In this document: piece by piece, positions 1-64,000 of the stretch | How positions within the stretch are numbered: position 1 is the first letter of the stretch | Layout: every line of letters begins with the position of its first letter | Assembly (NCBI RefSeq): GCF_013752535.1 | Contig: NZ_CP058348.1 | Coordinates: 3,720,001 to 3,784,000, forward strand | Direction of reading: 5' to 3' | Length of the DNA stretch: 64,000 nucleotides | From: Bdellovibrio sp. KM01 | Lineage (GTDB): Bacteria; Bdellovibrionota; Bdellovibrionia; Bdellovibrionales; Bdellovibrionaceae | Program-made: the position numbers and the translations under genes | Notes under the pieces: model-generated | Databases searched by the model: none | The model's input: the letters and a program-made list of their open reading frames with translations, nothing else | What the model was told of the DNA's origin: nothing

Positions 1-518
1 AGCTTGCATATCACATGAGTGAAAAAGCAGAACTAATCATCGGGGCTGCCGTTGAGAAAATGGACATCCACCCTAAAGAATCCGTTGGCGAAATCGAAGG
101 CGAATCTCAATATCTTGCGAAATACACTTTGGGCATGGAATACGAAGCAGTTCCTTTGGTGACTTTGGCAGGTTTGATTAACTATGAACAAACGCCTTTT
201 GTCGAGCCGACGCCGACTGGTGCTGAAGTTAAAGCGATCTATATCCCGCAAGTGCAATTCGGTGCCCGATGGAATGTTGTTAACACTGGAAAATTTAAAA
301 CATCGATCATCACAGATGGTCTGGTGCTGATGGCAACCAATCACGATGGTTTGGACTTGAAAACTGGTGGCGGCTTCCTAGCGGGCGTTCGCTTCGCAAA
401 TGAGTTTTCAAATAGAACTCTGACTTATGGAGTTTCTTACCGCGACATTTATCAAGACACAGAAGATTCCAAAAACAATCTGCACACTTGGTACGCGAAT
501 ATCGGTTTGATCTGGTAA
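1..518 (+). CDS. C-terminal part of an outer-membrane beta-barrel protein (5' partial)
   Basis: The reading frame is open to the left edge of the window (codons before the ATG at 15 read L-A-Y-H), so this is the 3' end of a longer gene. The ~170 visible residues show alternating hydrophobic/polar stretches of about ten residues (for example YGVSYRDIYQ) and end in a short aromatic strand, NIGLIW, with the C-terminal aromatic residue typical of proteins assembled by the BAM complex. This supports a beta-barrel in the outer membrane, but no specific family is recognised. The next gene starts 15 nt downstream, so the two may be cotranscribed. Confidence 0.6.
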   Translation, partial: LAYHMSEKAELIIGAAVEKMDIHPKESVGEIEGESQYLAKYTLGMEYEAVPLVTLAGLINYEQTPFVEPTPTGAEVKAIYIPQVQFGARWNVVNTGKFKTSIITDGLVLMATNHDGLDLKTGGGFLAGVRFANEFSNRTLTYGVSYRDIYQDTEDSKNNLHTWYANIGLIW

Positions 519-533
519 TAATAGGAGCCACTC

Positions 534-1121
534 ATGAGCAAAAAGAATCCAAAAGTGGATGCATTCATTAAGTCAGAGAAAGTATGGCCAAATGAAGCAA
601 AACTGATGAGAGAAGTCTGCTTGGAATGTGGCCTCGATGAAGATTTCAAATGGCGTTTTCCTTGTTACACAAATAACGGCAAAAATCTGATCATGATTCA
701 GACTTTCAAAAACATGTGCGCTTTGATGTTCTTTAATGGCGTACTTTTGAAAGATCCAAAAAAGCTTTTGAAAGCTCCTGGTGACAACTCCCAAGTGGTC
801 AGAAGACTCGAGTTCAAATCGCAAAGTGATGTGATCAAAGTTAAGTCTGCGATGAAAGCACTGATCAAGGAATCAATGAAAGCCAATGAATCTGGTGCGA
901 AGGCTCCTAAGTCTGCTCCGAAATCTTTGACGATGCCTGCAGAGCTTCAAGCTCAGTTAAATAAGAACAAAAAACTGAAGGCAGCTTTCGAAAAGCTAAC
1001 TCCAGGTCGCCAAAGACTCTATACAATGCATATTGCCTCTGCCAAACAAGAAGCGACTCGCATCGCTCGAGTTGAAAACTGCATCCCCAAAATCATGAAG
1101 GGCTTGGGATTAAACGATTAA
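534..1121 (+). CDS. DUF1801 / YdeI (OmpD-associated) family protein
   Basis: The 195-residue product has the layout of the YdeI/OmpD-associated family. An N-terminal DUF1801-like alpha/beta domain (residues ~15-115) contains a phenylalanine-rich core, with FPCYTNNGKNLIMI and an MCALMFFNG strand. A linker rich in Lys, Ala and Ser follows, then a C-terminal helical segment (LTPGRQRLYTMHIASAKQEATRIARVENC) that is typical of the YdeI C-terminus. The biochemical role is unsettled; family members are linked to peptide or bacteriocin tolerance and stress. A Shine-Dalgarno-like AGGAG lies 9 nt before the ATG. It follows the outer-membrane gene by 15 nt. Confidence 0.75.
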   Translation: MSKKNPKVDAFIKSEKVWPNEAKLMREVCLECGLDEDFKWRFPCYTNNGKNLIMIQTFKNMCALMFFNGVLLKDPKKLLKAPGDNSQVVRRLEFKSQSDVIKVKSAMKALIKESMKANESGAKAPKSAPKSLTMPAELQAQLNKNKKLKAAFEKLTPGRQRLYTMHIASAKQEATRIARVENCIPKIMKGLGLND

Positions 1122-1129
1122 TTCCGATT

Positions 1130-1582
1130 CTAATGTGGACTATCAATATATTCAAAATAAGCACGGCACAACGCCGTGTCGGCTTTGATGCGATTAAAGC
1201 GTAAAACTTTATCCATGCGGCGAGCTTTACAGCGATTTACGATTGGACCAATCAAAGCGCCCGGGCGCTCTTTTAAAACGGGAGCTGCTTCATCCTTGCA
1301 ACCTTGATCCACGCTATTCCAAGCGGATTCGCAGACAGAACGATCCAAATTATAGCATTGTCCCTGGGGACTGGAAGAGCCGCATGGTTGTTTCGCAAGG
1401 CTTTCCTCAATTTCAGCTTGGATGACGTAAGTCACCATCATGTGAATGGCAAAAGCGACTATAGCGAGCGAGCCTGCACCAATTTCCCAATAAATGGGAA
1501 TTCGCAAAGTTTTCGCCAGTGGGCGGAAGTATATTAGCAGGGCCCCGGCAATAAGAAGAACCACATACAAAATATCTGTCAT
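1130..1582 (-). CDS. Hypothetical inner-membrane protein with a cysteine-rich periplasmic tail
   Basis: This 150-residue protein has two N-terminal hydrophobic helices (about residues 3-20 and 32-53). A soluble tail follows, with six cysteines (CGSSSPQGQCY, RSVCESAW, QGCKDE, NRCKARR, ALCRAYF). Paired cysteines after a membrane anchor suggest disulfides in the periplasm. I do not recognise a family. It converges with the YdeI-family gene, leaving only 8 nt between the stops. Upstream lies the short gene ending at 1601. Confidence 0.55.
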   Translation of the reverse strand: MTDILYVVLLIAGALLIYFRPLAKTLRIPIYWEIGAGSLAIVAFAIHMMVTYVIQAEIEESLAKQPCGSSSPQGQCYNLDRSVCESAWNSVDQGCKDEAAPVLKERPGALIGPIVNRCKARRMDKVLRFNRIKADTALCRAYFEYIDSPH

Positions 1583-1600
1583 AGGTTAAGAATATCCCAA

Positions 1601-1945
1601 TTAAATGACAAACTTCAACAACTCGTCGAGGGTTATCAGACTGAGGCGAAACTTCTCCGCTTCCTCAGTGTGACCAAGTCGTTCGTATTCTGCTTTCGCC
1701 TGACGACGCACGTCCATCTCGGCTCTAATTATGTCTGCGATCTTTTCCTTCGGAACGGGCCTGCGTGGAACTTCTGTTACAGAAGGATTTAACTTTGCGA
1801 TCTCTTCTTTGGGAACGGCACTGGCATTATCAACAGCAGTCATGATTGCTCGGATGGCACCGACAACTTCTGATTCACGAGCGGCCATTGCCGCACGAAG
1901 CATTTCCAAACTTTGCACGCGAAAATACGGACTTGCATCAAGCAT
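1601..1945 (-). CDS. Small helical protein, possibly GatB/YqeY-like
   Basis: The 114-residue product is predicted mostly helical. Its second half (IIRAEMDVRRQAKAEYERLGHTEEAEKFRLSLITLDELL) resembles the helical YqeY/GatB C-terminal domain, which has a similar pattern of a basic helix, 'A..Y...G...EA' and a second helix. That match is weak and made by eye. The start codon lies inside the 3' end of the SnoaL-like gene (8-nt overlap), so the two are translationally coupled on the same transcript. Function unknown. Confidence 0.5.
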   Translation of the reverse strand: MLDASPYFRVQSLEMLRAAMAARESEVVGAIRAIMTAVDNASAVPKEEIAKLNPSVTEVPRRPVPKEKIADIIRAEMDVRRQAKAEYERLGHTEEAEKFRLSLITLDELLKFVI

Positions 1946-2345
1946 GGCTAGCCCACTTCATTGCATCTTCGGACTTTTCAAAGGAGCGAAACTCGGTGAT
2001 TTTTCCATTGCGGAATGCAAAGGCATCCGCCACATGACCGTCGATCCAATCCGTCTTGTCTTTTAATCGGACTTTAACATGCACATCCACCACAAACGCA
2101 TTTCCGACCGCCGTAACTTTCTCGGGGGTGCAGCTGCCTTCAGCCCACGTCGAACGCCCCTTAGAAAAATGATCGCGCATCTCATCCAAACCCCGATAAG
2201 TCCCACCCATGGGAGTTCCTTCGAACTCAACCCGAACAATTTGGGGATCTAGTAAACTAAGAGCGGCCGGAATATTATTTCCATTCAAAGCGATATAGAA
2301 CTGTTTCACCACTTCAATTGCATTCAACTTGCTATCTTCGGCCAT
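1938..2345 (-). CDS. SnoaL/NTF2-like nuclear transport factor 2 fold protein
   Basis: The 135-residue protein has the classic SnoaL/NTF2-like pattern. An N-terminal helix reads VVKQFYIALNGNNIPAALSLL, followed by DP, a GGTYRGLDEMRDHF segment, and three beta strands with VDVHVKVRLKDKTDWIDGHVADAFAFRNGKITEFRSF. The 'G.I.E.R.F' ending is characteristic of the fold, a small cone-shaped pocket used by polyketide cyclases, ketosteroid isomerases and many uncharacterised enzymes. The substrate cannot be predicted. The stop overlaps the start of the downstream small gene, and the lipoprotein hydrolase lies 21 nt upstream in the same direction, so an operon of three is likely. Confidence 0.75.
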   Translation of the reverse strand: MAEDSKLNAIEVVKQFYIALNGNNIPAALSLLDPQIVRVEFEGTPMGGTYRGLDEMRDHFSKGRSTWAEGSCTPEKVTAVGNAFVVDVHVKVRLKDKTDWIDGHVADAFAFRNGKITEFRSFEKSEDAMKWASHA

Positions 2346-2366
2346 ACTGTCACCGCTCCATATTTA

Positions 2367-3224
2367 TTATTTCAAGAATTCTAACATGATATTAAGACTT
2401 GCCTGAGCCATTGCTGGCGAGTTTTGTGAAACATCACCGATAAAATTGTCATGTGGTCCTGGCAAAACTGCAAAACGTCCTTGCGGAAGCAGTCTTGTTA
2501 CGTGAACTCCATGCTCCAAAGTAGCGACGTCTTGATCCGTTTGCATGATCAACACCGGGATTTTAACAGAGCGAATTGATTTCTCGGGAATATCTTTGAA
2601 TTTCTGCATGCGAGTGGAATCGTACTCAAACATCTTAAACAGATCTTGCGGGCGCGGAGATGTTTTCACGTAAGCGTCCTGCAATTCTTTTGGCATCGAT
2701 GCCAGAGTCGCTTTATTCATCATCTCCCAGAATTGCGGAGGAGCGCCTTTACGACTGTATAGTCCCGATCCCAAAACCATTTTACTCATAAGATCTGGGT
2801 AAAGAATGCCAATGTACATTCCCGTCGTAGCGCCATTGCTGAATCCGATGAATTTAGCTTTTTGAATATTTAACTGCTTTAAGGCTTCTGCGATATCACG
2901 TGCGGTGTTTTCAAATCCAAATGCTCGTGAAGAAGCCGGGGATTTTCCGTGACCTTGTTCATCGAATGCGATGACACGATAGTGTTTGGCTAATGTTGAA
3001 ATGCCTCTGCCAAAACTCACATGAATATCAGAGCCGCCACCGTGAAGCAAAACAAGTGGCTCTCCCTCACCATACATCTCATAATAGATGTCAGTGCCGT
3101 TAACTTTTAAAGTTCCGCTTTGAACAGCCTGCGCTTTACCTTTATCACAATTTTCAGGAACTTTCGTAGGGTGCGCACAAGATGCGAGAATCAATACCGA
3201 CAAGACCAAGATACAATTTTTCAT
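2367..3224 (-). CDS. Alpha/beta-hydrolase lipoprotein
   Basis: The N-terminus is a lipoprotein signal (MKNCILVLSVLILASCAHP) with the lipobox LASC; Cys16 would be lipidated. The mature part is an alpha/beta-hydrolase with an oxyanion segment LLHGGGSD, a DEQGHGKS strand-turn, and the nucleophile elbow GFSNG. An acidic residue lies in the QTDQD region, and the catalytic His is in GPHDNF near the C-terminus. The closest analogies are small esterases and haloperoxidase-like hydrolases; the substrate is unknown. The protein is probably tethered to the outer or inner membrane facing the periplasm. It heads the minus-strand cluster with the SnoaL-like gene. Confidence 0.8.
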   Translation of the reverse strand: MKNCILVLSVLILASCAHPTKVPENCDKGKAQAVQSGTLKVNGTDIYYEMYGEGEPLVLLHGGGSDIHVSFGRGISTLAKHYRVIAFDEQGHGKSPASSRAFGFENTARDIAEALKQLNIQKAKFIGFSNGATTGMYIGILYPDLMSKMVLGSGLYSRKGAPPQFWEMMNKATLASMPKELQDAYVKTSPRPQDLFKMFEYDSTRMQKFKDIPEKSIRSVKIPVLIMQTDQDVATLEHGVHVTRLLPQGRFAVLPGPHDNFIGDVSQNSPAMAQASLNIMLEFLK

Positions 3225-3323
3225 CGTCTCTCCAATTCCAGCTGCTGGATGCCATCAAATATAGTCTGATACTAGCACATGATTGTCCCGCAACGTACAC
3301 TTACAAAACAGGAGAAAATCATC

Positions 3324-3803
3324 ATGCTAAAAGTATACGCCTGCATCTGGTCCGATGACAAAGCTACCGAGATGGCCAAGTTCTATAAATCTGTTTTCAA
3401 GGGAACAAAAATCGGAAAGACCGCATACTGGGGCAGTAATCCCATGGGAGTCAAAGAAGGCTCAGTGCTAACGATGCATCTGACTATTCTGGGACAAAAA
3501 ATTATGTTGTTAAATGGATATACCAAGATGCCGTTCAACGAATCTATATCTTTTGTCATACCTTGCAAAACTCAGCGCGAGATCAACACTTACTGGAAAA
3601 AACTTTCCTCCGGTGGCGGGCGCGAAGTTGAGTGCGGATGGGTTGTCGATAAGTACGGCGTTCGCTGGCAAGTGACTCCGGCTGATTTTGATAAATGGAA
3701 CACAAGTAAGAATAAAAAGAAAAAAGAAGCCGTCATGCATGCCATGTGGAAAATGAAGAAGCTGGATCTTAAAACTTTGCAGAAAGCTTTCGAACAAGGC
3801 TAA
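3324..3803 (+). CDS. VOC-superfamily PhnB-like protein
   Basis: From the ATG at 3324 the product is 159 residues. I chose this start because GGAG at 3311-3314 is well spaced and homologues begin with this YACIWSDDKATEMAKFYKSVF pattern; an earlier in-frame ATG at 3279 has no ribosome site. The protein has the paired beta-alpha-beta-beta-beta units of the vicinal-oxygen-chelate fold in the PhnB/'3-demethylubiquinone methyltransferase-like' subgroup, including ISFVIPCKTQREINTYWKKLSSGG and CGWVVDKYGVRWQVTP. No enzymatic activity is established for most members. The Lys-rich tail is typical. It lies directly upstream of the ArsR/AHSA1 operon, with which PhnB-like genes frequently travel. Confidence 0.8.
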   Translation: MLKVYACIWSDDKATEMAKFYKSVFKGTKIGKTAYWGSNPMGVKEGSVLTMHLTILGQKIMLLNGYTKMPFNESISFVIPCKTQREINTYWKKLSSGGGREVECGWVVDKYGVRWQVTPADFDKWNTSKNKKKKEAVMHAMWKMKKLDLKTLQKAFEQG

Positions 3804-3850
3804 TTTGATACCAAAATATATCAGTTAAAACAGGCACTTATAAGATACTA

Positions 3851-3903
3851 AACCATATGGTTGACTATTTAAAAGAACTCCTTTAATATTCAACCATATG
3901 GTT
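3851..3903 (+). promoter_or_regulatory. Promoter with two palindromic operators for the ArsR-AHSA1 operon
   Basis: Two identical 12-bp perfect palindromes, AACCATATGGTT, lie at 3851-3862 and 3892-3903. Between and across them is a near-consensus sigma-70 promoter: TTGACT at 3861-3866, a 17-nt spacer, and TAATAT at 3884-3889. Transcription should begin around 3896-3898, which is the ATG of the regulator. The first palindrome overlaps the -35 box and the second spans the start site and start codon, so a bound dimer would block the promoter. Palindromes of this type are known in front of ArsR genes linked to AHSA1 proteins; autorepression is inferred. Confidence 0.75.
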
Positions 3904-4248
3904 AACATTCTTTCATCAGACTTAGATAATTTGTTTTATGCACTCTCGGACCCTACTCGTCGACAGATCTTGAAAATGTTGAACGAGGGCACTCACACCA
4001 TTGGTGAATTGAGTGACCCTTTTAAAATGTCCCTTCAGGCAATTTCAAAACACATCAAAATTTTGGAAAGCGCAAAGCTCTTAAATCGTAAAAAGCTTGG
4101 GCGCATTCACGAATGCACTATCAATCCCCAAGCCTTAAAGGTCGCTGAAGAGTGCATCCAATTCTATACGCAGTTCTGGAACGATCAATTGGATGCGTTC
4201 GCCGCAAATTTGGAATCTAAAAATAAATCACCCAAAAGGAGCAAGTAA
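3898..4248 (+). CDS. ArsR/SmtB-family winged-helix repressor
   Basis: The 116-residue protein matches the non-metal ArsR subgroup that accompanies AHSA1/SRPBCC genes. It has LDNLFYALSDPTRRQILKMLNEG, then TIGELSDPFKMSLQAISKHIKILESAKLLNRKKLGR, which is the helix-turn-helix plus wing. The cysteine metal-binding motif ELCVCDL of classical ArsR is absent. Family members repress their own operon. No Shine-Dalgarno sequence precedes the ATG, and the promoter would place the transcript start at or next to it, so the mRNA is probably leaderless. The AHSA1 gene starts 2 nt after the stop. Confidence 0.88.
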   Translation: MVNILSSDLDNLFYALSDPTRRQILKMLNEGTHTIGELSDPFKMSLQAISKHIKILESAKLLNRKKLGRIHECTINPQALKVAEECIQFYTQFWNDQLDAFAANLESKNKSPKRSK

Positions 4249-4249
4249 A

Positions 4250-5050
4250 ATGACTTATGAAGTGAAGGCCGAAAAATTAATTCGCCGATCCGCAACTGAC
4301 GTCTTTGATGCGCTGAAAGGCGGACTCCTTTTTATGAACTGCGGAGCAGACTCCGGCTCGATGCAGATTGATTTCCGCGTGGGTGGAAAATATCAAATCG
4401 ATTTCAGAAATAAGACTCTGGTCAACTTTGGCGAATTCCTGGAAATCATTCCTAATAAGAAAATCGTTTTTAGCTGGTGCCAAACTTTCGGTCCCGATCA
4501 AAAACCCGACACACAAGTTGTAATTGAACTCTTTGAAGATGGCCCTCACACCCGCCTGACACTAAGTCATACAGGATTTAAGGACCAAGCGACGAAAGAC
4601 GCTCATCAAACTGGTTGGTTCGGTGGACTTGCCGATTTCATCAGTCAAATCGAGAACGGTCAGCTGCGCATGCTTCGCAGCTTTCCAGTTTCAGAACAAA
4701 GAATTTTCGAAGCTTGTAAAAATCCGCAAAGCTTTTTTGGCTTAATGGGTGATGTCTCGCGCGGATCTGTCGATTTCAAAGTTGGCGGCAAGTTCCAACT
4801 TCCGACAGCGACTGGCGAAATCAAGGGTGAGTTCCTGGAAATTATTCCCGGCAAAAAGATAAAACTATCCTGGCTTATTGGTAACGGCGGTCCGCTGAAG
4901 GACAGCCATGTCGTGCTGGCAATCAATGGCAAAGAGGATGGCAGTTCTTATCTTGAAATCGTCCATGAAGGACTGAATAGCCTTGATGAACAAAAAGCCC
5001 ACCGCAGAGGCTGGGAGACCGTTACAAAAAGAATGACGGAGGTTTTATGA
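4250..5050 (+). CDS. Tandem-domain SRPBCC/AHSA1-like protein
   Basis: Starting at the ATG at 4250, preceded by AAAGGAG, the 266-residue product contains two START/SRPBCC (Aha1 C-terminal-like) domains in tandem. Both halves repeat the same landmarks. In the first, FRVGGKYQIDF, GEFLEIIPNKKIVFSW and RLTLSHTGF occur; in the second, FKVGGKFQL, GEFLEIIPGKKIKLSW and LEIVHEGL. The fold makes a hydrophobic ligand cavity; the ligand is not predictable. The gene is between the ArsR regulator and a third AHSA1 gene whose ATG overlaps its stop (ATGA), so all three form one translationally coupled operon. Confidence 0.85.
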   Translation: MTYEVKAEKLIRRSATDVFDALKGGLLFMNCGADSGSMQIDFRVGGKYQIDFRNKTLVNFGEFLEIIPNKKIVFSWCQTFGPDQKPDTQVVIELFEDGPHTRLTLSHTGFKDQATKDAHQTGWFGGLADFISQIENGQLRMLRSFPVSEQRIFEACKNPQSFFGLMGDVSRGSVDFKVGGKFQLPTATGEIKGEFLEIIPGKKIKLSWLIGNGGPLKDSHVVLAINGKEDGSSYLEIVHEGLNSLDEQKAHRRGWETVTKRMTEVL

Positions 5051-5496
5051 GCGCAAAGAAAAATCTTACGATAACCATGACTTTTGATGAGTCTCCGAAA
5101 AAAGTCTTCGACGCCATCGCCAACGTTCGTGGTTGGTGGTCGGAAGATTTAAAGGGCACTTCGAACAAATTAGGTGGCAAGTTTAACTACAAATACAAAG
5201 ATATTCATACGAGCTCTCAAAAGGTGGTTGAGTTCACACCAAATAAAAAAATCGTCTGGAAAGTTTTAGAAAGCAATTTAAGTTTTCTAAAACAAAAGGA
5301 CGAGTGGAACGGAACCGAAGTTATTTTCGAAATCAGCAAGAAGGGTGACAAAACTCAACTGCGCTTTACACATGTGGGACTAACTCCGGATGTTGAGTGC
5401 TATGAGGCTTGCTTTGATGGCTGGGGATACTTCATCAAAAAAAGCCTTAAGAGTCTGATCAAAACTGGCGAAGGCAAACCGAACCCGAAATGGTAG
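5047..5496 (+). CDS. SRPBCC/AHSA1-like protein
   Basis: This single-domain protein of 149 residues belongs to the Aha1-like START superfamily. It begins LTITMTFDESPKKVFDAIANVRGWWSEDLKG, continues through GGKFNYKY and VVEFTPNKKIVWKVLES, and ends with TQLRFTHVGLTPDVECYEACFDGWGYFIKKSLKSLI. The WW(S/T).D.KG motif after the first helix marks the subgroup found beside ArsR regulators. It starts by a 4-nt ATGA overlap with the tandem-domain gene and is the last gene of the operon. Small-molecule binding is expected, substrate unknown. It converges with the EamA transporter gene. Confidence 0.85.
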   Translation: MSAKKNLTITMTFDESPKKVFDAIANVRGWWSEDLKGTSNKLGGKFNYKYKDIHTSSQKVVEFTPNKKIVWKVLESNLSFLKQKDEWNGTEVIFEISKKGDKTQLRFTHVGLTPDVECYEACFDGWGYFIKKSLKSLIKTGEGKPNPKW

Positions 5497-5510
5497 AATG
5501 CATCGTGGCT

Positions 5511-6386
5511 TCAGATATTCTTCCGACTGCCTGCCTTTACCTTCAGAATAATTCCGCAAAAAATCAGGAGGCTGGAAATTACCAGCCTCTGATGCAGGCT
5601 CTCTCCCAGAAATATTACTCCCCCGAATGCGGTTATGGCGGGAACGCTTAACTGCACGATGGCTGCGGTACTTGTCACCAAATCTTTCAATACCAAATAC
5701 CACAGAACATATCCGAACCCAGAAGTGATCGCTCCCGAAAGAATCGCAAACATCCATCCATGCGGTGTTAAGTTTATCGGAAATAAAATCGCCAGCAGAA
5801 TCACCAGCGGAGTCGTCATCACAAAGTTTTTGGCCGTTGCATAAATTGGATTTTTATTCTTTTGCCCTATGACCGAATAAAATCCCCACGAAATTCCAGC
5901 GATCGCCATAAAGGCCGCGGCATGAAGTGGTGGCATATGTATTCCCGGCAGTAACAAGTATATCAAACCCAACATCGCAAGCGCGACTCCACTCCACTGC
6001 CATAAAGTCATGCGTTGTTTTTTAAATAGGGATGCTGCGATCATCGTCAGTTGAACACTGCCGAACAGAATCAGCGCTCCAGTGCCGGCGCTGATTTGCA
6101 CGTAGGCCAAGGAAAAAAACAGAGCATAAGAAAACAGAAATACTGGCGCGAGGCCTTGCAGTCCTTTAGGCGATGTCGATTCGGCGCTTCGAAATTTGAA
6201 TAGAAAGAAAACAAGAACCAGTGCTCCCGCAAAAAGTCTGACCAGCGTAAAGCTGATCGGGTTGTTTTGGGAATCGATCAGGGCAAGCCGACAGAGGAGA
6301 GAATTGGCCGCAAATGCCATCATTGTTAATGCGGTTAAGATAAAAAGTTTGGGTGTTTTCACTTGAAGTGAGCGTACTTGCTTCAT
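5511..6386 (-). CDS. EamA/DMT-superfamily transporter
   Basis: From the ATG at 6386, which has GAGGTGGG just before it, the product is 291 residues with about ten hydrophobic helices arranged as two EamA repeats. Landmarks include NSLLCRLALIDSQNNPISFTLVRLFAGA in helix 1-2, GTGALILFGSVQLTMI, and AIVQLSVPAITAFGGVIFLGESL near the C-terminus, which is the usual second-repeat signature. Such permeases export metabolites or amino acids across the inner membrane; the cargo is unknown. A longer in-frame extension to 6542 would run into the promoter of the divergent outer-membrane gene and adds an unlikely basic N-terminus, so I rejected it. Confidence 0.85.
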   Translation of the reverse strand: MKQVRSLQVKTPKLFILTALTMMAFAANSLLCRLALIDSQNNPISFTLVRLFAGALVLVFFLFKFRSAESTSPKGLQGLAPVFLFSYALFFSLAYVQISAGTGALILFGSVQLTMIAASLFKKQRMTLWQWSGVALAMLGLIYLLLPGIHMPPLHAAAFMAIAGISWGFYSVIGQKNKNPIYATAKNFVMTTPLVILLAILFPINLTPHGWMFAILSGAITSGFGYVLWYLVLKDLVTSTAAIVQLSVPAITAFGGVIFLGESLHQRLVISSLLIFCGIILKVKAGSRKNI

Positions 6387-6522
6387 CCCACCTCGTCGTC
6401 TTCTGATCCTGCAATAGAATCCCCGCGTCACTTTCACAATTGTTATAAAAGCTCGCTTATTTACTTTGACGGGTGAAGTACTTCTTGAAATTATCTCCTC
6501 ATCTACATTTCCGGGGGGAAGA

Positions 6523-7458
6523 ATGAAGACAGTACTTATCACGATCGCGACTTTGCTTTGCGCACAAGCTTTTGCTCAAGACGCCACGACATCAACACTT
6601 AAGGTCGCAAATCCAGGACAGTCTTCAACGGCTCCTGCTGCCGAAGCAAGCATCTCTACGACAGCTCCGAAACAAGAAAACCCATGGCACTTCACTTTGG
6701 GTTCAGAAAACTTCACATACGAAGCTGACCACCGCGGTACTGATGCGGGTCCAATCATCTCTTACAACTTCGTTGGTGCCCGTTACGCGCCTTCAAAATT
6801 GTGGGAGCTAGAACTGCGCCAACAATTCCAAATCACATCCAGCCGCGAAAAACTAGCTGGTCGCGACGCGATCCTTCACCGCGACTCTGCAACAGCAATG
6901 GCTGAAACAGTTCTACGCGCGGCTTTGAAACCAACAGGTTGGATGGGCTCAAGCGCAGCTTTAATGGATTTAAGATACTACGCTCCGACGGATGCAGTAT
7001 CTCAGGAAAACCACGAAATGGGCCGCGTGCGTTTTGATAATTACTTTGAATGGACGATGAGTCCTAAGTTCACGATGGCAGGATTGCTGTCTTCACGTGT
7101 TTTGTTCAACAGCGGGAATAATCCAAACAAAGCAGTTGGTGCTGATGCTGAATACTATCAAGTGAAAGCTGCACCGATTTTCATTTACACGATGAACGAT
7201 CACATCAATCCGTATTACGCCTACACATTCGCGGGTAAATCCAGCCAAGCTCAGCGTGGCAACTGGGAACCAGATATGGGGAATATTGGTTCACATGAAG
7301 TTGGTTTGAATATGTATTACGGCGCTTTCTACATCAACCCAGCGTTGATCAGCGATACGAATTTGGAAAACGGCAGCGGATCGGTTTTGAGTGCGGATTC
7401 GCGAGCGTTTTCGTATGAGAATTTAAGCTATAACTTGAACGTGTACGCAGTTTTTTAG
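6523..7458 (+). CDS. Outer-membrane beta-barrel protein
   Basis: The start at 6523 is supported by GGGGGGAAG just upstream and a classical signal peptide, MKTVLITIATLLCAQAFAQ, cleaved before DA. The ~292-residue mature protein has a Thr/Ala/Ser-rich N-terminal linker. A series of amphipathic strands follows (WELELRQQFQITSS, FDNYFEWTMSPKFTMAGLLSSRVLF, AEYYQVKAAPIFIYT, HEVGLNMYYGAFYINPALI), ending NVYAVF with the terminal Phe of BAM substrates. An outer-membrane barrel is likely; no transport substrate can be inferred. Part of this gene has a decayed homologous copy at 10269-10376 in the same orientation. Confidence 0.75.
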   Translation: MKTVLITIATLLCAQAFAQDATTSTLKVANPGQSSTAPAAEASISTTAPKQENPWHFTLGSENFTYEADHRGTDAGPIISYNFVGARYAPSKLWELELRQQFQITSSREKLAGRDAILHRDSATAMAETVLRAALKPTGWMGSSAALMDLRYYAPTDAVSQENHEMGRVRFDNYFEWTMSPKFTMAGLLSSRVLFNSGNNPNKAVGADAEYYQVKAAPIFIYTMNDHINPYYAYTFAGKSSQAQRGNWEPDMGNIGSHEVGLNMYYGAFYINPALISDTNLENGSGSVLSADSRAFSYENLSYNLNVYAVF

Positions 7459-7482
7459 ATTTTAGAAACATAGCGAAAGTGA

Positions 7483-7509
7483 AAAGCCACCTATTAGGTG
7501 GCTTTTTTT
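7483..7509 (+). terminator. Rho-independent terminator after the outer-membrane gene
   Basis: AAGCCACC and GGTGGCTT form an uninterrupted stem around a short loop, followed by seven T residues. It lies between two convergent genes and could also serve the acetyltransferase gene on the other strand, since A residues precede the stem. Confidence 0.85.
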
Positions 7510-7535
7510 ATTCGTGAAAGACAAATATGATTCGA

Positions 7536-8372
7536 TCAAAAATGAATCGAATGCCAAGTTTGCTTCTTCTCAAGAATCTCTTCAAAGCCGAAATTTCTGT
7601 AGAACGCGATAGCTGGCCCTCGGACATCCTCTACTTTTAAAAAAAGTGTTGGAATGTTGCATGCTGATAGTTCCATAGAAATTTTTGCCATTAATTTTCT
7701 TGCGTGCCCTTGCCTCAAAAACTTTTCGTGTGTTGCGAGACGATCTATCTTTGCCGATTGCGGATAAATATCCACTTTGGCGACGGCAGCTACTTGCCCG
7801 CTAGCCATCTCAATCCTTAGGGATCCGCTTTCAATCCATTCTTGAGCTTCATTTGCAGAAACAGCGTGCAGATTGCTCATAGTTTTTGCTACCTCATCGG
7901 CTGGCGCCATTCTATGAGCTTCTTCCACATTTTTAACGCCTAAACATCGAGGTATTGTAAGTTCAAAATGATGAAAGGTTTGAGACTTAATATTGAACGC
8001 CGACTGTTTAAAGATATCATTTACATCGTTATCGTCGCATCCAACATCGAATCTTAATCTGTGTTTGGATGAAAATGAATTGCTCGTCAAAAAAGTCTTT
8101 ACGAGTTCTTCGGCAATGAGTTTTCTATCTTGGCTTCCAGCTTCGACAAATAGTTCCCCGAGGCTCCAGTCGTCACCTTGCTTAAAACATCTGATGAAGC
8201 CTAATTTTTTTTCATTTTTGTCGACAGCATAAAACCAACCCTTGGGGGATTCTTCCTCGAAGTAGCTGATCTCATCGGCCATGCTTGTTGGATATCCTAG
8301 GGAAACACTTAATAGCTCTTCCAATTCTGATAGAGATGTTAGATCGATGGTTCTTATTTCGAAATTCTTCAT
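7536..8372 (-). CDS. GNAT-family N-acetyltransferase (two GNAT-like halves)
   Basis: The 278-residue protein has a C-terminal GNAT domain (residues ~150-278) with the acetyl-CoA pyrophosphate-binding turn in KFLRQGHARKLM (R/Q-x-x-G-x-A). It also has the usual late motif AIAFYRNFGFEE. The N-terminal half (FYAVDKNEKKLGFIRCFKQGD, ELFVEAG) resembles a second, degenerate GNAT unit without a clear pyrophosphate loop. An amine-containing small molecule or peptide is the likely acceptor, but nothing specific can be said. It converges with the outer-membrane gene across a shared terminator. No operon partner is seen. Confidence 0.8.
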   Translation of the reverse strand: MKNFEIRTIDLTSLSELEELLSVSLGYPTSMADEISYFEEESPKGWFYAVDKNEKKLGFIRCFKQGDDWSLGELFVEAGSQDRKLIAEELVKTFLTSNSFSSKHRLRFDVGCDDNDVNDIFKQSAFNIKSQTFHHFELTIPRCLGVKNVEEAHRMAPADEVAKTMSNLHAVSANEAQEWIESGSLRIEMASGQVAAVAKVDIYPQSAKIDRLATHEKFLRQGHARKLMAKISMELSACNIPTLFLKVEDVRGPAIAFYRNFGFEEILEKKQTWHSIHF

Positions 8373-8749
8373 AGGGCCTCGCGTGGGTTTTATCGGACGC
8401 TACCGGTCGAAGCAAGTAACTTAACTAACGGGGGGAGTATTCGTTAAAAAATATGAGGTCATTATCCTTCAAGCGACTCCATCAGTACTTCATGTGGGCG
8501 TGGTGAGAAGTTGAACGAATTATTAGATTACAGACAAAATTCCATAATTCGAATTCGAAACCGATGCTTACCGCGTGGCGAACCCACGACCCGATCAAAT
8601 GTTCTGCAGTCTCCCCCCACAAGCTGGCTCTGAGCTCAAACCTGCGCCCTGCATTTGTGGCGAGTTGTTTGCACTGTCTACCCAAGTCGAGTGACTGAGA
8701 TTCGATTCGAAGTGAGACATCGGCACACAGATTATATTTGGGGGTCAGT
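8373..8749. other. Intergenic stretch with no supported gene
   Basis: This 377-nt stretch contains only a 67-codon minus-strand frame (8482-8685) with no ribosome site and no recognisable protein features. The base composition shifts toward G+C near 8540 and stays high through the following esterase gene, marking the left edge of what looks like transferred DNA. A G-rich ribosome site, GGGGG at 8740-8744, serves the next gene. Confidence 0.5.
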
Positions 8750-10084
8750 ATGATGAAGAATTTGCTCCTGTTGATGGGCGTGCTAGTGACATCCGTGGCG
8801 GCGCAGGCCTACGTCGCCGAGACAGATGTCGAATACGACTATATTAATGGGACGAGCCTTAAGATGGACGTCTATCGTCCCTCTAATCCTGGGACGGCTC
8901 TGCGCCCAGCGCTGCTTTTCTTTCACGGTGGTTGCTACAACAGCGGCAGCAAGGCCAGCATCAATGGCGTTGTGAAGGGCCTTGCTGATGAAGGGTTCAC
9001 AGTTTTCAGTATCGGCTACCGATTAACGCCAGTTGCGAAGTACCCGGCGGGGGTCACCGACGTTAAACAGGCATTGCGATTCATTCGCAAGAATTCGGCG
9101 CGCTTTCAGGTCGATCCGAACAAGATCGTCACTCATGGCGAGTCCGCCGGTTCCTACCTCGCTGCCGTCTTAGGTGTTGAAGCCTCAGAGGACAGAAAAG
9201 GTAATGTTGATAAATACTCGGGACGAGTTCAACTCGTAGTGGATTGGTTTGGTCGCACCGATTTCACCCTGACACAAACCACTGGAACCGATTGCGCTGT
9301 GGATTGGATCGGCCAGCCGCGCAACGACAAAACTATGCCGATTTTCAAAGACGCGTCGATAAAGAATCACGTCGATGAGAATTCGGCAGCCTTCTATATC
9401 ATTCACGGCACCCACGACACTCAGGTCGACCCGATTCACTCGACAAGCCTCGCAAACACTCTTTGGAATAGAAAGCGTGATGCTGAGGTTGTGCTTTACG
9501 AAGGACAAGGCCACGGCTTCTCGCGAACTATTCCGTGGGCTCTTTCACGCGCTCGCATCCTTAAACAATTCGGAATCCCTGATCGCTTAGCCACAAAGAA
9601 AGTCGACGGTGCGCCAGCCTACGCAATCAATTCAGGCCAACTGGATAAAATCAATACGTCTAACTTCACGCCTGACAAGTACTTCGTTGGTGGCGCGGCG
9701 TATGACTACGGAAACGTGAGTACAGAAGGCACGTCACTGCCAGCACTCTATACCGACTCACGCTATGGCTGGAATTTCGGCTATAAATTGCCGGTGGTCG
9801 CCGCAGTCTATCGCGTCGGTCTGTTCTTTGCCGAAAACTCAACTGCCTTCAGCGCAAAGGGTTCGCGAGTGTTTGATGTTTCAATGAGCTTCCCGAATGG
9901 TTCTTCCACCATCACGGTACCGGTGCTTCCAAAATTCGATGCAATTGCGCTCGGGGGAAAAAACACAGTGATCCGTCGCTACGTGCACGTCATCACCACA
10001 ACTCCGACTCTCAACATCGACTTCCAGGGAAGAGTGAACAACGCCTTTATTAACGCGTTCTCGGTTGATCAGATTGGGTACTAA
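8750..10084 (+). CDS. Secreted esterase/alpha-beta hydrolase fused to a malectin-like domain
   Basis: The 444-residue product begins with a Sec signal peptide (MMKNLLLLMGVLVTSVAAQA). An alpha/beta-hydrolase domain of the fold-3 carboxylesterase type follows, with the HGG oxyanion motif (FFHGGCYNSGS), the nucleophile elbow HGESAGS, the acid in HGTHDTQVD and the catalytic His in GQGHGF. Residues ~300-444 form a malectin-like carbohydrate-binding domain: AYAINSG, DSRYGWNFGYKLP, YRVGLFFAEN, SRVFDVS and LNIDFQGRVNNAFINAFSV. An extracellular or periplasmic carbohydrate esterase is the best inference. Two ATGs at 8750 and 8753 are both possible. Codon use is richer in G and C than in neighbouring genes, suggesting horizontal transfer. 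Confidence 0.85.
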   Translation: MMKNLLLLMGVLVTSVAAQAYVAETDVEYDYINGTSLKMDVYRPSNPGTALRPALLFFHGGCYNSGSKASINGVVKGLADEGFTVFSIGYRLTPVAKYPAGVTDVKQALRFIRKNSARFQVDPNKIVTHGESAGSYLAAVLGVEASEDRKGNVDKYSGRVQLVVDWFGRTDFTLTQTTGTDCAVDWIGQPRNDKTMPIFKDASIKNHVDENSAAFYIIHGTHDTQVDPIHSTSLANTLWNRKRDAEVVLYEGQGHGFSRTIPWALSRARILKQFGIPDRLATKKVDGAPAYAINSGQLDKINTSNFTPDKYFVGGAAYDYGNVSTEGTSLPALYTDSRYGWNFGYKLPVVAAVYRVGLFFAENSTAFSAKGSRVFDVSMSFPNGSSTITVPVLPKFDAIALGGKNTVIRRYVHVITTTPTLNIDFQGRVNNAFINAFSVDQIGY

Positions 10085-10098
10085 GGAGCAAGCATAAG

Positions 10099-10130
10099 AT
10101 CGCGGAGCCTGATGAGGTTCCGCGATTTTC
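10099..10130 (+). terminator. Rho-independent terminator after the esterase gene
   Basis: ATCGCGGA at 10099-10106 pairs with TCCGCGAT at 10119-10126, and the inner bases GCCT/AGGT extend the stem to about 12 bp with a GATG loop. A short T tract follows. It lies 15 nt after the esterase stop codon. Confidence 0.75.
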
Positions 10131-10268
10131 ACGATACCGAGGGCGATGGCAGAAAAGTCGGAGTCACGGGAACTCTCACATCACTCGGACCCCGCGATCA
10201 AAGAAGCGCTGGAATAAAGTTGATCGGTTCTCATCTATTCTTAAATTGATTAGTACAATCTCATCAGT

Positions 10269-10376
10269 TTTGAATGGACAATTAATTTTAAGTTCACAAC
10301 GGCAGGCTTAGATTCCCCACACGTTCAATTCAACAGCGCCAGGAGTCAAAACAAGGCAGTTGGTGCGGATGCTGAA
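10269..10376 (+). pseudogene. Decayed fragment of an outer-membrane protein gene paralogous to 6523-7458
   Basis: Read in one frame, this 108-nt stretch encodes FEWT..FKFTTAGL, then FNS, then NKAVGADAE. These align collinearly and without gaps to FEWTMSPKFTMAGL...FNSGNNPNKAVGADAE in the intact outer-membrane gene at about 7045-7152. Over the last 48 nt, 40 positions are identical to 7105-7152. No start codon, signal peptide or barrel remainder surrounds it, and the frame stops soon after at 10416. It is best explained as the remnant of a duplicated or foreign copy of that gene. Confidence 0.75.
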
Positions 10377-10496
10377 CCCTCAAAAAATAAAAACAAACTA
10401 GACTTTAGTTATAAATAAACAATAATTGCTACTACTAACGACCTAATTTGAATTTAACTCCTCAACCACCAAGCAAACAAACCGATCTTAGTTGAT

Positions 10497-13244
10497 ATGA
10501 AATCATCATACGCAACTATTCAAATGAATCTATCCAAATTTTACTCGAAATGGCAAAACTTCTCTGGAAACGAGAGACAAGGATCTCAGATCTTTCTGGC
10601 CGATTTTTTTTCCTGCTTTGGGCTAACCTTCGACGATCCAAATGCAATTCCATTTGAGGTAAATACAGGCAAAGGCTTTGCTGATGCTTTTTTAAAAGAT
10701 TCCGTCGTCTTTGAAATGAAGAGTAAAAAACTTGTTAAGGACAAATCTTCTCTGGAAAAGCAACTACCGCAAGCTTTGAAGTATTGGGATGGCAAGGGCC
10801 GTCATGCCCCATTCATCGTTCTATGTAACTTTGTCGACTTTATCATCTTTGACACCAGAGACAGATCTAAACACTACATCAAGATTGGTGAACTAGAATC
10901 AAAAGCAGAGTCATTCAATTTTTTGATGAAGCTGAACCCTGCTTTTGCTCCTGAGCAAGAGGCCGTTACACGTCAGGCAGCAAAGATCATGGGAAAACTA
11001 TACCAAGATTTAAAAAATCGCTTAAAAGGAAGAAAGGAAGAGGTAGATATTTTCGTCTTGCAATGTCTGTTCTGCCTTTTTTCTGAAGATATTGGATATT
11101 TGCCTGTTGAAATGTTCTCAAACTCAGTCAGAAGAATCCGCGATGGCGAAGATAACTCCGCCAATATCCTGAGCACTCTTTTTAAAATGATGGACGAAAG
11201 AGACTCCGATAGGAAGCGCGGAAAATTCGAGCATGTTAGGTATTTCAATGGACCTCTATTTAGAATTAAACCCGAAATTGTACTGACTGACACCGAAGTC
11301 GAGTGCTTATGGGAAGCATGCCAATATGATTGGAAAACTGTGCGCCCAGAAATATTTGGAGCTCTTTTTGAATCATCACAGTCCAAAAAATCGAGACATG
11401 CAGATGGCATGCATTTCACTTCAGAAATAGATATCAAAAAAGTTATCTATCCTTGTGTTGTTGAACCTTGGAACGAAATTCTGGAGAACTGCAAGTCACC
11501 TAAAGATCTGCAAGAAGCGCATCAAAAACTAAAGTCTTATCGCGTGCTAGATCCAGCATGCGGATCCGGCAATTTTCTTATCGTCGCATATAGAGAATTA
11601 AAAAAGATCGAAGAAGGTATCTTCATTAAGTATAAAGCCGCTACCGGGATGACATACAATGAAGTACAAGCAGAGCTTGGATGGTTTCCGCTCACAAATC
11701 TATATGGGATCGAAGTGAATGCATTCCCGTCATTGCTAACCAGAGTCTCACTATGGATTACAAAAAAAATGGTTAAAAGTGATCTCAAACTTACTGAGCC
11801 TGATTTACCATTAGAAGAATTAAAACATATCATTTGCGCAGACGCTTTAGAGGTTAAATGGGATGATGTCGACGTCGTTGTCGGAAATCCGCCATATCTT
11901 GGCTGCAAGCAAATAAGAAAAGCTCGCGGTGACAGATACTTCAAGTGGTTAGGTGAAAGATTCCCAGACCACAGCAAAATGTCAGATTACTGTACATACT
12001 GGTTCGAAAAAGTTCTGGAAGATGTAAAGCCAGGAGTGCGCATTGGATTGGTATGTACGAAATCGATTTCACAGACTAATTCTCGATTAGCGAGTTTAGA
12101 GAAAATAGTGTCTTCTGGGGGAACCATTTTCAATGCAATTTCCAATAAAAAGTGGTCGGGTGAGGCTAAAGTTCACGTAAGTATTGTAAACTTTGTGCAT
12201 AAGTCTGGTTTCGTTGGAAAAAAGTATTTAGATAATAAGGAGGTCATGGAGATCTCGTCACGACTTAAAAATTTTGCGATCCAGTCGGAATCCAGAAAAC
12301 TTAAAGCAAATGGAGGCACAGCCTATGTTGGCCCCGTTCCGAATGGCAAGGGGTTTATTATTGACTCACATACTAGATCTGAGCTTTTGAAAGAAAGTCC
12401 AAAAAACAGAGCCGTAATAAAAGAGTTCTTAACTGGTGAAGACCTAGTTCACAATGCTGACCAAAGTGCCTCACGATGGATTATCGATTTCCAAGATTGG
12501 CCATTGGAAAAAGCAATGGAATTTAAAGGTCCGATGAAGATTATTACTGAGAAGGTAAAGCCTGTACGCAAAAAAATCAGAGGTTCTACGAACGATGCCA
12601 AAAATTATCGTATGAACTGGTGGCGATTCGGAAGGCCACAAATGGGACTACGACAGCAAATTTCACATCTCAAGAAATTTGTGACTGTATCAAGAGTTGG
12701 AAAGTACCCAATATTTGTCTTTGTAAACAATAAAAATATTCTTCCCGCCGACTCAACTGTAGCGATAGCTTTTGATTCATTTGGCCAGATGGGAGTATTA
12801 CAGTCGAAATTTCATACACAATGGTTTAACTACCAGTGCTCTAGCTTAAAAGGTGATGCGCGATACACGAACACAACGGTATTTGAAACATTTCCGTTTC
12901 CGGAAAAAATTTCCTCTGAAGTCGGAACTATAATGAAGAAGATTGAGGCCTACAGATCGAAGTTTTGCAAAAAAATGGACATTGGCCTCACAACTTTATA
13001 CAACCAGATGAACGATGGTGCGCACATTCCTTTAAAACAACTTCATAAACAACTAGATCAAGCTGTTGCTGAATGCTACGGATACCCAAAAGCAAAAATT
13101 GAGTCATACAATGATATAATTAACTTTCTAACAGATCTCAATTTGCTTCGCGCAAGCCAAGAAGATGAAATTGCGTTGAGAGAAAAGGCCGCCGAACTTG
13201 CGAAAAAAGCGTCGAGAAAAGCGACAAAAAAGAGAGCAGCTTAG
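10497..13244 (+). CDS. MmeI-like (type IIL/IIG) fused restriction endonuclease-methyltransferase
   Basis: The 915-residue protein closely follows the layout and length of MmeI (about 919 residues). The N-terminal PD-(D/E)XK nuclease has Asp63, Glu73 and Lys75 (FADAFLKDSVVFEMKSK), with the same D-x9-E-x-K spacing as MmeI. A helical spacer spans ~150-330. The gamma-class adenine methyltransferase domain carries DPACGSGNF (from Asp352) and NPPY (464-467). The target-recognition region and a basic C-terminal tail follow. One polypeptide would cut and protect its site by N6-adenine methylation; the recognition sequence cannot be read from sequence alone. No Shine-Dalgarno precedes the ATG; Met10 is an alternative start. 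No separate methyltransferase or nuclease gene is nearby. Confidence 0.9.
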   Translation: MKSSYATIQMNLSKFYSKWQNFSGNERQGSQIFLADFFSCFGLTFDDPNAIPFEVNTGKGFADAFLKDSVVFEMKSKKLVKDKSSLEKQLPQALKYWDGKGRHAPFIVLCNFVDFIIFDTRDRSKHYIKIGELESKAESFNFLMKLNPAFAPEQEAVTRQAAKIMGKLYQDLKNRLKGRKEEVDIFVLQCLFCLFSEDIGYLPVEMFSNSVRRIRDGEDNSANILSTLFKMMDERDSDRKRGKFEHVRYFNGPLFRIKPEIVLTDTEVECLWEACQYDWKTVRPEIFGALFESSQSKKSRHADGMHFTSEIDIKKVIYPCVVEPWNEILENCKSPKDLQEAHQKLKSYRVLDPACGSGNFLIVAYRELKKIEEGIFIKYKAATGMTYNEVQAELGWFPLTNLYGIEVNAFPSLLTRVSLWITKKMVKSDLKLTEPDLPLEELKHIICADALEVKWDDVDVVVGNPPYLGCKQIRKARGDRYFKWLGERFPDHSKMSDYCTYWFEKVLEDVKPGVRIGLVCTKSISQTNSRLASLEKIVSSGGTIFNAISNKKWSGEAKVHVSIVNFVHKSGFVGKKYLDNKEVMEISSRLKNFAIQSESRKLKANGGTAYVGPVPNGKGFIIDSHTRSELLKESPKNRAVIKEFLTGEDLVHNADQSASRWIIDFQDWPLEKAMEFKGPMKIITEKVKPVRKKIRGSTNDAKNYRMNWWRFGRPQMGLRQQISHLKKFVTVSRVGKYPIFVFVNNKNILPADSTVAIAFDSFGQMGVLQSKFHTQWFNYQCSSLKGDARYTNTTVFETFPFPEKISSEVGTIMKKIEAYRSKFCKKMDIGLTTLYNQMNDGAHIPLKQLHKQLDQAVAECYGYPKAKIESYNDIINFLTDLNLLRASQEDEIALREKAAELAKKASRKATKKRAA

Positions 13245-13245
13245 T

Positions 13246-13464
13246 CTATTTAATGAGCTTTAAATATACCGCGTTTTTAAGCCGTCTATTTTCCGTCACT
13301 GAGATTTCTCTGAGTGCACGGATATATTCGGCTATGATTTCAGAATTAGCGTCATCATCAAAATCCAGAGATTCCAGTTCACGCTCTATTCTAAGTATTT
13401 CGCGTCTTAGAATTACTAGTTCATAATCAGACATAAATTTGTTTAAATTCATATCCCAGCACAT
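13246..13464 (-). CDS. Small hypothetical helical protein
   Basis: The frame encodes up to 72 residues; a start at Met11 (MSDYELVILRREILRIERELESLDFDDD) is equally plausible. The sequence is strongly amphipathic and charged, with a heptad-like pattern over residues ~12-65 consistent with a coiled coil or two-helix hairpin. Its stop codon faces that of the MmeI-like gene with 1 nt between them. No family is recognised and no strong ribosome site is visible, so this is a tentative gene. Confidence 0.4.
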   Translation of the reverse strand: MCWDMNLNKFMSDYELVILRREILRIERELESLDFDDDANSEIIAEYIRALREISVTENRRLKNAVYLKLIK

Positions 13465-13656
13465 ATAATAGAGCTATTTGTGGGTCAATCGAAGAACCAG
13501 GTTACATCTAACCACAATGCTAATAGCTTTTCCGAAATCAATGATTAAAATTTTTACAAAAAATATGTCTGTTTGCGCTTCGGCTGACTTTGTCACCGCA
13601 AAAATACCATCCTGGCATTTTTGCGAACGCACGTCTGCCAGAAGAAAGACTTCATG

Positions 13657-13706
13657 CATTTAAAAATATAAAACCACCCAGAAGGGTGGTTTTATATTTT
13701 TAAATG
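13657..13706 (-). terminator. Perfect 23-bp stem-loop terminator
   Basis: Bases 13657-13679 are the exact reverse complement of 13684-13706, with an AGAA loop. The GC core CCACCC/GGGTGG is flanked by A/T tracts, so it can terminate in both directions. On the minus strand it lies downstream of the toxin-antitoxin operon and would end that transcript. Confidence 0.8.
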
Positions 13707-13727
13707 GTGTGGTGGCGGGAATTGAAA
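13706..13727 (-). other. tRNA/tmRNA 3'-end-like relic, possible distal attachment site
   Basis: On the minus strand this reads TTCAATTCCCGCC followed by ACCACACC and A, the form of a T-loop, acceptor strand and CCA end. No tRNA body lies upstream of it. The intact tmRNA gene at 15417-15762 ends in a similar TTCAATTCCCCCCGCCTCC and CCA in the same orientation. A partial copy of the target gene's 3' end is what site-specific integration leaves at the far side of an element. The match is short and imperfect. Confidence 0.35.
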
Positions 13728-13822
13728 GGTACACTAAGACATTGAAATTAGTATGGACTCATTTGAAAAGTGCCCTAGATACCCCAAAAGTACCCTATGA
13801 ATCTCTTTAACAGGGGATATTC

Positions 13823-14623
13823 CTAACTTTTTCGAATTCCCAATTGTTTCTCGTAAGCGTCTAAGTCGAAAGGAGCGCTTGAGATCTCCTTACATACAAG
13901 ATCAAGCTCTCCAACATTATCTTCAAACAAGACGAGATTATTTTTTGTTTGATTTCGTACAGAGCAATAGAGAATCCCGTTATATCCATGAGCCCGAGCA
14001 ATTGCGCCAAGTATTTGAGACGAAGATGGAATATTATAGTTAAGATTCAACTCAAACCACTCGTCTTTTAAAGCTCCTTGTGGAATTCCCAAAGCTTTAA
14101 AAGTCGAACTACTCGTTACCACGAGAATATCTGGAACACTAACTTGATACTCTACAATTTTATACTTCGCTCGAGGCAACTCATCTGCTCTGGGTTGCTC
14201 AAACTCGGGATAACATTGAGTCATATAGTCGTTATGAAAAATTTCTCCATAACAACACTCTTTGTCTTGTCCCAAATAAAGGAGTCTATTTTTGAAAAGC
14301 GCCGACTCTTTGAAATTAAATCTGGATGACTTTCGATCAGATCCTACTGTTGATAGAGGTTGATGACTCTCCTTACACAGTCTAAATATTGTCTGATCTT
14401 GATATGAAGTATCACAGGCACTATTTATATTTATATCTCGGAGATTATCTACTTCAACTTCCAATCGCGATGAACGTCTGTATAGAAAGTCGTCTTTTTC
14501 TTGCTCCGACGAGAACTCATCGTCAGGAGTAGCTGTTATATTTGTACCTAGGTACCACTTTGCAAAGGCCTTAACTTCGGATGGGGATTTAAATATTAAA
14601 TCTTTTGGATCCGTATAAGACAC
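13823..14623 (-). CDS. RES-domain toxin
   Basis: The 266-residue protein has a C-terminal RES domain (residues ~90-250). Recognisable blocks are IFRLCKESH, the conserved RFN (SSRFNFKES), LLYLGQDKECCYGEIF with the conserved Tyr and Glu, SSSQILGAIARAHGYNGILYCSVRN and NLVLFEDN. RES toxins degrade NAD+ or transfer ADP-ribose and halt growth; catalysis uses Arg, Tyr and Glu/Ser residues that are present here. The longer-than-usual N-terminus (~90 residues) has no recognised domain. The gene starts 8 nt after the stop of the MbcA-like antitoxin, the usual antitoxin-first order. Confidence 0.88.
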   Translation of the reverse strand: MSYTDPKDLIFKSPSEVKAFAKWYLGTNITATPDDEFSSEQEKDDFLYRRSSRLEVEVDNLRDININSACDTSYQDQTIFRLCKESHQPLSTVGSDRKSSRFNFKESALFKNRLLYLGQDKECCYGEIFHNDYMTQCYPEFEQPRADELPRAKYKIVEYQVSVPDILVVTSSSTFKALGIPQGALKDEWFELNLNYNIPSSSQILGAIARAHGYNGILYCSVRNQTKNNLVLFEDNVGELDLVCKEISSAPFDLDAYEKQLGIRKS

Positions 14624-14631
14624 TTTTCAAA

Positions 14632-15018
14632 CTACCCTAACTGTTGCTCTAGAAACATTTTAACTTTTCGGCTCTTACCTTTAAGCATGTATTCAAGAGG
14701 TGTTTGAGAATCAAACTCAGGGCGTGGCAAGACAAGCCACTTTTGCATTTTTGACTTTATTTGCTCAGCACTAAGAGATGGGTCAGCCTCAGAGATAATC
14801 TCAATTATTAAGTTAAATATGGACAACCAAGTCTTAACTTTACCATCAGGAGTGGCCAATGGATTTCTGCTAACAGCCGAAGGATCTAAATCTAAGGCAA
14901 TAGCAATATCAGCATCACTTTTACCAAAAAAATCAGCAAGAATTTTGAGATTCACCTTAGGAGAGTTAGTATCAAAAAAATTTTCTAATACTTGTATCTC
15001 TTTAGCAGTCGAATTCAT
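14632..15018 (-). CDS. MbcA/ParS/Xre-type antitoxin
   Basis: From the ATG at 15018, supported by AAAGGA 9 nt upstream, the product is 128 residues. An N-terminal helix-turn-helix-like region (LKILADFFGKSDADIAIALDLDPSAVSRNP) precedes a C-terminal MbcA/ParS toxin-binding domain (DUF2384) with WLVLPRPEFDSQTPLEYMLKGK and a terminal V..FLEQQLG. In this family the C-terminal end plugs the RES toxin active site and the HTH represses the operon. A perfect 11-bp inverted repeat lies 49-74 nt upstream. An upstream in-frame ATG at 15099 would read through that repeat and is less likely. Confidence 0.85.
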   Translation of the reverse strand: MNSTAKEIQVLENFFDTNSPKVNLKILADFFGKSDADIAIALDLDPSAVSRNPLATPDGKVKTWLSIFNLIIEIISEADPSLSAEQIKSKMQKWLVLPRPEFDSQTPLEYMLKGKSRKVKMFLEQQLG

Positions 15019-15066
15019 GATTTTGTCCTTTGCAGTTCTGGGTGACAGAGTTACCCCCAAGCCACC

Positions 15067-15092
15067 AATATTGCAAGATACCTTGCAATATT
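15067..15092 (-). promoter_or_regulatory. Operator-like palindrome upstream of the RES/MbcA operon
   Basis: AATATTGCAAG at 15067-15077 and CTTGCAATATT at 15082-15092 are a perfect 11-bp inverted repeat with a 4-nt spacer. Its position between promoter-rich A/T DNA and the antitoxin start suits an autorepressor site. Binding by the antitoxin is inferred. Confidence 0.6.
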
Positions 15093-15416
15093 TATGCAAT
15101 AAATTATCAATTATGCTTGTTTCTTAATTATTTGATTTTATTGATAAATAAAATATTCATCAAGAAACACCATGTCTAAATTATCGGATAGTGCCAATAT
15201 TTATTCAAATTAAACGTAATAAAGGTGCCAAAAATGGACCAAAATAAATCAAATAACATCTTTTAATTTTATCTAATTAAGCCCTGATTTAAACCACTAT
15301 GTCTCTATATATATGAAAATATTGGTGTTTTAAAAATATTCTCATTATGAGACATAGGACTGCTATTTGACCCAACTGCTCTTCTATCCTTTAATAGATT
15401 TTCTCGGAAAAATAGA
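15093..15416. other. AT-rich intergenic stretch with an inverted repeat
   Basis: No gene is supported in these 324 nt. CTATGTCTC at 15297-15305 and GAGACATAG at 15349-15357 form a 9-bp inverted repeat separated by 43 nt. The rest is AT-rich and probably carries the toxin-antitoxin promoter and the downstream flank of ssrA. Confidence 0.45.
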
Positions 15417-15762
15417 TGGTGGAGGCGGGGGGAATTGAACCCCCGTCCGCAAGTGATCCGCGATAAGGCGCTACATACTTAGTCAGTGTTTTAGATTGGT
15501 CCTCGGGCTTCCACAGACAAAATCCCTAAGACCTCTCCCCCAGTAATTTTAAGCGAGTCTGCTGGAGAAAACCCAACACGCCGAGGTCCCTAAATGACGA
15601 TCAATCCAAGAGCGGAACCACCTCAAGGTTGATCGTGCAGATTAATTAAGCTGCAAGTGCGTAATCGTTGCCAATTACAAAATGGACGTTTTTATCGAGG
15701 TCCTCATCCGCCCCGGTATGCTCCTTATGTTTCAGCACCCACGTCGAAGCCAGTACGCCCCC
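15417..15762 (-). ncRNA. ssrA: Transfer-messenger RNA (tmRNA)
   Basis: The 346-nt gene starts GGGGGCG and ends CGCCUCC plus ACCA, giving a seven-pair acceptor stem with one G-U. The T-arm reads GGGGGTTCAATTCCCCC and the 5' tRNA-like part has the usual CTGGCTTCGACG. An internal reading frame at 15646-15672 encodes the proteolysis tag GNDYALAA followed by TAA; the resume codon GGC is inferred. tmRNA and SmpB rescue stalled ribosomes and mark the nascent chain for degradation. Its 3' end is a common integration site for mobile elements. Confidence 0.95.
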
Positions 15763-16150
15763 AATGTGTGATCAACATAACTCGTTTATTGTAGCACAGA
15801 TTTTCGATTCGCTTCTCAGCTTTTCAAAGACCCAATATTCCCGCAAAACGATCGGACATAGTGTCTGCGAGAGAATTATAAAACAACACCCAATTCACCA
15901 CGTCATCGCCCTGTTTTTAAGCATTTTATGTTACACGAGATTAACAATACGCTAACGTAAGCATGACAATTCACCTGGTAAAAGGTCCTGTTATCCACCA
16001 TTTATAGGGGTCTTCCACAGACTTATCCACATAGTTGCTGAAAAAATGGTGATTTTTCGATTCGAAATTTAAGATTCTTAAATTTTCGCGAAATGGATTC
16101 GCATTTTCTGACATGCTTGGAAACTGGGCAAACTCACGCAAAAAGGGACA
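15763..16150. other. Gene-free stretch with two DnaA-box-like sites
   Basis: No gene is supported here. TTATCCACC at 15991-15999 and TTATCCACA at 16023-16031 match the DnaA box (the second exactly) in the same orientation, 32 nt apart, in AT-rich surroundings. Two boxes alone are not enough for an origin; they could regulate a neighbouring gene or titrate DnaA. Confidence 0.4.
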
Positions 16151-16176
16151 AAAAAAGGGGGGCAAATAGCCCCCCG
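16151..16176 (-). terminator. Rho-independent terminator of the TIGR02147 gene
   Basis: On the minus strand GGGGGGC pairs with GCCCCCC around a 5-nt loop and is followed by seven Ts. It lies 25 nt after the stop codon of the gene ending at 16202. Confidence 0.9.
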
Positions 16177-16201
16177 TTCGAATCAAAATTTTGATTTAAA
16201 T

Positions 16202-17428
16202 TTAGCGGAAAAGTTCAGCCGCTGATGCTGCCGCCGAAGCCAATGAACTTACATTTGAAGGTGCTTTGTTCACTTCCGTTTTCGCTGCCACAGGTACCGC
16301 AGGCGCTGCAGGAACCACCGGAGCTACCGGTGTTTGAACTTTCGCTGTCGCTGCAGCTGCTGTTGCTGCCACCGCTGCCTCAGAAGCCTGCGCAAGTACT
16401 GCTTCAGCTTTCGCTACAGCCTCTGCCGAAGGAGCCGCAGCTTCCATCACAGATTCAGCCAAGTGCACATCCAAAGCGCTTTGAACAATCGGAGAGTGCG
16501 CGTGAGTGCCAACACCCTCAACCGCATTTGTTACCGGGAACAATTGAATGTTCAATTGGTACACTCTTTCGCCTTTTGTTTTCATACGAGCGATCGAGTT
16601 GTCTTTGTTCAAACCTTTTCTCATCTGACGAAGTTTGAATTTGATTTCTTCAAACTCTGACTTCGTCAAAGACATCGTAAGCGTTCCGAACTCGCGGTCC
16701 GTTGGTTGATCTTGATAAATGGATTCAAGGCCCAAGTACATCAATTGAGATTGAAGCTTACGAACCAATGCCACGGGAATGTCTTCAGGAGATTCAGTCA
16801 GGGAGCGGGCTTTTTTGATCTCGCCCGTTTTTTCGTCACGACGAAGCTCACCCGACGCGATCAAGGCTGCCAAAGAGTTTTCGATTTCATCTTCAGAAGC
16901 TTTGCCACGAAGAAGTGCTTTCAAAGAAGCTGTGTCGAATGAAACACCTTCTTGATCCACCATCGCGTAAACGATCCAGGCAACCCAGTTCGGAACTTTC
17001 TCGAAGGACTTGCGATCGATCTCACCTGTTTTAAGTTTCACACCCACACGGTGCTCAGACATTTTTTTCAGGAAGATATTACGATCTGCAGGATCTGTTG
17101 CCTGAGTGAAATTCACCAGCAAACGGAACTCTTCAGTTTGTTCTTTATTAAAGCCCAACGCTTTACCAAATTTACCGATCATGTCTTCAGAAAGGTTGCG
17201 CTTTCCTTCGATGATCATTTTCAAATAATTTGGTGATTTGATATTCGCTGCTGCCGAGAAAACTGCGTAGTTATATTGGCGCAAAGAGCTCTTAGTAGCT
17301 TTGCGTTTGTACTGATAATAGTCCGCCAAATATTCGCGGTAGTTCATGTAATCAGACAATACTGGCGGAACCAGCGAAGTTGTTGAAATTTCTTTGCCTT
17401 TGCCGAACTCAGGTTGATTGTGTTGCAT
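16202..17428 (-). CDS. TIGR02147-family protein with an Ala/Pro-rich tail
   Basis: The 408-residue product contains the TIGR02147/DUF4423 region (residues ~25-290). It opens with the family's start YMNYREYLADYYQYKRKATKSSLRQYNYAVFSAAANIKSPNYLKMIIEGKRNLS, a helix-turn-helix-like part. Later family blocks are FEKVPNWVAWIVYAMVD and LTMSLTKSEFEEIKFKLRQMRKG. The family is expanded in Bdellovibrio and Fibrobacter; a regulatory role is suspected, not proven. Residues ~330-408 are low-complexity Ala/Val/Pro/Lys, an extension not typical of the family. The gene is monocistronic, ended by a strong terminator. Confidence 0.85.
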   Translation of the reverse strand: MQHNQPEFGKGKEISTTSLVPPVLSDYMNYREYLADYYQYKRKATKSSLRQYNYAVFSAAANIKSPNYLKMIIEGKRNLSEDMIGKFGKALGFNKEQTEEFRLLVNFTQATDPADRNIFLKKMSEHRVGVKLKTGEIDRKSFEKVPNWVAWIVYAMVDQEGVSFDTASLKALLRGKASEDEIENSLAALIASGELRRDEKTGEIKKARSLTESPEDIPVALVRKLQSQLMYLGLESIYQDQPTDREFGTLTMSLTKSEFEEIKFKLRQMRKGLNKDNSIARMKTKGERVYQLNIQLFPVTNAVEGVGTHAHSPIVQSALDVHLAESVMEAAAPSAEAVAKAEAVLAQASEAAVAATAAAATAKVQTPVAPVVPAAPAVPVAAKTEVNKAPSNVSSLASAAASAAELFR

Positions 17429-17519
17429 AGAAATCGCTCCTTTGCGCCTAAATAGTTGAACGCAGTTGGAGCTTCAAAACAAGGGGATTCCAATTATCTC
17501 ACCCCATGTTTTCGCGCGG

Positions 17520-17557
17520 CATAAAAAAGGGGCTTTCCTTTTTAGGAAAACCCCTTG
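17520..17557 (-). terminator. Rho-independent terminator of the proline-rich protein gene
   Basis: On the minus strand AAGGGG..TTTCC and GGAAAGCCCCTT form a long stem followed by TTTTTT. It lies 28 nt after the stop at 17585. Confidence 0.85.
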
Positions 17558-17584
17558 ATAGAGAACATATTTTTTTGAAAACCA

Positions 17585-18637
17585 CTAGCGAGGGCGCGGT
17601 CTTGGTGGAGGTGGTGGTTGCGGACCATCACATTTTTCAAGCCACAAAGTCACATTGCGGATATCCAACTGCCCCTGACTGTAGAAAACCAAACTTTCAG
17701 CGCCCTGACCAATCACCGCGTTATGTGGATTGATCGTGTAGTTTTGATTCCAAGGACCCACTTGTACACGTTGTGTTTGGAAAACTCCGTTGATTGCAAA
17801 ATCCAAGAAGGAAACATTCTGCAATGAGTTCGCATCAAATTGCACGCCTACCAAACGATAGCCACGATATTGTTGCCAATTAAAGTATGGAGCTAAATCC
17901 AGGCGATCGTTACCGATCATGCGACGATTGATTCCCAAATTTACCGGGAAACCTTGACCGGGTTGTTGGGGACCACCGTTGCCTGGGCAACTGATGTTGA
18001 CTGCGATTGTTGCGATGTCTGACATGCCACGAACTTCAACTTCCATCAGTCGAACACCATTTCCAATCACTGCTGGGAAACGAGGAACGAAGCTGACAAA
18101 ACGCTGTGGAGAGTTCACCCATTGATCAACTTGACCATTGATGATGAAACCCATTTGCGTGCGAATATCAGATCCCAACACTTGCACATCAACGGAAGTC
18201 ACTGTGCAACCTGCGTAACGTTCATTTACTCCCGCAAGAGCAAACAAATTAAAGCGTTCATTAAACACGCGACGTTGGATGTAGATTACTTTTTGTTCTG
18301 AGTTATATCCACCGTTACCACCATTACCTGGATATGGTTGACCAGGATATTGCGGAGGCTGCACTGGAGTCGTCGCTGGTGGACGTTCTGGCGCAGGACG
18401 CGGAGGAAGTGGGCGTGGCGCTGGTTTAGGACGTGGGCCCGGTTGTGTTTGAGGAGGTTGCCCTGGGCGATTCGGCTCGCCCGGATAAGGAAGATCGTCA
18501 TCTGGAAGAGGCAGTGGTTTATCGTAGCCACCATTTCTTGGGCCTTGATGTTGTCTTTGTTGCGCTTCAACGACTTGTGGTCCAACCATCATCGTCATGG
18601 AAATCGCCAAGAATAAAATCTGCTGTTGTAGAGCCAT
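17585..18637 (-). CDS. Secreted proline-rich protein with two tandem repeat domains
   Basis: The 350-residue protein starts with a signal peptide ending around VVEAQ. Residues ~30-105 form a Pro/Gly/Arg-rich linker. Two homologous domains follow. The first has IQRRVFNERFNLFAL, YAGCTVTSVDVQVLGSD, GFIINGQVDQ and AVIGNG...IATIAVNISC; the second has INRRMIGNDRLDLAP, YRGYRLVGVQFDANSL, DFAINGVFQTQ and AVIGQG...DIRNVTLWLEKC. The repeat is obvious by eye and each unit ends in a Cys. A second Pro/Arg run closes the protein. No known family is recognised; beta-rich structure and periplasmic or surface location are inferred. Confidence 0.7.
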   Translation of the reverse strand: MALQQQILFLAISMTMMVGPQVVEAQQRQHQGPRNGGYDKPLPLPDDDLPYPGEPNRPGQPPQTQPGPRPKPAPRPLPPRPAPERPPATTPVQPPQYPGQPYPGNGGNGGYNSEQKVIYIQRRVFNERFNLFALAGVNERYAGCTVTSVDVQVLGSDIRTQMGFIINGQVDQWVNSPQRFVSFVPRFPAVIGNGVRLMEVEVRGMSDIATIAVNISCPGNGGPQQPGQGFPVNLGINRRMIGNDRLDLAPYFNWQQYRGYRLVGVQFDANSLQNVSFLDFAINGVFQTQRVQVGPWNQNYTINPHNAVIGQGAESLVFYSQGQLDIRNVTLWLEKCDGPQPPPPPRPRPR

Positions 18638-18784
18638 TTCGTCCCCCTTTGGATCAATTAGAATCTGCGAGGAGGCTATAAAGCAAGCGTTATACCAATT
18701 TATTCGGTGTCACTAAGCTCCCAAAATGCTCACTAGAGCGGTGTTTCCAATATCCGTTAAATGTCCGGCAGGCGGATTGGGCAT

Positions 18785-18820
18785 AAAAAAAGGGCCACAG
18801 CTTGGAGTCTGTGGCCCTTG
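18785..18820 (-). terminator. Rho-independent terminator of the large lipoprotein gene
   Basis: On the minus strand GGGCCACAG pairs perfectly with CTGTGGCCC, followed by seven Ts. It lies downstream of the stop at 18858. Confidence 0.9.
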
Positions 18821-18857
18821 GGCAAACAAAGGGGGATCCTTTATTTGTATTTTGGGT

Positions 18858-20150
18858 TTATTCAACTGATGGCAAATCGTCGCTGCCACCATCTTCGTAA
18901 CCGCCACCAGGGTTTTGGTTACCGTTGTCGTTACCTTGATCTTGTTGATCTTGGTAATCGTTCAAATCGATCACTGGTTTAGATCTTCTCATGAAAGTGA
19001 TTGCGAATACGTCTTGTTTGTAAGTGCCGTATTTTCTCATTTTAAATACCAGGCGAATTTGACCTAAACCGTTGTTCGCAGTCAAACGAGCTTCACCAAT
19101 CATGTTTTGGTAAGTCAGGTGAACACCGCTGCTGATATCGTCGTCATCATTTGGATCTTTCGCCAAACGTTTCAAAACCACATTTGTAGAGTTACCAGAT
19201 TGCGGAGAAACCAACGGACCAGAGAATGCCAACATTTGGTTTTCATAAGTTTTAAGAACTACTGTGAAACCAGCACGACCGTTAACAACTTCCCATGAAC
19301 TCATTTTGGAAGATTGAACGCGGTTCGTTCCAGATTTCGTTTCGAATGTGCTAACAGCCATGTCTTTGATGAAATCGTATTCTGGATTGCCAGAACCCGG
19401 AGACATCTTAAAGAAAAGATCTGCATTTGATTGACGGAATACGATGTCGATGTGACTTGCAGAACCTGACCAACCCAATTCTACTTTAACCAAAGTAGTT
19501 TCGCATTTACCATCAAGGTCCAAACACTGAAGAGTACCACGGATTGGCATAGAACCAGTAGTTTTAGTGCCGTTACCAGTACGAGCAGAACGAAGTCTTA
19601 CGATTTCGTTCCCGTCTTCAAAAGCAGAATCGCCAACCAAGTTATATACACGAGCGAAGCCGTTTTCTTGAATATTCAAAGTAACAACAGATAGACCAGA
19701 GATGCTTTCGAATTTCAATTTAGCTTCAGTAACAGAAGCCGAAAGACCCAATTGATCGCGTTTCAAACCACGCAATACATCCAATGTGTCATCTGGCGAA
19801 GAAGAAGTATAAAGCAGACCTTCTTTAGAAACACCACCCGTTAAACGTTTACCATAGGCATTGCTATCAACGTTTGCTGGGTTGTTGTTTCCGTATTGCT
19901 TACCCATGATCACGCCATCTTTATTGATTTCATAATCAGGACCTGAAGATTGAGCATTTGTTTTGCCCACAGGTGCAGAAGGATTCACATTTGTGCCGGC
20001 GCCACCAAGATCTGGAAGATCCTCGACCTGGCCCGTAGATTCAGTTTGTGTTGGAGGCGGTGGACCACCAACTGTTTTGTCTTTGTTGCAGGCAGTAAGG
20101 CCTAGCGTTGCGAGCAAAGCCGCAGTAATCAGAGTATGTTTGTGCAACAT
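18858..20150 (-). CDS. Large hypothetical lipoprotein
   Basis: From the ATG at 20150, with GGAGG six bases upstream, the product is 430 residues. MLHKHTLITAALLATLGLTAC is a lipoprotein signal with lipobox LTAC. The mature protein has a Thr/Gln/Pro linker, then a largely beta region containing LSVVTLNIQENGFARVYNLVGDS, GTLQCLDLDGKCETTLVKVELGW and VNGRAGFTVVLKTYENQMLAFSGPL. It ends in an acidic Gln/Gly/Asp-rich tail (DQQDQGNDNGNQNPGG). No family is recognised. An in-frame extension to 20216 is hydrophobic but lacks a ribosome site and would precede the perfect lipobox signal, so it was not used. Confidence 0.75.
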   Translation of the reverse strand: MLHKHTLITAALLATLGLTACNKDKTVGGPPPPTQTESTGQVEDLPDLGGAGTNVNPSAPVGKTNAQSSGPDYEINKDGVIMGKQYGNNNPANVDSNAYGKRLTGGVSKEGLLYTSSSPDDTLDVLRGLKRDQLGLSASVTEAKLKFESISGLSVVTLNIQENGFARVYNLVGDSAFEDGNEIVRLRSARTGNGTKTTGSMPIRGTLQCLDLDGKCETTLVKVELGWSGSASHIDIVFRQSNADLFFKMSPGSGNPEYDFIKDMAVSTFETKSGTNRVQSSKMSSWEVVNGRAGFTVVLKTYENQMLAFSGPLVSPQSGNSTNVVLKRLAKDPNDDDDISSGVHLTYQNMIGEARLTANNGLGQIRLVFKMRKYGTYKQDVFAITFMRRSKPVIDLNDYQDQQDQGNDNGNQNPGGGYEDGGSDDLPSVE

Positions 20151-20287
20151 TGAAAACCTCCAAGTTTTTTCAGTCACGAGTTTTGATAGGACCAGCAATA
20201 GCAAGGCCCAGGCCAAGTTTTGTCACTCCTTAACGGGCTTGTATTGCAATAGACACGTATCCTATGATGGGTTTGAGAAGGAATTAC

Positions 20288-20977
20288 ATGCCTGTTTATA
20301 ATTTGAGCGCATTGATGAATGATTCGAGGCTATTACGACACCACCTGCTGAAAGTGACCGTGGGAGGCCTGATTTTAGCGGCTGCCGCTGCTTTCTTATT
20401 TGATCAAAAGCTTGCGGTGTTATTTGGGACGCCTTGGGCGCATCAATTCTGGAGACCCCTTGCTCGCGAGGTCACAAACATCGGTCTTTCCGAGCACTAT
20501 TTTATCATCGCTATTGGCTCATGGATTATCTGTGCTTTTATAGCTCCAAGAATCGAGGGAATAAAAAAGTACTCAGCCAAGATCGATTATTTCCGCCGCT
20601 GGGGCTTGAATTTGTTGTTAGCTCTTTTAGTTTCCGGGGCAATCACTCATGTGATTAAATTCTGCGTCGGCCGACAGCGTCCTCATAAAAGCCCTGTTGG
20701 CGATCCATTTGTGTTTGATCACTTTACCACGCACTGGCACTGGCATTCATTTTCTTCAGGTCATTCGCAAGTTATGTTTACGGCGGCAGTGTTGTTCACG
20801 TTAGCGTTTCCAAAATGGAAGTGGGCGTGGCTAACTATCGCGGTTCTGGCTTGCGCAACTCGTATTATGATTCAAGACCACTTCTTAAGTGATGCGATCT
20901 TTGGAGCGTGTGTGGGTTACATGGGATCATTGCTGGCACTTAAATGGATGCGCAAAGGTAAAAACGCGATCGTTTAA
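20288..20977 (+). CDS. PAP2-family membrane phosphatase
   Basis: The start at 20288 follows AGAAGGA. The 229-residue product has about five to six membrane helices and the three PAP2 phosphatase motifs: KFCVGRQRP, SFSSGHS (with the helper His) and RIMIQDHFLSD (with the nucleophile His). Such enzymes dephosphorylate lipid pyrophosphates or phosphatidic acid at the outer face of the inner membrane, for example undecaprenyl pyrophosphate recycling or lipid A 1-phosphate removal; which one cannot be decided. Its end overlaps the convergent metallopeptidase gene by 4 nt. Confidence 0.88.
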   Translation: MPVYNLSALMNDSRLLRHHLLKVTVGGLILAAAAAFLFDQKLAVLFGTPWAHQFWRPLAREVTNIGLSEHYFIIAIGSWIICAFIAPRIEGIKKYSAKIDYFRRWGLNLLLALLVSGAITHVIKFCVGRQRPHKSPVGDPFVFDHFTTHWHWHSFSSGHSQVMFTAAVLFTLAFPKWKWAWLTIAVLACATRIMIQDHFLSDAIFGACVGYMGSLLALKWMRKGKNAIV

Positions 20978-21732
20978 GATCGCTCTGATAAAAAGTCTGT
21001 CAGATTTTGTGAAGACTTCAGTGTCTTCACAATTCTTGAATAATCCGGAATGAATTCTTCAACGACTCCCCAGAATTTTGGGGAATGATCCATGTGTTTT
21101 AGATGTGCCAACTCATGCACCACCACATAGTCCATCACTTCTTCGCTGAATACGATCAAACGCCAGTTTAGATTTAAAACTTTTCTGGAAGAACAACTCC
21201 CCCAGCGTGTTTTCTGTTCGCGGAATTTTAACTGCGACGGATAAAGCTTCATGAGGTTCGCCCAGTGATTTACTTTCTGGGTCAGCAACTTAATCGCTTC
21301 TCGCTTATAAAACGCCCTGAATTCCGCGATGGCTTTGGGATGATGTTCAAGCGAAGTATTTGCTTCCCATTGATCTTTGGGTATATGCAAAAACAATTGT
21401 TCATCACTAACCGATACAAATGACTTTTTACCCAGAGTGATCACGACCTTAAGTTCGCGCTCGACCCCTAGGAAAGGAAACTTCTCCCCGGCTTTAATGG
21501 TTTTCTTAGGATAAAGCTCGGCCATGGCGTCGAACTTGATAAAGTTCTTTTCAATCCATTCGCGCTTTGCGGCCAGGAAATCGAGCACCGTCTTTTGCGA
21601 GGTGATTTTGTTAGTCACCACTTTAATGGGGCGATTGGGATAGAGGTAAATCGATAAAGACCTGCGAAAAGGCTTACGGTGAAGCTCCACCGCCCAGTTA
21701 GCAAAATCAAAAAGTTCAATCGACCCACTCAT
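20974..21732 (-). CDS. YgjP-like zinc metallopeptidase domain protein
   Basis: The 252-residue protein carries the YgjP/DUF45 signature. FREQKTRWGSCSS precedes LNWRLIVFSEEVMDYVVVHELAHLKHMDHSPKFWGVV. HELAH is the HExxH zinc site and His in KHMDHSPKFW supplies the third ligand. The N-terminal ~130 residues are the usual beta-rich region of the family. Members are thought to be metal-dependent proteases associated with restriction or stress, but substrates are unknown. The gene converges with the PAP2 gene and diverges from srkA, whose start lies 47 nt away. Confidence 0.88.
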   Translation of the reverse strand: MSGSIELFDFANWAVELHRKPFRRSLSIYLYPNRPIKVVTNKITSQKTVLDFLAAKREWIEKNFIKFDAMAELYPKKTIKAGEKFPFLGVERELKVVITLGKKSFVSVSDEQLFLHIPKDQWEANTSLEHHPKAIAEFRAFYKREAIKLLTQKVNHWANLMKLYPSQLKFREQKTRWGSCSSRKVLNLNWRLIVFSEEVMDYVVVHELAHLKHMDHSPKFWGVVEEFIPDYSRIVKTLKSSQNLTDFLSERS

Positions 21733-21779
21733 AGGAAAGGAGAATGACTTAAGCCAAGAAAAGTGGCAATCTAATTCCC

Positions 21780-22760
21780 ATGGATAATAACTCTTCGTTT
21801 TATAATTTGGATCCCGATAAAGTTCTGCAGGCTGCAGAGAACGCGGGCTTTTATCCGACCGGTGAATTTGCGCAGCTGAACTCTTATGAAAATCGCGTGT
21901 TTGATATCAAACTCGAGGAACCAGTCGAGCCAAACTCACAAAGCAAGAACGTTATTGCCAAGTTCTATCGTCCTAATCGCTGGAGCAAGGAAGCGATTTT
22001 GGAAGAGCACGAATTTTTGTTGTCGTTACGAAACGAAGGCATCCCTGCGGTGGCTCCCCTTTTCCAAGGACATGATTCCACGGTTTCTGAAGTGGATGGA
22101 ATGTATGTTGCATTTTTTCCGAAAGTTTTAGGGCGCATGCCTCAGGAGTTTTTGGGAGATGATTATCGCAAAGTCGGAAGACTGATGGCGCAGGTTCATA
22201 ATGTGGGTGCACGCAAGAAAGCTCCACATCGCCCTGTGCTGGATACAAGTTATTACGGCGGCTGGGAAACTTTAGACAATTTGCAGGACTGGGTTACTCC
22301 AGAACTGCGCGGTCGCTACAATGCAGCTGCCGAAGACATTTTGTATGCGATCGATGATAGTTTTGATCCGTCTGAATTTATTCGCATCCACGGCGACTGC
22401 CACAAAGGAAATTTGCTGAATAACGGAACACAGTTTTTCCTGGTCGACTTTGATGATTTCGTGAACGGCCCGGTGGTTCAGGATTTCTGGATGTTGTTAT
22501 CCGGGGATCAGGAAACATTCGGTGAAGAAAAAGATTTAATCATTTCTGGTTATGAAGAACTGCGCGAGTTTCCGGATCATCAATGGTCGTGGATTCCCAT
22601 GCTGCGTGGACTTCGCATTATTTCTTATGCTGGATGGATCGCGAAACGCTGGGTGGATCCAAGTTTCCCAAGAATTTTTCCAGAGTTTAACACATACAGA
22701 TATTGGGCTGAAGAAGTGGAAGCACTCGAAAAAATCGCGTGGTCGATTAATCCATCTTAA
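21780..22760 (+). CDS. srkA: Stress response kinase A (YihE/RdoA family Ser/Thr kinase)
   Basis: The 326-residue product matches the length (~328) and motifs of SrkA, an aminoglycoside-phosphotransferase-like protein kinase. SYENRVFDIKLEE and VIAKFYRPNRWSKEAILEEHEFL carry the ATP-binding Lys and Glu. VGRLMAQVHNVGARK follows, then IRIHGDCHKGNLL with the catalytic Asp and LVDFDDFVNGPVVQDFWML with the metal-binding Asp. In E. coli this kinase counteracts stress-induced cell death and is linked to the Cpx response. No partner gene is adjacent here; it diverges from the YgjP-like gene. Confidence 0.88.
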   Translation: MDNNSSFYNLDPDKVLQAAENAGFYPTGEFAQLNSYENRVFDIKLEEPVEPNSQSKNVIAKFYRPNRWSKEAILEEHEFLLSLRNEGIPAVAPLFQGHDSTVSEVDGMYVAFFPKVLGRMPQEFLGDDYRKVGRLMAQVHNVGARKKAPHRPVLDTSYYGGWETLDNLQDWVTPELRGRYNAAAEDILYAIDDSFDPSEFIRIHGDCHKGNLLNNGTQFFLVDFDDFVNGPVVQDFWMLLSGDQETFGEEKDLIISGYEELREFPDHQWSWIPMLRGLRIISYAGWIAKRWVDPSFPRIFPEFNTYRYWAEEVEALEKIAWSINPS

Positions 22761-22879
22761 GTGTGAGTTCCAACATGGAACTAGTCTCCCTCTGAAAATC
22801 AAAATTATTTCATAAATATTAGTTTACTTTGCATCGGCCTCTTGAGATATTGGATTCACTCTATTGAAAGGAGGCCATC

Positions 22880-22963
22880 ATGCAACTGATGATTAATTCA
22901 AAAAATATTCATTCCCATTCTGGGATTACGACCGAGATGGCTTCCGATTGTTTCGTTTTTTAA
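22880..22963 (+). CDS. Possible small protein (27 residues)
   Basis: An AAAGGAGG Shine-Dalgarno at 22867-22874 is placed ideally before an ATG that opens a 27-codon frame (MQLMINSKNIHSHSGITTEM, then ASDCFVF) ending at TAA. The ribosome site is among the strongest in the window, and the surrounding 370 nt has no other gene. It could be a real small protein or a leader peptide for the downstream gene at 23130. No homologue is known to me. The rest of 22761-23129 shows nothing else clear. Confidence 0.4.
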   Translation: MQLMINSKNIHSHSGITTEMASDCFVF

Positions 22964-23129
22964 GGTAACTATCTCGATTCTCATTCTCACTAAATTTTAA
23001 AAATCTTGCGCGCGCTGACTTAGTCACGTTCTGCAAACTTATATTTTTTCACAACAAACTCTCGTCAGAGCTTTGGTCCGCGGCCTTTGGATCTGCGCTT
23101 TGGCGAGCATTATCCACCCAGGAGGAATT

Positions 23130-23429
23130 ATGAACGCGTTATTGCGTAAACAAGCGGTATGGAAATACCGAAACCAACGAGTCTTATTAAGGCTCGTGGA
23201 TTCTTCTGCGGATGTGTATGTTGAAAGCGTAGTAAAGGCCGGTCATGTAATGAGCTTCCTCCTGTATTTGGTGTATCGAACACCTGGATTTATGCTCGCC
23301 ATTTTCGAATGGATCTTACAAGGACCGGAACTAAAGTATCGCTTTCAACCTGATGCTCCAGCAGAAGCTGTTCAACCGAATCTTCAAGCAATTGAAGCGC
23401 GGTTAAAATATCAAATATATATTCGATAA
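23130..23429 (+). CDS. Hypothetical small protein
   Basis: The ATG at 23130 has GGAGGAATT directly upstream. The 99-residue product has a basic N-terminus (LLRKQAVWKYRNQRVLLRLV), a central hydrophobic segment (VMSFLLYLVYRTPGFMLAIFEWIL) that could be a membrane helix, and a charged tail. No family is recognised. A strong terminator follows within 5 nt, so the transcript ends here. Confidence 0.6.
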   Translation: MNALLRKQAVWKYRNQRVLLRLVDSSADVYVESVVKAGHVMSFLLYLVYRTPGFMLAIFEWILQGPELKYRFQPDAPAEAVQPNLQAIEARLKYQIYIR

Positions 23430-23433
23430 TTTT

Positions 23434-23460
23434 GAAGGAGGGTTTTTACCCTCCTTTTTT
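23434..23460 (+). terminator. Rho-independent terminator
   Basis: GAAGGAGGG and CCCTCCTTT form a stem with a T-rich loop and a six-T tail, immediately after the stop at 23429. Confidence 0.88.
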
Positions 23461-23525
23461 ATTGACGGACTGTCCTTGGGTCGGGAAAGCTTTTAAAGAA
23501 AGCAAATTTGACCAAGGATGGATTT

Positions 23526-24011
23526 ATGAAATTACTAATTTCTGTATTGTTACTAAGTTTGATGGTTACGGCTTGTAAGCCCGTTGAAGATCTTGATGCC
23601 GATAAAACTCCAGACAAAATCATCAATGAAACTGATTACAGCAAATGCGGTGACAGCACGGGCGCTAAAAATATTATTGGCAACTGGTACTACCAACAGG
23701 GAATCGGTAACACTAAGTTCGTAAAGTCTTATTCCATCTCTCGCGAATATATCCGTATCACCAACACATGCACTTTCGATGGCGTTCCAGTGAATGCATC
23801 TGCAACTTCCAGAATTGTGTTGAGCATGAACTCGATCAGCTTTCTGGATAGCGCCCTGAACGAAAATGTTTTGCAACGTGAGGGTTACAAACTGACTTGC
23901 CAAGCTCGCGTTGAGCCGGTGGATTTCCATTTTAGCTTTAAAGGAAACTGCCTGGTTATGACGTCCGTTGACGGCAAAAGCTCTCTGGCCTTGCTTCCTG
24001 CAGCAAATTAG
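23526..24011 (+). CDS. Small hypothetical lipoprotein
   Basis: The start at 23526, with AAGGA upstream, gives a lipoprotein signal MKLLISVLLLSLMVTAC with lipobox VTAC. The 161-residue precursor has a mature region with four cysteines (KCGDS, NTCTF, LTCQAR, GNCLV) that could pair. Alternating strands (YSISREYIRITNTCTF, FHFSFKGNCLVMTSV) suggest a small lipocalin-like or beta-sandwich fold. No family is recognised. A terminator follows. Confidence 0.7.
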   Translation: MKLLISVLLLSLMVTACKPVEDLDADKTPDKIINETDYSKCGDSTGAKNIIGNWYYQQGIGNTKFVKSYSISREYIRITNTCTFDGVPVNASATSRIVLSMNSISFLDSALNENVLQREGYKLTCQARVEPVDFHFSFKGNCLVMTSVDGKSSLALLPAAN

Positions 24012-24021
24012 TTTTCATCAT

Positions 24022-24053
24022 AGAGCCCCTGAAGAGATTCCGGGGCTTTTTTG
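24022..24053 (+). terminator. Rho-independent terminator
   Basis: AGAGCCCC and GGGGCTTT make a stem around GAAGAGATTCC-type loop bases, followed by six Ts. Confidence 0.8.
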
Positions 24054-24161
24054 CGTCCAAATCCCCACCTGCCGCGAAGCATAACGCACTCTATCCTTTG
24101 TCATGAGGTCCGCCCCTGATCTATATTCCTAGGGCTTATTAACCTTCCACAAGGACAACTC

Positions 24162-25391
24162 ATGAAAAAAATCAAAGTTGCAAATCCCGTTGTTGAGCTC
24201 GACGGCGACGAAATGACTCGTATCATCTGGAAATTCATCAAAGAAAAATTGATCCTTCCTTACCTGGACATCGACATTAAGTATTTCGATTTGGGCATGG
24301 AACATCGTGATGCTACTAACGACCAAGTAACTGTTGATTCTGCTGAAGCGATCAAAAAGTACAACGTTGGTATCAAGTGCGCGACGATCACTCCAGACGA
24401 AGCACGCGTTAAAGAATTCAACTTGAAACAAATGTGGAAATCACCAAACGGCACTATCCGCAACATCTTGGACGGTACTGTTTTCCGTGAACCAATCATC
24501 TGCAAAAACGTTCCTCGTTTGGTTCCTAACTGGACAGCACCAATCTGTATCGGCCGTCACGCATTCGGTGACCAATACCGCGCAACAGATTTCGTGACTA
24601 AAGGTAAAGGTAAATTGACTGTTACTTTCCAACCTGAAAACGGTGGCGAAACTATCACTCACGAAGTTTACAACTTCAAAGGCGATGGCGTTGCATTGAC
24701 TATGTACAACACTGATGAGTCTATCAAAGGTTTTGCACACTCTTGCTTCAACATGGCTCTTCAGAAGAAATGGCCTTTGTACCTTTCAACGAAAAACACA
24801 ATCTTGAAAAAGTACGATGGTCGTTTCAAAGACATCTTCGAAGAAATCTACCAAAAAGAATTCAAAGCTAAATTTGAAGCTGCTGGCATCACTTACGAAC
24901 ACCGTTTGATCGATGACATGGTTGCCTCTGCTTTGAAATGGAATGGTAACTTCGTATGGGCTTGTAAGAACTATGATGGCGACGTTCAATCAGATACAGT
25001 TGCACAAGGTTTCGGTTCTTTGGGCTTGATGACTTCAGTTCTTGTAACTCCAGATGGTAAAACAATGGAAGCAGAAGCTGCGCACGGAACAGTGACTCGT
25101 CACTACCGTCAACATCAACAAGGTAAACCAACGTCTACAAATCCAATCGCTTCTATCTTTGCTTGGACTCGTGGTCTTGAGCACCGTGGTAACTTGGATT
25201 CTAATCCTGAACTAGTTAAGTTCGCTCAAACTTTGGAAAAAGTTTGCGTAGAAACTGTTGAAGCTGGCTTCATGACTAAAGACCTTGCGGTTTGTATCTA
25301 TGGCGATAAAGTTCCTGCTGATAAATACATGAACACTGAGCCGTTCTTGAACAAACTTGATGAGAACTTGAAAAAAGCTCTTTCAATGTAG
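24162..25391 (+). CDS. icd: NADP-dependent isocitrate dehydrogenase, eukaryote-type homodimer
   Basis: The 409-residue product is the IDH1/IDH2-like (TIGR00127) form rather than the E. coli Icd type. It starts [21 protein letters not shown] and contains [22 protein letters not shown] (isocitrate-binding Ser, Asn and Arg) and [31 protein letters not shown] and [25 protein letters not shown] hold the metal-binding Asp residues, and [27 protein letters not shown] follows. It oxidatively decarboxylates isocitrate to 2-oxoglutarate, making NADPH in the cytoplasm. The ribosome site AAGGA lies 9 nt upstream. It is monocistronic with its own terminator. Confidence 0.96.
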
Positions 25392-25415
25392 TTCGAATTT
25401 TATAATTTAAAATTC

Positions 25416-25448
25416 AAAAAGCCCTGGGGAAACCCGGGGCTTTTTTTT
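25416..25448 (+). terminator. Rho-independent terminator of icd
   Basis: AAAGCCCTGGG and CCCGGGGCTTT form the stem, followed by eight Ts, shortly after the icd stop codon. Confidence 0.9.
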
Positions 25449-25550
25449 GGTAACAGTTCCCTTTTCGGAATGCGGTGCATACAGAAACAGGACCTGGCAC
25501 CTTATCGCAAAATAGGACACAGTATATTTTTCGAACTCAAGGTAAAATGT

Positions 25551-26429
25551 ATGAATTTACTCAAAGCCTTAATACTAATAAGCATTCTAACATTTGGTCA
25601 TATTGGTTTTGCCGAAATGCGGTTTGTTTACCATGCCCCTGAATCTGACCATGATTTTCGCTATAAGTATCATTGGGAAGTTTTGAAAACCGCCTTAGAT
25701 CTGACAACGAAAAAATTCGGACCGTATTCTTTAACTCCTTCAGAAATACTAACCGAAGATCAGCAACTAGCTGAGATGAAAAAAGGCAGCGCTAAGTTAA
25801 ACGTCATGATTCGAGAGACCAACAAGGTCTTTGAAACTGAATTGAATGCGGTGAAAATTCCGATCGATCGCAATCTGATTGGCTACCGCGTGCTGTTAAT
25901 TGACAGAAAAAATCAAGCGCAACTGTCCAAGGTGGATTCGTTAGCGAAACTCCTTACCTTCAAAGTGGGTCAAGGCGCTGGCTGGGGTGATATTTCAATC
26001 TTAAAGAACTCGGGCTTCAACGTTATCACCGAAGAGAAGTACGACGACTTATTTAAATCTTTGAGCACTGGAAAATTTCAAATATTTCCCCGTGGAGTGG
26101 TTGAGGTTCTTGAAGAATATCGCCAATTCAAAAAGAAGTATCCCAACTTGGTCATAGATGATCATGTTTTGCTTTACTATCCGCTGCCGACTTATTTCTG
26201 GTTTCAAGACTCATCCGATGGACGATTGATGGCCCGTCGAGTGGAAGAAGGTTTAAGATTCATGATTAAGAGCGGCTCTTATCGCAATATATTTGATAAG
26301 CACTATGCAAAAGTCATCCGCGAATTAGACTTAAATAAAAGAGTCCTTATAAAAATCCCAAATCCTTATTTGCCCTCTTCCGTTCCATTTGATCGCAAGG
26401 AGCTTTGGTTCAGCCCTGAGGATTTATAA
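25551..26429 (+). CDS. Periplasmic substrate-binding-like protein
   Basis: From the ATG at 25551 (AAGGT upstream) the product is 292 residues with a signal peptide MNLLKALILISILTFGHIGFA. The mature sequence follows the type 3 solute-binding pattern. MRFVYHAPESDHDFRYKYHWEVLKTALDLTTKKFG opens it, IGYRVLLIDRKNQAQLSKVDSLAKLLTFKVGQGAGWGD resembles the interlobe region, and SLSTGKFQIFPRGVVEVLEEYRQF corresponds to the second lobe. No ABC permease genes are adjacent, so it may be a sensor or orphan binding protein. An upstream in-frame ATG at 25470 lacks a ribosome site and would hide the signal peptide. It converges with the epimerase gene. Confidence 0.75.
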   Translation: MNLLKALILISILTFGHIGFAEMRFVYHAPESDHDFRYKYHWEVLKTALDLTTKKFGPYSLTPSEILTEDQQLAEMKKGSAKLNVMIRETNKVFETELNAVKIPIDRNLIGYRVLLIDRKNQAQLSKVDSLAKLLTFKVGQGAGWGDISILKNSGFNVITEEKYDDLFKSLSTGKFQIFPRGVVEVLEEYRQFKKKYPNLVIDDHVLLYYPLPTYFWFQDSSDGRLMARRVEEGLRFMIKSGSYRNIFDKHYAKVIRELDLNKRVLIKIPNPYLPSSVPFDRKELWFSPEDL

Positions 26430-26436
26430 ACTTGCT

Positions 26437-27366
26437 TTATTGATTTGAATCTTCGGTGGTACGGCCAAGGACAAAGATGTCTTTCAGTTCTTTTAAACCA
26501 TCTTGCAGAGTATATTTACAACTAAAGCCCGTGGCTTCGATTTTGGCGTTAGAAATCACATAGTCCCTCTTGTCGGGATCTTTCATGTCATGATTATCGG
26601 TGATTTTTAAATCTGGAATGACTTTTTGAATCTCTCGGCAGAGTTCAAGCTTCGTCATGTTCGCCGCTGTTAGGCCGACATTGTAGATCTCATTCTGAAT
26701 TGAGCCCCAATTATCGAGAGCATGAAGATACACACGGGCGGCGTCGGCCACGTGCAGGAAGTTTCTGCGAAAGTGTCCTTCGAACAAATGAATCTCTTTA
26801 TCGGTTTGGGCCTTCCACATGAAATCATTCACCAGAAGGTCATAGCGCATGCGATAGCTTGCTCCAAACAACGTCGCGAACCGGAAGGAGACGGAATTGC
26901 CATGATCAAGGATGGCTTTTTCTGTTTCCACTTTTAGTCTCGCGTAGTGGGACAAGGGCCTTAAGGGGCTTTTCTCGTCACAATGAGCCTCGCCGCCCAC
27001 TCCGTAACCACTGTTGGTCATGGGGAATAGAACAGCTTGGTTTTTCGAAAGGAGTTTCAATGCATCAACAATGGCTTGATGATTGATCGCCGTTGCTAGG
27101 TCTGTGAATTTCTCGCAAACCGGTGCTCCCGTTAAGCACGCCAGCGGTATAAAGGCATCGGCTTGCTTTAACCATTCTTGATAGGCTGAATGATTTCTAA
27201 CGTCTGTTTTTTTTAAATGAAACTTGCTGTTTCTAAGGTGCCCTTGAAAAACTTTTTGGTTATAGCGGAAATCGTCCAGCGCGAAGACCTCGTGGCCTGC
27301 AGCCAGGAGCAGATCAACAAGTTGCGTTCCTTTATAGCCAGCAGCCCCTGTAACTAGAATCTTCAT
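26437..27366 (-). CDS. NAD-dependent sugar epimerase/dehydratase (extended SDR)
   Basis: The 309-residue protein is an extended short-chain dehydrogenase. It has the NAD-binding GAAGYKG loop at the N-terminus, an acidic residue after strand 2 (ALDDFRYNQ), a substrate region MTNSGYGVGG and the catalytic YARLK (Y-x3-K). FRRNFLHVADAARVYLHAL and YNVGLTAANMTKLELCREI follow, both typical of nucleotide-sugar epimerases. The substrate is probably a nucleotide-linked sugar made by the upstream enzymes. It is the last gene of the five-gene operon and its ATG overlaps the stop of the transketolase C-terminal gene by 4 nt. Confidence 0.88.
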   Translation of the reverse strand: MKILVTGAAGYKGTQLVDLLLAAGHEVFALDDFRYNQKVFQGHLRNSKFHLKKTDVRNHSAYQEWLKQADAFIPLACLTGAPVCEKFTDLATAINHQAIVDALKLLSKNQAVLFPMTNSGYGVGGEAHCDEKSPLRPLSHYARLKVETEKAILDHGNSVSFRFATLFGASYRMRYDLLVNDFMWKAQTDKEIHLFEGHFRRNFLHVADAARVYLHALDNWGSIQNEIYNVGLTAANMTKLELCREIQKVIPDLKITDNHDMKDPDKRDYVISNAKIEATGFSCKYTLQDGLKELKDIFVLGRTTEDSNQ

Positions 27367-28289
27367 GCCATAACTTCTTCAAAAAATTCAGCGATGTTAA
27401 GACCGAGATCGCTTCTTAAAATTTCACGGCCGCCGTACTTATAGGTGTAGCCACCTTCCATATTTAAGGCCATGCGTTTTACTGCGCATTTCAAGTTCCA
27501 ATCAACGACTGTTTCAGCAATCAAAGTTCCCAAACCGCCGTTTTTAAAATGCTCTTCAAGGCAGATAACGTGAGAAAACGGTTGCAGCTCTTTGCGAAGG
27601 CTTTCGTGAACTTTATCAAGTCTTGCGACCTCGATGATATTCAGTTCCTTATTCGCCTTCATGATTTCGGGAACTTTTGCGACCAGATTGCCAGTAACCA
27701 ACAAGGCTTTTAAAGATCTTGTTTTTCTGAGGTATCTAAAACCAGTTGAAAAATTCATCTCGGACTCGCCCGGGACATGCGGAAGCACTTCACGATCTAA
27801 GCGGATATAGCGTGGAGTTTTTGGATGCTCTAAGACGTATTTGGCAGCAGCCTCAGCATTTACAGAGCTGGAAACATTTAGAATCTCAATATTTGGAAAA
27901 GCGCGCATGACAGCCACGTCTTCGATTCCGTGATGAGTGGGGCCAGAGTCTGCGTAACTAAATCCTCCGCCCACACCGATGATCTGCACTGGCAGCTTCA
28001 TGATCGACATCTGCACGCGGATTTTTTCAAGACAGTTCACAGTGATGAAAGAGGCGATGGCAAACGTGAATGCCTTTTTTCCTTCCAAGGCCAAGCCTGC
28101 AGCCACAAGGATGGCATTTTGTTCTGAAATACCGGCGTTGTAAAACTGGCCTGGCAAATTGCGACGGATCAGATCCAGAGCGGGAGCCCCCATATCTGCA
28201 GAAATCAAAACGACATCGCGATCAATTTTACCGCGCTCGTAAAGTTCAGAAAGAAAAGCATCACGTTGTGACATTTCAGATTGAGCCAT
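27363..28289 (-). CDS. Transketolase-like C-terminal subunit
   Basis: The 308-residue protein carries the pyrimidine-binding (Pyr) and C-terminal domains of a split transketolase: DVVLISADMGAP, QFYNAGISEQNAILVAAGLALEGKKAFTFAIASFITVNCLEKIRVQM (with the Glu that activates thiamine diphosphate), SYADSGPTHHGIEDVAVMRAFPNI and ALLVTGNLV. Together with the preceding gene it should form one thiamine-diphosphate enzyme that moves a two-carbon ketol unit. It lies among sugar-nucleotide genes, not next to pentose phosphate genes, so a dedicated sugar-modifying role is likely. Its ATG shares one base with the upstream TAA (TAATG). Confidence 0.88.
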   Translation of the reverse strand: MAQSEMSQRDAFLSELYERGKIDRDVVLISADMGAPALDLIRRNLPGQFYNAGISEQNAILVAAGLALEGKKAFTFAIASFITVNCLEKIRVQMSIMKLPVQIIGVGGGFSYADSGPTHHGIEDVAVMRAFPNIEILNVSSSVNAEAAAKYVLEHPKTPRYIRLDREVLPHVPGESEMNFSTGFRYLRKTRSLKALLVTGNLVAKVPEIMKANKELNIIEVARLDKVHESLRKELQPFSHVICLEEHFKNGGLGTLIAETVVDWNLKCAVKRMALNMEGGYTYKYGGREILRSDLGLNIAEFFEEVMA

Positions 28290-29119
28290 TAGAGGATTCC
28301 TTTCGCGAGATCTTTACGGGCTTGGTCGATTCCTTTGGCTCCTTGAGGGGGCACTCCGTGCAAGACTGGAATATGGGACATTGACTGGATACCCGCTCCC
28401 TTGGTTGTTTCAGCGATGATGACGGTCGGCTGACGATATTTGCGACTGCGAAGACCTTGCATGCTGCTGATGAGCTCTTCGGTGCTATGGCCATTAACGG
28501 TCACGACATTAAATCCGAATGATTCAAATTTTTTATCCAATGGTTCAAGTGCCACCATGTTTTCAGTGAAGTCAGTCGTCGCCATAAAGTTACGATCAAC
28601 GATCACCACAAGGTTATTTAGTTGGTTGTGAGCAGCAAACATTGCGGACTCCCAGATGGAACCCTCATACAATTCGCCATCCCCCAACAGGCAATAAACC
28701 AGATGCAAATCACGGTTCATTTTTGCAGCTAACGCAACACCTGCTGCCACGCCAAGGCCATGCCCTAACGCTCCTGTTGTCAGTTCAACGCCTGGGACGC
28801 TGTTTTGTAAGTGAACGCCAAAGTTTCCATTCTTTTGCGCAAAGCCTTGCAACCAGTCTTTCGGGAAAAATCCTTTGCTTGAAAGAATACTATATATCAA
28901 AGGACTGCATTGTCCTTTACTGATGATCACGCGATCGCGACCGGACCATTTTGGTTCCAGAGGATTTACATTTGCCAGACCACCAAAGTACAGACTGATT
29001 AAAATCTCCACGGCTGACATCGAAGAGGTCACATGGCCCGTTCCGGCTTCGATACACATCTCTAACACTTCCGTGCGTGTATCGTGGGCTAGTTTTTTAA
29101 GTTCATCGTGAGTCATCAT
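28289..29119 (-). CDS. Transketolase-like N-terminal (TPP-binding) subunit
   Basis: The 276-residue product is the pyrophosphate-binding half of a split transketolase. GHVTSSMSAVEILISLYFGGL, RDRVIISKGQCSPLIYSIL and GALGHGLGVAAGVALA precede the thiamine diphosphate/Mg motif GDGELYEGSIWESAMFAAHNQLNNLVVIVDRN. VNGHSTEELISSMQ then follows. It pairs with the C-terminal subunit, whose start overlaps its stop by one base, ensuring matched synthesis. Split transketolases occur in several glycan and antibiotic-sugar clusters. The start overlaps the DegT-family gene by 4 nt. Confidence 0.9.
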   Translation of the reverse strand: MMTHDELKKLAHDTRTEVLEMCIEAGTGHVTSSMSAVEILISLYFGGLANVNPLEPKWSGRDRVIISKGQCSPLIYSILSSKGFFPKDWLQGFAQKNGNFGVHLQNSVPGVELTTGALGHGLGVAAGVALAAKMNRDLHLVYCLLGDGELYEGSIWESAMFAAHNQLNNLVVIVDRNFMATTDFTENMVALEPLDKKFESFGFNVVTVNGHSTEELISSMQGLRSRKYRQPTVIIAETTKGAGIQSMSHIPVLHGVPPQGAKGIDQARKDLAKGIL

Positions 29120-30294
29120 TTTGCCACCTCGTTAAGTGCCTTGCAGAGCTGATCAATCCATTTAAGGGGAAGGGACGGAAAGTTCCCGATATAAAATCCG
29201 TTGTGATGGATTTGTTCTGTGTTCACAAATGCCGTTGGATCGATATCAATCCCGCGTGTTTTTAGAAATCCTTGGCGAAGTTGATTTCCTCCGCCTGACA
29301 TTCCCCGACGGTACTCGACTCCTAAATCTGAAAGTACTTTTTCCACCTTAGATTTTAGGTGAGCTTTATCGGGAAGGATTTGTAGTAAAAGAGCATAACT
29401 GGAACTGCCCTTGGTATTATAGCGGGTAAAATATGTATTCTTATCCAAGCCTTTTAGGAATCTGTGCAGGCGCAGACTTCGCTGCGTGTTGTTTTTATCC
29501 AGACGCTTTAATTGATTGAGTCCTAAGACCGCCCCAAGCTCGTTGTTGCGAAAATTGAAACCCACCACCGGGAAATCAAATTCTTTATAGACTTGTTTTG
29601 AGTTATTTAAATGCTTTTGCAACTGCGCTGGATCTGTTGATTCGCGCAACAGACCGTGTCCCCGCTTTATTCGCACCAGCTGTGCGAATTCAGGATCATT
29701 GGTGCAGACCATACCGCCTTCGATTGTCGTCATGTGATGACCATAGTAAAAGGAAAAGTTTGAAGCAAAGCCGATGCTTCCCACTTTGTGGGTACCCATC
29801 TTTGCGCCATGAGATTCACAAGCATCTTCAATCAAAGGGATCTTGTGCTTTTTTAAAAGTTGCTGCAGCGGCGTGCTTAAACCATTCAATCCCAGAATAT
29901 GCGTTAAAAAAACGGCTTTGGTATTTTTGGTAATGGCTTTTTTTGTAGCCTCGTAATCAAGAGCCAAGGTTTCGGGATTAATATCAACGAACACTGGTGT
30001 AAAACCATTTTCAATAACAGAAACGATGTCAGAAACCCAGGTGAGTGGTGGAACGATCACCTCGCCCACACTTGCGACATCTCTTAAAGCAGAAAGCGTC
30101 AGGAAATTTGCAGCCGACCCGGAGCTGACAAAAATACTATGCTTTACGCCCAACCACTTCGACCATTCTTGTTCGAACTTTTTAACTTTATCACCTTGAG
30201 TGAAGCGATCAGAAGTCATGATGTGCTTCACCAAGGCCGTCTTATCGGCTTCAGTGATATTGTTTTGAATCAACGGCCAACGAAAGTCATTCAT
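29116..30294 (-). CDS. DegT/DnrJ/EryC1-fold PLP enzyme, probably a sugar 3-dehydratase (ColD/RfbH-like)
   Basis: The 392-residue product has the DegT/DnrJ/EryC1/StrS fold: DRFTQGDKVKKFEQEW, VSSGSAANFLTLSAL (phosphate cup), VIVPPLTWVSDI, PVFVDINPETL and PLIEDACESHGAKMGTHKVGSIGFASNFSFYYGHH. At the position where aminotransferases have the PLP-binding Lys (SFxxxK) this protein has His186. The same change defines ColD and RfbH-type enzymes, which remove the C3 hydroxyl of a 4-keto-6-deoxyhexose instead of aminating it. A 3-dehydratase is therefore more likely than an aminotransferase. Both neighbours overlap it (8 nt and 4 nt), so it is translationally coupled within the operon. Confidence 0.85.
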   Translation of the reverse strand: MNDFRWPLIQNNITEADKTALVKHIMTSDRFTQGDKVKKFEQEWSKWLGVKHSIFVSSGSAANFLTLSALRDVASVGEVIVPPLTWVSDIVSVIENGFTPVFVDINPETLALDYEATKKAITKNTKAVFLTHILGLNGLSTPLQQLLKKHKIPLIEDACESHGAKMGTHKVGSIGFASNFSFYYGHHMTTIEGGMVCTNDPEFAQLVRIKRGHGLLRESTDPAQLQKHLNNSKQVYKEFDFPVVGFNFRNNELGAVLGLNQLKRLDKNNTQRSLRLHRFLKGLDKNTYFTRYNTKGSSSYALLLQILPDKAHLKSKVEKVLSDLGVEYRRGMSGGGNQLRQGFLKTRGIDIDPTAFVNTEQIHHNGFYIGNFPSLPLKWIDQLCKALNEVAK

Positions 30295-31786
30295 AGGAGG
30301 CCTTTGCTAACACTTTATCCAGAGTATATTTGCGGCTGAGTTTTATCTTTTTCAAATTCTCGATGTATTCAAATGTCTTTGGTCCGAACTTAGATTTGAT
30401 CAAATTCAAATAGGCCGGGCTATTATGGTAAATACTCCATGCCTGATCGCGGAAAGTTAAGACCTCTGCCGAGCTGATATGCTTAGTCGGTAAAGGTTTG
30501 CAATCATAGGAGTGCTGGCTGTAACCCAACCAGTTTTCAGGAAGCTCGATATTATTACGAACGGCTTCTCGATAAAGCTCAGATCCTGGGTAGGCCATGG
30601 CAGAATAGAAATTTGCAGTTTCCAGATTAAGCTCGACCGCCAAATCCAAATTTCTTTGCATGGTTTCTAAAGTATCATCTGGAAGACCAAAGACAAAGTT
30701 TCCATGGACGTGAATTCCGCCGTCCTTGAGCATTTTGGTTTTTTCGAAGATGTCGTTTTCGGTATAGCGGCCTTTGTTCACTCCGCTTCTTACGGTTTGA
30801 TCAAAGGCCTCAATACCCAGAACGATCCAGTTAATACCGGCTTTTTTAAGTTTTTCCACGTGTTGCGGTTTCACGGTATCGATGCGACCGAAAACCCAGA
30901 TGTTGAAGTTAAATTTTCTTTCAATAAGTAGGTCCGCGATCGTTAGGAAATGTTCTTCTTTAAGAACGAACATCTCGTCGGCAATCTTGATATTTTTGAC
31001 TCCCATGGCAGCAAAGACATCAAATTGCTTAATAATGTGATCTGGCTGCCAATAACGAAACGTGCCTTGTTTTCCGAAGGGCGCACTGATGCAACAAAAA
31101 CTGCAGCGAAACGGACAACCTAAACTCGTGTAAACAGTCGCGTAGGGTTGCCGGTCTTCAATATGATCAAAGCAATGCCAATTCGGAGCTTTATAATTTC
31201 CTGTTGGAAGAGATTGCAGATCCACCTTGGGAAACACGACATGCAACTGATTCTGCTCGATTAATGTTGCCATGGGATTGTGTTGAATGTGACCGTCTTC
31301 ACGGAACCACAAGCCAGGAACTTTCCTTAGAGCGCTTATGTCATTGAAGTTTGTTTTCAACAAAGCATCCAAAGTTTTGGGACCTTCACCCTCGCAGACA
31401 TAATCACACGCTTCATCCTGCATTGTCCGTAGCGGTAATGCGGAGATATGGCCACCAAGCATGATAATCTTTAATTCGGGATCCAGTTTTTTTAACTCAG
31501 TACACAGATAGCTTGCACCAAACATCGCTTGAGTCGAAGCCGATGGGTGTTGCCCATAGACGACAATACAAATCAAGCGAGGGCGCAGATAGGAAACGCG
31601 ATCATACGTTTGCGCGACACTCAGATTTTCTGCAGCACAATCCACCTGATCTGCCGAGTGCCCCAGGGTTTTCATAGAGGCCGTAAGCATTCCCATCCAC
31701 ACTGGCATTTCCAGCGTAGCGACACCGCCACTCAAGTTTTGATAGACGTGTTCAGATATGGGTGGATTTAAAAACAATATATCCAA
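30287..31786 (-). CDS. B12-binding domain radical SAM protein
   Basis: The 499-residue protein begins with a cobalamin-binding domain (residues ~1-150: MDILFLNPP, EMPVWMGMLTASMKTLGHSADQVD, IIMLGGHISALP, CDYVCEGEGPKTLDALL). A radical SAM domain follows with the 4Fe-4S motif C-x3-C-x2-C in TSLGCPFRCSFCC, KIADEMFV and GIHVHGNFVFGLPDDTLETM. The class includes C-methyltransferases and ring or chain-remodelling enzymes. As the first gene of the sugar operon it may methylate or otherwise modify the sugar or its lipid carrier; that is inference. Its end overlaps the DegT-fold gene by 8 nt. A divergent membrane protein starts 53 nt upstream. Confidence 0.88.
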   Translation of the reverse strand: MDILFLNPPISEHVYQNLSGGVATLEMPVWMGMLTASMKTLGHSADQVDCAAENLSVAQTYDRVSYLRPRLICIVVYGQHPSASTQAMFGASYLCTELKKLDPELKIIMLGGHISALPLRTMQDEACDYVCEGEGPKTLDALLKTNFNDISALRKVPGLWFREDGHIQHNPMATLIEQNQLHVVFPKVDLQSLPTGNYKAPNWHCFDHIEDRQPYATVYTSLGCPFRCSFCCISAPFGKQGTFRYWQPDHIIKQFDVFAAMGVKNIKIADEMFVLKEEHFLTIADLLIERKFNFNIWVFGRIDTVKPQHVEKLKKAGINWIVLGIEAFDQTVRSGVNKGRYTENDIFEKTKMLKDGGIHVHGNFVFGLPDDTLETMQRNLDLAVELNLETANFYSAMAYPGSELYREAVRNNIELPENWLGYSQHSYDCKPLPTKHISSAEVLTFRDQAWSIYHNSPAYLNLIKSKFGPKTFEYIENLKKIKLSRKYTLDKVLAKASYE

Positions 31787-31839
31787 AATTACTCCAAAAA
31801 TATTATTTGGATAAACAGAGGTTTGTGCAATAATTAATC

Positions 31840-33348
31840 ATGTTATTATATTGCATTATATTCTTGCTCGTCGTCGTGTACTGGCCCGCCAGTATGTTCT
31901 GGGATCAAGACATTTTATGGGCTCGTGGAATTTCCAATTACATCGATTGGCCCGTTCACTTTGCGCAAGCATCGAAGGTGCGTTACCAAACCATCGTCGA
32001 ATGGTATACGCACAATCCCTTCGTGTATGGTGCTCGCAATAACTACCCATTCTGGGCGGATGTTCCATCGGGATTGTTGTTAAGGCTGGGACTTCCTTTT
32101 AAAACCGCATTTTTAATTCCCTCGGTTCTTTTTACGGTTCTGTTCTTTTATTGCTCTTACAAATTTTTGAAAAAAAGAAGCTTTTCCAATAACTCCATCG
32201 CGGCTGTCCTTTTTCTTTTTCTATTTGCGAGCATGCCAACGGGAGAAGGAACGCAGCCGCAACTGTGGTTAAACACATTCAGCCCGAATCGCAGCCTTCT
32301 GATTACATTTTCTTTGCTCTTGGTTGTTTATGATACTTTTAGCGACTTTTTAACAAGTCCCAATGTGCCCAACCTAAGGACACGAGTGATGACTTGGTTA
32401 AAACTTACTTTCATCACTCTGATCATGTGTATGACCCATCCCCATACACTTCTTTCAACCGCAGTCGTAGCCACCGTGTTTTCGATAGTGACCTTTTATA
32501 AAAAGCGCAAGATTCCAGTTGAAGCAGTACTATGGGCCTTTACCAGTCTTGCGATTATTTTGACCTTCAAACATTACCTGTGGAGTGAGGCGACTACCGG
32601 GTACCCGATCTTCAGACCCAATTGGACACAAGAGCGTTTCGCCATCAGTCCATGGATGTTCTGGCCAACCTACGGCGGAGTCGTTTATCTCTTGGGAATG
32701 TATTTTGGTATCGTTAAAAAACGTTACTTAGAACTCGCGATCATTCTGATTTTAACCGCATTGCATTTATTGTTTCAGTGGCAGATTAATGAATACGATA
32801 ATATCAAAAACACGCTGATCATGATGTTTTTGTGTTCGGCACTTATTGTTGAATTCTTTCCTTCGAAAAGATGGCTGGCCGTTTTCTGTGTCATCTGCGT
32901 TTTACCTTCCCTAAAGGAGTGGACAGAAATTTATCCCCTGACCACCCGAGAAGAAATGGCCATGGCAGACAAGCTGCAAGTGGAAACTCCTAAAAACTAT
33001 GTCGCCATCATCGACAGTCGCCACAATCATCCAGTGCCCATGTTCACTTCGATTCCCGTGATGGCATGGTGGGACTTCTATTCTTGGACTCTGGGACTTC
33101 GCAACAACCGGGAAACCATTTTTAGAATGCAAATGCTAAGAAGACCCTTGGAAATGACTTTCGTAAAACCACTGTTAGTGATTTCCAGAGACGACGGAAG
33201 CTATTCTGACTATGAAACTTCAGGACGATTCAAAGATCTAACGGGCGTCTATTTGCAGTTTGATAAATCTGCGCTTAAGGATGTTCCAGTTTTTGACAAA
33301 GGTGCTGGCTACACAATTTACCGCAAATTTGGAATAGAAGGTCAGTGA
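31840..33348 (+). CDS. Large polytopic membrane protein, GT-C glycosyltransferase-like
   Basis: The 502-residue protein has about ten hydrophobic helices, an extracytoplasmic acidic loop after helix 1 (SMFWDQDILWARGISNYIDWPVHFAQASKVRY), further helices to ~residue 360, and a soluble C-terminal ~140 residues. Asp in the first loop after helix 1 is the hallmark of GT-C enzymes that use polyprenyl-phosphate sugars. No specific GT family is recognised. It overlaps the convergent glycosyltransferase gene by 7 nt and diverges from the radical SAM operon. Confidence 0.65.
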   Translation: MLLYCIIFLLVVVYWPASMFWDQDILWARGISNYIDWPVHFAQASKVRYQTIVEWYTHNPFVYGARNNYPFWADVPSGLLLRLGLPFKTAFLIPSVLFTVLFFYCSYKFLKKRSFSNNSIAAVLFLFLFASMPTGEGTQPQLWLNTFSPNRSLLITFSLLLVVYDTFSDFLTSPNVPNLRTRVMTWLKLTFITLIMCMTHPHTLLSTAVVATVFSIVTFYKKRKIPVEAVLWAFTSLAIILTFKHYLWSEATTGYPIFRPNWTQERFAISPWMFWPTYGGVVYLLGMYFGIVKKRYLELAIILILTALHLLFQWQINEYDNIKNTLIMMFLCSALIVEFFPSKRWLAVFCVICVLPSLKEWTEIYPLTTREEMAMADKLQVETPKNYVAIIDSRHNHPVPMFTSIPVMAWWDFYSWTLGLRNNRETIFRMQMLRRPLEMTFVKPLLVISRDDGSYSDYETSGRFKDLTGVYLQFDKSALKDVPVFDKGAGYTIYRKFGIEGQ

Positions 33349-34283
33349 CCTTCTAAATTCACCTGTTCATTCACGATATAATGGGGACGGTTACGAGTCG
33401 CCGTGTGCACTTGACGAATATAAAACCCAAAAAGCCATACAATATAAAAAAGTGCCGAAAAGCCAAAACTAATAATCGCCAGGAGCAAACTGTTTTGATT
33501 AAAGTTTTTTAGAACTGAAAACCCACTCCACAATGCCCCCAATAAAAAGAGCGAGCCCGTGAAAAATGGCAAATGCAGAGGGAAATAAGAGAAGTGTGTC
33601 CACGCTCGGAAAAACTCCAGATAGCTGCGTGGCCCCCCCAAAGAAAAATTAGTTTCGCCCGCGAAACGCGGCTGTCTTTTAAACGGAAGATACGCTTGCT
33701 TTAAACCTATCCAATCCGTGTAAGCTCTAAAGTATGGATCCACCTCACCCGACTTTAGAATTTCATTTACTGCACGACGGGTGAGAAGTTTAAAGTTTCC
33801 ACAATCGACTGAGTATTTGAAAGGATAAGACGCCGACAAAATTCTGTATGAAAGCTTCAACATAATACGCTTGTAAAGCGTTTCACCGTGACGCTCGACC
33901 ATATGAGTGTTTACGACATCTGCCTGCGTGGTCTTCCAAAGTTTTACAAGTTCTTCGAATAACTCTGGTGGATCTTGCAGGTCGGAATCCATCGTGACCA
34001 CCAAGTCACCCTTAGCCACTTTAAGTCCGGCAAAAAAGCAAATATCACGACCCATTTGGCGGGTCATTTGCAACAGACGAATGCGCTTGTCGTTCTGAAT
34101 AGCCTCTTTAATCAAGTGAGGAGAAAAGTCCTTGGAATGATCGTCAACGAAGATCATTTCACCATCGATGTCGAATTCTTGCTTAAGTTTATTTAAAGCA
34201 GATGAACATCTTGAGATGAACTCAACAATTGTAGCGCCCTCATTCAAATTAGTCAGTACGACGGATAGAAGCATGTTATCCAC
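33342..34283 (-). CDS. Polyprenyl-phosphate glycosyltransferase (GT2, DPM1/ArnC-like)
   Basis: The 313-residue product has an N-terminal GT2 domain with SVVLTNLNEGATI, the nucleotide-binding MIFVDDHSKD, and the metal-binding DSD in VVTMDSDLQDPPELFEELV. DCGNFKLLTRRAVNEI precedes the acceptor region and FAGETNFSLGG. Two C-terminal hydrophobic helices (~235-258, 272-296) anchor it in the inner membrane. Relatives transfer a sugar from a nucleotide donor to undecaprenyl phosphate on the cytoplasmic side, providing the lipid-linked donor that GT-C enzymes use outside. The nearby GT-C-like proteins fit this pairing. Confidence 0.85.
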   Translation of the reverse strand: MDNMLLSVVLTNLNEGATIVEFISRCSSALNKLKQEFDIDGEMIFVDDHSKDFSPHLIKEAIQNDKRIRLLQMTRQMGRDICFFAGLKVAKGDLVVTMDSDLQDPPELFEELVKLWKTTQADVVNTHMVERHGETLYKRIMLKLSYRILSASYPFKYSVDCGNFKLLTRRAVNEILKSGEVDPYFRAYTDWIGLKQAYLPFKRQPRFAGETNFSLGGPRSYLEFFRAWTHFSYFPLHLPFFTGSLFLLGALWSGFSVLKNFNQNSLLLAIISFGFSALFYIVWLFGFYIRQVHTATRNRPHYIVNEQVNLEGH

Positions 34284-34320
34284 TTTGCCATAGGGATTTT
34301 AATCATGCTAGCTTTAATGA

Positions 34321-35778
34321 ATGAAGAATTTTGGCCCTGCGATCAAGATCGTCTTTTACTATATTATCCCCATTATTTTCATCGCGAGCTATTTGTTCAC
34401 CGCAGTCAAAGAAACGCAGTATGGACTTAATCGAGACTATGCGGAAGGAACGACGCTGGCTTTTGTAGAAAAATGGAGAGCCAGCGAAAGTCCCCGCGCA
34501 CTCTATTCTGCAGAAAATTTTGAACAAGGAAGTATCACCGGATATCCGTTCGCGCACTTGGGATTGGTGTCGACTCTTAGCCATGACGCCAGTAGTGCTT
34601 TATCATCTGGAAGAATCATCTCTATCGCATCGGCTATGGCAATCGCCCTGATCGCTTGGTTGATTCTAGCGAATTTCGAATTGGCGAGAATCCAGGACCT
34701 TCCATTGCTTACCACATTGATTTTGTATCAGACTGCCATCTTTGATTGGTCTTTGTTGGCGCGCTCCGACCTGCTGGCGGCAATGCTTGAAACGCTGGGC
34801 GTTTTATTTTATGCGCAAAGCTTGAAAGCGAATCGGGTTTCTTTAGTTCCGTCTTTGCTTTGCTTCCTGCTCGCATTCTTTTGCAAACAGAACTTCATTG
34901 CGGGATTTATCTTAGTCTTTGCTTCTGAGTTCTTCCGTGCTCCCGTTCAGACTTTGAAATCTACGCCGATCTATATTTTTACCGGGGCTGCTATCTTAGG
35001 CATTGTCACATGGGTGTTTGGCCTAAACTACTGGGAACACACAGTGACTCAACTAGGTGGGCAAGCTTGGTACTTTTCGCGACTTGTACAAATGCTTTCG
35101 AGTTATCTGGTATCGCATCTGTATATTATTATTCTTTCGCTCTCGGCTCTTTTCCTACTTCCTTTCAACAAGCCATTTAGGAATATTTTGATTGCCTGGG
35201 TTGCAATCGGATTGTTCCTGGTACTTTTAGGATTAGGTCGCGCTGGCTCTAATTACAATTACTTTATCTCTTTGAGTATTCCGTTAGGCATGCTGGCATT
35301 CCTGAGTATTCAAAATCTTTTGAATACCGAATTTTCGGGAAAATCATTTGCCGCGATTTTAATAGTCGCCTTGCTCATGGGATCTGCCTTCTTTGAAAAC
35401 CATGGCTTTGCCGGAAGACTGACTTATCTTGATCACCGAGCTTGGCCACCAACTCGATCAGATACGAGAAAGGCCATCGAAAATACGAAGTCTCACCTAA
35501 CAGGATTTTCTGCGACAAATGTGTTTTGTGATGAACCCGGTATTTGTACACTCCTGGGCTTTACCCCTGATTTTACTTATTTTGAGAACAACATGAATAC
35601 CCAAATGGGTAAGCAAAAAAGCTTTGATCACTATGACACTTTGTTACTGACTGAGTATCCAAGTGAAAACCTGGCTTGGACAAAGTTTAAACTGCCTGCG
35701 GGGTTTGTTAAAACAATTCACGAAAAGTATGAACTTCGCAGAATCTCGGACTTGGGATTTATTTTTACACTTAAATAG
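34321..35778 (+). CDS. Polytopic membrane protein, GT-C glycosyltransferase-like
   Basis: The 485-residue protein has ~11 hydrophobic helices. After helix 1 comes the acidic loop QYGLNRDYAEGTTLAFVEKWRAS, then helices with motifs DWSLLARSDLLAAMLETLGVLFYAQSL, FFCKQNFIAGFILVFASEFF and LGLGRAGSNYNYFISLSIPLGML. The same layout (YGES or YAEG loop, SxLARSD or MGRLDGL, KQ, GREGSxxNF) recurs in the 41586-43031 protein, so the two are paralogues. A lipid-linked-sugar transferase of the GT-C fold is the best guess. It diverges from the GT2 gene, 37 nt away. Confidence 0.65.
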   Translation: MKNFGPAIKIVFYYIIPIIFIASYLFTAVKETQYGLNRDYAEGTTLAFVEKWRASESPRALYSAENFEQGSITGYPFAHLGLVSTLSHDASSALSSGRIISIASAMAIALIAWLILANFELARIQDLPLLTTLILYQTAIFDWSLLARSDLLAAMLETLGVLFYAQSLKANRVSLVPSLLCFLLAFFCKQNFIAGFILVFASEFFRAPVQTLKSTPIYIFTGAAILGIVTWVFGLNYWEHTVTQLGGQAWYFSRLVQMLSSYLVSHLYIIILSLSALFLLPFNKPFRNILIAWVAIGLFLVLLGLGRAGSNYNYFISLSIPLGMLAFLSIQNLLNTEFSGKSFAAILIVALLMGSAFFENHGFAGRLTYLDHRAWPPTRSDTRKAIENTKSHLTGFSATNVFCDEPGICTLLGFTPDFTYFENNMNTQMGKQKSFDHYDTLLLTEYPSENLAWTKFKLPAGFVKTIHEKYELRRISDLGFIFTLK

Positions 35779-36135
35779 TTATAAGAATTCGCAGCGGTTG
35801 TTCTGAATCACTGCCACGCGATCTAAAATACAATTGTACTTAAAACCGAACCAACCGGGATTTTGCACCCAAGAAACATCTGAAATTTCCTTTTTCAGCA
35901 AGTAGGCCTCGGCATTAGCATTCAACGCTGGCACCCGAATAACCACTAAACCTGGCAAGTGATCCCAATCAGCTTTTTCTCCAATTGGTGAACACAGCTG
36001 TTGGGAGTATTGAATCTTCTCCAGATGACAAGCTTGATCCTGGGAAACGAAATAATAATAGCGATGGCTTGCCGCAGTCACGGCGAGCACCAATCCCAAA
36101 ACCAAAAATAGAAAGGTCTTATTCGCTACATTCAT
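35779..36135 (-). CDS. Hypothetical membrane-anchored protein
   Basis: The 118-residue product has a hydrophobic N-terminal segment (TFLFLVLGLVLAVTAAS), either a signal anchor or signal peptide. A ~95-residue extracytoplasmic part follows with four cysteines (QACHLEK, QLCSPIG, YNCILDR, NRCEF) that could form two disulfides. No family is recognised. The stop abuts the stop of the convergent membrane protein gene with no gap, and the ATG lies 47 nt from the start of the divergent epimerase gene. Confidence 0.55.
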   Translation of the reverse strand: MNVANKTFLFLVLGLVLAVTAASHRYYYFVSQDQACHLEKIQYSQQLCSPIGEKADWDHLPGLVVIRVPALNANAEAYLLKKEISDVSWVQNPGWFGFKYNCILDRVAVIQNNRCEFL

Positions 36136-36182
36136 TCAGATTAATTCTTGCCTTCAGCACCTGCTTAGTCACTAAATTAACT

Positions 36183-37088
36183 ATGGTAAATAAGAAATTA
36201 TTGCTACTGGGAAGCTCCGGATTAATTGGCAGCGCGATCTTTAGAAAACTCACTGACCTAAAGTCATTTGAGATAGTATCTCCATCTTCGTATGAGTTGG
36301 ATTTACGTGATTCCTTTGCCGTCGATAGATACTTTCAAACCCACAAACCTACACATGTCATTCATGCCGCAGGCAAAAGTGGCGGAATCTATGCCAACAT
36401 TAACAATCCAAGTACTTTCTCGGTCGAAAATACCTTGATGACCGTCAATGTCCTGCAATCTGCATTTAAAGCCGAAACAAAACGACTTTTGCAATTCATC
36501 CCGTCTTGCGTTTATCCACTGACTGCCGAACTTCCCTATAAAGAAGAGTCCATCGGCTCAGGGCACATTGAAGAATCCAGCAAATATTTTGCTTATGCGA
36601 AACTAAATGCACTGATGATGGCACAAGCCTTTAATCAGCAACACAAGACCGAATTTATTTCGATCATTCCAAGTAACGTCTATGGCCTGGCAATAAAGTC
36701 TGCATCAGAAAACTCCCATGTGATTCCTTCTTTAATTCACCGCATGTTGGTTGCAGTAAAAACCAATCAGAAGGACATCCAAATCTGGGGCGACGGCAAA
36801 AATAAAAGGGACTTTCTGTATTCAGATGATCTGGCCGAAGCGACTTTGATGATTTTAAATCACGCATCTCCTAAACCAGTTATCAACGTGGCCAGCGGAG
36901 AAGTTGTTTCGATCAGCTCCTTGGCTGAGCTGATTCGAGAAACCGTAGATTACAAAGGGAATCTTAATTATAAGAACAATGGCTTAGCTGGGGCTGCTCA
37001 TAAGTATTTGGATACTTCGACTGCGAATGCACTGGGCTGGAAAGCACGCACAACGCTTAAAGATGGAATCAGATCTTTACTAGTTTAA
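36183..37088 (+). CDS. GDP-L-fucose synthase-like epimerase/reductase
   Basis: From the ATG at 36183 the product is 301 residues. KLLLLGSSGLIGSAI is the NADP-binding loop. THVIHAAGKSGGIYANINNPSTF, FIPSCVYPLTAELPYKEESIGSG, YFAYAKLNALMMAQAFNQQ (Y-x3-K) and SIIPSNVYG correspond block by block to GDP-L-fucose synthase (Fcl), and RDFLYSDDLAEATLMIL to the C-terminal region. Fcl converts GDP-4-keto-6-deoxymannose to GDP-L-fucose; related enzymes act on GDP-heptoses. No 4,6-dehydratase gene is in the window. An upstream in-frame ATG at 35985 would overlap the divergent gene and adds unrelated residues. It overlaps the following convergent gene by 20 nt. Confidence 0.85.
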   Translation: MVNKKLLLLGSSGLIGSAIFRKLTDLKSFEIVSPSSYELDLRDSFAVDRYFQTHKPTHVIHAAGKSGGIYANINNPSTFSVENTLMTVNVLQSAFKAETKRLLQFIPSCVYPLTAELPYKEESIGSGHIEESSKYFAYAKLNALMMAQAFNQQHKTEFISIIPSNVYGLAIKSASENSHVIPSLIHRMLVAVKTNQKDIQIWGDGKNKRDFLYSDDLAEATLMILNHASPKPVINVASGEVVSISSLAELIRETVDYKGNLNYKNNGLAGAAHKYLDTSTANALGWKARTTLKDGIRSLLV

Positions 37089-37977
37089 TATTTGCCGGAT
37101 GGCGCATGCCATCTGGAGGATTGAATATATCGTCCTCTCCGTCTGGCGAAGAAACACGCAAAGACTTTCCAATTTCAAAGAACTGCTCATTGGACAGCTT
37201 TTGACGTTCCACCAAAAGATTCAGGTCATCTTTATAGATATTCTGATCATAGGTTTTCAAAACAACGTTTAGATCAATAGAAACTCTGGAGCCTGCGCTC
37301 TCTGCGCGATGAGTTCCATGCAGCAACGAAGAATCCACCATCAACATATTGCCCGCGATATTATTGACGTCTAATTCTGTGCTGTCTTGAATAAGATCTT
37401 GAGCTTCGTGATAACTGGAAAGAGGTTTCAACCAGGCTGATTCAAACTTTGCCCCTGGCATCCATACTTTCAGAAGGTTATTCGAAAGGTCGCCCAAAAT
37501 GGGAATATGCAATAGGACTGAGCGCAAAGAACACCCCACCCAAGTTTCAGAGTGAGGAAGTTCTGTGGGATAAGCCCGTGAACCAGCCCCCTGATCAATT
37601 CCTTTCAATCGGATATTAAATGGATATATCCAAAACTCCACAGCATGTGCAATTTGGGATTGTTCTAAGATTTCCGCAATCGTTTGGTGGACTTCGGTGA
37701 ATTTGTGATCGCAATAGGATTTGGGAATTACGATTCCCGAGGTACTGATGTTTTTGGCTTTGGCAGGTAATTCAGTCAGCGCTTTTTGCAAGTCGTCTTC
37801 ATGAAACTCATTCGCTCCACATGAGGCTTTTAAGTATTCCTGAACCTGAATCTGCAATTTCAAAAACAGGTGACTAGGAATGCCAAAGCTTGCTGTCAAT
37901 GGAGCTTGCGATCTAAATCCGGTACCAGAAATAGCTTCGTCAAAGAACTTCTTTCTTTGAAAATGGTATTCGTTCAT
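37069..37977 (-). CDS. Putative Fe(II)/2-oxoglutarate dioxygenase (phytanoyl-CoA hydroxylase-like)
   Basis: The 302-residue protein shows the metal-binding pattern of the phytanoyl-CoA hydroxylase group: His142-x-Glu144 in LPHSETWVG, His220 in SLLHGTHR, and Arg231 in GSRVSIDLNV eleven residues later for 2-oxoglutarate. The intervening stretch (SVLLHIPILGDLSNNLLKVWMPGAKF) suits the jelly-roll core. A sugar or lipid hydroxylation role is suggested by its neighbours. The assignment is from motif reading only. Its start overlaps the upstream nucleotidyltransferase stop by 4 nt (operon), and its end overlaps the convergent epimerase gene. Confidence 0.6.
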   Translation of the reverse strand: MNEYHFQRKKFFDEAISGTGFRSQAPLTASFGIPSHLFLKLQIQVQEYLKASCGANEFHEDDLQKALTELPAKAKNISTSGIVIPKSYCDHKFTEVHQTIAEILEQSQIAHAVEFWIYPFNIRLKGIDQGAGSRAYPTELPHSETWVGCSLRSVLLHIPILGDLSNNLLKVWMPGAKFESAWLKPLSSYHEAQDLIQDSTELDVNNIAGNMLMVDSSLLHGTHRAESAGSRVSIDLNVVLKTYDQNIYKDDLNLLVERQKLSNEQFFEIGKSLRVSSPDGEDDIFNPPDGMRHPANIKLVKI

Positions 37978-38693
37978 ACCGCTTCCTTATTGAAGATACT
38001 TTGAAGGTGCTTAAAGCCCGACTCGGTTCCAAAATCTATTTCAGCAAATGGATAAGCCGTAAACTTTGCGCGAGTTTTGATTTTATTAAAAACTTCTTTT
38101 TCATAGGAACAAGACATCGGCAAACCCAGCTTATGCCAGTTATGTACGATTTCAGAACTCAAAACCGACAATCCCGTGTAGGTATAAGAATGCGTCTGAT
38201 AGAGATCCGGCCAAGCATGTGCCTTTTGTTCGGAAATATCGTGAAATGCGGGCTTTGTTTCAAAATTGCGCATAAAGAAAACAGCGTCTTTATTCGCGGT
38301 TGATTGCGACTTTACGAGCTCAAAGGGATTCTCTGAAAAATAAGTATCGGCATTAGATAAGATAAAATACTTTTCTTGCAGATAAGGAGCGGTCAAAGTC
38401 AACGCTCCCCCTGTTCCCAAGCGAGTTTTCTCTTCCGGAAAGGAGAAGTGCATTGGGTAGTTCAATTTGCCAACTGCATTTTCAATGATCTCCCGATTTG
38501 GCCCACCCAAAATGATGACATGTTCAATCCCTGCCGAGTGCCCTTGCGCCAATAAATAATCTAAAAATACTCGGCCTGAGAATTCGGTCAGGCATTTCAC
38601 TTGGCTTTCGGAATTCAAAAAACTGTTTAGCCGCGAGGCCATGCCTCCAGCCAAGAGAACTAAAGTTTTTGATTCCAATTCCGAATTTACCAA
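37974..38693 (-). CDS. Sugar-phosphate nucleotidyltransferase
   Basis: The product has the nucleotidyltransferase signature TLVLLAGGMASRL near its N-terminus, then KCLTEFSGRVFLDYLLAQ, HVIILGG, EKTRLGTGGALTLTAPYL and ILSNADTYF, with the metal-binding Asp. It would join NTP and a sugar 1-phosphate. I chose TTG at 38693 because AGGGAAA lies 7 nt upstream and it leaves a normal short N-terminus. An ATG at 38741 is possible but would overlap the divergent kinase gene by 32 nt and lacks a ribosome site. Beside a GHMP kinase this resembles the HddA/HddC arrangement of GDP-heptose synthesis. The substrate is inferred only. Confidence 0.75.
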   Translation of the reverse strand: MVNSELESKTLVLLAGGMASRLNSFLNSESQVKCLTEFSGRVFLDYLLAQGHSAGIEHVIILGGPNREIIENAVGKLNYPMHFSFPEEKTRLGTGGALTLTAPYLQEKYFILSNADTYFSENPFELVKSQSTANKDAVFFMRNFETKPAFHDISEQKAHAWPDLYQTHSYTYTGLSVLSSEIVHNWHKLGLPMSCSYEKEVFNKIKTRAKFTAYPFAEIDFGTESGFKHLQSIFNKEAV

Positions 38694-38709
38694 AGTAGCA
38701 TTTCCCTGA

Positions 38710-39612
38710 ATGGTATTTAAATCGAGTATTCCATATCGCATAGGTTTAATTGGAGGCGGAACAGATCTGCCTTTTTTTACCAACAAACATGGAACCGAAA
38801 TTATCAATGCTTCGTTTAAAGCCTTCTCTCATTGTGAAATTCGAAAAATCCAAAGTCCACACATTTTTATTGAGACCAATGATTACAAAACGCAGGTTCA
38901 GATCGATAAACTTCCAGAGATGGTGTTGATTTCCAGAGATGAATTTCGTATCAGCCTGGCTGTTCTGAATAATTTTGCAGATCTTGTGACATCGCTGGGT
39001 GGCGGACTTCATATTAAGACATACTCTGAATTTGCACCGCAGACCGGCTTGGGCGGAAGTTCCGCGCATTTAATCGCGGTTTTAAAGGCTTGTCTAAATT
39101 ATATGAATCTGAATTGGGACGATAAACAGATTCTGGACACGGCTCATTCGATAGAGCGAGACACACTGAGCATCTTTGGTGGTTTTCAGGATTTCTATCC
39201 GTGTCTGTATCAGGGTGCTCACCATCTTTCCAAGAATCCAGGCTCTGAAATCATCCACCGTACTCTGGATGGTAATTTCCTGAACGAGTTAGATTTATCT
39301 TTCTTTATCATGGAATCTTCAGCCGTCAGCTTAGGTGAGACCGACTTACCAGAACTGAACTCTTTAAAGATTCAAAAGGATCTGGCTCATCAAGCAGCAA
39401 ATGCCTGGAAGCAAGGCCAACACTCTGTTTTCAAGAATTTACTGCAAGAGAGTTGGAAGGCGAAAAGCCAGACGGCAAATCTTCCCCATGTATTTGCCAC
39501 GAAGACCTGCGGCCTTTCAAAAAGAATGAACGTCGTCGCTGTGGAAAAATCCCTGGAAAAACCATTCACCGAAAGCAGTGGCCATGCAGCTCGCAAAATT
39601 GAATGGCATTAA
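38710..39612 (+). CDS. GHMP-family sugar kinase (HddA-like)
   Basis: The 300-residue product begins with the sugar-kinase opening SIPYRIGLIGGGTDLPFF and has the ATP-binding motif APQTGLGGSSAHLIAVLKA. It also has the acidic/Gln block SIERDTLSIFGGFQDFYPCLYQGAHH, which matches D-glycero-D-manno-heptose 7-phosphate kinase and L-fucokinase-type enzymes. It phosphorylates a sugar at C1, giving substrate for the adjacent nucleotidyltransferase. A stop codon directly precedes the ATG, fixing the start. The usual C-terminal GAGGGG motif 3 is not obvious, so the C-terminus is diverged or shortened. It overlaps the next gene by 29 nt. Confidence 0.82.
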   Translation: MVFKSSIPYRIGLIGGGTDLPFFTNKHGTEIINASFKAFSHCEIRKIQSPHIFIETNDYKTQVQIDKLPEMVLISRDEFRISLAVLNNFADLVTSLGGGLHIKTYSEFAPQTGLGGSSAHLIAVLKACLNYMNLNWDDKQILDTAHSIERDTLSIFGGFQDFYPCLYQGAHHLSKNPGSEIIHRTLDGNFLNELDLSFFIMESSAVSLGETDLPELNSLKIQKDLAHQAANAWKQGQHSVFKNLLQESWKAKSQTANLPHVFATKTCGLSKRMNVVAVEKSLEKPFTESSGHAARKIEWH

Positions 39613-41635
39613 GTCTTTCATAGTAAAGCACTTCGAGAAACTAATTTTCCTTAATTGCATAGTCGCTGCGATCGTCCTTTACCTTCATGACATTCTGTAT
39701 TCTTTAGACGGCGGTGGTCGTTATGCCAGCGGGTTAGATTTTCTGGAAGTTGGAATTCACGGGTACAATGACCACTATTTCTTGGGTGGCGTACAAAATC
39801 TTTTTTACCCCCCACTGCACGATATTCTTCTGGCAGTTTATCTAAAACTCAGCCAGTTCATTTTTAACGGAAGCTTAAACCACCGATTAATTTATAGTAC
39901 TTTCGTCTTTATTATCTTTAGTTTCTTTATATATTCGGTCTATAAGGTCTCGAAACATTTTGCGAGTATTGCGGCAAAAGTCTTTTTGCTAGTTTTCATC
40001 AGTTGGTCCCTCTTTATAAATATATATTCTCAGAACATGAATTTGGGATCTTCGCTTAACTTTTACAAAATGCCGAAGACCATCTTTTATCAAGGATTAA
40101 GCTTTCAAGACATATTCGTCACGGGCCTAACAAATCAGTTTTTATCCGCAGGATTTCTAGTCCTTGCAATACTATCGCTCACGAAGAAAAACCACATAAG
40201 AACCGCTTTTTTAATCTCACTGTCGATTCTTTCACATTTCATTTTTGGATTGGTTATTGTTCTACTCTGTACAGTTAAAATGGCGTTTGATCGAGACTTC
40301 AAAAATCTGTTGAAAATAGGAATTATCTGCTTCGGACTAACAGCCTTTTTTATCGTTCCACTTTATATCTACAAAGACTTTATGATTACTCAAGTAGCCA
40401 TGCCATTCAAAACCGGATTTTGGCTCAGCATGGTAGCTGTCCTATTTCTCCTATTTAAATCCAAGAATTTTTCTTATCATTTGTCATTCTCTGCTCTGCT
40501 ATTGGTTTCATTTATTGGTCTAGCCAAAATTTTAAACAAATTCAATTTTCCTTATCCCAACTTTCACTACTATCGTCTTCTCTATCCGTCATTGTTGTTA
40601 TCATTGTTTGCAGTAGCATTTTTTTTGAATGAAGCTCACGCAAAATGGAAGAAGGTAATGCTGACTGGAATATTCAGCCTGGCTTGGTTTGGAAATTTTG
40701 GAGGACACTTTTATGCTGCAGATATCTTCACAGCCTATATCCCCGAGTTCGAAAGTATTTCACCTCCTAGCCAAAGCGATTTTGGCAAAGGTCGAACATA
40801 TTTTTTTGGAATTGGAAGACCGGTAGATTTCGCTGCCGAAATTAATACTCGAATAAACGAGCAAAGACTATTCTTCGTTAAGGGCCTCTATTGGGAAAGC
40901 GCTCAAGCTAATAAGCTGATTTCTTCAGTTATTTATAAACTCATGGGCCCGCCGACCGTTTTAGAGGGAATGGGCGAAAAGACATTCGAAACAAAATCCT
41001 GTGAATTTTTTAAATGTGCCTTCAAATCTCTAATGAACATCACATCCGTTTCAGAAATATGGATGCCACCCAAAGAGACTTTATTGAAATACTTTGAGCT
41101 TGGAATTCCAGAGCGAAAGAAATTTCTTTCTTGTTACGACGACTTATTGAATTCATTAGAAGCGCCATCGGGCCAACTGAAGTTTAGCGCTATGATTCAA
41201 AATAGATATATTAATCGTGATACCGCAATTGTGAAGCCTGTAGATAGACGAAACTCTGAAACAACAATCGATGCAATTACAGAACGATGCGAGGCTAATC
41301 CCAATGATGATGGCCGAATAGATGAAATTAACCTTCCCTCTATTCATCGTAATTTCTCTGGAAACTACGTGCTTAATCTTCCGGTGCACTTGGCTGAGTA
41401 CCATGTTTCACTTCAATATTTCCCAGGTCTAAAATATGACACGGGCAAAAGCAAAGGCTTAGTGCCAGTACAGTCAAAGTCCGGAGTAATTATTCAAGGC
41501 TCTGAGACCGTCCATCTCTACTATGAGCGCACTTGGATAATGTGGTTTGCATATGTGATAACCGCGTTGTCCGTTACTAGCGGTCTTATAGCTCTTGTGG
41601 TGACGTCAGCAAAAAGTAGTCATTCTGATAAATAG
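39584..41635 (+). CDS. Large polytopic membrane protein, GT-C glycosyltransferase-like
   Basis: The 683-residue protein has about 12 hydrophobic helices up to residue ~385, a large soluble domain (~390-650), and a final helix (WIMWFAYVITALSVTSGLIALVV). After helix 1 the loop YLHDILYSLDGGGRYASGLDFLEVGIHGYNDHYFLGG contains the acidic residues expected of a GT-C active site. The layout, with helices, a big extracytoplasmic domain and a C-terminal helix, resembles oligosaccharyl- or mannosyltransferase-like proteins. Start is ATG 39584 or GTG 39578, both inside the kinase gene. It overlaps the convergent gene by 50 nt. AT content is higher than in the genes around it. Confidence 0.6.
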   Translation: MQLAKLNGIKSFIVKHFEKLIFLNCIVAAIVLYLHDILYSLDGGGRYASGLDFLEVGIHGYNDHYFLGGVQNLFYPPLHDILLAVYLKLSQFIFNGSLNHRLIYSTFVFIIFSFFIYSVYKVSKHFASIAAKVFLLVFISWSLFINIYSQNMNLGSSLNFYKMPKTIFYQGLSFQDIFVTGLTNQFLSAGFLVLAILSLTKKNHIRTAFLISLSILSHFIFGLVIVLLCTVKMAFDRDFKNLLKIGIICFGLTAFFIVPLYIYKDFMITQVAMPFKTGFWLSMVAVLFLLFKSKNFSYHLSFSALLLVSFIGLAKILNKFNFPYPNFHYYRLLYPSLLLSLFAVAFFLNEAHAKWKKVMLTGIFSLAWFGNFGGHFYAADIFTAYIPEFESISPPSQSDFGKGRTYFFGIGRPVDFAAEINTRINEQRLFFVKGLYWESAQANKLISSVIYKLMGPPTVLEGMGEKTFETKSCEFFKCAFKSLMNITSVSEIWMPPKETLLKYFELGIPERKKFLSCYDDLLNSLEAPSGQLKFSAMIQNRYINRDTAIVKPVDRRNSETTIDAITERCEANPNDDGRIDEINLPSIHRNFSGNYVLNLPVHLAEYHVSLQYFPGLKYDTGKSKGLVPVQSKSGVIIQGSETVHLYYERTWIMWFAYVITALSVTSGLIALVVTSAKSSHSDK

Positions 41636-43031
41636 GCTTATAATTGGCGCCAATCGCCTGCAAGACGCCCTCCGAAATTCTTGAGACAGGCGGGATATAG
41701 GGATTTCTATCCAAAACAATTAGACTGATGTTTTTCCATTCAACTTCCCGAACTAATAAGAACTCATCAAGCTTTCCCCTAGCAATTGCTTGTTTGAATT
41801 CAAAAGGAAAGAACGTTACATCTTTTCCGGCAAAGATCAGGAGAGACGGATTTTCTGCCCAGATAGGGCCATCAGTATTCTTAATTTTCTCTATTACAGT
41901 CTCTGTTGCGTCTTTAACTTCATCTGACCAAGCAGTTACAAAGACGGGAGCGCCTGGATCATTTAGAAAATAGGTTCGGTATTTAAAGTTTTGCCAACAG
42001 GTCAAAATCACAATAATACCTGCGACAAATGACACCAATACAGATTTATTCAGGATTGCAATCCCTCGAAGAGTCAGAAATGTCAAAACAACACAAAGCT
42101 CCAGTAAAAAGTTAGATCCGCTCCCCTCTCTCCCCATACCAAAAACATAAGGAAGGGCAAACAATCCTAAAAAAATGATAAGAAGGTCAAAACCTTCAGA
42201 TTTCAATTTCCATACTCCAACAAGTGCAATCACCAAGATACCTAAGTGAAATACTCCGTTAGCTTTAATTGCGTCCCAAAGAAAAACCCATTCATAACGG
42301 TTATTATTTGATCCAAATAAGTGTGCCCACAAAGTGTGTTCACTGAAATAATCTAGACATAAGAATCCAACGACTACTCCTACAACTAAACTGAGCCAGG
42401 AGCGATCCATTCTTTTATTTTTCAAATCAATAGCAAACAAAGCACACGGAACCCACAGAGCAGTCTGTTTTGTGAAAATCGCTAGCAGGAAGCAAATCAT
42501 TGCCTGAAATTTTGCTTTGCTCGAATTTTGTAGATAGTAGTAAAGCCCTGACATTTGAAATAACAACGCCAAGCCATCTAGCCTTCCCATCGCTGTCCAG
42601 TTAAAAACCGGATACCATGAAAACCAAAGCAGGAAGGGTAAGGCCCAATCCGTAAATTTTGCGGTTCCTCTATGGGAGTCCACGTAAATTTTTGAAATTA
42701 AAGCGCCAACTAAAAGAATCGAAGCTGTATTAATCAATCTTGCTTCTTTAAGCCAGACAATGGGATCCGTGCTGATAACACCAATCAACGACTGAAATAT
42801 CGGTGTGTAGGAAAAATAGTTCGCAACGTCTGCCGCAGCTTTTGAGTATGGATACCGGCCTTCAACTAATATTTTGACTTGATATAGAATTGTTGATTCG
42901 CCGTAGTCGATTGTATAAGGAAATCGAATAATCTGGTATGCACGAGCGACTACCGCGATGTAACAGAGTAGTCCATACACGAGTATTATGATGGTAAGGG
43001 GCTTCAGCTCTTTAAAGCGCACTGAATTCAT
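41586..43031 (-). CDS. Polytopic membrane protein, GT-C glycosyltransferase-like
   Basis: The 481-residue protein has ~11 hydrophobic helices. The first extracytoplasmic loop is FPYTIDYGESTILYQVKILVEGRYPYSK. It also has WTAMGRLDGLALLFQMSGLYYYL, FTKQTALWVPCALFAI and GMGREGSGSNFLLELCVVL, blocks shared with the 34321-35778 protein. These are features of GT-C enzymes using lipid-linked sugars. The ATG overlaps the stop of the pilin-like gene upstream (ATGA), so the two proteins are made together; glycosylation of the pilin-like protein is an attractive inference. Confidence 0.68.
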   Translation of the reverse strand: MNSVRFKELKPLTIIILVYGLLCYIAVVARAYQIIRFPYTIDYGESTILYQVKILVEGRYPYSKAAADVANYFSYTPIFQSLIGVISTDPIVWLKEARLINTASILLVGALISKIYVDSHRGTAKFTDWALPFLLWFSWYPVFNWTAMGRLDGLALLFQMSGLYYYLQNSSKAKFQAMICFLLAIFTKQTALWVPCALFAIDLKNKRMDRSWLSLVVGVVVGFLCLDYFSEHTLWAHLFGSNNNRYEWVFLWDAIKANGVFHLGILVIALVGVWKLKSEGFDLLIIFLGLFALPYVFGMGREGSGSNFLLELCVVLTFLTLRGIAILNKSVLVSFVAGIIVILTCWQNFKYRTYFLNDPGAPVFVTAWSDEVKDATETVIEKIKNTDGPIWAENPSLLIFAGKDVTFFPFEFKQAIARGKLDEFLLVREVEWKNISLIVLDRNPYIPPVSRISEGVLQAIGANYKPIYQNDYFLLTSPQEL

Positions 43032-44155
43032 AGCTTGTTATTGGGGCAAGGTAACGAACTGCCTTGGTCACAAACTGAACCATCACACCTATAATACTTC
43101 GTTGATGTAGAGACGGACCCCCCAGCCGGAACATCGACATAAACCGTCGTTGCAGGAATAGTGTATGCGTCAATATTTCGTGAAGGAATTGTGATTGTTT
43201 GGCTACTTCCACCAGTGGGCGATGTGCCAGAACCAGAACCTGATGATGTGACAATCGTAAACGAAGTCCCCGGGACCGTTTGCGCACGAACATTAATTGC
43301 TGGAATTGTTACAGGAATGTGATTACTGCCTCCACCTGAAGAAGTCGTCACTGTACATGAGCGCGACTGGCAGCTTGCATCTACTGTAGCAGAACCGGCA
43401 CCTTCGCAGCCGTTAGCCATCTTGTAAAACGTTTGGCAATCTGCCGTGCCACCCGCTGAGCCAGTTTTAACCATCTGGCTTCCGCCGCTACAAGCTTTTC
43501 CAATCGCATCTTTTATTGGAACACATTTCCAATAACCATTATCTACGATTTGAATTTGATCATCGGGACAGACGTAGGCTCCGGCATTATTTCCATAACA
43601 CTCTTCGATAGTACCAGAAGGCATGGCATTACTGGTAATAAAGAACACCTTACCCACTTCGATGGGTCGCAGATCAATAGCTCCTTTGTTCAGAGTTGAT
43701 GTCTGCCTGAATTTCATTTTAACTGTAGCGACATATAACTTTTTTGGCGGAAGCAACTCTGGTGCATCAACTAACTGAGGATCGAATGCACGAATCCATT
43801 CTGTAGTGAGCGAAAAGCCTTTTACTTCCTGACCTTCCATTACGGGAACATTTCTGCCATTTGGTGGAGTTCCAGTGTTCTTATCGAGAAAAAAACCAAC
43901 TCTTACAGACTTTGAGAAATTTGTTGCTTCGGAGGCCGGCACTGGAACCTCAGGACCAAAGACTGCGAAGTTGACAGATGTTTTACAGACCTTTGAATTA
44001 GATATAATTGATTGAAGGGATTGAACAATCGCGGCGCGCTCCATAGATGCACGAATTTGAGCTCCCTGTTTGCTGGAATTGACCCCCATCTCGGCTAATA
44101 CCAAGCCAAGGATAGTTGCTAGTCCAAATCCAACCAATACCTGCACTATGCTCAT
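43028..44155 (-). CDS. Type IV pilin-like secreted protein
   Basis: The 375-residue protein begins MSIVQVLVGFGLATILGLVLAEM, which matches the mature N-terminal helix of type IV pilins and pseudopilins (FSLVEVLV-type) but without the preceding basic leader and Gly, and with Gln where the conserved Glu5 would be. GAGGGGA upstream and an in-frame TGA fix the start. The rest is Cys- and Gly/Ser/Thr-rich, with ~10 cysteines and two related repeats near the C-terminus (VTIPAINVRAQTVPGTSF and ITIPSRNIDAYTIPATTV). It likely forms an extracellular fibre or tip component. It overlaps the GT-C-like gene downstream. Confidence 0.7.
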   Translation of the reverse strand: MSIVQVLVGFGLATILGLVLAEMGVNSSKQGAQIRASMERAAIVQSLQSIISNSKVCKTSVNFAVFGPEVPVPASEATNFSKSVRVGFFLDKNTGTPPNGRNVPVMEGQEVKGFSLTTEWIRAFDPQLVDAPELLPPKKLYVATVKMKFRQTSTLNKGAIDLRPIEVGKVFFITSNAMPSGTIEECYGNNAGAYVCPDDQIQIVDNGYWKCVPIKDAIGKACSGGSQMVKTGSAGGTADCQTFYKMANGCEGAGSATVDASCQSRSCTVTTSSGGGSNHIPVTIPAINVRAQTVPGTSFTIVTSSGSGSGTSPTGGSSQTITIPSRNIDAYTIPATTVYVDVPAGGSVSTSTKYYRCDGSVCDQGSSLPCPNNKL

Positions 44156-44369
44156 CGAATCCCCTCAGAACGACCTAGATAAATGACTCCATAAACTGAG
44201 CTCTGTATTTATGAGAACACTTGAAATCATTGAAGTAAATACTTAAATATTTACGTATCAGACTAAAACACAGGTTCTTCCACTATTCGTATGATGTATG
44301 AAAAAGAGTATATTTTGTGGGTGTTTCCCAGACAACAAACGAACAATAAGACGTGATTATTACAAGGGA

Positions 44370-44412
44370 AAAAAAAGAACAGCAGCCCCTAAAGCTAGGG
44401 CTGCTGTTCTTG
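44370..44412 (-). terminator. Rho-independent terminator of the YceI gene
   Basis: AGAACAGCAGCCC pairs with GGGCTGCTGTTCT around AAGC-type loop bases, with a T run on the minus strand. The stem is long enough to work in both directions. Confidence 0.88.
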
Positions 44413-44436
44413 AATTCTGACTTTGAATTTTGACCG

Positions 44437-44973
44437 CTATTTATTTTTAGCGAACTGAATATCAAGGCTGATAGTCACATCGTCGCCGACCAAAACACCC
44501 CCGGCTTCAAGGGCAGCATTCCAATTCAGTCCGAAATCTTTACGTTTGATTTTGGTTTTTGCGGAAAGTCCGATTTTAGTATTACCCCATGGGTCCGTAT
44601 GTTCTGCGGAAGGTCCTTCAACCTCTAGAACAACTTCCTTAGTCACATCACGAATAGTCAGGTCACCGGTTACTTTAAGTTCATCCTCGCCTACGCGTTC
44701 GACCTTTTTAGATTTAAAAGTGATCGTTGGAAATTTCTCTACGTCAAAGAAGTCAGCGCTTTTCAAATGGGCATCACGTTGAGCTTCGCGAGTATTGATA
44801 CTTGCAGCCTCAATACTTGCCTCCACCACAGATTTGGTGATGTCTGAAGAATCAAGGGAAAGAGTTCCACTGATTTTTTCGAAGCCACCATGAACTTTGG
44901 CGATCATCATGTGTTTGATGGAAAAGTTTGCGCTGGAGTGTGAAGGGTCGATTTGGAATTTTGCTGTAGTCAT
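44437..44973 (-). CDS. YceI-family lipid-binding protein
   Basis: The 178-residue protein matches YceI throughout: FQIDPSHSSANFSIKHMMIAKVHGGFEKISGTLSLD, EASIEAASINTREAQRDAHLKSADFFDVEKFPTITFKSKKV, LKVTGDLTIRDVTKEVVLEVE and FGLNWNAALEAGGVLVGDDVTISLDIQF. The fold is a lipocalin-like barrel that binds polyisoprenoids. There is no signal peptide, so unlike E. coli YceI this copy should be cytoplasmic. A GGAGG-type ribosome site lies upstream. It is monocistronic with its own terminator. Confidence 0.93.
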   Translation of the reverse strand: MTTAKFQIDPSHSSANFSIKHMMIAKVHGGFEKISGTLSLDSSDITKSVVEASIEAASINTREAQRDAHLKSADFFDVEKFPTITFKSKKVERVGEDELKVTGDLTIRDVTKEVVLEVEGPSAEHTDPWGNTKIGLSAKTKIKRKDFGLNWNAALEAGGVLVGDDVTISLDIQFAKNK

Positions 44974-45212
44974 AGTGTCCTCCTAAAGACTTAAGTTATT
45001 TGCTACTCCCTAACTATCGTCCAAAAAAGATTGTCGCGGCAGAGGACTGTATCGCAAATCATTGTTGCAATTGTGTACCCCCTCCCAAAAATCCGCCCCA
45101 GACTTATGTAGCCCTTGTGCATTGTATTCGGGCAAACCTCGCCCCTCCGTCATTTCGTCTTTTAAAAAGAGAGTAAAATGAAATCGATATCAGACTCTGA
45201 AAGGAGAATTTT

Positions 45213-45704
45213 ATGAATGTCCTATTTAGAGGCTTTTGGGCAAGCACCATGGCAACGAGTGCGATGACCTTTACGCTGTTCGAATCTTTTAAAAGGTTAG
45301 CTCTTCGCGAGAGGAAACCTCTGCCACCCGCACAAATCACAAGATCGCTGACCGATAAATTGCACCTGACTCATAAGACCAACTCGGAAATGCAACAGGA
45401 AGCCACAATGATAAACCACTTTGGATACGGAGCCGTCTGCGGAATTGCCTATGCATTGCTGGCATCCAAAGTTCCAGGTAACGCCGCTTTGAAAGGCGGG
45501 CTTTTCGGACTAGGAGTCTGGGCTGCAAGTTACTACGGACTTATCCCTGCATTGAAACTACAACCCCAAGGAAGACACATGAGCCCGCAACGAAAACTAA
45601 TGATGATTGGGACGCACGTGGTTTGGGGAGTCAGCTTAGCAATCGCCGAAGACACCTTGAAAAGAAAAGGTACACAAATGCTGGACGCCAGACGCCGTTC
45701 GTAA
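45213..45704 (+). CDS. Membrane protein, possibly YagU/DUF1440-like
   Basis: The 163-residue protein has an N-terminal hydrophobic helix (LFRGFWASTMATSAMTFTLFESF) and a linker with PPAQITRSLTDKL. Two or three further helices follow (YGAVCGIAYALLASKVP, LKGGLFGLGVWAASYYGLIPAL, IGTHVVWGVSLAIAED). The opening 'G..A...AT..M' and the late 'HVVWGV' resemble YagU/DUF1440 inner-membrane proteins; this is a tentative match. AAGGAG lies 7 nt before the ATG. The next small gene starts 10 nt downstream. Confidence 0.6.
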   Translation: MNVLFRGFWASTMATSAMTFTLFESFKRLALRERKPLPPAQITRSLTDKLHLTHKTNSEMQQEATMINHFGYGAVCGIAYALLASKVPGNAALKGGLFGLGVWAASYYGLIPALKLQPQGRHMSPQRKLMMIGTHVVWGVSLAIAEDTLKRKGTQMLDARRRS

Positions 45705-45714
45705 CGGAGGGAAA

Positions 45715-45948
45715 ATGAAAAACTCACAACACCGGGAACAAGTTAAAAGAAATGCTCCACAAGAACTAATAAGAGCGGAAAAGCACAACAGCCGCCCAAA
45801 ACAAAATCACACACCCGACGGCCCCGCGGAGGAATACATCAACGAATCTCGGAATGACAGCAACGAGCCTCCACCATTTACCACCAAACTATTAACTCAG
45901 AAGAAAAAAACCAGCTTCTGGGATATTTTCAGATCACGTAAAAATTAA
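45715..45948 (+). CDS. Small hydrophilic hypothetical protein
   Basis: The 77-residue product is highly polar and probably disordered (KNSQHREQVKRNAPQELIRAEKHNSRPKQNH), with a short aromatic C-terminus (SFWDIFRSRKN). GGAGGG five bases upstream of the ATG and the 10-nt gap suggest translation from the transcript of the preceding membrane-protein gene. A terminator follows directly. No family recognised. Confidence 0.55.
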   Translation: MKNSQHREQVKRNAPQELIRAEKHNSRPKQNHTPDGPAEEYINESRNDSNEPPPFTTKLLTQKKKTSFWDIFRSRKN

Positions 45949-45979
45949 AAAAGCCAAACTCGAAATGAATTTGGCTTTT
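45949..45979 (+). terminator. Rho-independent terminator
   Basis: AAAAGCCAAA and TTTGGCTTTT form a stem with an 11-nt loop, immediately after the stop at 45948. Confidence 0.78.
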
Positions 45980-46078
45980 AAGCAATCAAATATATTTTTA
46001 CACAAAGTAAGGCCGTGCCTATTGCCCACTCCACGCCGTGGAGAAAGTGTGTCCGTACCTTTTGAACTACCTTTTGAA

Positions 46079-46453
46079 CTATTTAACTTGAATTTTAAGT
46101 TTGTAGGCTGCTTTCGAGCGACACACGCTCTCAACACCTTCAGTTGAACAAACCATTTTCCCGCAATTCATTGTAAGAATGCGATTGTCCTTGTTAAGCT
46201 CTTTCAACTCTTTCTTCCACTCGGTACAAGCCTTCTTCCAATTGGCACGAGCTTCTTTAATCAAAGTAGCCTCATCACCCTCAACATCATCCTCACCAGA
46301 AGTAATCTCAAATTTGTTCTCAGCAGATGAAGACCCCTTCTTAACAGAAATAGTAGTCTCCCCTTCCTCCGCCGGAATATCCTTAACCCCAATAGACTGT
46401 GCAAAAGAAACAGAAACCAAAAGCGAAACCAAAAGTCCCAAACCAAATTTCAT
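46079..46453 (-). CDS. Small secreted hypothetical protein
   Basis: From the ATG at 46453, with GGAGG eight bases upstream, the 124-residue precursor has a signal peptide MKFGLGLLVSLLVSVSFAQ. The mature protein is charged, with an acidic Ser/Glu/Asp region (ISVKKGSSSAENKFEITSGEDDVEGDEA), a basic amphipathic helix (LIKEARANWKKACTEWKKELKELNKDNR) and four cysteines. No family is recognised. The location is periplasmic or extracellular. Confidence 0.65.
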   Translation of the reverse strand: MKFGLGLLVSLLVSVSFAQSIGVKDIPAEEGETTISVKKGSSSAENKFEITSGEDDVEGDEATLIKEARANWKKACTEWKKELKELNKDNRILTMNCGKMVCSTEGVESVCRSKAAYKLKIQVK

Positions 46454-46607
46454 AAAGATTTCCTCCAATCCCAAAATCCTACCCAGTCCCCCAGAAACAA
46501 AAAAGACTTAACACCACCGCACCCACAAACCAGACAACGCGCGAAGTCGAAGTCCAATTTCTCCAGGGATCCGGCCTATCCAACCAATTCTTACACGGAA
46601 CTTCGAG

Positions 46608-46747
46608 CCATTGCGGAATTATCCGAATGAAATCCTCTCACAAACGACCTCCGCGGGGTCTGGAAGACCCTCCCCGAAGGGGAAGCGGCAAGGGCAGGAA
46701 GCCCGGGTCGGTTGGGAGAGGATTTCATTCGGATAATTCCGCAATGG
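46608..46747. repeat. 140-bp multi-branched inverted-repeat element
   Basis: Bases 46608-46639 are a perfect 32-nt reverse complement of 46716-46747. The stem continues imperfectly for about ten more pairs (46641-46650 with 46705-46714). The ~54-nt centre folds further: CCGC at 46651-46654 pairs with GCGG at 46685-46688, enclosing GGGTC-TGGAA-GACCC and TCCCC-GAA-GGGGA. A separate GGGC-AGGAA-GCCC hairpin follows. The element therefore looks like a branched RNA or cruciform rather than a simple terminator. No target-site duplication is evident at its ends. It lies 53 nt upstream of the SRP RNA. Family unknown. Confidence 0.75.
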
Positions 46748-46799
46748 GACGACGAGTTATCGCATGTAACGAAACCCCCAGTAGGATAGACCAATCCAT

Positions 46800-46896
46800 G
46801 GCCGGGTCCCATGCAATGGTTCCCTTGACGAATCCCGCTAGGTCCGGAAGGAAGCAACGGCACTCGAGGGGCTATGTGATGTGGGGTGCTCGGCCA
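46800..46896 (+). ncRNA. ffs: Signal recognition particle RNA, small bacterial type
   Basis: The conserved SRP domain IV core AGGTCCGGAAGGAAGCA lies at 46840-46856, with the GGAA tetraloop and the asymmetric internal loop. The flanks GGCCGGGTCCCATGCA and TGATGTGGGGTGCTCGGCC can pair to close a single long hairpin, as in E. coli 4.5S RNA. A T run follows at once. The RNA binds Ffh and targets nascent membrane proteins to FtsY. The dnaX gene begins 30 nt downstream. Confidence 0.93.
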
Positions 46897-46926
46897 CTTT
46901 TTTGTTTAAGCAGTTCGGAGAATGTT

Positions 46927-48711
46927 TTGTCTTATCAGGTGATTGCACGCAAATGGCGTCCCCAATCTTTCACTGACGTTGTCGGACAGAATCATATTAC
47001 CCAAACGCTGGCGAACGCGCTTAAAAACAACCGCCTTCCTCATGCACTTCTTTTCACAGGTCCCCGTGGTACTGGTAAAACTTCATCCGCTCGTATTTTG
47101 GCTAAAGCTTTGCGCTGTCCAAATGCGGTGAACTTTGTTCCGTGCAACGAGTGTGACTCTTGCCGTGAGATCGCAGGTGGTAACAGCGTCGACGTTATGG
47201 AAATCGACGGAGCTTCTAACAATGGTGTCGATTCCATTCGTGAACTTCGTGAGACCGTGGCGTTCATGCCGACCAGCGGAAAATACAAAGTTTATATCAT
47301 CGACGAAGTTCACATGCTTTCGACAAGTGCCTTCAACGCCCTTCTAAAAACTTTGGAAGAGCCGCCAGGTCACGTGATCTTTATCATGGCAACAACAGAG
47401 GTTCACAAAATCCCGCAAACGATTTTGTCTCGTTGCCAACGTTTCGATTTCCGCAGAATCACCACTCGTCAAATCACAGAACGTTTGAAACTGATCTGTG
47501 ACCAGGAAGGTGTGCAAGCTGAAGAGGAAGCTCTTTGGGTTATCGCTCGCCAGGGTGACGGGTCCATGCGTGACTCGCAAAGTCTGTTGGATCAAGTAAT
47601 CACTTTCGCCAATGGCCCCCTGACTCGCACGAATGTTGTCGAGATTTTGGGCCTTACTGATCGCGCGTTGTTGTTTGAAACACTGACAGCATTGGTGGAG
47701 CGTAACACTCTTGATATTTTGAAGGTGATCGAGAAAATTTCCACAGCGGGCTTTGAACCGCATTTATTCTCTCAAGACTTGTTGGAAATGATCCGTAACT
47801 TGCTTTTGGTTAAAGTCTCTGAAACTCAAGCCGCCCAGATTCTGGAAATGCCTGACACTGAATTGCAGGCCTTGAATGATTTGTCTCAACGCCTTTCTGA
47901 AGAAGACATTCACATGCTCTTCGACATGGCGTTGAAAGGTGGCAGTGATATTCCGCGCGCTCAAGATCCTCGCATTGTGCTTGAGGTGATTTTGCTTCGC
48001 ATGGCGTCTGCGCCGAAACTTGCGGACCTTAAGACTTTGCTGGCGAATGGTCCCCAAGCTTCTCACAGCGCAGGTGGGGCCAGGCCCTACGTTCCGCCGG
48101 TAGCTCCACCCGTTCCAGGCCACCAGCGACTGAAAGAATCCCAATCCGTTCCCGAAGTTCCGTCGGGTTTGGAAAAAATGAAGGCGACTTTCGAGCAACC
48201 CACAAAGAAAACTTCTGATAACAAACCAGCAACGCCGGCACCTGCTCCTGTTGAGGAAGCAAAACCACAAGTTCCAAAACTTGCGACAGGTGCAAATGCA
48301 CAAGAACGTTGGATGAGTTTTGTTGAATTGCTGCGCCAGGATGATGCTTTGTTTGCGGCAAAAATTGAAAATCTTCTGTTCGTGAAAGAAGAAGGCAAAC
48401 TTTTGACCTTGGGAGTTCCAACCAAGTTGGTATTCCTGAAAGATCAAATGGCCGATACTCAGGTGCGTAAAAAGCTTCAAGGATTTATTGATTCGTACTG
48501 GGGCGCTGGGTATTCTTTTGAAGTATTGATGAAGGGTGATCAAACGGGCGAATCGGCTCAGGCTCTGCAACAGAAAAAAGTGCAGTTGGCTGAAGATGAA
48601 ATCCGCAACAAGATCACTAACAACCCGATGGTTAAAGCAGCCCAGGAAGCATTCCAGGGTCAGATTAAAAACATCGTAGAACTAAAGCGCGACAACGCGC
48701 CTAAAAAGTAA
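46927..48711 (+). CDS. dnaX: DNA polymerase III subunits gamma and tau
   Basis: I place the start at TTG 46927, six bases after GGAG, giving MSYQVIARKWRPQSFTDVVGQ, the universal DnaX N-terminus. Longer in-frame extensions run through the SRP RNA and are artefacts. The 594-residue product has Walker A GPRGTGKTS, the zinc ligands CPNAVNFVPCNECDSC, Walker B IIDEVHMLS, and sensor 1 MATTEVHKIPQTILSRCQRFDF. A Pro/Ala-rich linker leads to a tau-like C-terminal domain (~550-680 of the longest frame). It loads the beta clamp at replication forks. It heads the dnaX-ebfC-recR-mglA operon, with ebfC 9 nt downstream. Confidence 0.96.
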   Translation: MSYQVIARKWRPQSFTDVVGQNHITQTLANALKNNRLPHALLFTGPRGTGKTSSARILAKALRCPNAVNFVPCNECDSCREIAGGNSVDVMEIDGASNNGVDSIRELRETVAFMPTSGKYKVYIIDEVHMLSTSAFNALLKTLEEPPGHVIFIMATTEVHKIPQTILSRCQRFDFRRITTRQITERLKLICDQEGVQAEEEALWVIARQGDGSMRDSQSLLDQVITFANGPLTRTNVVEILGLTDRALLFETLTALVERNTLDILKVIEKISTAGFEPHLFSQDLLEMIRNLLLVKVSETQAAQILEMPDTELQALNDLSQRLSEEDIHMLFDMALKGGSDIPRAQDPRIVLEVILLRMASAPKLADLKTLLANGPQASHSAGGARPYVPPVAPPVPGHQRLKESQSVPEVPSGLEKMKATFEQPTKKTSDNKPATPAPAPVEEAKPQVPKLATGANAQERWMSFVELLRQDDALFAAKIENLLFVKEEGKLLTLGVPTKLVFLKDQMADTQVRKKLQGFIDSYWGAGYSFEVLMKGDQTGESAQALQQKKVQLAEDEIRNKITNNPMVKAAQEAFQGQIKNIVELKRDNAPKK

Positions 48712-48720
48712 GGAGAACTT

Positions 48721-49044
48721 ATGAAAGGTCTTCCAGGCGGAATGGCTGCTTTGATGAAGCAAGCTAACCAAATGCAAATGAAAATGAAAAAGGCCCAAGA
48801 GGAACTTGCTAAGGCTGAGTACGAAGCAACTTCTGGCGGCGGCGCTGTAACAGTTAAAGTTAACGGCGACCACATGATCACTGATTTGAAAATCAGCGCA
48901 GACGTTATGAAAGACGGCGACGTTGAAATGCTTCAAGACATGATCATGACTGCAACTAACGAAGCAGTTAAAAAAGCTCGTGATATCTCTTCCAAAGAAA
49001 TGGAAAAAATCACTGGCGGCATGAACATTCCAGGAATGTTCTAA
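48721..49044 (+). CDS. ebfC: YbaB/EbfC nucleoid-associated protein
   Basis: The 107-residue protein matches the YbaB/EbfC family: MAALMKQANQMQMKMKKAQEELAKAEYEATSGGGAVTVKVNGDHMITDLKISADVM, DVEMLQDMIMTATNEAVKKARD. It forms tweezer-like dimers that bind DNA. The dnaX-ybaB-recR order is widely conserved in bacteria. AAGGAG lies 7 nt before the ATG, and recR begins 15 nt after the stop. Confidence 0.95.
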   Translation: MKGLPGGMAALMKQANQMQMKMKKAQEELAKAEYEATSGGGAVTVKVNGDHMITDLKISADVMKDGDVEMLQDMIMTATNEAVKKARDISSKEMEKITGGMNIPGMF

Positions 49045-49059
49045 TAAAACGGAGATCCC

Positions 49060-49674
49060 TTGCTTCACATCACCGCTCTTGAAAAATTAGTCCACGAAAT
49101 GAGCCGTCTGCCTGGTATCGGGCCGAAGACTGCTCAACGTTTGGCCTATTTCATTCTTAAGTCTGAGAGTGAATTTCCAGAGCGTTTAAGTGAAGCTCTT
49201 CTTCGTGTGCGCGCAGAAGTTCACGACTGCCCCCAATGCTTTAACTTTACGGATGCTGATATTTGCCGTTATTGCAAAGATGCACACCGTTTGGATGAAG
49301 CTATCTGCGTGGTTGAGGAGCCTTCCGATATCATGCGCATCGAATCTTCTGGTGCTTTTAGAGGCCGTTACCATGTTTTGCATGGTGCGATCTCTCCACT
49401 GGAAGGCATCGGTCCTAAAGAACTCAAAATCCATGAATTGATCGACCGAGTGGACGCAGGTTTGCGCGGTGACGGCCCCGTGATTAAGGAGATCATCCTT
49501 GCATTGGACGCAGATCTTGAAGGCGATACGACGATTTTGTACCTTGCTAAACAGTTGCAGGGTAAAGGATTGAAACTTTCTCGCATTGCCCATGGAGTTC
49601 CTATTGGCAGCGACATCGATTTCGTAGATGATAGAACTATGGGTCGTGCCCTGCAAAATAGAGTGGAGCTGTAA
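49060..49674 (+). CDS. recR: Recombination protein RecR
   Basis: The 204-residue product has the helix-hairpin-helix LPGIGPKTAQRLAYFIL, the zinc finger CPQCFNFTDADICRYC, and the Toprim domain with ICVVEEPSDIMRIE, YHVLHGAISPLEGIGP and ILALDADLEGDTTILYLA. The Walker B-like end LKLSRIAHGVPIGSDIDFVDDRTMGRAL is also present. RecR works with RecO and RecF in gap repair. The start is TTG at 49060 with GGAG nearby. Its TAA shares a base with the ATG of mglA (TAATG). Confidence 0.96.
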   Translation: MLHITALEKLVHEMSRLPGIGPKTAQRLAYFILKSESEFPERLSEALLRVRAEVHDCPQCFNFTDADICRYCKDAHRLDEAICVVEEPSDIMRIESSGAFRGRYHVLHGAISPLEGIGPKELKIHELIDRVDAGLRGDGPVIKEIILALDADLEGDTTILYLAKQLQGKGLKLSRIAHGVPIGSDIDFVDDRTMGRALQNRVEL

Positions 49675-50267
49675 TGTCCTTTATTAACTACAATGCCAAA
49701 GAGATTCACTGCAAAGTCGTGTATTACGGCCCATCATTGGGTGGTAAGACGACGAACATTCAGTGGGTTTATCAGAAAACGGCTGAGGATCAAAAATCCA
49801 AGCTGGTGGCATTGAATACGGACATCGAGCGCACGCTGTTTTTTGACTTCCTGCCACTGAACGTGGGGGAAATCCGCGGTTTCAAAACTCGCTTCCACCT
49901 TTACACAGTTCCGGGCCAAGTTGTTTACGATGCTTCCCGTAAGTTGATCCTTAAAGGCCTGGACGGGGTTATCTTCGTCGCTGACTCTCAGATCGAGCGT
50001 ATGGACGAAAACTTGGAATCCCTTCGCAATTTGGAAACGAACCTTGAACAACAAGGTTACGACATCAAAGAAATCCCATTGATCATGCAGTACAATAAGC
50101 GCGACCTTCCGAATGTGGCGTCTTTGGCTGAGATGAGAAGCGCTTTAAACCCTTACAATGCCCCTGAAATCGAAGGCTGTGCTTCCGAAGGCCGTGGCGT
50201 ATTTGAGTCGTTAAAGACCGCTTCCAAATCCATTATCAACGTTCTTAAAGGTGGCACGACTCTGTAA
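49674..50267 (+). CDS. mglA: MglA-type small GTPase
   Basis: The 197-residue protein matches MglA: YNAKEIHCKVVYYGPSLGGKTTNIQW carries the P-loop at residues 19-26, YTVPGQVVYDASRKLILKGLDGVIFVADSQ the switch/G3 region (PGQ instead of DxxG, as in MglA), and MQYNKRDLPN the G4 NKRD. In Myxococcus MglA sets cell polarity and controls motility; in Bdellovibrio it is important for host invasion. Here it is translationally coupled to recR. No MglB (roadblock GAP) gene lies in the window. Confidence 0.93.
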   Translation: MSFINYNAKEIHCKVVYYGPSLGGKTTNIQWVYQKTAEDQKSKLVALNTDIERTLFFDFLPLNVGEIRGFKTRFHLYTVPGQVVYDASRKLILKGLDGVIFVADSQIERMDENLESLRNLETNLEQQGYDIKEIPLIMQYNKRDLPNVASLAEMRSALNPYNAPEIEGCASEGRGVFESLKTASKSIINVLKGGTTL

Positions 50268-50420
50268 TCAGAGCCCTCTTTTGAGCCCAATTGTAACTTC
50301 AATTCGCTTTCATTTTCCAGTTACGACCTAGGCACTGCTGTGCTATAGGATGTCGCACCTATTTGGCGTACAATGTCCTATTACGTTAGGCGTTTATCGC
50401 AAAGGCGCGAGGTAATGACT

Positions 50421-51386
50421 ATGAGTTATGATGTTGCTGCTGAAATTCAAAGACTGAAAAAAGAGAAGAACGCCGTTGTTCTGGCTCACTATTACGAAGA
50501 TGGTGAAATCCAAGACGTAGCAGATTATGTCGGCGACAGCTTCTTTTTGGCTAAAAAGGGCCAAGAAGTAAAAGAGCAAGTAATCTTGCTTGCGGGCGTT
50601 GTGTTCATGGCTGAATCCGTAAAGATCATGAACCCGACTAAAACAGTTTTGGTTCCTGAGCTGGAAGCAACATGCTCTTTGGTTAAGGGTGCTCCTTACG
50701 ATAAATACTTAGCTTGGCGCCAACAACATCGCGATGGTATCGCGGTGACTTACATCAATTCCTCTGCTGAAGTTAAATCCATTTCAGATGTGATCATTAC
50801 TTCCTCCAACGCCCAGCAAATCGTGAACGCAATTCCTAAAGATCGCAAGATCTTGTTCGGACCGGATCAACACTTGGGTCGTTGGCTGTCTAAAAAATTG
50901 GGCCGCGAAATGGAGTTCTGGAATGGTTCATGCGAAGTCCACGTGTTGTTCAATGCGAACCGCTTGGCCGCTCTTATTCAAGAACATCCAGATGCTTTGA
51001 TCCTGGCCCACCCTGAGTGTGATGATTCCGTTTTGGCTTACGCCAACGTGATTGGTTCAACTCAACACTTGTTGGACTCCGTATCTGCGAATCCTCACAA
51101 GAAATTTATCGTCGCGACTGAGACTGGCATTTTCCACCAAATGCAAAAACGCCGTCCTGATGCCACGTTCATTCAAGCTCCGGTTGTTGATGAAGGCTGT
51201 AAATGCAATGACTGCCCTTACATGAAAATGAACAACATGGAAAAAATCAAACGCGCGCTTGAAACGTTCAAACCCGAAGTGAATTTGCCAGAAGCCTTGC
51301 GCCTGGAAGCAAAAACATCTTTGGATCGCATGATGGATATCACCAGCGGTAAAGCCGTTACTTGGCCTGCTGAATTCACTCTTTAA
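50421..51386 (+). CDS. nadA: Quinolinate synthase
   Basis: The 321-residue product has all NadA landmarks: KKEKNAVVLAHYYEDGEIQDVADYVGDSFFLAK, GVVFMAESVKIMNPTKTVLVPELEATCSLV (first Cys), TYINSSAEVKSISDVIITSSNA, FGPDQHLGRW, GSCEVHVLF, AHPECDDSV and DEGCKCNDCPYMKMN. Three cysteines hold the 4Fe-4S cluster that condenses iminoaspartate with dihydroxyacetone phosphate to quinolinate in NAD synthesis. I chose ATG 50421 because GCGAGG at 50407-50412 is spaced 8 nt from it; ATG 50415 is only 2 nt away. nadB and nadC are not in the window. Confidence 0.95.
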   Translation: MSYDVAAEIQRLKKEKNAVVLAHYYEDGEIQDVADYVGDSFFLAKKGQEVKEQVILLAGVVFMAESVKIMNPTKTVLVPELEATCSLVKGAPYDKYLAWRQQHRDGIAVTYINSSAEVKSISDVIITSSNAQQIVNAIPKDRKILFGPDQHLGRWLSKKLGREMEFWNGSCEVHVLFNANRLAALIQEHPDALILAHPECDDSVLAYANVIGSTQHLLDSVSANPHKKFIVATETGIFHQMQKRRPDATFIQAPVVDEGCKCNDCPYMKMNNMEKIKRALETFKPEVNLPEALRLEAKTSLDRMMDITSGKAVTWPAEFTL

Positions 51387-51407
51387 TCTTCACCCAAGGA
51401 CTCTGAC

Positions 51408-51947
51408 ATGCTGATCATCGACAATCACAAGTTAGAGTCTTTACGAAAACATCTGAACTGCCCCGACTTACAGGTCTTTGCTTACGCTGACTGGGGCAGT
51501 GAGAATCCCGATCACCGAAAATTGATTCACTCGCATCGCGATCAGATCATTCTGAATTCCAATACTCCCCTGCATTCAAGTATCGCTCATACCCAAGGCA
51601 TGGGAGTGTTGATGATTTCATCCCATGCGATAGGCGTAGATGTCGAGAACACTCACCGTGTTTCCGAACCCATCGCAAAGCGCATAGCCAAGCCCGGAGA
51701 GTACGAGTCCGCCCCCAGCGCTGCCAGCCTATGGACAGCCAAAGAAGCGTGCTTTAAAGCCCTTCGCCCCTTCCGCCAGCCCTCGGTCCTTTCAGAATTT
51801 TCTGTAGGGGATTGGCAAAAAATCACATCCCAGTATGAGACATTCACTCTGCTAAATTACTCTGAACACCAAGCCCCGTCTGCCGGAGCTGGCGTGTGTT
51901 TCCAGGAGCAGAAATTTAGTTTTGGTTTTTACTGCGTGAACCTTTAA
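51408..51947 (+). CDS. 4'-phosphopantetheinyl transferase superfamily protein
   Basis: The 179-residue protein has SIAHTQGMGVLMISSHAIGVDVENTHRV (the Mg-binding GVD-x-E) and SAASLWTAKEACFKALRPF (W-x-x-KE-x-x-x-K), the two motifs of the Sfp/EntD/AcpS superfamily. It transfers phosphopantetheine from CoA to a carrier-protein serine. Its length (shorter than Sfp, longer than AcpS) suits the intermediate bacterial subgroup. No polyketide, peptide-synthetase or carrier gene is nearby, so the acceptor may be encoded elsewhere. It starts 21 nt after nadA, probably on the same transcript. Confidence 0.82.
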   Translation: MLIIDNHKLESLRKHLNCPDLQVFAYADWGSENPDHRKLIHSHRDQIILNSNTPLHSSIAHTQGMGVLMISSHAIGVDVENTHRVSEPIAKRIAKPGEYESAPSAASLWTAKEACFKALRPFRQPSVLSEFSVGDWQKITSQYETFTLLNYSEHQAPSAGAGVCFQEQKFSFGFYCVNL

Positions 51948-52061
51948 CTTTGGTCCGGTCTTGCCGAAGAGTTTAATAACCTGCAATGTCAGACGAAGAG
52001 AAACCTTATCTGACTTTGCAGGAGCTCATAGGCAAGTTTCATTAGGGCAAGGTAGGTATAA

Positions 52062-52460
52062 ATGGGAAACACAGCTGCAAATAAACGGATCGCTCCCCGT
52101 AAGGAAGTCACACCGATTCATGTGTCGTATATGACTTCACTGGATGATTTCGCCAAGATCGCAAAAAACTGCGAAATCGTGGAAGCATCTTCATCAGGTC
52201 TGCTGCTTTTAGTAAAAAGAGAAGATCTGATTCCCACGGCGCTTAGAAAAAATCTGACGTTGGATGTATTGATCGGCGATAGAGTCTTTATGCATCTGGA
52301 CGAAATGAACCTGGAAATTTCAGGTGTTATTAAAAGAACAAAACTATTGGGTAAAAAAGGTTTCCACATCGCTGTAGATTACAGTGAAGATGCTCCAGAA
52401 TATTGGAGAGAATGCCTGATGGATCTTTTGCCGGCTCCTGGAGAGATGGACGAAGAATAG
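52062..52460 (+). CDS. PilZ-like domain protein
   Basis: The 132-residue product resembles a single PilZ domain. KRIAPRKEV contains an R-x3-R cyclic-di-GMP motif, and VEASSSGLLLLV corresponds to the D/N-x-S-x-x-G motif with Glu in the first place. The later strands (LTLDVLIGDRVFMHLDEMNLEISGVIKRTKLL, FHIAVDYSED) fit the beta-barrel. Binding of cyclic di-GMP is probable but the altered motif leaves doubt. A terminator follows, so it is the last gene of its unit. Confidence 0.7.
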   Translation: MGNTAANKRIAPRKEVTPIHVSYMTSLDDFAKIAKNCEIVEASSSGLLLLVKREDLIPTALRKNLTLDVLIGDRVFMHLDEMNLEISGVIKRTKLLGKKGFHIAVDYSEDAPEYWRECLMDLLPAPGEMDEE

Positions 52461-52486
52461 TTTCTGTTTCTAATGCCTATGAGACT

Positions 52487-52516
52487 AAAAAGGGAATCCG
52501 ACCGGATTCCTTTTTT
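52487..52516 (+). terminator. Rho-independent terminator between convergent genes
   Basis: AAAGGGAATCC and GGATTCCTTT form a stem with a GACC loop and a T run on both strands. It can end both the PilZ transcript and the convergent gene whose stop is at 52515. Confidence 0.88.
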
Positions 52517-54269
52517 ATTTGGCGTAACTGTTTACCAGCTCGTCGAGCTTGGCATTGAATATCTTTTGGCCTTCGGCACTGGCGTAGTTTTCTGATTTTA
52601 ACTGCTGCTTATATTGCTCGAGCTCAATCGAAATGATCTTCCAGTTACTTTGACGAAGCTTTTGTTTATCTTCGTCAATTTGTTGTGCTGGCCCCATGAT
52701 ATCGCGGAAATTGGCGCCCGCTTCCATTTGTCTTTGGAGCTCTTTTTCCCGCGCGCCAATCGCTTCCATCTGAGATTTCGTAGCGCTGCTGGTTTTAAGC
52801 ACGGATTCGATCTTTTCGTTCATCAATCTTGTCGCCCGGTCATTTTCATAATCCCGGCGCACACGAATTACATTTGCCGGGGAAGCCGTCACCATTCCGT
52901 TTTTCATGCCCTCACTGGGCCCCGCCCCCGTGTCAACCCATGTGAAGGGCACATTCAGATCTCCCAGCACTGGCTGAATACCTAAGTTTAAAAAGTTTTT
53001 CAGCGCCATAAACTCTGGTTTTAGTGCGGAGTCTTCGTCTGTCTTATCGTTCAAATACTTTGCCGTCGCATTCAACTTTGCCAAAACCTCGGCACGAGTC
53101 ATCTTTTGAATGTCTCCCCAGTGAAGTTCACCGGGGGCACCGACTTTATCCAGAAGTTTATTGTAATCTGCAATTTCACGGGAAAAATTCTGCACGAAAT
53201 TCTTTTTTATGTCGGCATAATGGATCAGGCGAATCATTGTGTCTGGCGAAGGTACTCCCACTTGTTGTTCTGGGGGCAGGACTTCCTTACAATGAGCATA
53301 ATCCTGCAGCTTTTCATAAAATCTGCGCAGATCACTGTCTGAAGTATTTGCCGGAGGATTTGCGCACCCTTCTTCGGCATTCAGATAACAAGTATAAATT
53401 TTTGCGTCTTTCAGGTAGGCACTTTCGCACATGGACTGAACATTCGCTAAATCCATCGCAAGCTTTTTACTGGAAAACTTACCACCCACACAGATGGCGG
53501 CGTCAGTGATTCTGACACCATCCAAACCTTTTAAGGCTTTTTGCAGTTCGTTTTCGTCCTTGATCTGCACAAGGTCTTTTTCTTTCGACAGGAAGTCTTT
53601 TAGCAAGGCCCAATTTGCTGGACTATTTCCCAAGGGACCTTGTCTGTCAAAACCGACAACGACTTCCACTTTGGGAAAAGATTTTTTCCAATACAAACTA
53701 AGGCTGCTGATGTTCGCAGTATAACAACCCCATAAGGCCAGGGACCGAATACTATCACCCATTGGTGGATTTTTTGTAAAAGCATCGGAAAGATCTTTAT
53801 CAGTCAGATCACCAAATCTGCCCGCAAAGTGTCCGTTGCCGTCATGGCCTGAAACCACCATCGAAGAAAGCTGCACGCCTTTTTTCTGCAGCTCTGCGAT
53901 GCTTTTTTCCAGCGTGTTGGCATTGAGTTCATTTTCCTGACGGAATTGATTTTCTTTTGCCATGGCGTCGTTAAGATTCTTTGAAACTGTCGCACAAGCT
54001 TCAGTTTTAGCGGTGCCAACGGAGCAGCCTTTTTTCAGAAACTGTTCATTAGCTTTTTGCGTTAGCTCCTTGAACTTTACCTGCTTTGCCATCATTTCTT
54101 TGGTCACTTCAGGAATCACGATGACCTTTTCCCCACGCTTTGCTGCCGCAGCTTTCGCAGCTTCGATCTCTTTGGGATTTCCATTAAGATCCAAAAACAA
54201 AATATCTGCATGAGCCTGGGCGGAAAACGACAAGATGGCGACAACTGCGGCTAACAAGCATTTATGCAT
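52515..54269 (-). CDS. Secreted protein with a clan-CD (caspase-like) peptidase signature
   Basis: The 584-residue precursor has a signal peptide MHKCLLAAVVAILSFSAQAHA. Residues ~130-250 show the pattern of clan CD cysteine peptidases and CHAT domains: a hydrophobic strand ending SGHDGNGHF with His142, and 40 residues later LALWGCYTA with Cys182 after another hydrophobic strand. VVVGFDRQGPLGNS follows. The C-terminal half is long, helical and charged with no recognised domain. If active, it would cleave proteins in the periplasm or outside. The assignment rests on motif reading alone. Its ATG shares a base with the stop of the small upstream secreted protein gene. Confidence 0.6.
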   Translation of the reverse strand: MHKCLLAAVVAILSFSAQAHADILFLDLNGNPKEIEAAKAAAAKRGEKVIVIPEVTKEMMAKQVKFKELTQKANEQFLKKGCSVGTAKTEACATVSKNLNDAMAKENQFRQENELNANTLEKSIAELQKKGVQLSSMVVSGHDGNGHFAGRFGDLTDKDLSDAFTKNPPMGDSIRSLALWGCYTANISSLSLYWKKSFPKVEVVVGFDRQGPLGNSPANWALLKDFLSKEKDLVQIKDENELQKALKGLDGVRITDAAICVGGKFSSKKLAMDLANVQSMCESAYLKDAKIYTCYLNAEEGCANPPANTSDSDLRRFYEKLQDYAHCKEVLPPEQQVGVPSPDTMIRLIHYADIKKNFVQNFSREIADYNKLLDKVGAPGELHWGDIQKMTRAEVLAKLNATAKYLNDKTDEDSALKPEFMALKNFLNLGIQPVLGDLNVPFTWVDTGAGPSEGMKNGMVTASPANVIRVRRDYENDRATRLMNEKIESVLKTSSATKSQMEAIGAREKELQRQMEAGANFRDIMGPAQQIDEDKQKLRQSNWKIISIELEQYKQQLKSENYASAEGQKIFNAKLDELVNSYAK

Positions 54270-54634
54270 TAGCGCGGCTCCTTGATGAGCATTTGGAATT
54301 TCGCTAATTGCTTTTTAGGCAGGGCCGGATATTTTTTCGCAAAAGCTTTCGCACCGCTATTTTGCGCGCGCAAAACAAACATGTCGCGATCATAGTGACT
54401 TTTATTTTTGAAGAATTTTGTAAGACCTGCTTTATCAATCAGATCATCGCGTTCACCCGGAGGAATCACCTGATGATCTCTTAAAGATTTATTAACAGGC
54501 CCACTGAGCTTTTCGCTGGGATACTCTTTGGAATAAACGGAATAATTAATCTCCGCCGGTGGCGTAAGTGTATTGTTTGATAAAGATGTGGAAGCGCTCA
54601 GAAAAATAGCCAGAGCACCGAGATATCTCAGCAT
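54269..54634 (-). CDS. Small secreted hypothetical protein
   Basis: The 121-residue precursor starts with a signal peptide (MLRYLGALAIFLSASTSLS) after AAAGGGA. The mature part is basic and helical with no cysteines (LIDKAGLTKFFKNKSHYDRDMFVLRAQNSGAKAFAKKYPALPKKQLAKF). Its stop overlaps the start of the clan-CD-like protein gene by one base, so the two are coexpressed; an inhibitor, chaperone or partner role is conceivable. No family is recognised. Confidence 0.65.
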   Translation of the reverse strand: MLRYLGALAIFLSASTSLSNNTLTPPAEINYSVYSKEYPSEKLSGPVNKSLRDHQVIPPGERDDLIDKAGLTKFFKNKSHYDRDMFVLRAQNSGAKAFAKKYPALPKKQLAKFQMLIKEPR

Positions 54635-54714
54635 GAATTATTCCCTTTTAAATATGATAATCTACGAGGGAACAATTGTAAGGACGAGCCGGTCCAGCTC
54701 GCCCTTAGCCTAGC

Positions 54715-55350
54715 TTAAAGATCAGTGAATTTTGGTAAACCCATTTCAGAAACAAGAACGATGGAATAGTGCGGAGGCAGGAACCAGCTGATGGCTTCTG
54801 CAATTCCTTGATGTTCTTTTTCTGAAGGATTTCCCAGTGATTCCAAAGAGAATGCCAAATCATAGTGCTTGCGGTCCTGGCTCATCACCAAAATGCGTGG
54901 GCGCATAACAGCCTGGTCACGCAGGAACTCTTTGATAATGTTACGAACGTATTGCGGAAGATAAGAAGGCGCTGGCTCGCCCGCGTGAAGACCTTGGCCT
55001 TTTTCCATTTCCACAACACCAACTGGGGCTTCATCAGCCGTGCGATAGAACAACCCAGTTTCTTTGAAGTGCCAAAGCATGCCGTAAGTGAACACGTAAT
55101 CAGGATAATTTTTTTGCGGATTTACCGCCAAGCCCACACCTTTAAGTGCTGCCCATTGCATGATTTTGTTTGCAGGCTCTGTCGCATCCGGAGAAGTTTC
55201 TGCCAGCATGTACGGCCAACCATCCGGTCCCTGTTGAGGAGCATCAAGCATCAACTTTACTTTGCCGGAAGTGATCGCCATGAAGAAATCGATTTCCCAT
55301 TGGTGATCACGTTGTTCATCATTAATTTTCACAAGTTCGTTCAAAGTCAT
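54715..55350 (-). CDS. Conserved-looking cytoplasmic protein of unknown function
   Basis: The 211-residue protein has no signal or membrane segment. It contains FFMAITSGKVKLMLDAPQQGPDGWPYMLAET, GLAVNPQKNYPDYVFTYGMLWHFKETGLF, VEMEKGQGLHAGEPAPSYLPQYVRNIIKEFL and a C-terminal HYSIVLVSEMGLPKFTDL, a pattern of an alpha/beta enzyme-like fold. Distant resemblance to SseB-type enhancer proteins is possible but not convincing. A 7-bp hairpin (TTCCGGC-TAA-GCCGGAA, 55375-55391) lies in the region just upstream of the ATG. Confidence 0.6.
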   Translation of the reverse strand: MTLNELVKINDEQRDHQWEIDFFMAITSGKVKLMLDAPQQGPDGWPYMLAETSPDATEPANKIMQWAALKGVGLAVNPQKNYPDYVFTYGMLWHFKETGLFYRTADEAPVGVVEMEKGQGLHAGEPAPSYLPQYVRNIIKEFLRDQAVMRPRILVMSQDRKHYDLAFSLESLGNPSEKEHQGIAEAISWFLPPHYSIVLVSEMGLPKFTDL

Positions 55351-55403
55351 AAATGCTCCAACAAGGACATCCTATTCCGGCTAAGCCGGAAGGCCTATAA
55401 ATG

Positions 55404-55437
55404 AAAAAAGGCCAAACCCATAGGTTCAGCCTTTTTA
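55404..55437 (-). terminator. Rho-independent terminator of the L,D-transpeptidase gene
   Basis: AAAAGGC..AAACC pairs with GGTT..GCCTTTT, with a T run on the minus strand, 30 nt after the stop at 55468. Confidence 0.75.
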
Positions 55438-55467
55438 TTTCCCTTAAGAGTTAGGGTCAAGTCGGTA

Positions 55468-56229
55468 TTAGTACTCTTCCACGATCACTAGAGAGCGGTA
55501 GCCCACTTTAGTTTGTGGCTTACCGTATTGATCAACCATTTGGCGACCTGTTTTAGTATCGATAACTGGCATTTGGCCTTTGTCAGCTCTAACAACGGCA
55601 TCGTGGATGATGTTGATTTGACCAGACTTAACACGCACGCAACCAGAGGAAGCGCGTTGACCTAAAGCCGCTACACCGTTTGCTTCGCCACCAGAGATAT
55701 CTGGAGGTACTTGGTGAACTGCCAAGCCACGAGCATCGTTAAAGAACATTGCGTATGGCATTTGGAATTTAGATTCACCGGAACGATAGTTATAGTCATA
55801 AACGCGTTTCACAGAATAGAAACCACGAGTTGTGTGTCTCCAGTGTGAATTACGAGAACCTTTGAAGATTCCGTTGATCACGCCTTTGAATTTACCGATG
55901 TATTCCACCTCTTCAGTTCCAGAAGAAATTGGCGTTGTCAGAACCAAGCGGCGATTTGTGTAAAGGCGAAGAGTTTGAGCGCCATTACCGCGAGCTTTTT
56001 TATTGATCACGATGATGTTCGTATAGTCGTTATAGTCAGTATCACCCGCCAAGTAAGCGTCTTCGAAAAACAATTGGCCCTTGGGAGCTTCATAAGCATC
56101 TTCAACCATCAAACGTTTTTCAGCTTCTTCACGTTTAGAAAGTTTCAACGGTGTTTCTTCCGGGAAGGACTGCGCGAATGCAGCTACAGAGAAAGTGGAC
56201 GCCAAAAGCGCTGCCAACAACAATTTCAT
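55468..56229 (-). CDS. L,D-transpeptidase (YkuD domain)
   Basis: From the ATG at 56229 the 253-residue precursor has a signal peptide MKLLLAALLASTFSVAAFAQ. The YkuD domain (residues ~75-250) includes TNIIVINKKARGNGAQTLRLYTNRRLVLTTPISSG, the catalytic-site His in LAVHQVPPDISGGEANGVAALGQ, and the nucleophile in RASSGCVRV (S-x-G-C-x-R). It cross-links or trims peptidoglycan, or attaches proteins to it, in the periplasm. Bdellovibrio uses such enzymes both on its own wall and on that of its prey. An upstream in-frame ATG at 56265 has no signal-peptide logic. Confidence 0.92.
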   Translation of the reverse strand: MKLLLAALLASTFSVAAFAQSFPEETPLKLSKREEAEKRLMVEDAYEAPKGQLFFEDAYLAGDTDYNDYTNIIVINKKARGNGAQTLRLYTNRRLVLTTPISSGTEEVEYIGKFKGVINGIFKGSRNSHWRHTTRGFYSVKRVYDYNYRSGESKFQMPYAMFFNDARGLAVHQVPPDISGGEANGVAALGQRASSGCVRVKSGQINIIHDAVVRADKGQMPVIDTKTGRQMVDQYGKPQTKVGYRSLVIVEEY

Positions 56230-56433
56230 GATCACTCCTAACAAGTACGTTCTGGAACTTCGCACCCCTCGCGAATTCCGATGGAGTCAGATAACTTAGG
56301 AGACGAGGGAATGCATTAGTTTTCGAGAAATGAAGCATTCCTCCATACTTTGTAGACAGAAAATTATAAGTATTTAATCCAAGGACGGACACATGATGTG
56401 AGCGATTGGTTTATATAGGGCAGATTTTGGGCA

Positions 56434-56457
56434 TAAAAAAACCGCCTTGTGGGCGGT
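56434..56457 (-). terminator. Rho-independent terminator of tRNA-Val
   Basis: ACCGCC at 56441-56446 and GGCGGT at 56452-56457 pair, with a run of Ts in the minus direction, 32 nt downstream of the tRNA. Confidence 0.82.
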
Positions 56458-56488
56458 AATTTTTCGATAGGCCAATCTTTTAGAAGAT

Positions 56489-56564
56489 TGGTAGGGAGTA
56501 CAGGATTCGAACCTGCGACATCCACCTTGTAAGGGTGGCGCTCTACCAACTGAGCTAACTCCCT
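56489..56564 (-). tRNA. tRNA-Val (anticodon UAC)
   Basis: The 76-nt gene has acceptor strands AGGGAGT/ACTCCCT, D-arm GCTCAGTTGGTAGAGC, anticodon stem CCACC/GGTGG with loop CTTACAA (anticodon TAC), T-arm CAGGTTCGAATCCTG, and an encoded CCA. A hairpin overlapping the CCA end (56472-56491) may affect 3' processing. Confidence 0.95.
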
Positions 56565-56641
56565 ATCGGTAAGAAGGACCTATGTTTATCTGCGTCCTTC
56601 GAACTTTGCAATATCTTTTTTAACTTTTTTAAAAATTCCCG

Positions 56642-57214
56642 TTAGTGCGACAGGCAAGTATCTTGCGTGAAGCGAAAACGCGAAGAAACCTTCGTCAGCT
56701 GCAAATGGGCGATATAATAAGCGCTCTTGTCGCCTAAATCACTCATCGACAATACCATCACGGAACCCGTGTATAGATTACCCATAACCGGTGGTTGAGG
56801 AGAATCTTCACGTTTAAATGATGTTAGCTTCAGACGGTACGTAGCACCACCACAGCTAGTCATTTGCGCAAACACGATGTTGTCTCTTTCGAAACCCGGG
56901 CCTTCGGCCAACACACGACGAGTTTCCCCATCGATTTGTCTGACCAGAAGCTGGCGACCACCGCTTGCTTGCTTCACAACTTTAAATGCGAAGTAAGATA
57001 CATAGTTATCCTGTTCGACCTTCCACAAACCTTGGATATCATCCCAAGGGAATGGTTGCGCCAATGTCCAAGGCCATGGGACCGGACGATTGTCTCCAGT
57101 CGGCATGATGCTTCCTTCGTCGTAATCCCAAGCATGTGCGTGGTAAGACGAAGTCTGCGCATGACTTACACTGGAAAAGATCAACAGAGCTGCTAAAAAA
57201 ATATGACGTAACAT
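56642..57214 (-). CDS. Secreted hypothetical protein
   Basis: The 190-residue precursor has a signal peptide MLRHIFLAALLIFSSVSHAQ. The mature protein begins with a His/Trp/Pro-rich stretch (SSYHAHAWDYDEGSIMPTGDNRPVPWPWTLAQPFPWDDIQGLWKV), then beta-like segments (VSYFAFKVVKQASGGRQLLVRQIDGETRRVLAEGPGF, YRLKLTSFKRED). Two cysteines are near the middle and end. The 'W..IQG.W.V' phrase recalls small lipocalin-like domains, but I make no assignment. It starts 12 nt after the stop of the TPR regulator gene and probably shares its transcript. Confidence 0.65.
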   Translation of the reverse strand: MLRHIFLAALLIFSSVSHAQTSSYHAHAWDYDEGSIMPTGDNRPVPWPWTLAQPFPWDDIQGLWKVEQDNYVSYFAFKVVKQASGGRQLLVRQIDGETRRVLAEGPGFERDNIVFAQMTSCGGATYRLKLTSFKREDSPQPPVMGNLYTGSVMVLSMSDLGDKSAYYIAHLQLTKVSSRFRFTQDTCLSH

Positions 57215-57225
57215 GAAAACCCCTA

Positions 57226-58329
57226 CTAGTGCTCGAAATGTACTCGAGCAGCTTTATTCATGTAATAGCCGTTTTTGGCTCTAAAAATATATTTTGGTTT
57301 CTCGTAATCCGGTTCGATCAATTTACGAAGACGTTTGATCGTCACGTAAATCTTATTGTCATGGATCGCAGGATCATATGGCTGCTTCCAAACATTTTCG
57401 ACCAGGAATTCCTTAGAATAGATTGTGCCTTGGTTCTGAACGAACAGACGCAATAGATCCAAAAGGATAAATTGATTTTTGAAATCGATACGACCCAATT
57501 TACGCTCAGTCACCGCATGGTTAACTTCGTCGAATACAAGGTCATAGCTGTGCTGAGAATCCGCGCCGATTTTCGAAGCGTAGAACTGAGCGATCTTAGC
57601 TAGGCGAACGTGATTTTCGGAGTCGATAGATTTTTGAGCCAACGCCAAATAAACGCGAGCCAAATCTTTATCGCCCATTTCGAAATACACATCACCCAAT
57701 TGGATCATCAGGTAAGAAGCAGAAACCACATTACGAGTCTCTTTAAGAGCATCGTAGGCTTTCCACAATACCGTCACAGCTTCCTCGTGCTTTTTCATTT
57801 GCGCAAGGATGTTACCGTTCAAGATCAAAGATGAAATTTTCAAATCAGGAAGATTGTAAACCTGGAAGAACACCTCAAGGTTGTAGATCTCTTTCAAGGC
57901 GTCAGCATAACGTGCAACACCTGGAGCAGAGTAAACCATCGCAAGACCGAAGATGGCGTTGCAGATGTCCTCTTTGTTGTCAGAAGCAAGCGCGATCGCA
58001 AGCGCTTTTTGTACGTAATCCAAAGCCACTTCAGTTTGGCCTTTGTAAGACGCGCAGACAGCAAGAGTGTAGTAAGTTTTAGAGTTTAGTTCGAAGCCCT
58101 CATTCAAAACCAGGTCTTGGAGTTTTTCCTTAGTTTTGTTGATTTCTTCTGTTTGTTCGCGTTCGGCAAAAATACGCAACAACAAGTTTTGGCACTTGAG
58201 ATATTGAGAGAAGTTCTTTTCAGCGAAATAGCCTTCACTAGCTTCGCGAAGGTGATCCGCTGCGGGACCGAACTCTCCACGATCGCTATAAAGCTTGCCG
58301 AGCTCATAGGTGCGATCGAATTGACTCAT
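57226..58329 (-). CDS. TPR-repeat protein with a C-terminal OmpR-type winged helix
   Basis: The 367-residue protein has ~6 tetratricopeptide-like helical repeats (residues ~1-255, for example YELGKLYSDRGEFGPAADHLREA and LMIQLGDVYFEMGDKDLARVYLALAQ). A C-terminal winged-helix DNA-binding domain of the OmpR/PhoB or SARP type follows: RIDFKNQFILLDLLRLFVQNQGTIYSKEFLVENVWKQ, NKIYVTIKRLRKLIEPDYEKPKYIFRAKNGYYMN. The domain order is the reverse of classical SARPs, and there is no receiver domain, so activity may be controlled by protein binding to the TPR part. Target genes are unknown; the downstream secreted protein gene is a candidate for coexpression. Confidence 0.82.
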   Translation of the reverse strand: MSQFDRTYELGKLYSDRGEFGPAADHLREASEGYFAEKNFSQYLKCQNLLLRIFAEREQTEEINKTKEKLQDLVLNEGFELNSKTYYTLAVCASYKGQTEVALDYVQKALAIALASDNKEDICNAIFGLAMVYSAPGVARYADALKEIYNLEVFFQVYNLPDLKISSLILNGNILAQMKKHEEAVTVLWKAYDALKETRNVVSASYLMIQLGDVYFEMGDKDLARVYLALAQKSIDSENHVRLAKIAQFYASKIGADSQHSYDLVFDEVNHAVTERKLGRIDFKNQFILLDLLRLFVQNQGTIYSKEFLVENVWKQPYDPAIHDNKIYVTIKRLRKLIEPDYEKPKYIFRAKNGYYMNKAARVHFEH

Positions 58330-58509
58330 AAGAAATTAAAACTCCAAGTTTTTTTAAGAAAGGACAGGTTTTGTCAGATTGTCAGGATATCGTCAATGAA
58401 GGATGCGAGACGTTGCTCAAAAAGTAGGCATAGTGAGAATTGATTTCAGTAATGTAATCCTAAGCCCTTACCACAACTATGTTTACTCACCGCAACATGT
58501 GGGAATTAT

Positions 58510-60607
<2,098 letters not shown>

Positions 60608-60615
60608 GAGAGGCC

Positions 60616-61452
60616 ATGGAAGTAAAACTTCTAAAGTCACATAAGACATTCGAAGGTAAAACTCAATTTTGGGAACACGATTCCACATCGACGAAAACCA
60701 AAATGAAGTTTTCAACTTTCGTTCCTGGGGGATTGGTTAAGGGTTGTGTGATCTGGCTTTCGGGACTGACCTGCACCGACGAGAACTTTATCACCAAGGC
60801 GGGCGCGCAAAAGTATCTGGCAGAACACCAATTGATGGTGATCTGCCCGGATACCTCCCCGCGTGGACTGCAATTGCCGGGCGAGCACGAGTCTTATGAT
60901 TTCGGCTCTGGAGCAAGCTTTTACGTGGATGCGAAAACCGAAGGATATGCAAATCACTATCGCATGTTCACTTATATTAGCGAAGAGCTATTTGATTTGA
61001 TTCAGACACAATTTCAAATTCCGAAGAATAAAATCTCGATCATGGGTCATTCCATGGGTGGCCATGGAGCGCTGGTGATCGGTCTTCGTGAAAGTACAAA
61101 GTTTCAATCAATCTCGGCCTTTGCTCCGATTGTGAATCCAACACAATGCCCTTGGGGTGAAAAAGCTTTCACTGGCTATCTGGGCTCAGATAAATCCACT
61201 TGGAGCCAATATGATGCAACTGAATTGGTTCGCAGTGGTGCCAGACATGAAAACATCATTCTTATCGATCAGGGTTTGGCAGATGAGTTCTATGAAAAGG
61301 GTCAGTTGCTAACCCCGCAATTGGAAAAAGCCTGCTTGGAAGTGGGACAGAATATCGAAGTAAAATACAGAGGTGAGTATGATCACAGTTATTATTTCAT
61401 CGCGACGTTTATTGAGAACCACATCAAGCACCACGCAAAGTTCTTAACGTAA
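60616..61452 (+). CDS. fghA: S-formylglutathione hydrolase
   Basis: The 278-residue protein is an esterase-D-type hydrolase. Landmarks are VIWLSGLTCTDENFITKAGAQKYLAEHQLMVICPDTSPRG, GASFYVDA, the nucleophile elbow GHSMGGHGAL, the acid in LIDQGLADEFY and the catalytic His in EYDHSYYFIATFIENH. It releases formate and glutathione from S-formylglutathione, completing glutathione-dependent formaldehyde removal started by the upstream dehydrogenase. Length matches the family (~278). A hairpin with GTGCTTTTA/TAAAAGCAC arms (61466-61489) lies at the junction with the convergent permease gene. Confidence 0.95.
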   Translation: MEVKLLKSHKTFEGKTQFWEHDSTSTKTKMKFSTFVPGGLVKGCVIWLSGLTCTDENFITKAGAQKYLAEHQLMVICPDTSPRGLQLPGEHESYDFGSGASFYVDAKTEGYANHYRMFTYISEELFDLIQTQFQIPKNKISIMGHSMGGHGALVIGLRESTKFQSISAFAPIVNPTQCPWGEKAFTGYLGSDKSTWSQYDATELVRSGARHENIILIDQGLADEFYEKGQLLTPQLEKACLEVGQNIEVKYRGEYDHSYYFIATFIENHIKHHAKFLT

Positions 61453-61471
61453 TGAAAATCAGGCTGTGCTT

Positions 61472-62323
61472 TTAGAGACTTAAAAGCACGGCTCCTGTTC
61501 CCACCACCAAGGCGCCAACAATTTGAATTCGGCTCAGTGATTCTTTTAAGAAAAATGAAAATAGAACCGCAAAAAAGATGGATGCGTTTCTAAGTGAAAT
61601 TGCAAATCCCGGCACAGAAACTTTTAATCCGTAAAGAAATATCACGAACGACATATTAGCTGCGATTCCTGCAGCGATAGCTTTAACGCTTTCAGTGCGC
61701 ACGACGTGTTTCACGCGACTCACTCGCTCCCCGGTGATCGCAAACCACAGAAATGGCCACGAGATGACCATCGCAACCGCAAAAAGACTTTTGGGTTCAG
61801 CCCCGTGATGCAATGCCTGGTGATAACTTAAATGGTATCCGCCAATGAACAGAGCGCAAACCCAGGCCCAGGGCACCTTCGCGAACCATCCAGAAGTTTC
61901 TCCATTTCTTTCGCCAAGGCTTGGAAAACTAAGCACCACAATTCCGCCCAACACGAAAACAGCACCCAAAGCTTGTAAAGCTGACGCTGTTTCGCCCATG
62001 AAGACTGTGGATATGATCCATACGAAAATCATCGCTCCGCCGCGCATGATAGAATACGCTTTACCCAGCTGACTTTGTTTTAAAGACCACGCAAGAGTTA
62101 CAAAGTATGCACCCTCTGACAATCCGGAGAGTATTGCCCAACCCACTGGGTTTCCGGCCGAGAATTCATCTGGAAAGAGTATAAGAGAAATTGCAATGAC
62201 CAGATTGCTGACAGTCATTGCAACAAATAGAAATGCTTCCTTATCCTTGGTGGTTTTCGCGATAGCGTTCCAGCTGGCATGAAGAAAAGCAGAAGTTAAA
62301 AGTAAAAGGGCACTTGAATTCAT
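61472..62323 (-). CDS. EamA/DMT-superfamily transporter
   Basis: The 283-residue protein has about ten hydrophobic helices in two EamA repeats. LLLLTSAFLHASWNAIAKTTKDKEAFLFVAMTVSNLV opens the first, LGKAYSIMRGGAMIFVWIISTVFMGETASALQALGAVFVLGGIVVLS ends it, and VPGFAISLRNASIFFAVLFSFFLKESLSRIQIVGALVVGTGAVLL ends the second. The 'HA.WN...K' opening marks the PhnE/YdcZ-like DMT subgroup. The substrate is unknown. It converges with fghA. Confidence 0.85.
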   Translation of the reverse strand: MNSSALLLLTSAFLHASWNAIAKTTKDKEAFLFVAMTVSNLVIAISLILFPDEFSAGNPVGWAILSGLSEGAYFVTLAWSLKQSQLGKAYSIMRGGAMIFVWIISTVFMGETASALQALGAVFVLGGIVVLSFPSLGERNGETSGWFAKVPWAWVCALFIGGYHLSYHQALHHGAEPKSLFAVAMVISWPFLWFAITGERVSRVKHVVRTESVKAIAAGIAANMSFVIFLYGLKVSVPGFAISLRNASIFFAVLFSFFLKESLSRIQIVGALVVGTGAVLLSL

Positions 62324-62347
62324 CGGTGCCCATCATACGAAGTAAGA

Positions 62348-63283
62348 TTACTTACGAGAAGAAATTTGTTTATCCATCTGGATTTTCTTTTCTTCCAGAC
62401 GTGCAAAAATCTGATCGACTTCACGCTCGAACTCTTTTGGGGGCTGCTGAAGTCCATTTAAGAAGGTACTCCAATGACGAGTAAGCCCCGCCATCGCGAC
62501 TGTTTCTCGCAGCTGCTCTTCATTGGCTCCATGAAGTTTTGCAAACTCGGTATAAATGTAAACACAGTAAGGACATGACGCCTGGGCTGACACTGCCACG
62601 CTCAATAGATCAATAGTCGCCGGTGCTAAAGGGGCCTTGGAGTTCATGCTCAGCATTTTGTGTTCATTCCAGGCGCCCGCAATTCCCTTAGCCGCATAGG
62701 GTTTTACGAATGCAGGCGTAAAACCCAGAGTACTTTCCATGTCACGATAGGCACCATCCGCATCCCCTATCAAGGGAGTTGTCTCGTGCTCAACGACGGT
62801 TCCAGGTTTCTTGTTTTTAAGATTCGCGATCATTTTGTCGACGTCCATTTTAAATTTTGGAAATGCAATCGGAGAACCTTCCCAAAATGTCGCCCACTTG
62901 CGAGTGTCCGCCGCAATAGCGATAGCAAAATTTATTTCTTCAGGAGAGGCACCATTGAACTTGGCTGCACGCTTATGAAAGTAGATACAGTATGTGCAAG
63001 GAATCTGTGCAGCGACCGCCAACCCAATCAGCTCCTTGGTTTTCGGTGTCAGTGCCGTCGTGGGATTTAGCTGCACATCGCGAAATTCCTGCCACGCACC
63101 GGAAATCCCCTCTTGCGGAAACTCTTTTAGAAATGTTGGAACCATACCCATGGTATTTCGAATTTCATCGTAGGCTTTCTGAGCCTCCGGATTTTGCGCC
63201 ACAACTTTTTCTGAAGGTCTTTGCGCCGCAAAGGCGACAAAAAAGAACAAAAGCGGTGCAAGCAAAGGCAAAAAGAACTTCAT
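62348..63283 (-). CDS. Secreted double AhpD/carboxymuconolactone-decarboxylase-like protein
   Basis: The 311-residue precursor has a signal peptide (MKFFLPLLAPLLFFFVAFAAQ) and two tandem AhpD-like domains. The first has the redox motif CTYCIYFHKRAAKFNGASPEEI (C-x2-C-x3-H). The second has CPYCVYIYTEFAKLHGANEEQL, where the His is Tyr. Both are followed by the same 'A..TR.W.TF' phrase. AhpD-type proteins act as peroxidase reductants or small-molecule decarboxylases; export to the periplasm is unusual and suggests oxidative defence outside the cytoplasm. The domain lacking His may be structural. It is monocistronic by context. Confidence 0.82.
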   Translation of the reverse strand: MKFFLPLLAPLLFFFVAFAAQRPSEKVVAQNPEAQKAYDEIRNTMGMVPTFLKEFPQEGISGAWQEFRDVQLNPTTALTPKTKELIGLAVAAQIPCTYCIYFHKRAAKFNGASPEEINFAIAIAADTRKWATFWEGSPIAFPKFKMDVDKMIANLKNKKPGTVVEHETTPLIGDADGAYRDMESTLGFTPAFVKPYAAKGIAGAWNEHKMLSMNSKAPLAPATIDLLSVAVSAQASCPYCVYIYTEFAKLHGANEEQLRETVAMAGLTRHWSTFLNGLQQPPKEFEREVDQIFARLEEKKIQMDKQISSRK

Positions 63284-63348
63284 AGACTACTCCAGTGTGA
63301 ATACCTAAATCCTATTCACACCAAAGCTATCCGTTGAGCCACCCCACA

Positions 63349-63382
63349 AAAAAACAAAGGGCCAGTCTTGCGACCAGCCCTC
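63349..63382 (-). terminator. Rho-independent terminator of lon
   Basis: GGGCTGGTCGCAAGACTGGCCC forms a stem-loop on the minus strand, followed by TTTGTTTTTTT, about 50 nt after the lon stop. Confidence 0.82.
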
Positions 63383-63431
63383 AGTAAATCTATTTTCGAT
63401 TTTCTATTTTCGCAAAATGCCGCTTACCACG

Positions 63432-64000
63432 TTAGTGGTGAGCAACATTCTGTTGTCCTGTGTACTGAGCCTTGATACCAAACTCGCGTTCCTTTTGGAT
63501 TTTGAAGATCTCTTTTGGATTTTTAACATCCAAAGCATTGATCAACACTTGATCCACATGGTCCACAAGGATGACTTTCAAGTCTTTCATCACTTCCTTA
63601 GGGATGTCCTTAAGATCTTTTTCATTCTCTTTAGGACAGATGATCATCTTGATGCCACCACGGTGAGCTGCCAGAGTTTTCTCTTTCAAACCACCGATCG
63701 CCATCACACGACCACGAAGGGAAACCTCACCCGTCATCGCAACTGTGCGTTTAACCGGGATCTTAGTGATTGCTGACACGATTGAAGTCGTCAATGCGAT
63801 ACCTGCTGAAGGACCGTCCTTAGGAACTGCGCCTTCTGGTAAATGGATGTGCACGTCGATGTTCGCGAAGTATTCTTTGTCCAAACCGAACAAAGGACCT
63901 CTTGAACGTACGTAGCTCATCGCTGCCGCACAAGATTCTTTCATCACGTCACCAAGTTGACCCGTCACCGTGAATTTACCTTTACCAGGTACGACACTTA
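63432..64000 (-). CDS. lon: ATP-dependent protease Lon, C-terminal part (cut by window edge)
   Basis: The frame is open to the right edge, so only the last ~189 residues of Lon are present. They form the S16 protease domain: GQLGDVMKESCAAAMSYVRSR, VHIHLPEGAVPKDGPSAGIALTTSIVSAI with the catalytic Ser, VAMTGEVSLRGRVMAIGGLKEKTLAAHRGG with the catalytic Lys, and IICPKENEKDLKDIPKEV. Lon degrades misfolded and regulatory proteins in the cytoplasm. The first in-frame ATG-like codon in view is internal. The tail IKAQYTGQQNVAHH is longer than in many Lon proteins. Confidence 0.96.
   Translation of the reverse strand, partial: SVVPGKGKFTVTGQLGDVMKESCAAAMSYVRSRGPLFGLDKEYFANIDVHIHLPEGAVPKDGPSAGIALTTSIVSAITKIPVKRTVAMTGEVSLRGRVMAIGGLKEKTLAAHRGGIKMIICPKENEKDLKDIPKEVMKDLKVILVDHVDQVLINALDVKNPKEIFKIQKEREFGIKAQYTGQQNVAHH

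Follow-up and report, generated by a model that had tools for sequence, protein, structure and literature searches.

A minus-strand block of five overlapping genes in the window (the whole stretch of 64,000 nucleotides of Bdellovibrio sp. KM01 DNA that was analysed) is the local copy of an apparently undescribed sugar-making pathway present in at least 10 bacterial phyla. We consider it fairly probable that the pathway as a whole leads from GDP-heptose to a 3-deoxy-4-keto sugar, on whose C4 a thiamine enzyme builds a two-carbon branch. The central idea of the first-pass annotation, 3-deoxy-4-keto sugar chemistry followed by thiamine-dependent two-carbon branching, is well supported, although details need correction. 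Its five overlapping genes were all confirmed in position and strand (Table 1), with junction overlaps of 8, 4, 1 and 4 nt, and their products carry the Pfam domains B12-binding plus Radical_SAM, DegT, Transketolase_N, Transket_pyr and Epimerase. The genome search that the annotation had proposed found the unbroken set in two other genomes of the same genus, and all five families together in 17 loci (the window included, one contig counted twice), rearranged in the other phyla. Because it recurs in the genus and beyond, the block is no chance neighbourhood. It is therefore real as a block, but the set of pathway genes reaches further than these five. Our literature searches for a pathway with this gene set found none described, as the annotation had supposed.

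Table 1. Sugar genes of the window and their products
Product	Coordinates	Strand	Remarks
B12-binding radical SAM protein	30287..31786	-	499 aa, TTG start; PF02310 + PF04055
DegT-fold ColD-like PMP/PLP-dependent sugar 3-dehydratase (predicted), His at Lys position	29116..30294	-	392 aa; PF01041
Split transketolase, ThDP-binding subunit (Transketolase_N)	28289..29119	-	276 aa; PF00456
Split transketolase, pyrimidine-binding subunit with catalytic Glu (Transket_pyr)	27363..28289	-	308 aa; PF02779
Cj1427-like SDR, predicted GDP-heptose C4-dehydrogenase (Pfam Epimerase)	26437..27366	-	309 aa
GDP-fucose-synthase-like reductase/epimerase (FCL family)	35985..37088	+	NF047922 264 bits; true start probably further in
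Divergent HddC/MurU-like nucleotidyltransferase	37974..38807	-	NF049965 45.7 bits, sub-cutoff; upstream start uncertain
Divergent short HddA-like GHMP sugar kinase	38710..39612	+	NF049969 88.6 bits, sub-cutoff

The product of the last gene of the block had been labelled an epimerase after its Pfam family. Among solved structures it is nearest to 6vo6/6vo8 (E 1.8e-82, 280 bits; the next PDB sequence scores 62 bits), a specific kinship above that to other SDRs. We take these entries to be Cj1427, the GDP-heptose C4-dehydrogenase of Campylobacter, and the label accordingly gives way to that of a C4-dehydrogenase: the enzyme most likely makes the 4-keto group, and would oxidize C4 of GDP-heptose to the ketone. 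A gene for L-2-hydroxyglutarate oxidase (LhgO) adjoins that of the dehydrogenase in L140, L141, L143, L150 and L152, stands near it in L097, and lies within the same cluster on L119; the two LhgO relatives that were tested exceed the curated cut-off. This neighbourhood fits the formation of L-2-hydroxyglutarate as a by-product of Cj1427 (PMC10680097). No LhgO relative was found in the window's genome.

The DegT-fold protein has ColD as its best PDB match, and its H186, aligned with ColD H188, sits where aminotransferases have the catalytic Lys; the H188 position was identified through the PDB entries 2r0t, with Lys there, and 3b8x, with Asn. The HH motif is kept in all 89 relatives (89/89), and the corresponding slot in sister loci is taken by a genuine ColD-like protein, which scores 435 bits against ColD. 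These observations support the earlier proposal that a His-type DegT enzyme performs 3-deoxy-4-keto chemistry. The enzyme is predicted to remove the C3 hydroxyl of a 4-keto nucleotide sugar, and here the product would be GDP-3-deoxy-4-keto-heptose. The same compound is formed in vitro by Cj1427 together with the C3-dehydratase of serotype HS:5 (PMC10680097).

The identity of the nucleotide sugar is suggested by the genes that travel with the block. When genomes were scanned with the DegT protein, 80 loci from at least 10 phyla came up, a first set in which co-occurrence with DegT is built in. Besides the dehydrogenase and the B12 radical SAM protein, their common gene set comprises a heptose kinase, a nucleotidyltransferase, GmhA and a single thiamine enzyme. 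Searching in the opposite direction, from the radical SAM protein, recovered the same set, with the kinase and the thiamine enzyme adjoining it in 15/15. Among 89 linked loci, 72 hold the kinase family, 57 the FCL family and 46 the nucleotidyltransferase family; the HddA, HddC and GmhA families are linked to the pathway in other loci. The first-pass annotation had named a CDP- or GDP-3,6-dideoxyhexose as substrate, a proposal against which these HddA-, HddC- and GmhA-like genes speak. Formation of a 6-deoxy sugar by a 4,6-dehydratase of the GDP-mannose type (GMD) was likewise rejected, none being above cut-off in the window's genome. From the closest SDR relative, the linked genes and the lack of a 4,6-dehydratase above cut-off, the substrate is probably GDP-heptose. 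The raw locus counts for the radical SAM protein and GMD are strongly anti-correlated (both in 2, radical SAM only in 44, GMD only in 13), but once the tree was taken into account hardly any pairs were informative (median p 0.5), and we base no conclusion on this contrast.

In the window's own genus, the same enzymes might instead act on a GDP-hexose and give a branched octose rather than a nonose. We regard this as quite unlikely, even though gmhA was not found in 8/8 genomes of the genus (the window's, G209, G118 and five others) and the kinase and the nucleotidyltransferase are divergent, since HldD is above cut-off in all these genomes, so that heptose is probably made there, the best PDB matches of the window's kinase are heptose kinases, and the SDR is far nearer to 6vo6/6vo8 than to anything else. 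The lack of gmhA, the chief weakness of our reading, and the sub-cutoff scores of the two activation genes do count against the pathway in this genus. A frameshift in the short kinase gene was ruled out, its length and end being conserved in G209 and G118.

The thiamine enzyme is a split-chain ThDP carboligase, with separate ThDP and pyrimidine subunits and the catalytic Glu; the best PDB match of the ThDP subunit is 6yak, the N-terminal component of a split-chain transketolase. A YerE-like identity was rejected, as the subunits are of the Transketolase_N and Transket_pyr type and do not have the decarboxylase-type domain order. Family membership would also allow an ordinary central or catabolic transketolase placed beside sugar genes by accident. 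However, the pyrimidine subunit (E. coli numbering) keeps E411 and has an Arg at the R520 position, but carries Gly for H461, Pro for S385 and Ser for D469, and so lacks the full set of a canonical central-metabolism enzyme (H461, S385 and R520 for phosphate binding, and D469). Across the split transketolase pairs of the pathway, H461 is lost in 23/23 and D469 in 22/23; both residues are present in the two controls, TktA of E. coli and the canonical full-length Tkt encoded elsewhere in the window's genome. With these lost phosphate-binding residues, the conserved linkage and the exchange described below, we dismissed an ordinary transketolase as very improbable.

In sister loci, alpha/beta pairs resembling pyruvate dehydrogenase E1 occupy the gene position of the split transketolase. 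The 64 long loci have the transketolase in 19, the E1-like pair in 33 and both in 0 (p = 1.6e-8), and on the DegT tree the state changes 14 times, at least 5 of them forced. The loci L082 and L037 have identical gene order with the two pairs exchanged, and the swap is also seen within Azospirillum. The PDH-E1-like class has an established role in the C2-branching of sugar ketones (PMC12247030), and this replacement in place by a ketone-branching class is the strongest support for the earlier claim that the thiamine enzyme adds a two-carbon branch. The split transketolase would attach a two-carbon acyl group at the ketone of C4, so that the sugar would have nine carbons, a branch at C4 and a tertiary alcohol. 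In the E1-type loci the donor is probably pyruvate; the window's type of transketolase retains most of the ketose-donor histidines, so that a hydroxyacetyl unit may be transferred there.

Transketolases normally act on aldehyde acceptors, and C4 as the branch point is therefore what we infer. The enzyme could act elsewhere, for example on a free aldose or on an aldehyde at C7, and produce a chain-extended sugar instead of a C4-branched one. A plasmid search with the DegT protein (E 1e-60) gave no match, while searches with the radical SAM protein and with the SDR matched Azospirillum and Solidesulfovibrio; Azospirillum has the kinase, the Cj1427-like enzyme and the transketolase without DegT, which makes 3-deoxygenation dispensable. 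Two observations speak against chain extension, the interchange with E1-like pairs, known to branch ketones, and the linked gene for a 4-ketone-forming enzyme, and we hold it to be rather unlikely.

The radical SAM protein has a CxxxCxxC motif (C224/C228/C231) that is invariant in 56 relatives. Its best NCBIfam match is HpnJ, at 143.5 bits far under the equivalog cut-off of 577.6, so that it was rejected as HpnJ itself. The AF2 model (pLDDT 91.8) has AprD4, TsrM and MgmA as nearest PDB folds, and the fold search cannot separate a methylase from a dehydratase or a ring-former. The reaction may be methylation, dehydration or ring closure: the methyl transfer suggested at first stays one option, but the nearest curated family, HpnJ, is a ring-forming non-methylase. 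The enzyme would act on the branched product afterwards, or on its precursor.

Ring closure would give the carbon skeleton of one known sugar, caryose, which to our knowledge has no known biosynthesis and whose skeleton reads as a 3-deoxyheptose with an acetyl group at C4 and one ring-closing bond. In the lipopolysaccharide of Pseudomonas (Trinickia) caryophylli it is a 4,8-cyclo-3,9-dideoxy-nonose (PMC9026286). It is conceivable, though on balance unlikely, that a carbocyclic nonose of this type is the end product: an acetyl or hydroxyacetyl group would be placed on C4 of GDP-3-deoxy-4-keto-heptose, after which the HpnJ-like radical SAM enzyme would bond C7 to the carbonyl carbon of the branch, closing a cyclopentane with the 4,8-cyclo-3,9-dideoxy-nonose skeleton.

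The GDP-heptose pathways of the Campylobacter jejuni capsule (Cj1427; HS:5 3,6-dideoxyheptose) share with our loci HddA/HddC/GmhA, a Cj1427-type C4-dehydrogenase, a ColD-type C3-dehydratase and an FCL-type reductase, but neither a thiamine enzyme nor a radical SAM protein figures in their descriptions (PMC10680097, PMC10440746), and the C4-dehydrogenase and C3-dehydratase were combined solely in the test tube (PMC10680097). The text of PMC10680097 contains neither "transketolase" nor "branched", and that of PMC10440746 does not contain "transketolase". Yersiniose and erwiniose, surface-polysaccharide sugars made with YerE-type thiamine enzymes, resemble the proposed sugar in that a branch of two or more carbons is built onto a nucleotide sugar of the 3-deoxy-4-keto kind (PMC12247030); YerE, however, belongs to the decarboxylase superfamily and acts on CDP-3,6-dideoxy-4-ketohexose, whereas our loci have split transketolases or E1-like pairs, probably acting on GDP-heptose. 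The alphaKADH2 enzymes (aldgamycin; kibdelomycin KbDH) are pairs of E1 alpha and beta subunits with branching activity on sugar ketones, and E1-like pairs stand at the transketolase position in the sister loci; the alphaKADH2 enzymes are known from antibiotic clusters, and the window itself has the transketolase pair. HpnJ, which forms the ring of the BHT cyclitol ether, shares the B12 radical SAM family, but hopanoid genes are not involved here.

If confirmed, the finding would add a new and large family to the carbon-branching enzymes available to chemists. Sugar-ketone-branching transketolases have so far been proposals from 13 Streptomyces sequences: in miharamycin and amipurimycin biosynthesis, split-gene transketolases are proposed, without an in vitro test, to add a two-carbon unit to a sugar ketone (PMC12247030). 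Those lie in antibiotic clusters, whereas the many candidates reported here stand in loci of surface-sugar type in at least 10 phyla. The candidate acceptor, GDP-3-deoxy-4-keto-heptose, has already been made enzymatically (PMC10680097), so the branching reaction is directly testable. If the pathway is as proposed, branched or carbocyclic sugars with nine carbons should be common among bacterial surface glycans, for instance those of Nitrospira, Planctomycetota, Verrucomicrobiota and Bdellovibrionota, and caryose may have found a biosynthetic route. Were the carbocyclic product the true one, many bacteria would share a way of making ring-fused sugars, and B12 radical SAM enzymes would have a ring-closing reaction not seen before.

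The five overlapping reading frames described in the first-pass annotation lie at the positions in the table, with junction overlaps of 8, 4, 1 and 4 nt, and Pfam and NCBIfam matched the family names given to them. The genome that bears the block is complete (3.96 Mb). A genome search for the same five-gene set, proposed there as a check, found it in two genomes of the same genus (G209 and G118) in identical gene order. The block is accessory within the genus, since the DegT gene is present in only 3 of the 23 same-genus genomes listed, KM01 itself and these two. No published description of the pathway was found in the open-licence literature, and none is otherwise known.

Positions of the features discussed (window, the KM01 stretch; L, compared locus)
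Feature	Sequence	Position	Strand	Remark
Radical SAM protein	window	30287-31786	-	five-gene block
DegT enzyme	window	29116-30294	-	five-gene block
Split transketolase pair	window	28289-29119, 27363-28289	-	five-gene block
SDR	window	26437-27366	-	five-gene block
GT2	window	33342-34283
Four large ORFs	window	31840-33348, 34321-35778, 39578-41635, 41586-43031		multi-membrane by eye
Kinase, nucleotidyltransferase, FCL homologue	window	35985-39612		first two divergent
302-aa protein	window	37069-37977	-	overlaps nucleotidyltransferase gene; kept in G209, G118
Second HddA-like kinase	KM01 genome	G000:C1:2919220-2920170		122.7 bits
Compact E1-like enzyme	L037	8789-9933
Compact E1-like enzyme	L057	9242-9775
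Second transketolase pair	L022	15744-18650
Kinase, Cj1427-like enzyme, transketolase pair	L118	9136-16099		Azospirillum plasmid
Kinase, Cj1427-like enzyme, transketolase pair	L014	4859-9778		Azospirillum plasmid

ColD is the closest relative of the window DegT enzyme, in which H186 stands at the catalytic lysine position, and the His-His motif is kept in all 89 DegT relatives. In sister loci reached via the radical SAM gene, the DegT slot is filled by a second lineage with the motif FSSFFSHHIATMEGG, which scores 435 bits against ColD itself. The replacement of one lineage by the other at the same place supports a predicted 3-dehydratase function shared by both.

The SDR had been called an epimerase. 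The name agrees with its Pfam family, but a plain epimerase is not what its best solved relative points to: the closest structure, 6vo6/6vo8 (280 bits; runner-up 62 bits), is listed merely as a putative epimerase/dehydratase in the structure search, and we take it to be Cj1427 of Campylobacter jejuni. An L-2-hydroxyglutarate oxidase gene directly adjoins the SDR relative in five loci (L140, L141, L143, L150 and L152), is near it in L097 and shares a cluster with it on the Solidesulfovibrio magneticus plasmid pDMC1; both copies tested scored above the curated cut-off. An oxidase in this place specifically fits the metabolism that goes with Cj1427 chemistry. None was found in the genome of KM01 itself.

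When genomes were scanned with the DegT alignment, 80 loci were obtained, from organisms of at least 10 named phyla. Unsupervised clustering of the neighbour families in 89 loci recovered an HddA-type kinase (72), the radical SAM protein (61), an FCL-type reductase (57), a Cj1427-like enzyme (53), an HddC-type nucleotidyltransferase (46) and GmhA (19). Representatives of the kinase, nucleotidyltransferase and GmhA had HddA, HddC and GmhA as best models, yet fell below the strict cut-offs. Against the DegT bias of this collection, a reverse search with the radical SAM protein covered 399 genomes, all from the order to which the L100 genome (a Betaproteobacteria record) belongs. It gave 17 matches; a kinase and a thiamine enzyme were present in 15 of 15 neighbourhoods, and DegT and the Cj1427-like enzyme in 13 each.

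In the window's genus the sedoheptulose-7-phosphate isomerase step appears to be missing. In eight genomes searched (G000, which is KM01, G209, G118, G048, G061, G069, G104 and G148), gmhA was found in none and HldD was above cut-off in all; another isomerase must act there or the substrate must differ. The second HddA-like kinase of KM01 lies outside any evident heptose cluster.

Among 64 long-flank loci, 19 carried the split transketolase, 33 an E1-like enzyme, 12 neither and none both (Fisher p 1.6e-8, a value that ignores relatedness). On the DegT tree this label changes 14 times, with at least 5 changes forced by well-supported branches. Gene order is identical in L082 and L037 (radical SAM, kinase, FCL, thiamine pair, DegT, nucleotidyltransferase, Cj1427-like); the thiamine pair is the transketolase in one of them and compact E1 subunits in the other. 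The swap is also seen within one genus, on Azospirillum plasmids. None of the recurrent neighbour families of the 89 loci resembled E2 or E3 of a pyruvate dehydrogenase complex. E1-type pairs are established enzymes of two-carbon branching at ketones in antibiotic pathways, a role that for split transketolases is a proposal so far (PMC12247030). An alignment of the 23 pathway transketolase pairs to E. coli TktA and to the separate Tkt of KM01 shows the catalytic Glu411 kept and His461 lost in all 23, Asp469 lost in 22, and Ser385 also substituted. Residue roles are those generally known for transketolase. A ketose-type donor is possible for the window-type enzyme, since His26, His100, His261 and His473 are kept (Gln occupies the His66 position); another subgroup is without His26 and His100, which suggests a different donor. 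The E1-like enzyme of L037, L057 and other Nitrospira-type loci is very compact (about 199 + 178 aa), its beta subunit having the pyrimidine domain only, without Transketolase_C. The second pair in L022 lies beside an HldE-like cytidylyltransferase-type protein, near the first pathway copy.

The B12-binding and CxxxCxxC regions of the radical SAM protein are conserved. Its confidently predicted structure resembles AprD4, a diol dehydratase, the methylases TsrM and MgmA, and OxsB. The top NCBIfam score was for HpnJ, which forms a cyclitol ether through ring contraction (PMC8590665) and is counted with the small number of B12 radical SAM enzymes that do not methylate (PMC13142503). Since these relatives differ (dehydratase, methylases, ring-contracting HpnJ), methylation, dehydration and ring closure are all possible.

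Eight related loci, mostly from Bacillota (L027, L029, L031, L033, L050, L086, L094 and L101), have a GMD-type 4,6-dehydratase, a His-DegT and a kinase, mostly with FCL and without thiamine enzyme or radical SAM, and resemble pathways to 3,6-dideoxyheptose such as that of C. jejuni HS:5. L118, which additionally has a radical SAM gene, and L014 have no nearby DegT and possibly make a non-3-deoxy version of the branched sugar. In the window, the 302-aa protein had no match in Pfam, NCBIfam or PADLOC; its H-x-E and distal H/R motifs look by eye like those of 2OG-Fe oxygenases. The four large ORFs, with no Pfam match, alternate with sugar genes and GT2, and are perhaps polyprenyl-sugar-dependent glycosyltransferases.

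In the proposed route, GDP-heptose would be converted to a C4 ketone and then to a 3-deoxy-4-ketone, to which the thiamine enzyme would add a two-carbon branch at C4; a radical SAM step would be included, and possibly FCL reduction. Campylobacter enzymes carry out the first two steps in vitro to give GDP-D-glycero-3-deoxy-4-keto-heptose, a combination of C4-ketone formation and 3-deoxygenation described as artificial (PMC10680097). The pathway appears to be a natural use of that combination, with an added thiamine step. Caryose can be dissected into a 3-deoxy-heptose (C1-C7), an acetyl unit (C8-C9) on C4 and an extra C7-C8 bond. On structural grounds only, the pathway would account for the caryose skeleton except the C7-C8 bond, for which the HpnJ-like radical enzyme would be a natural candidate.
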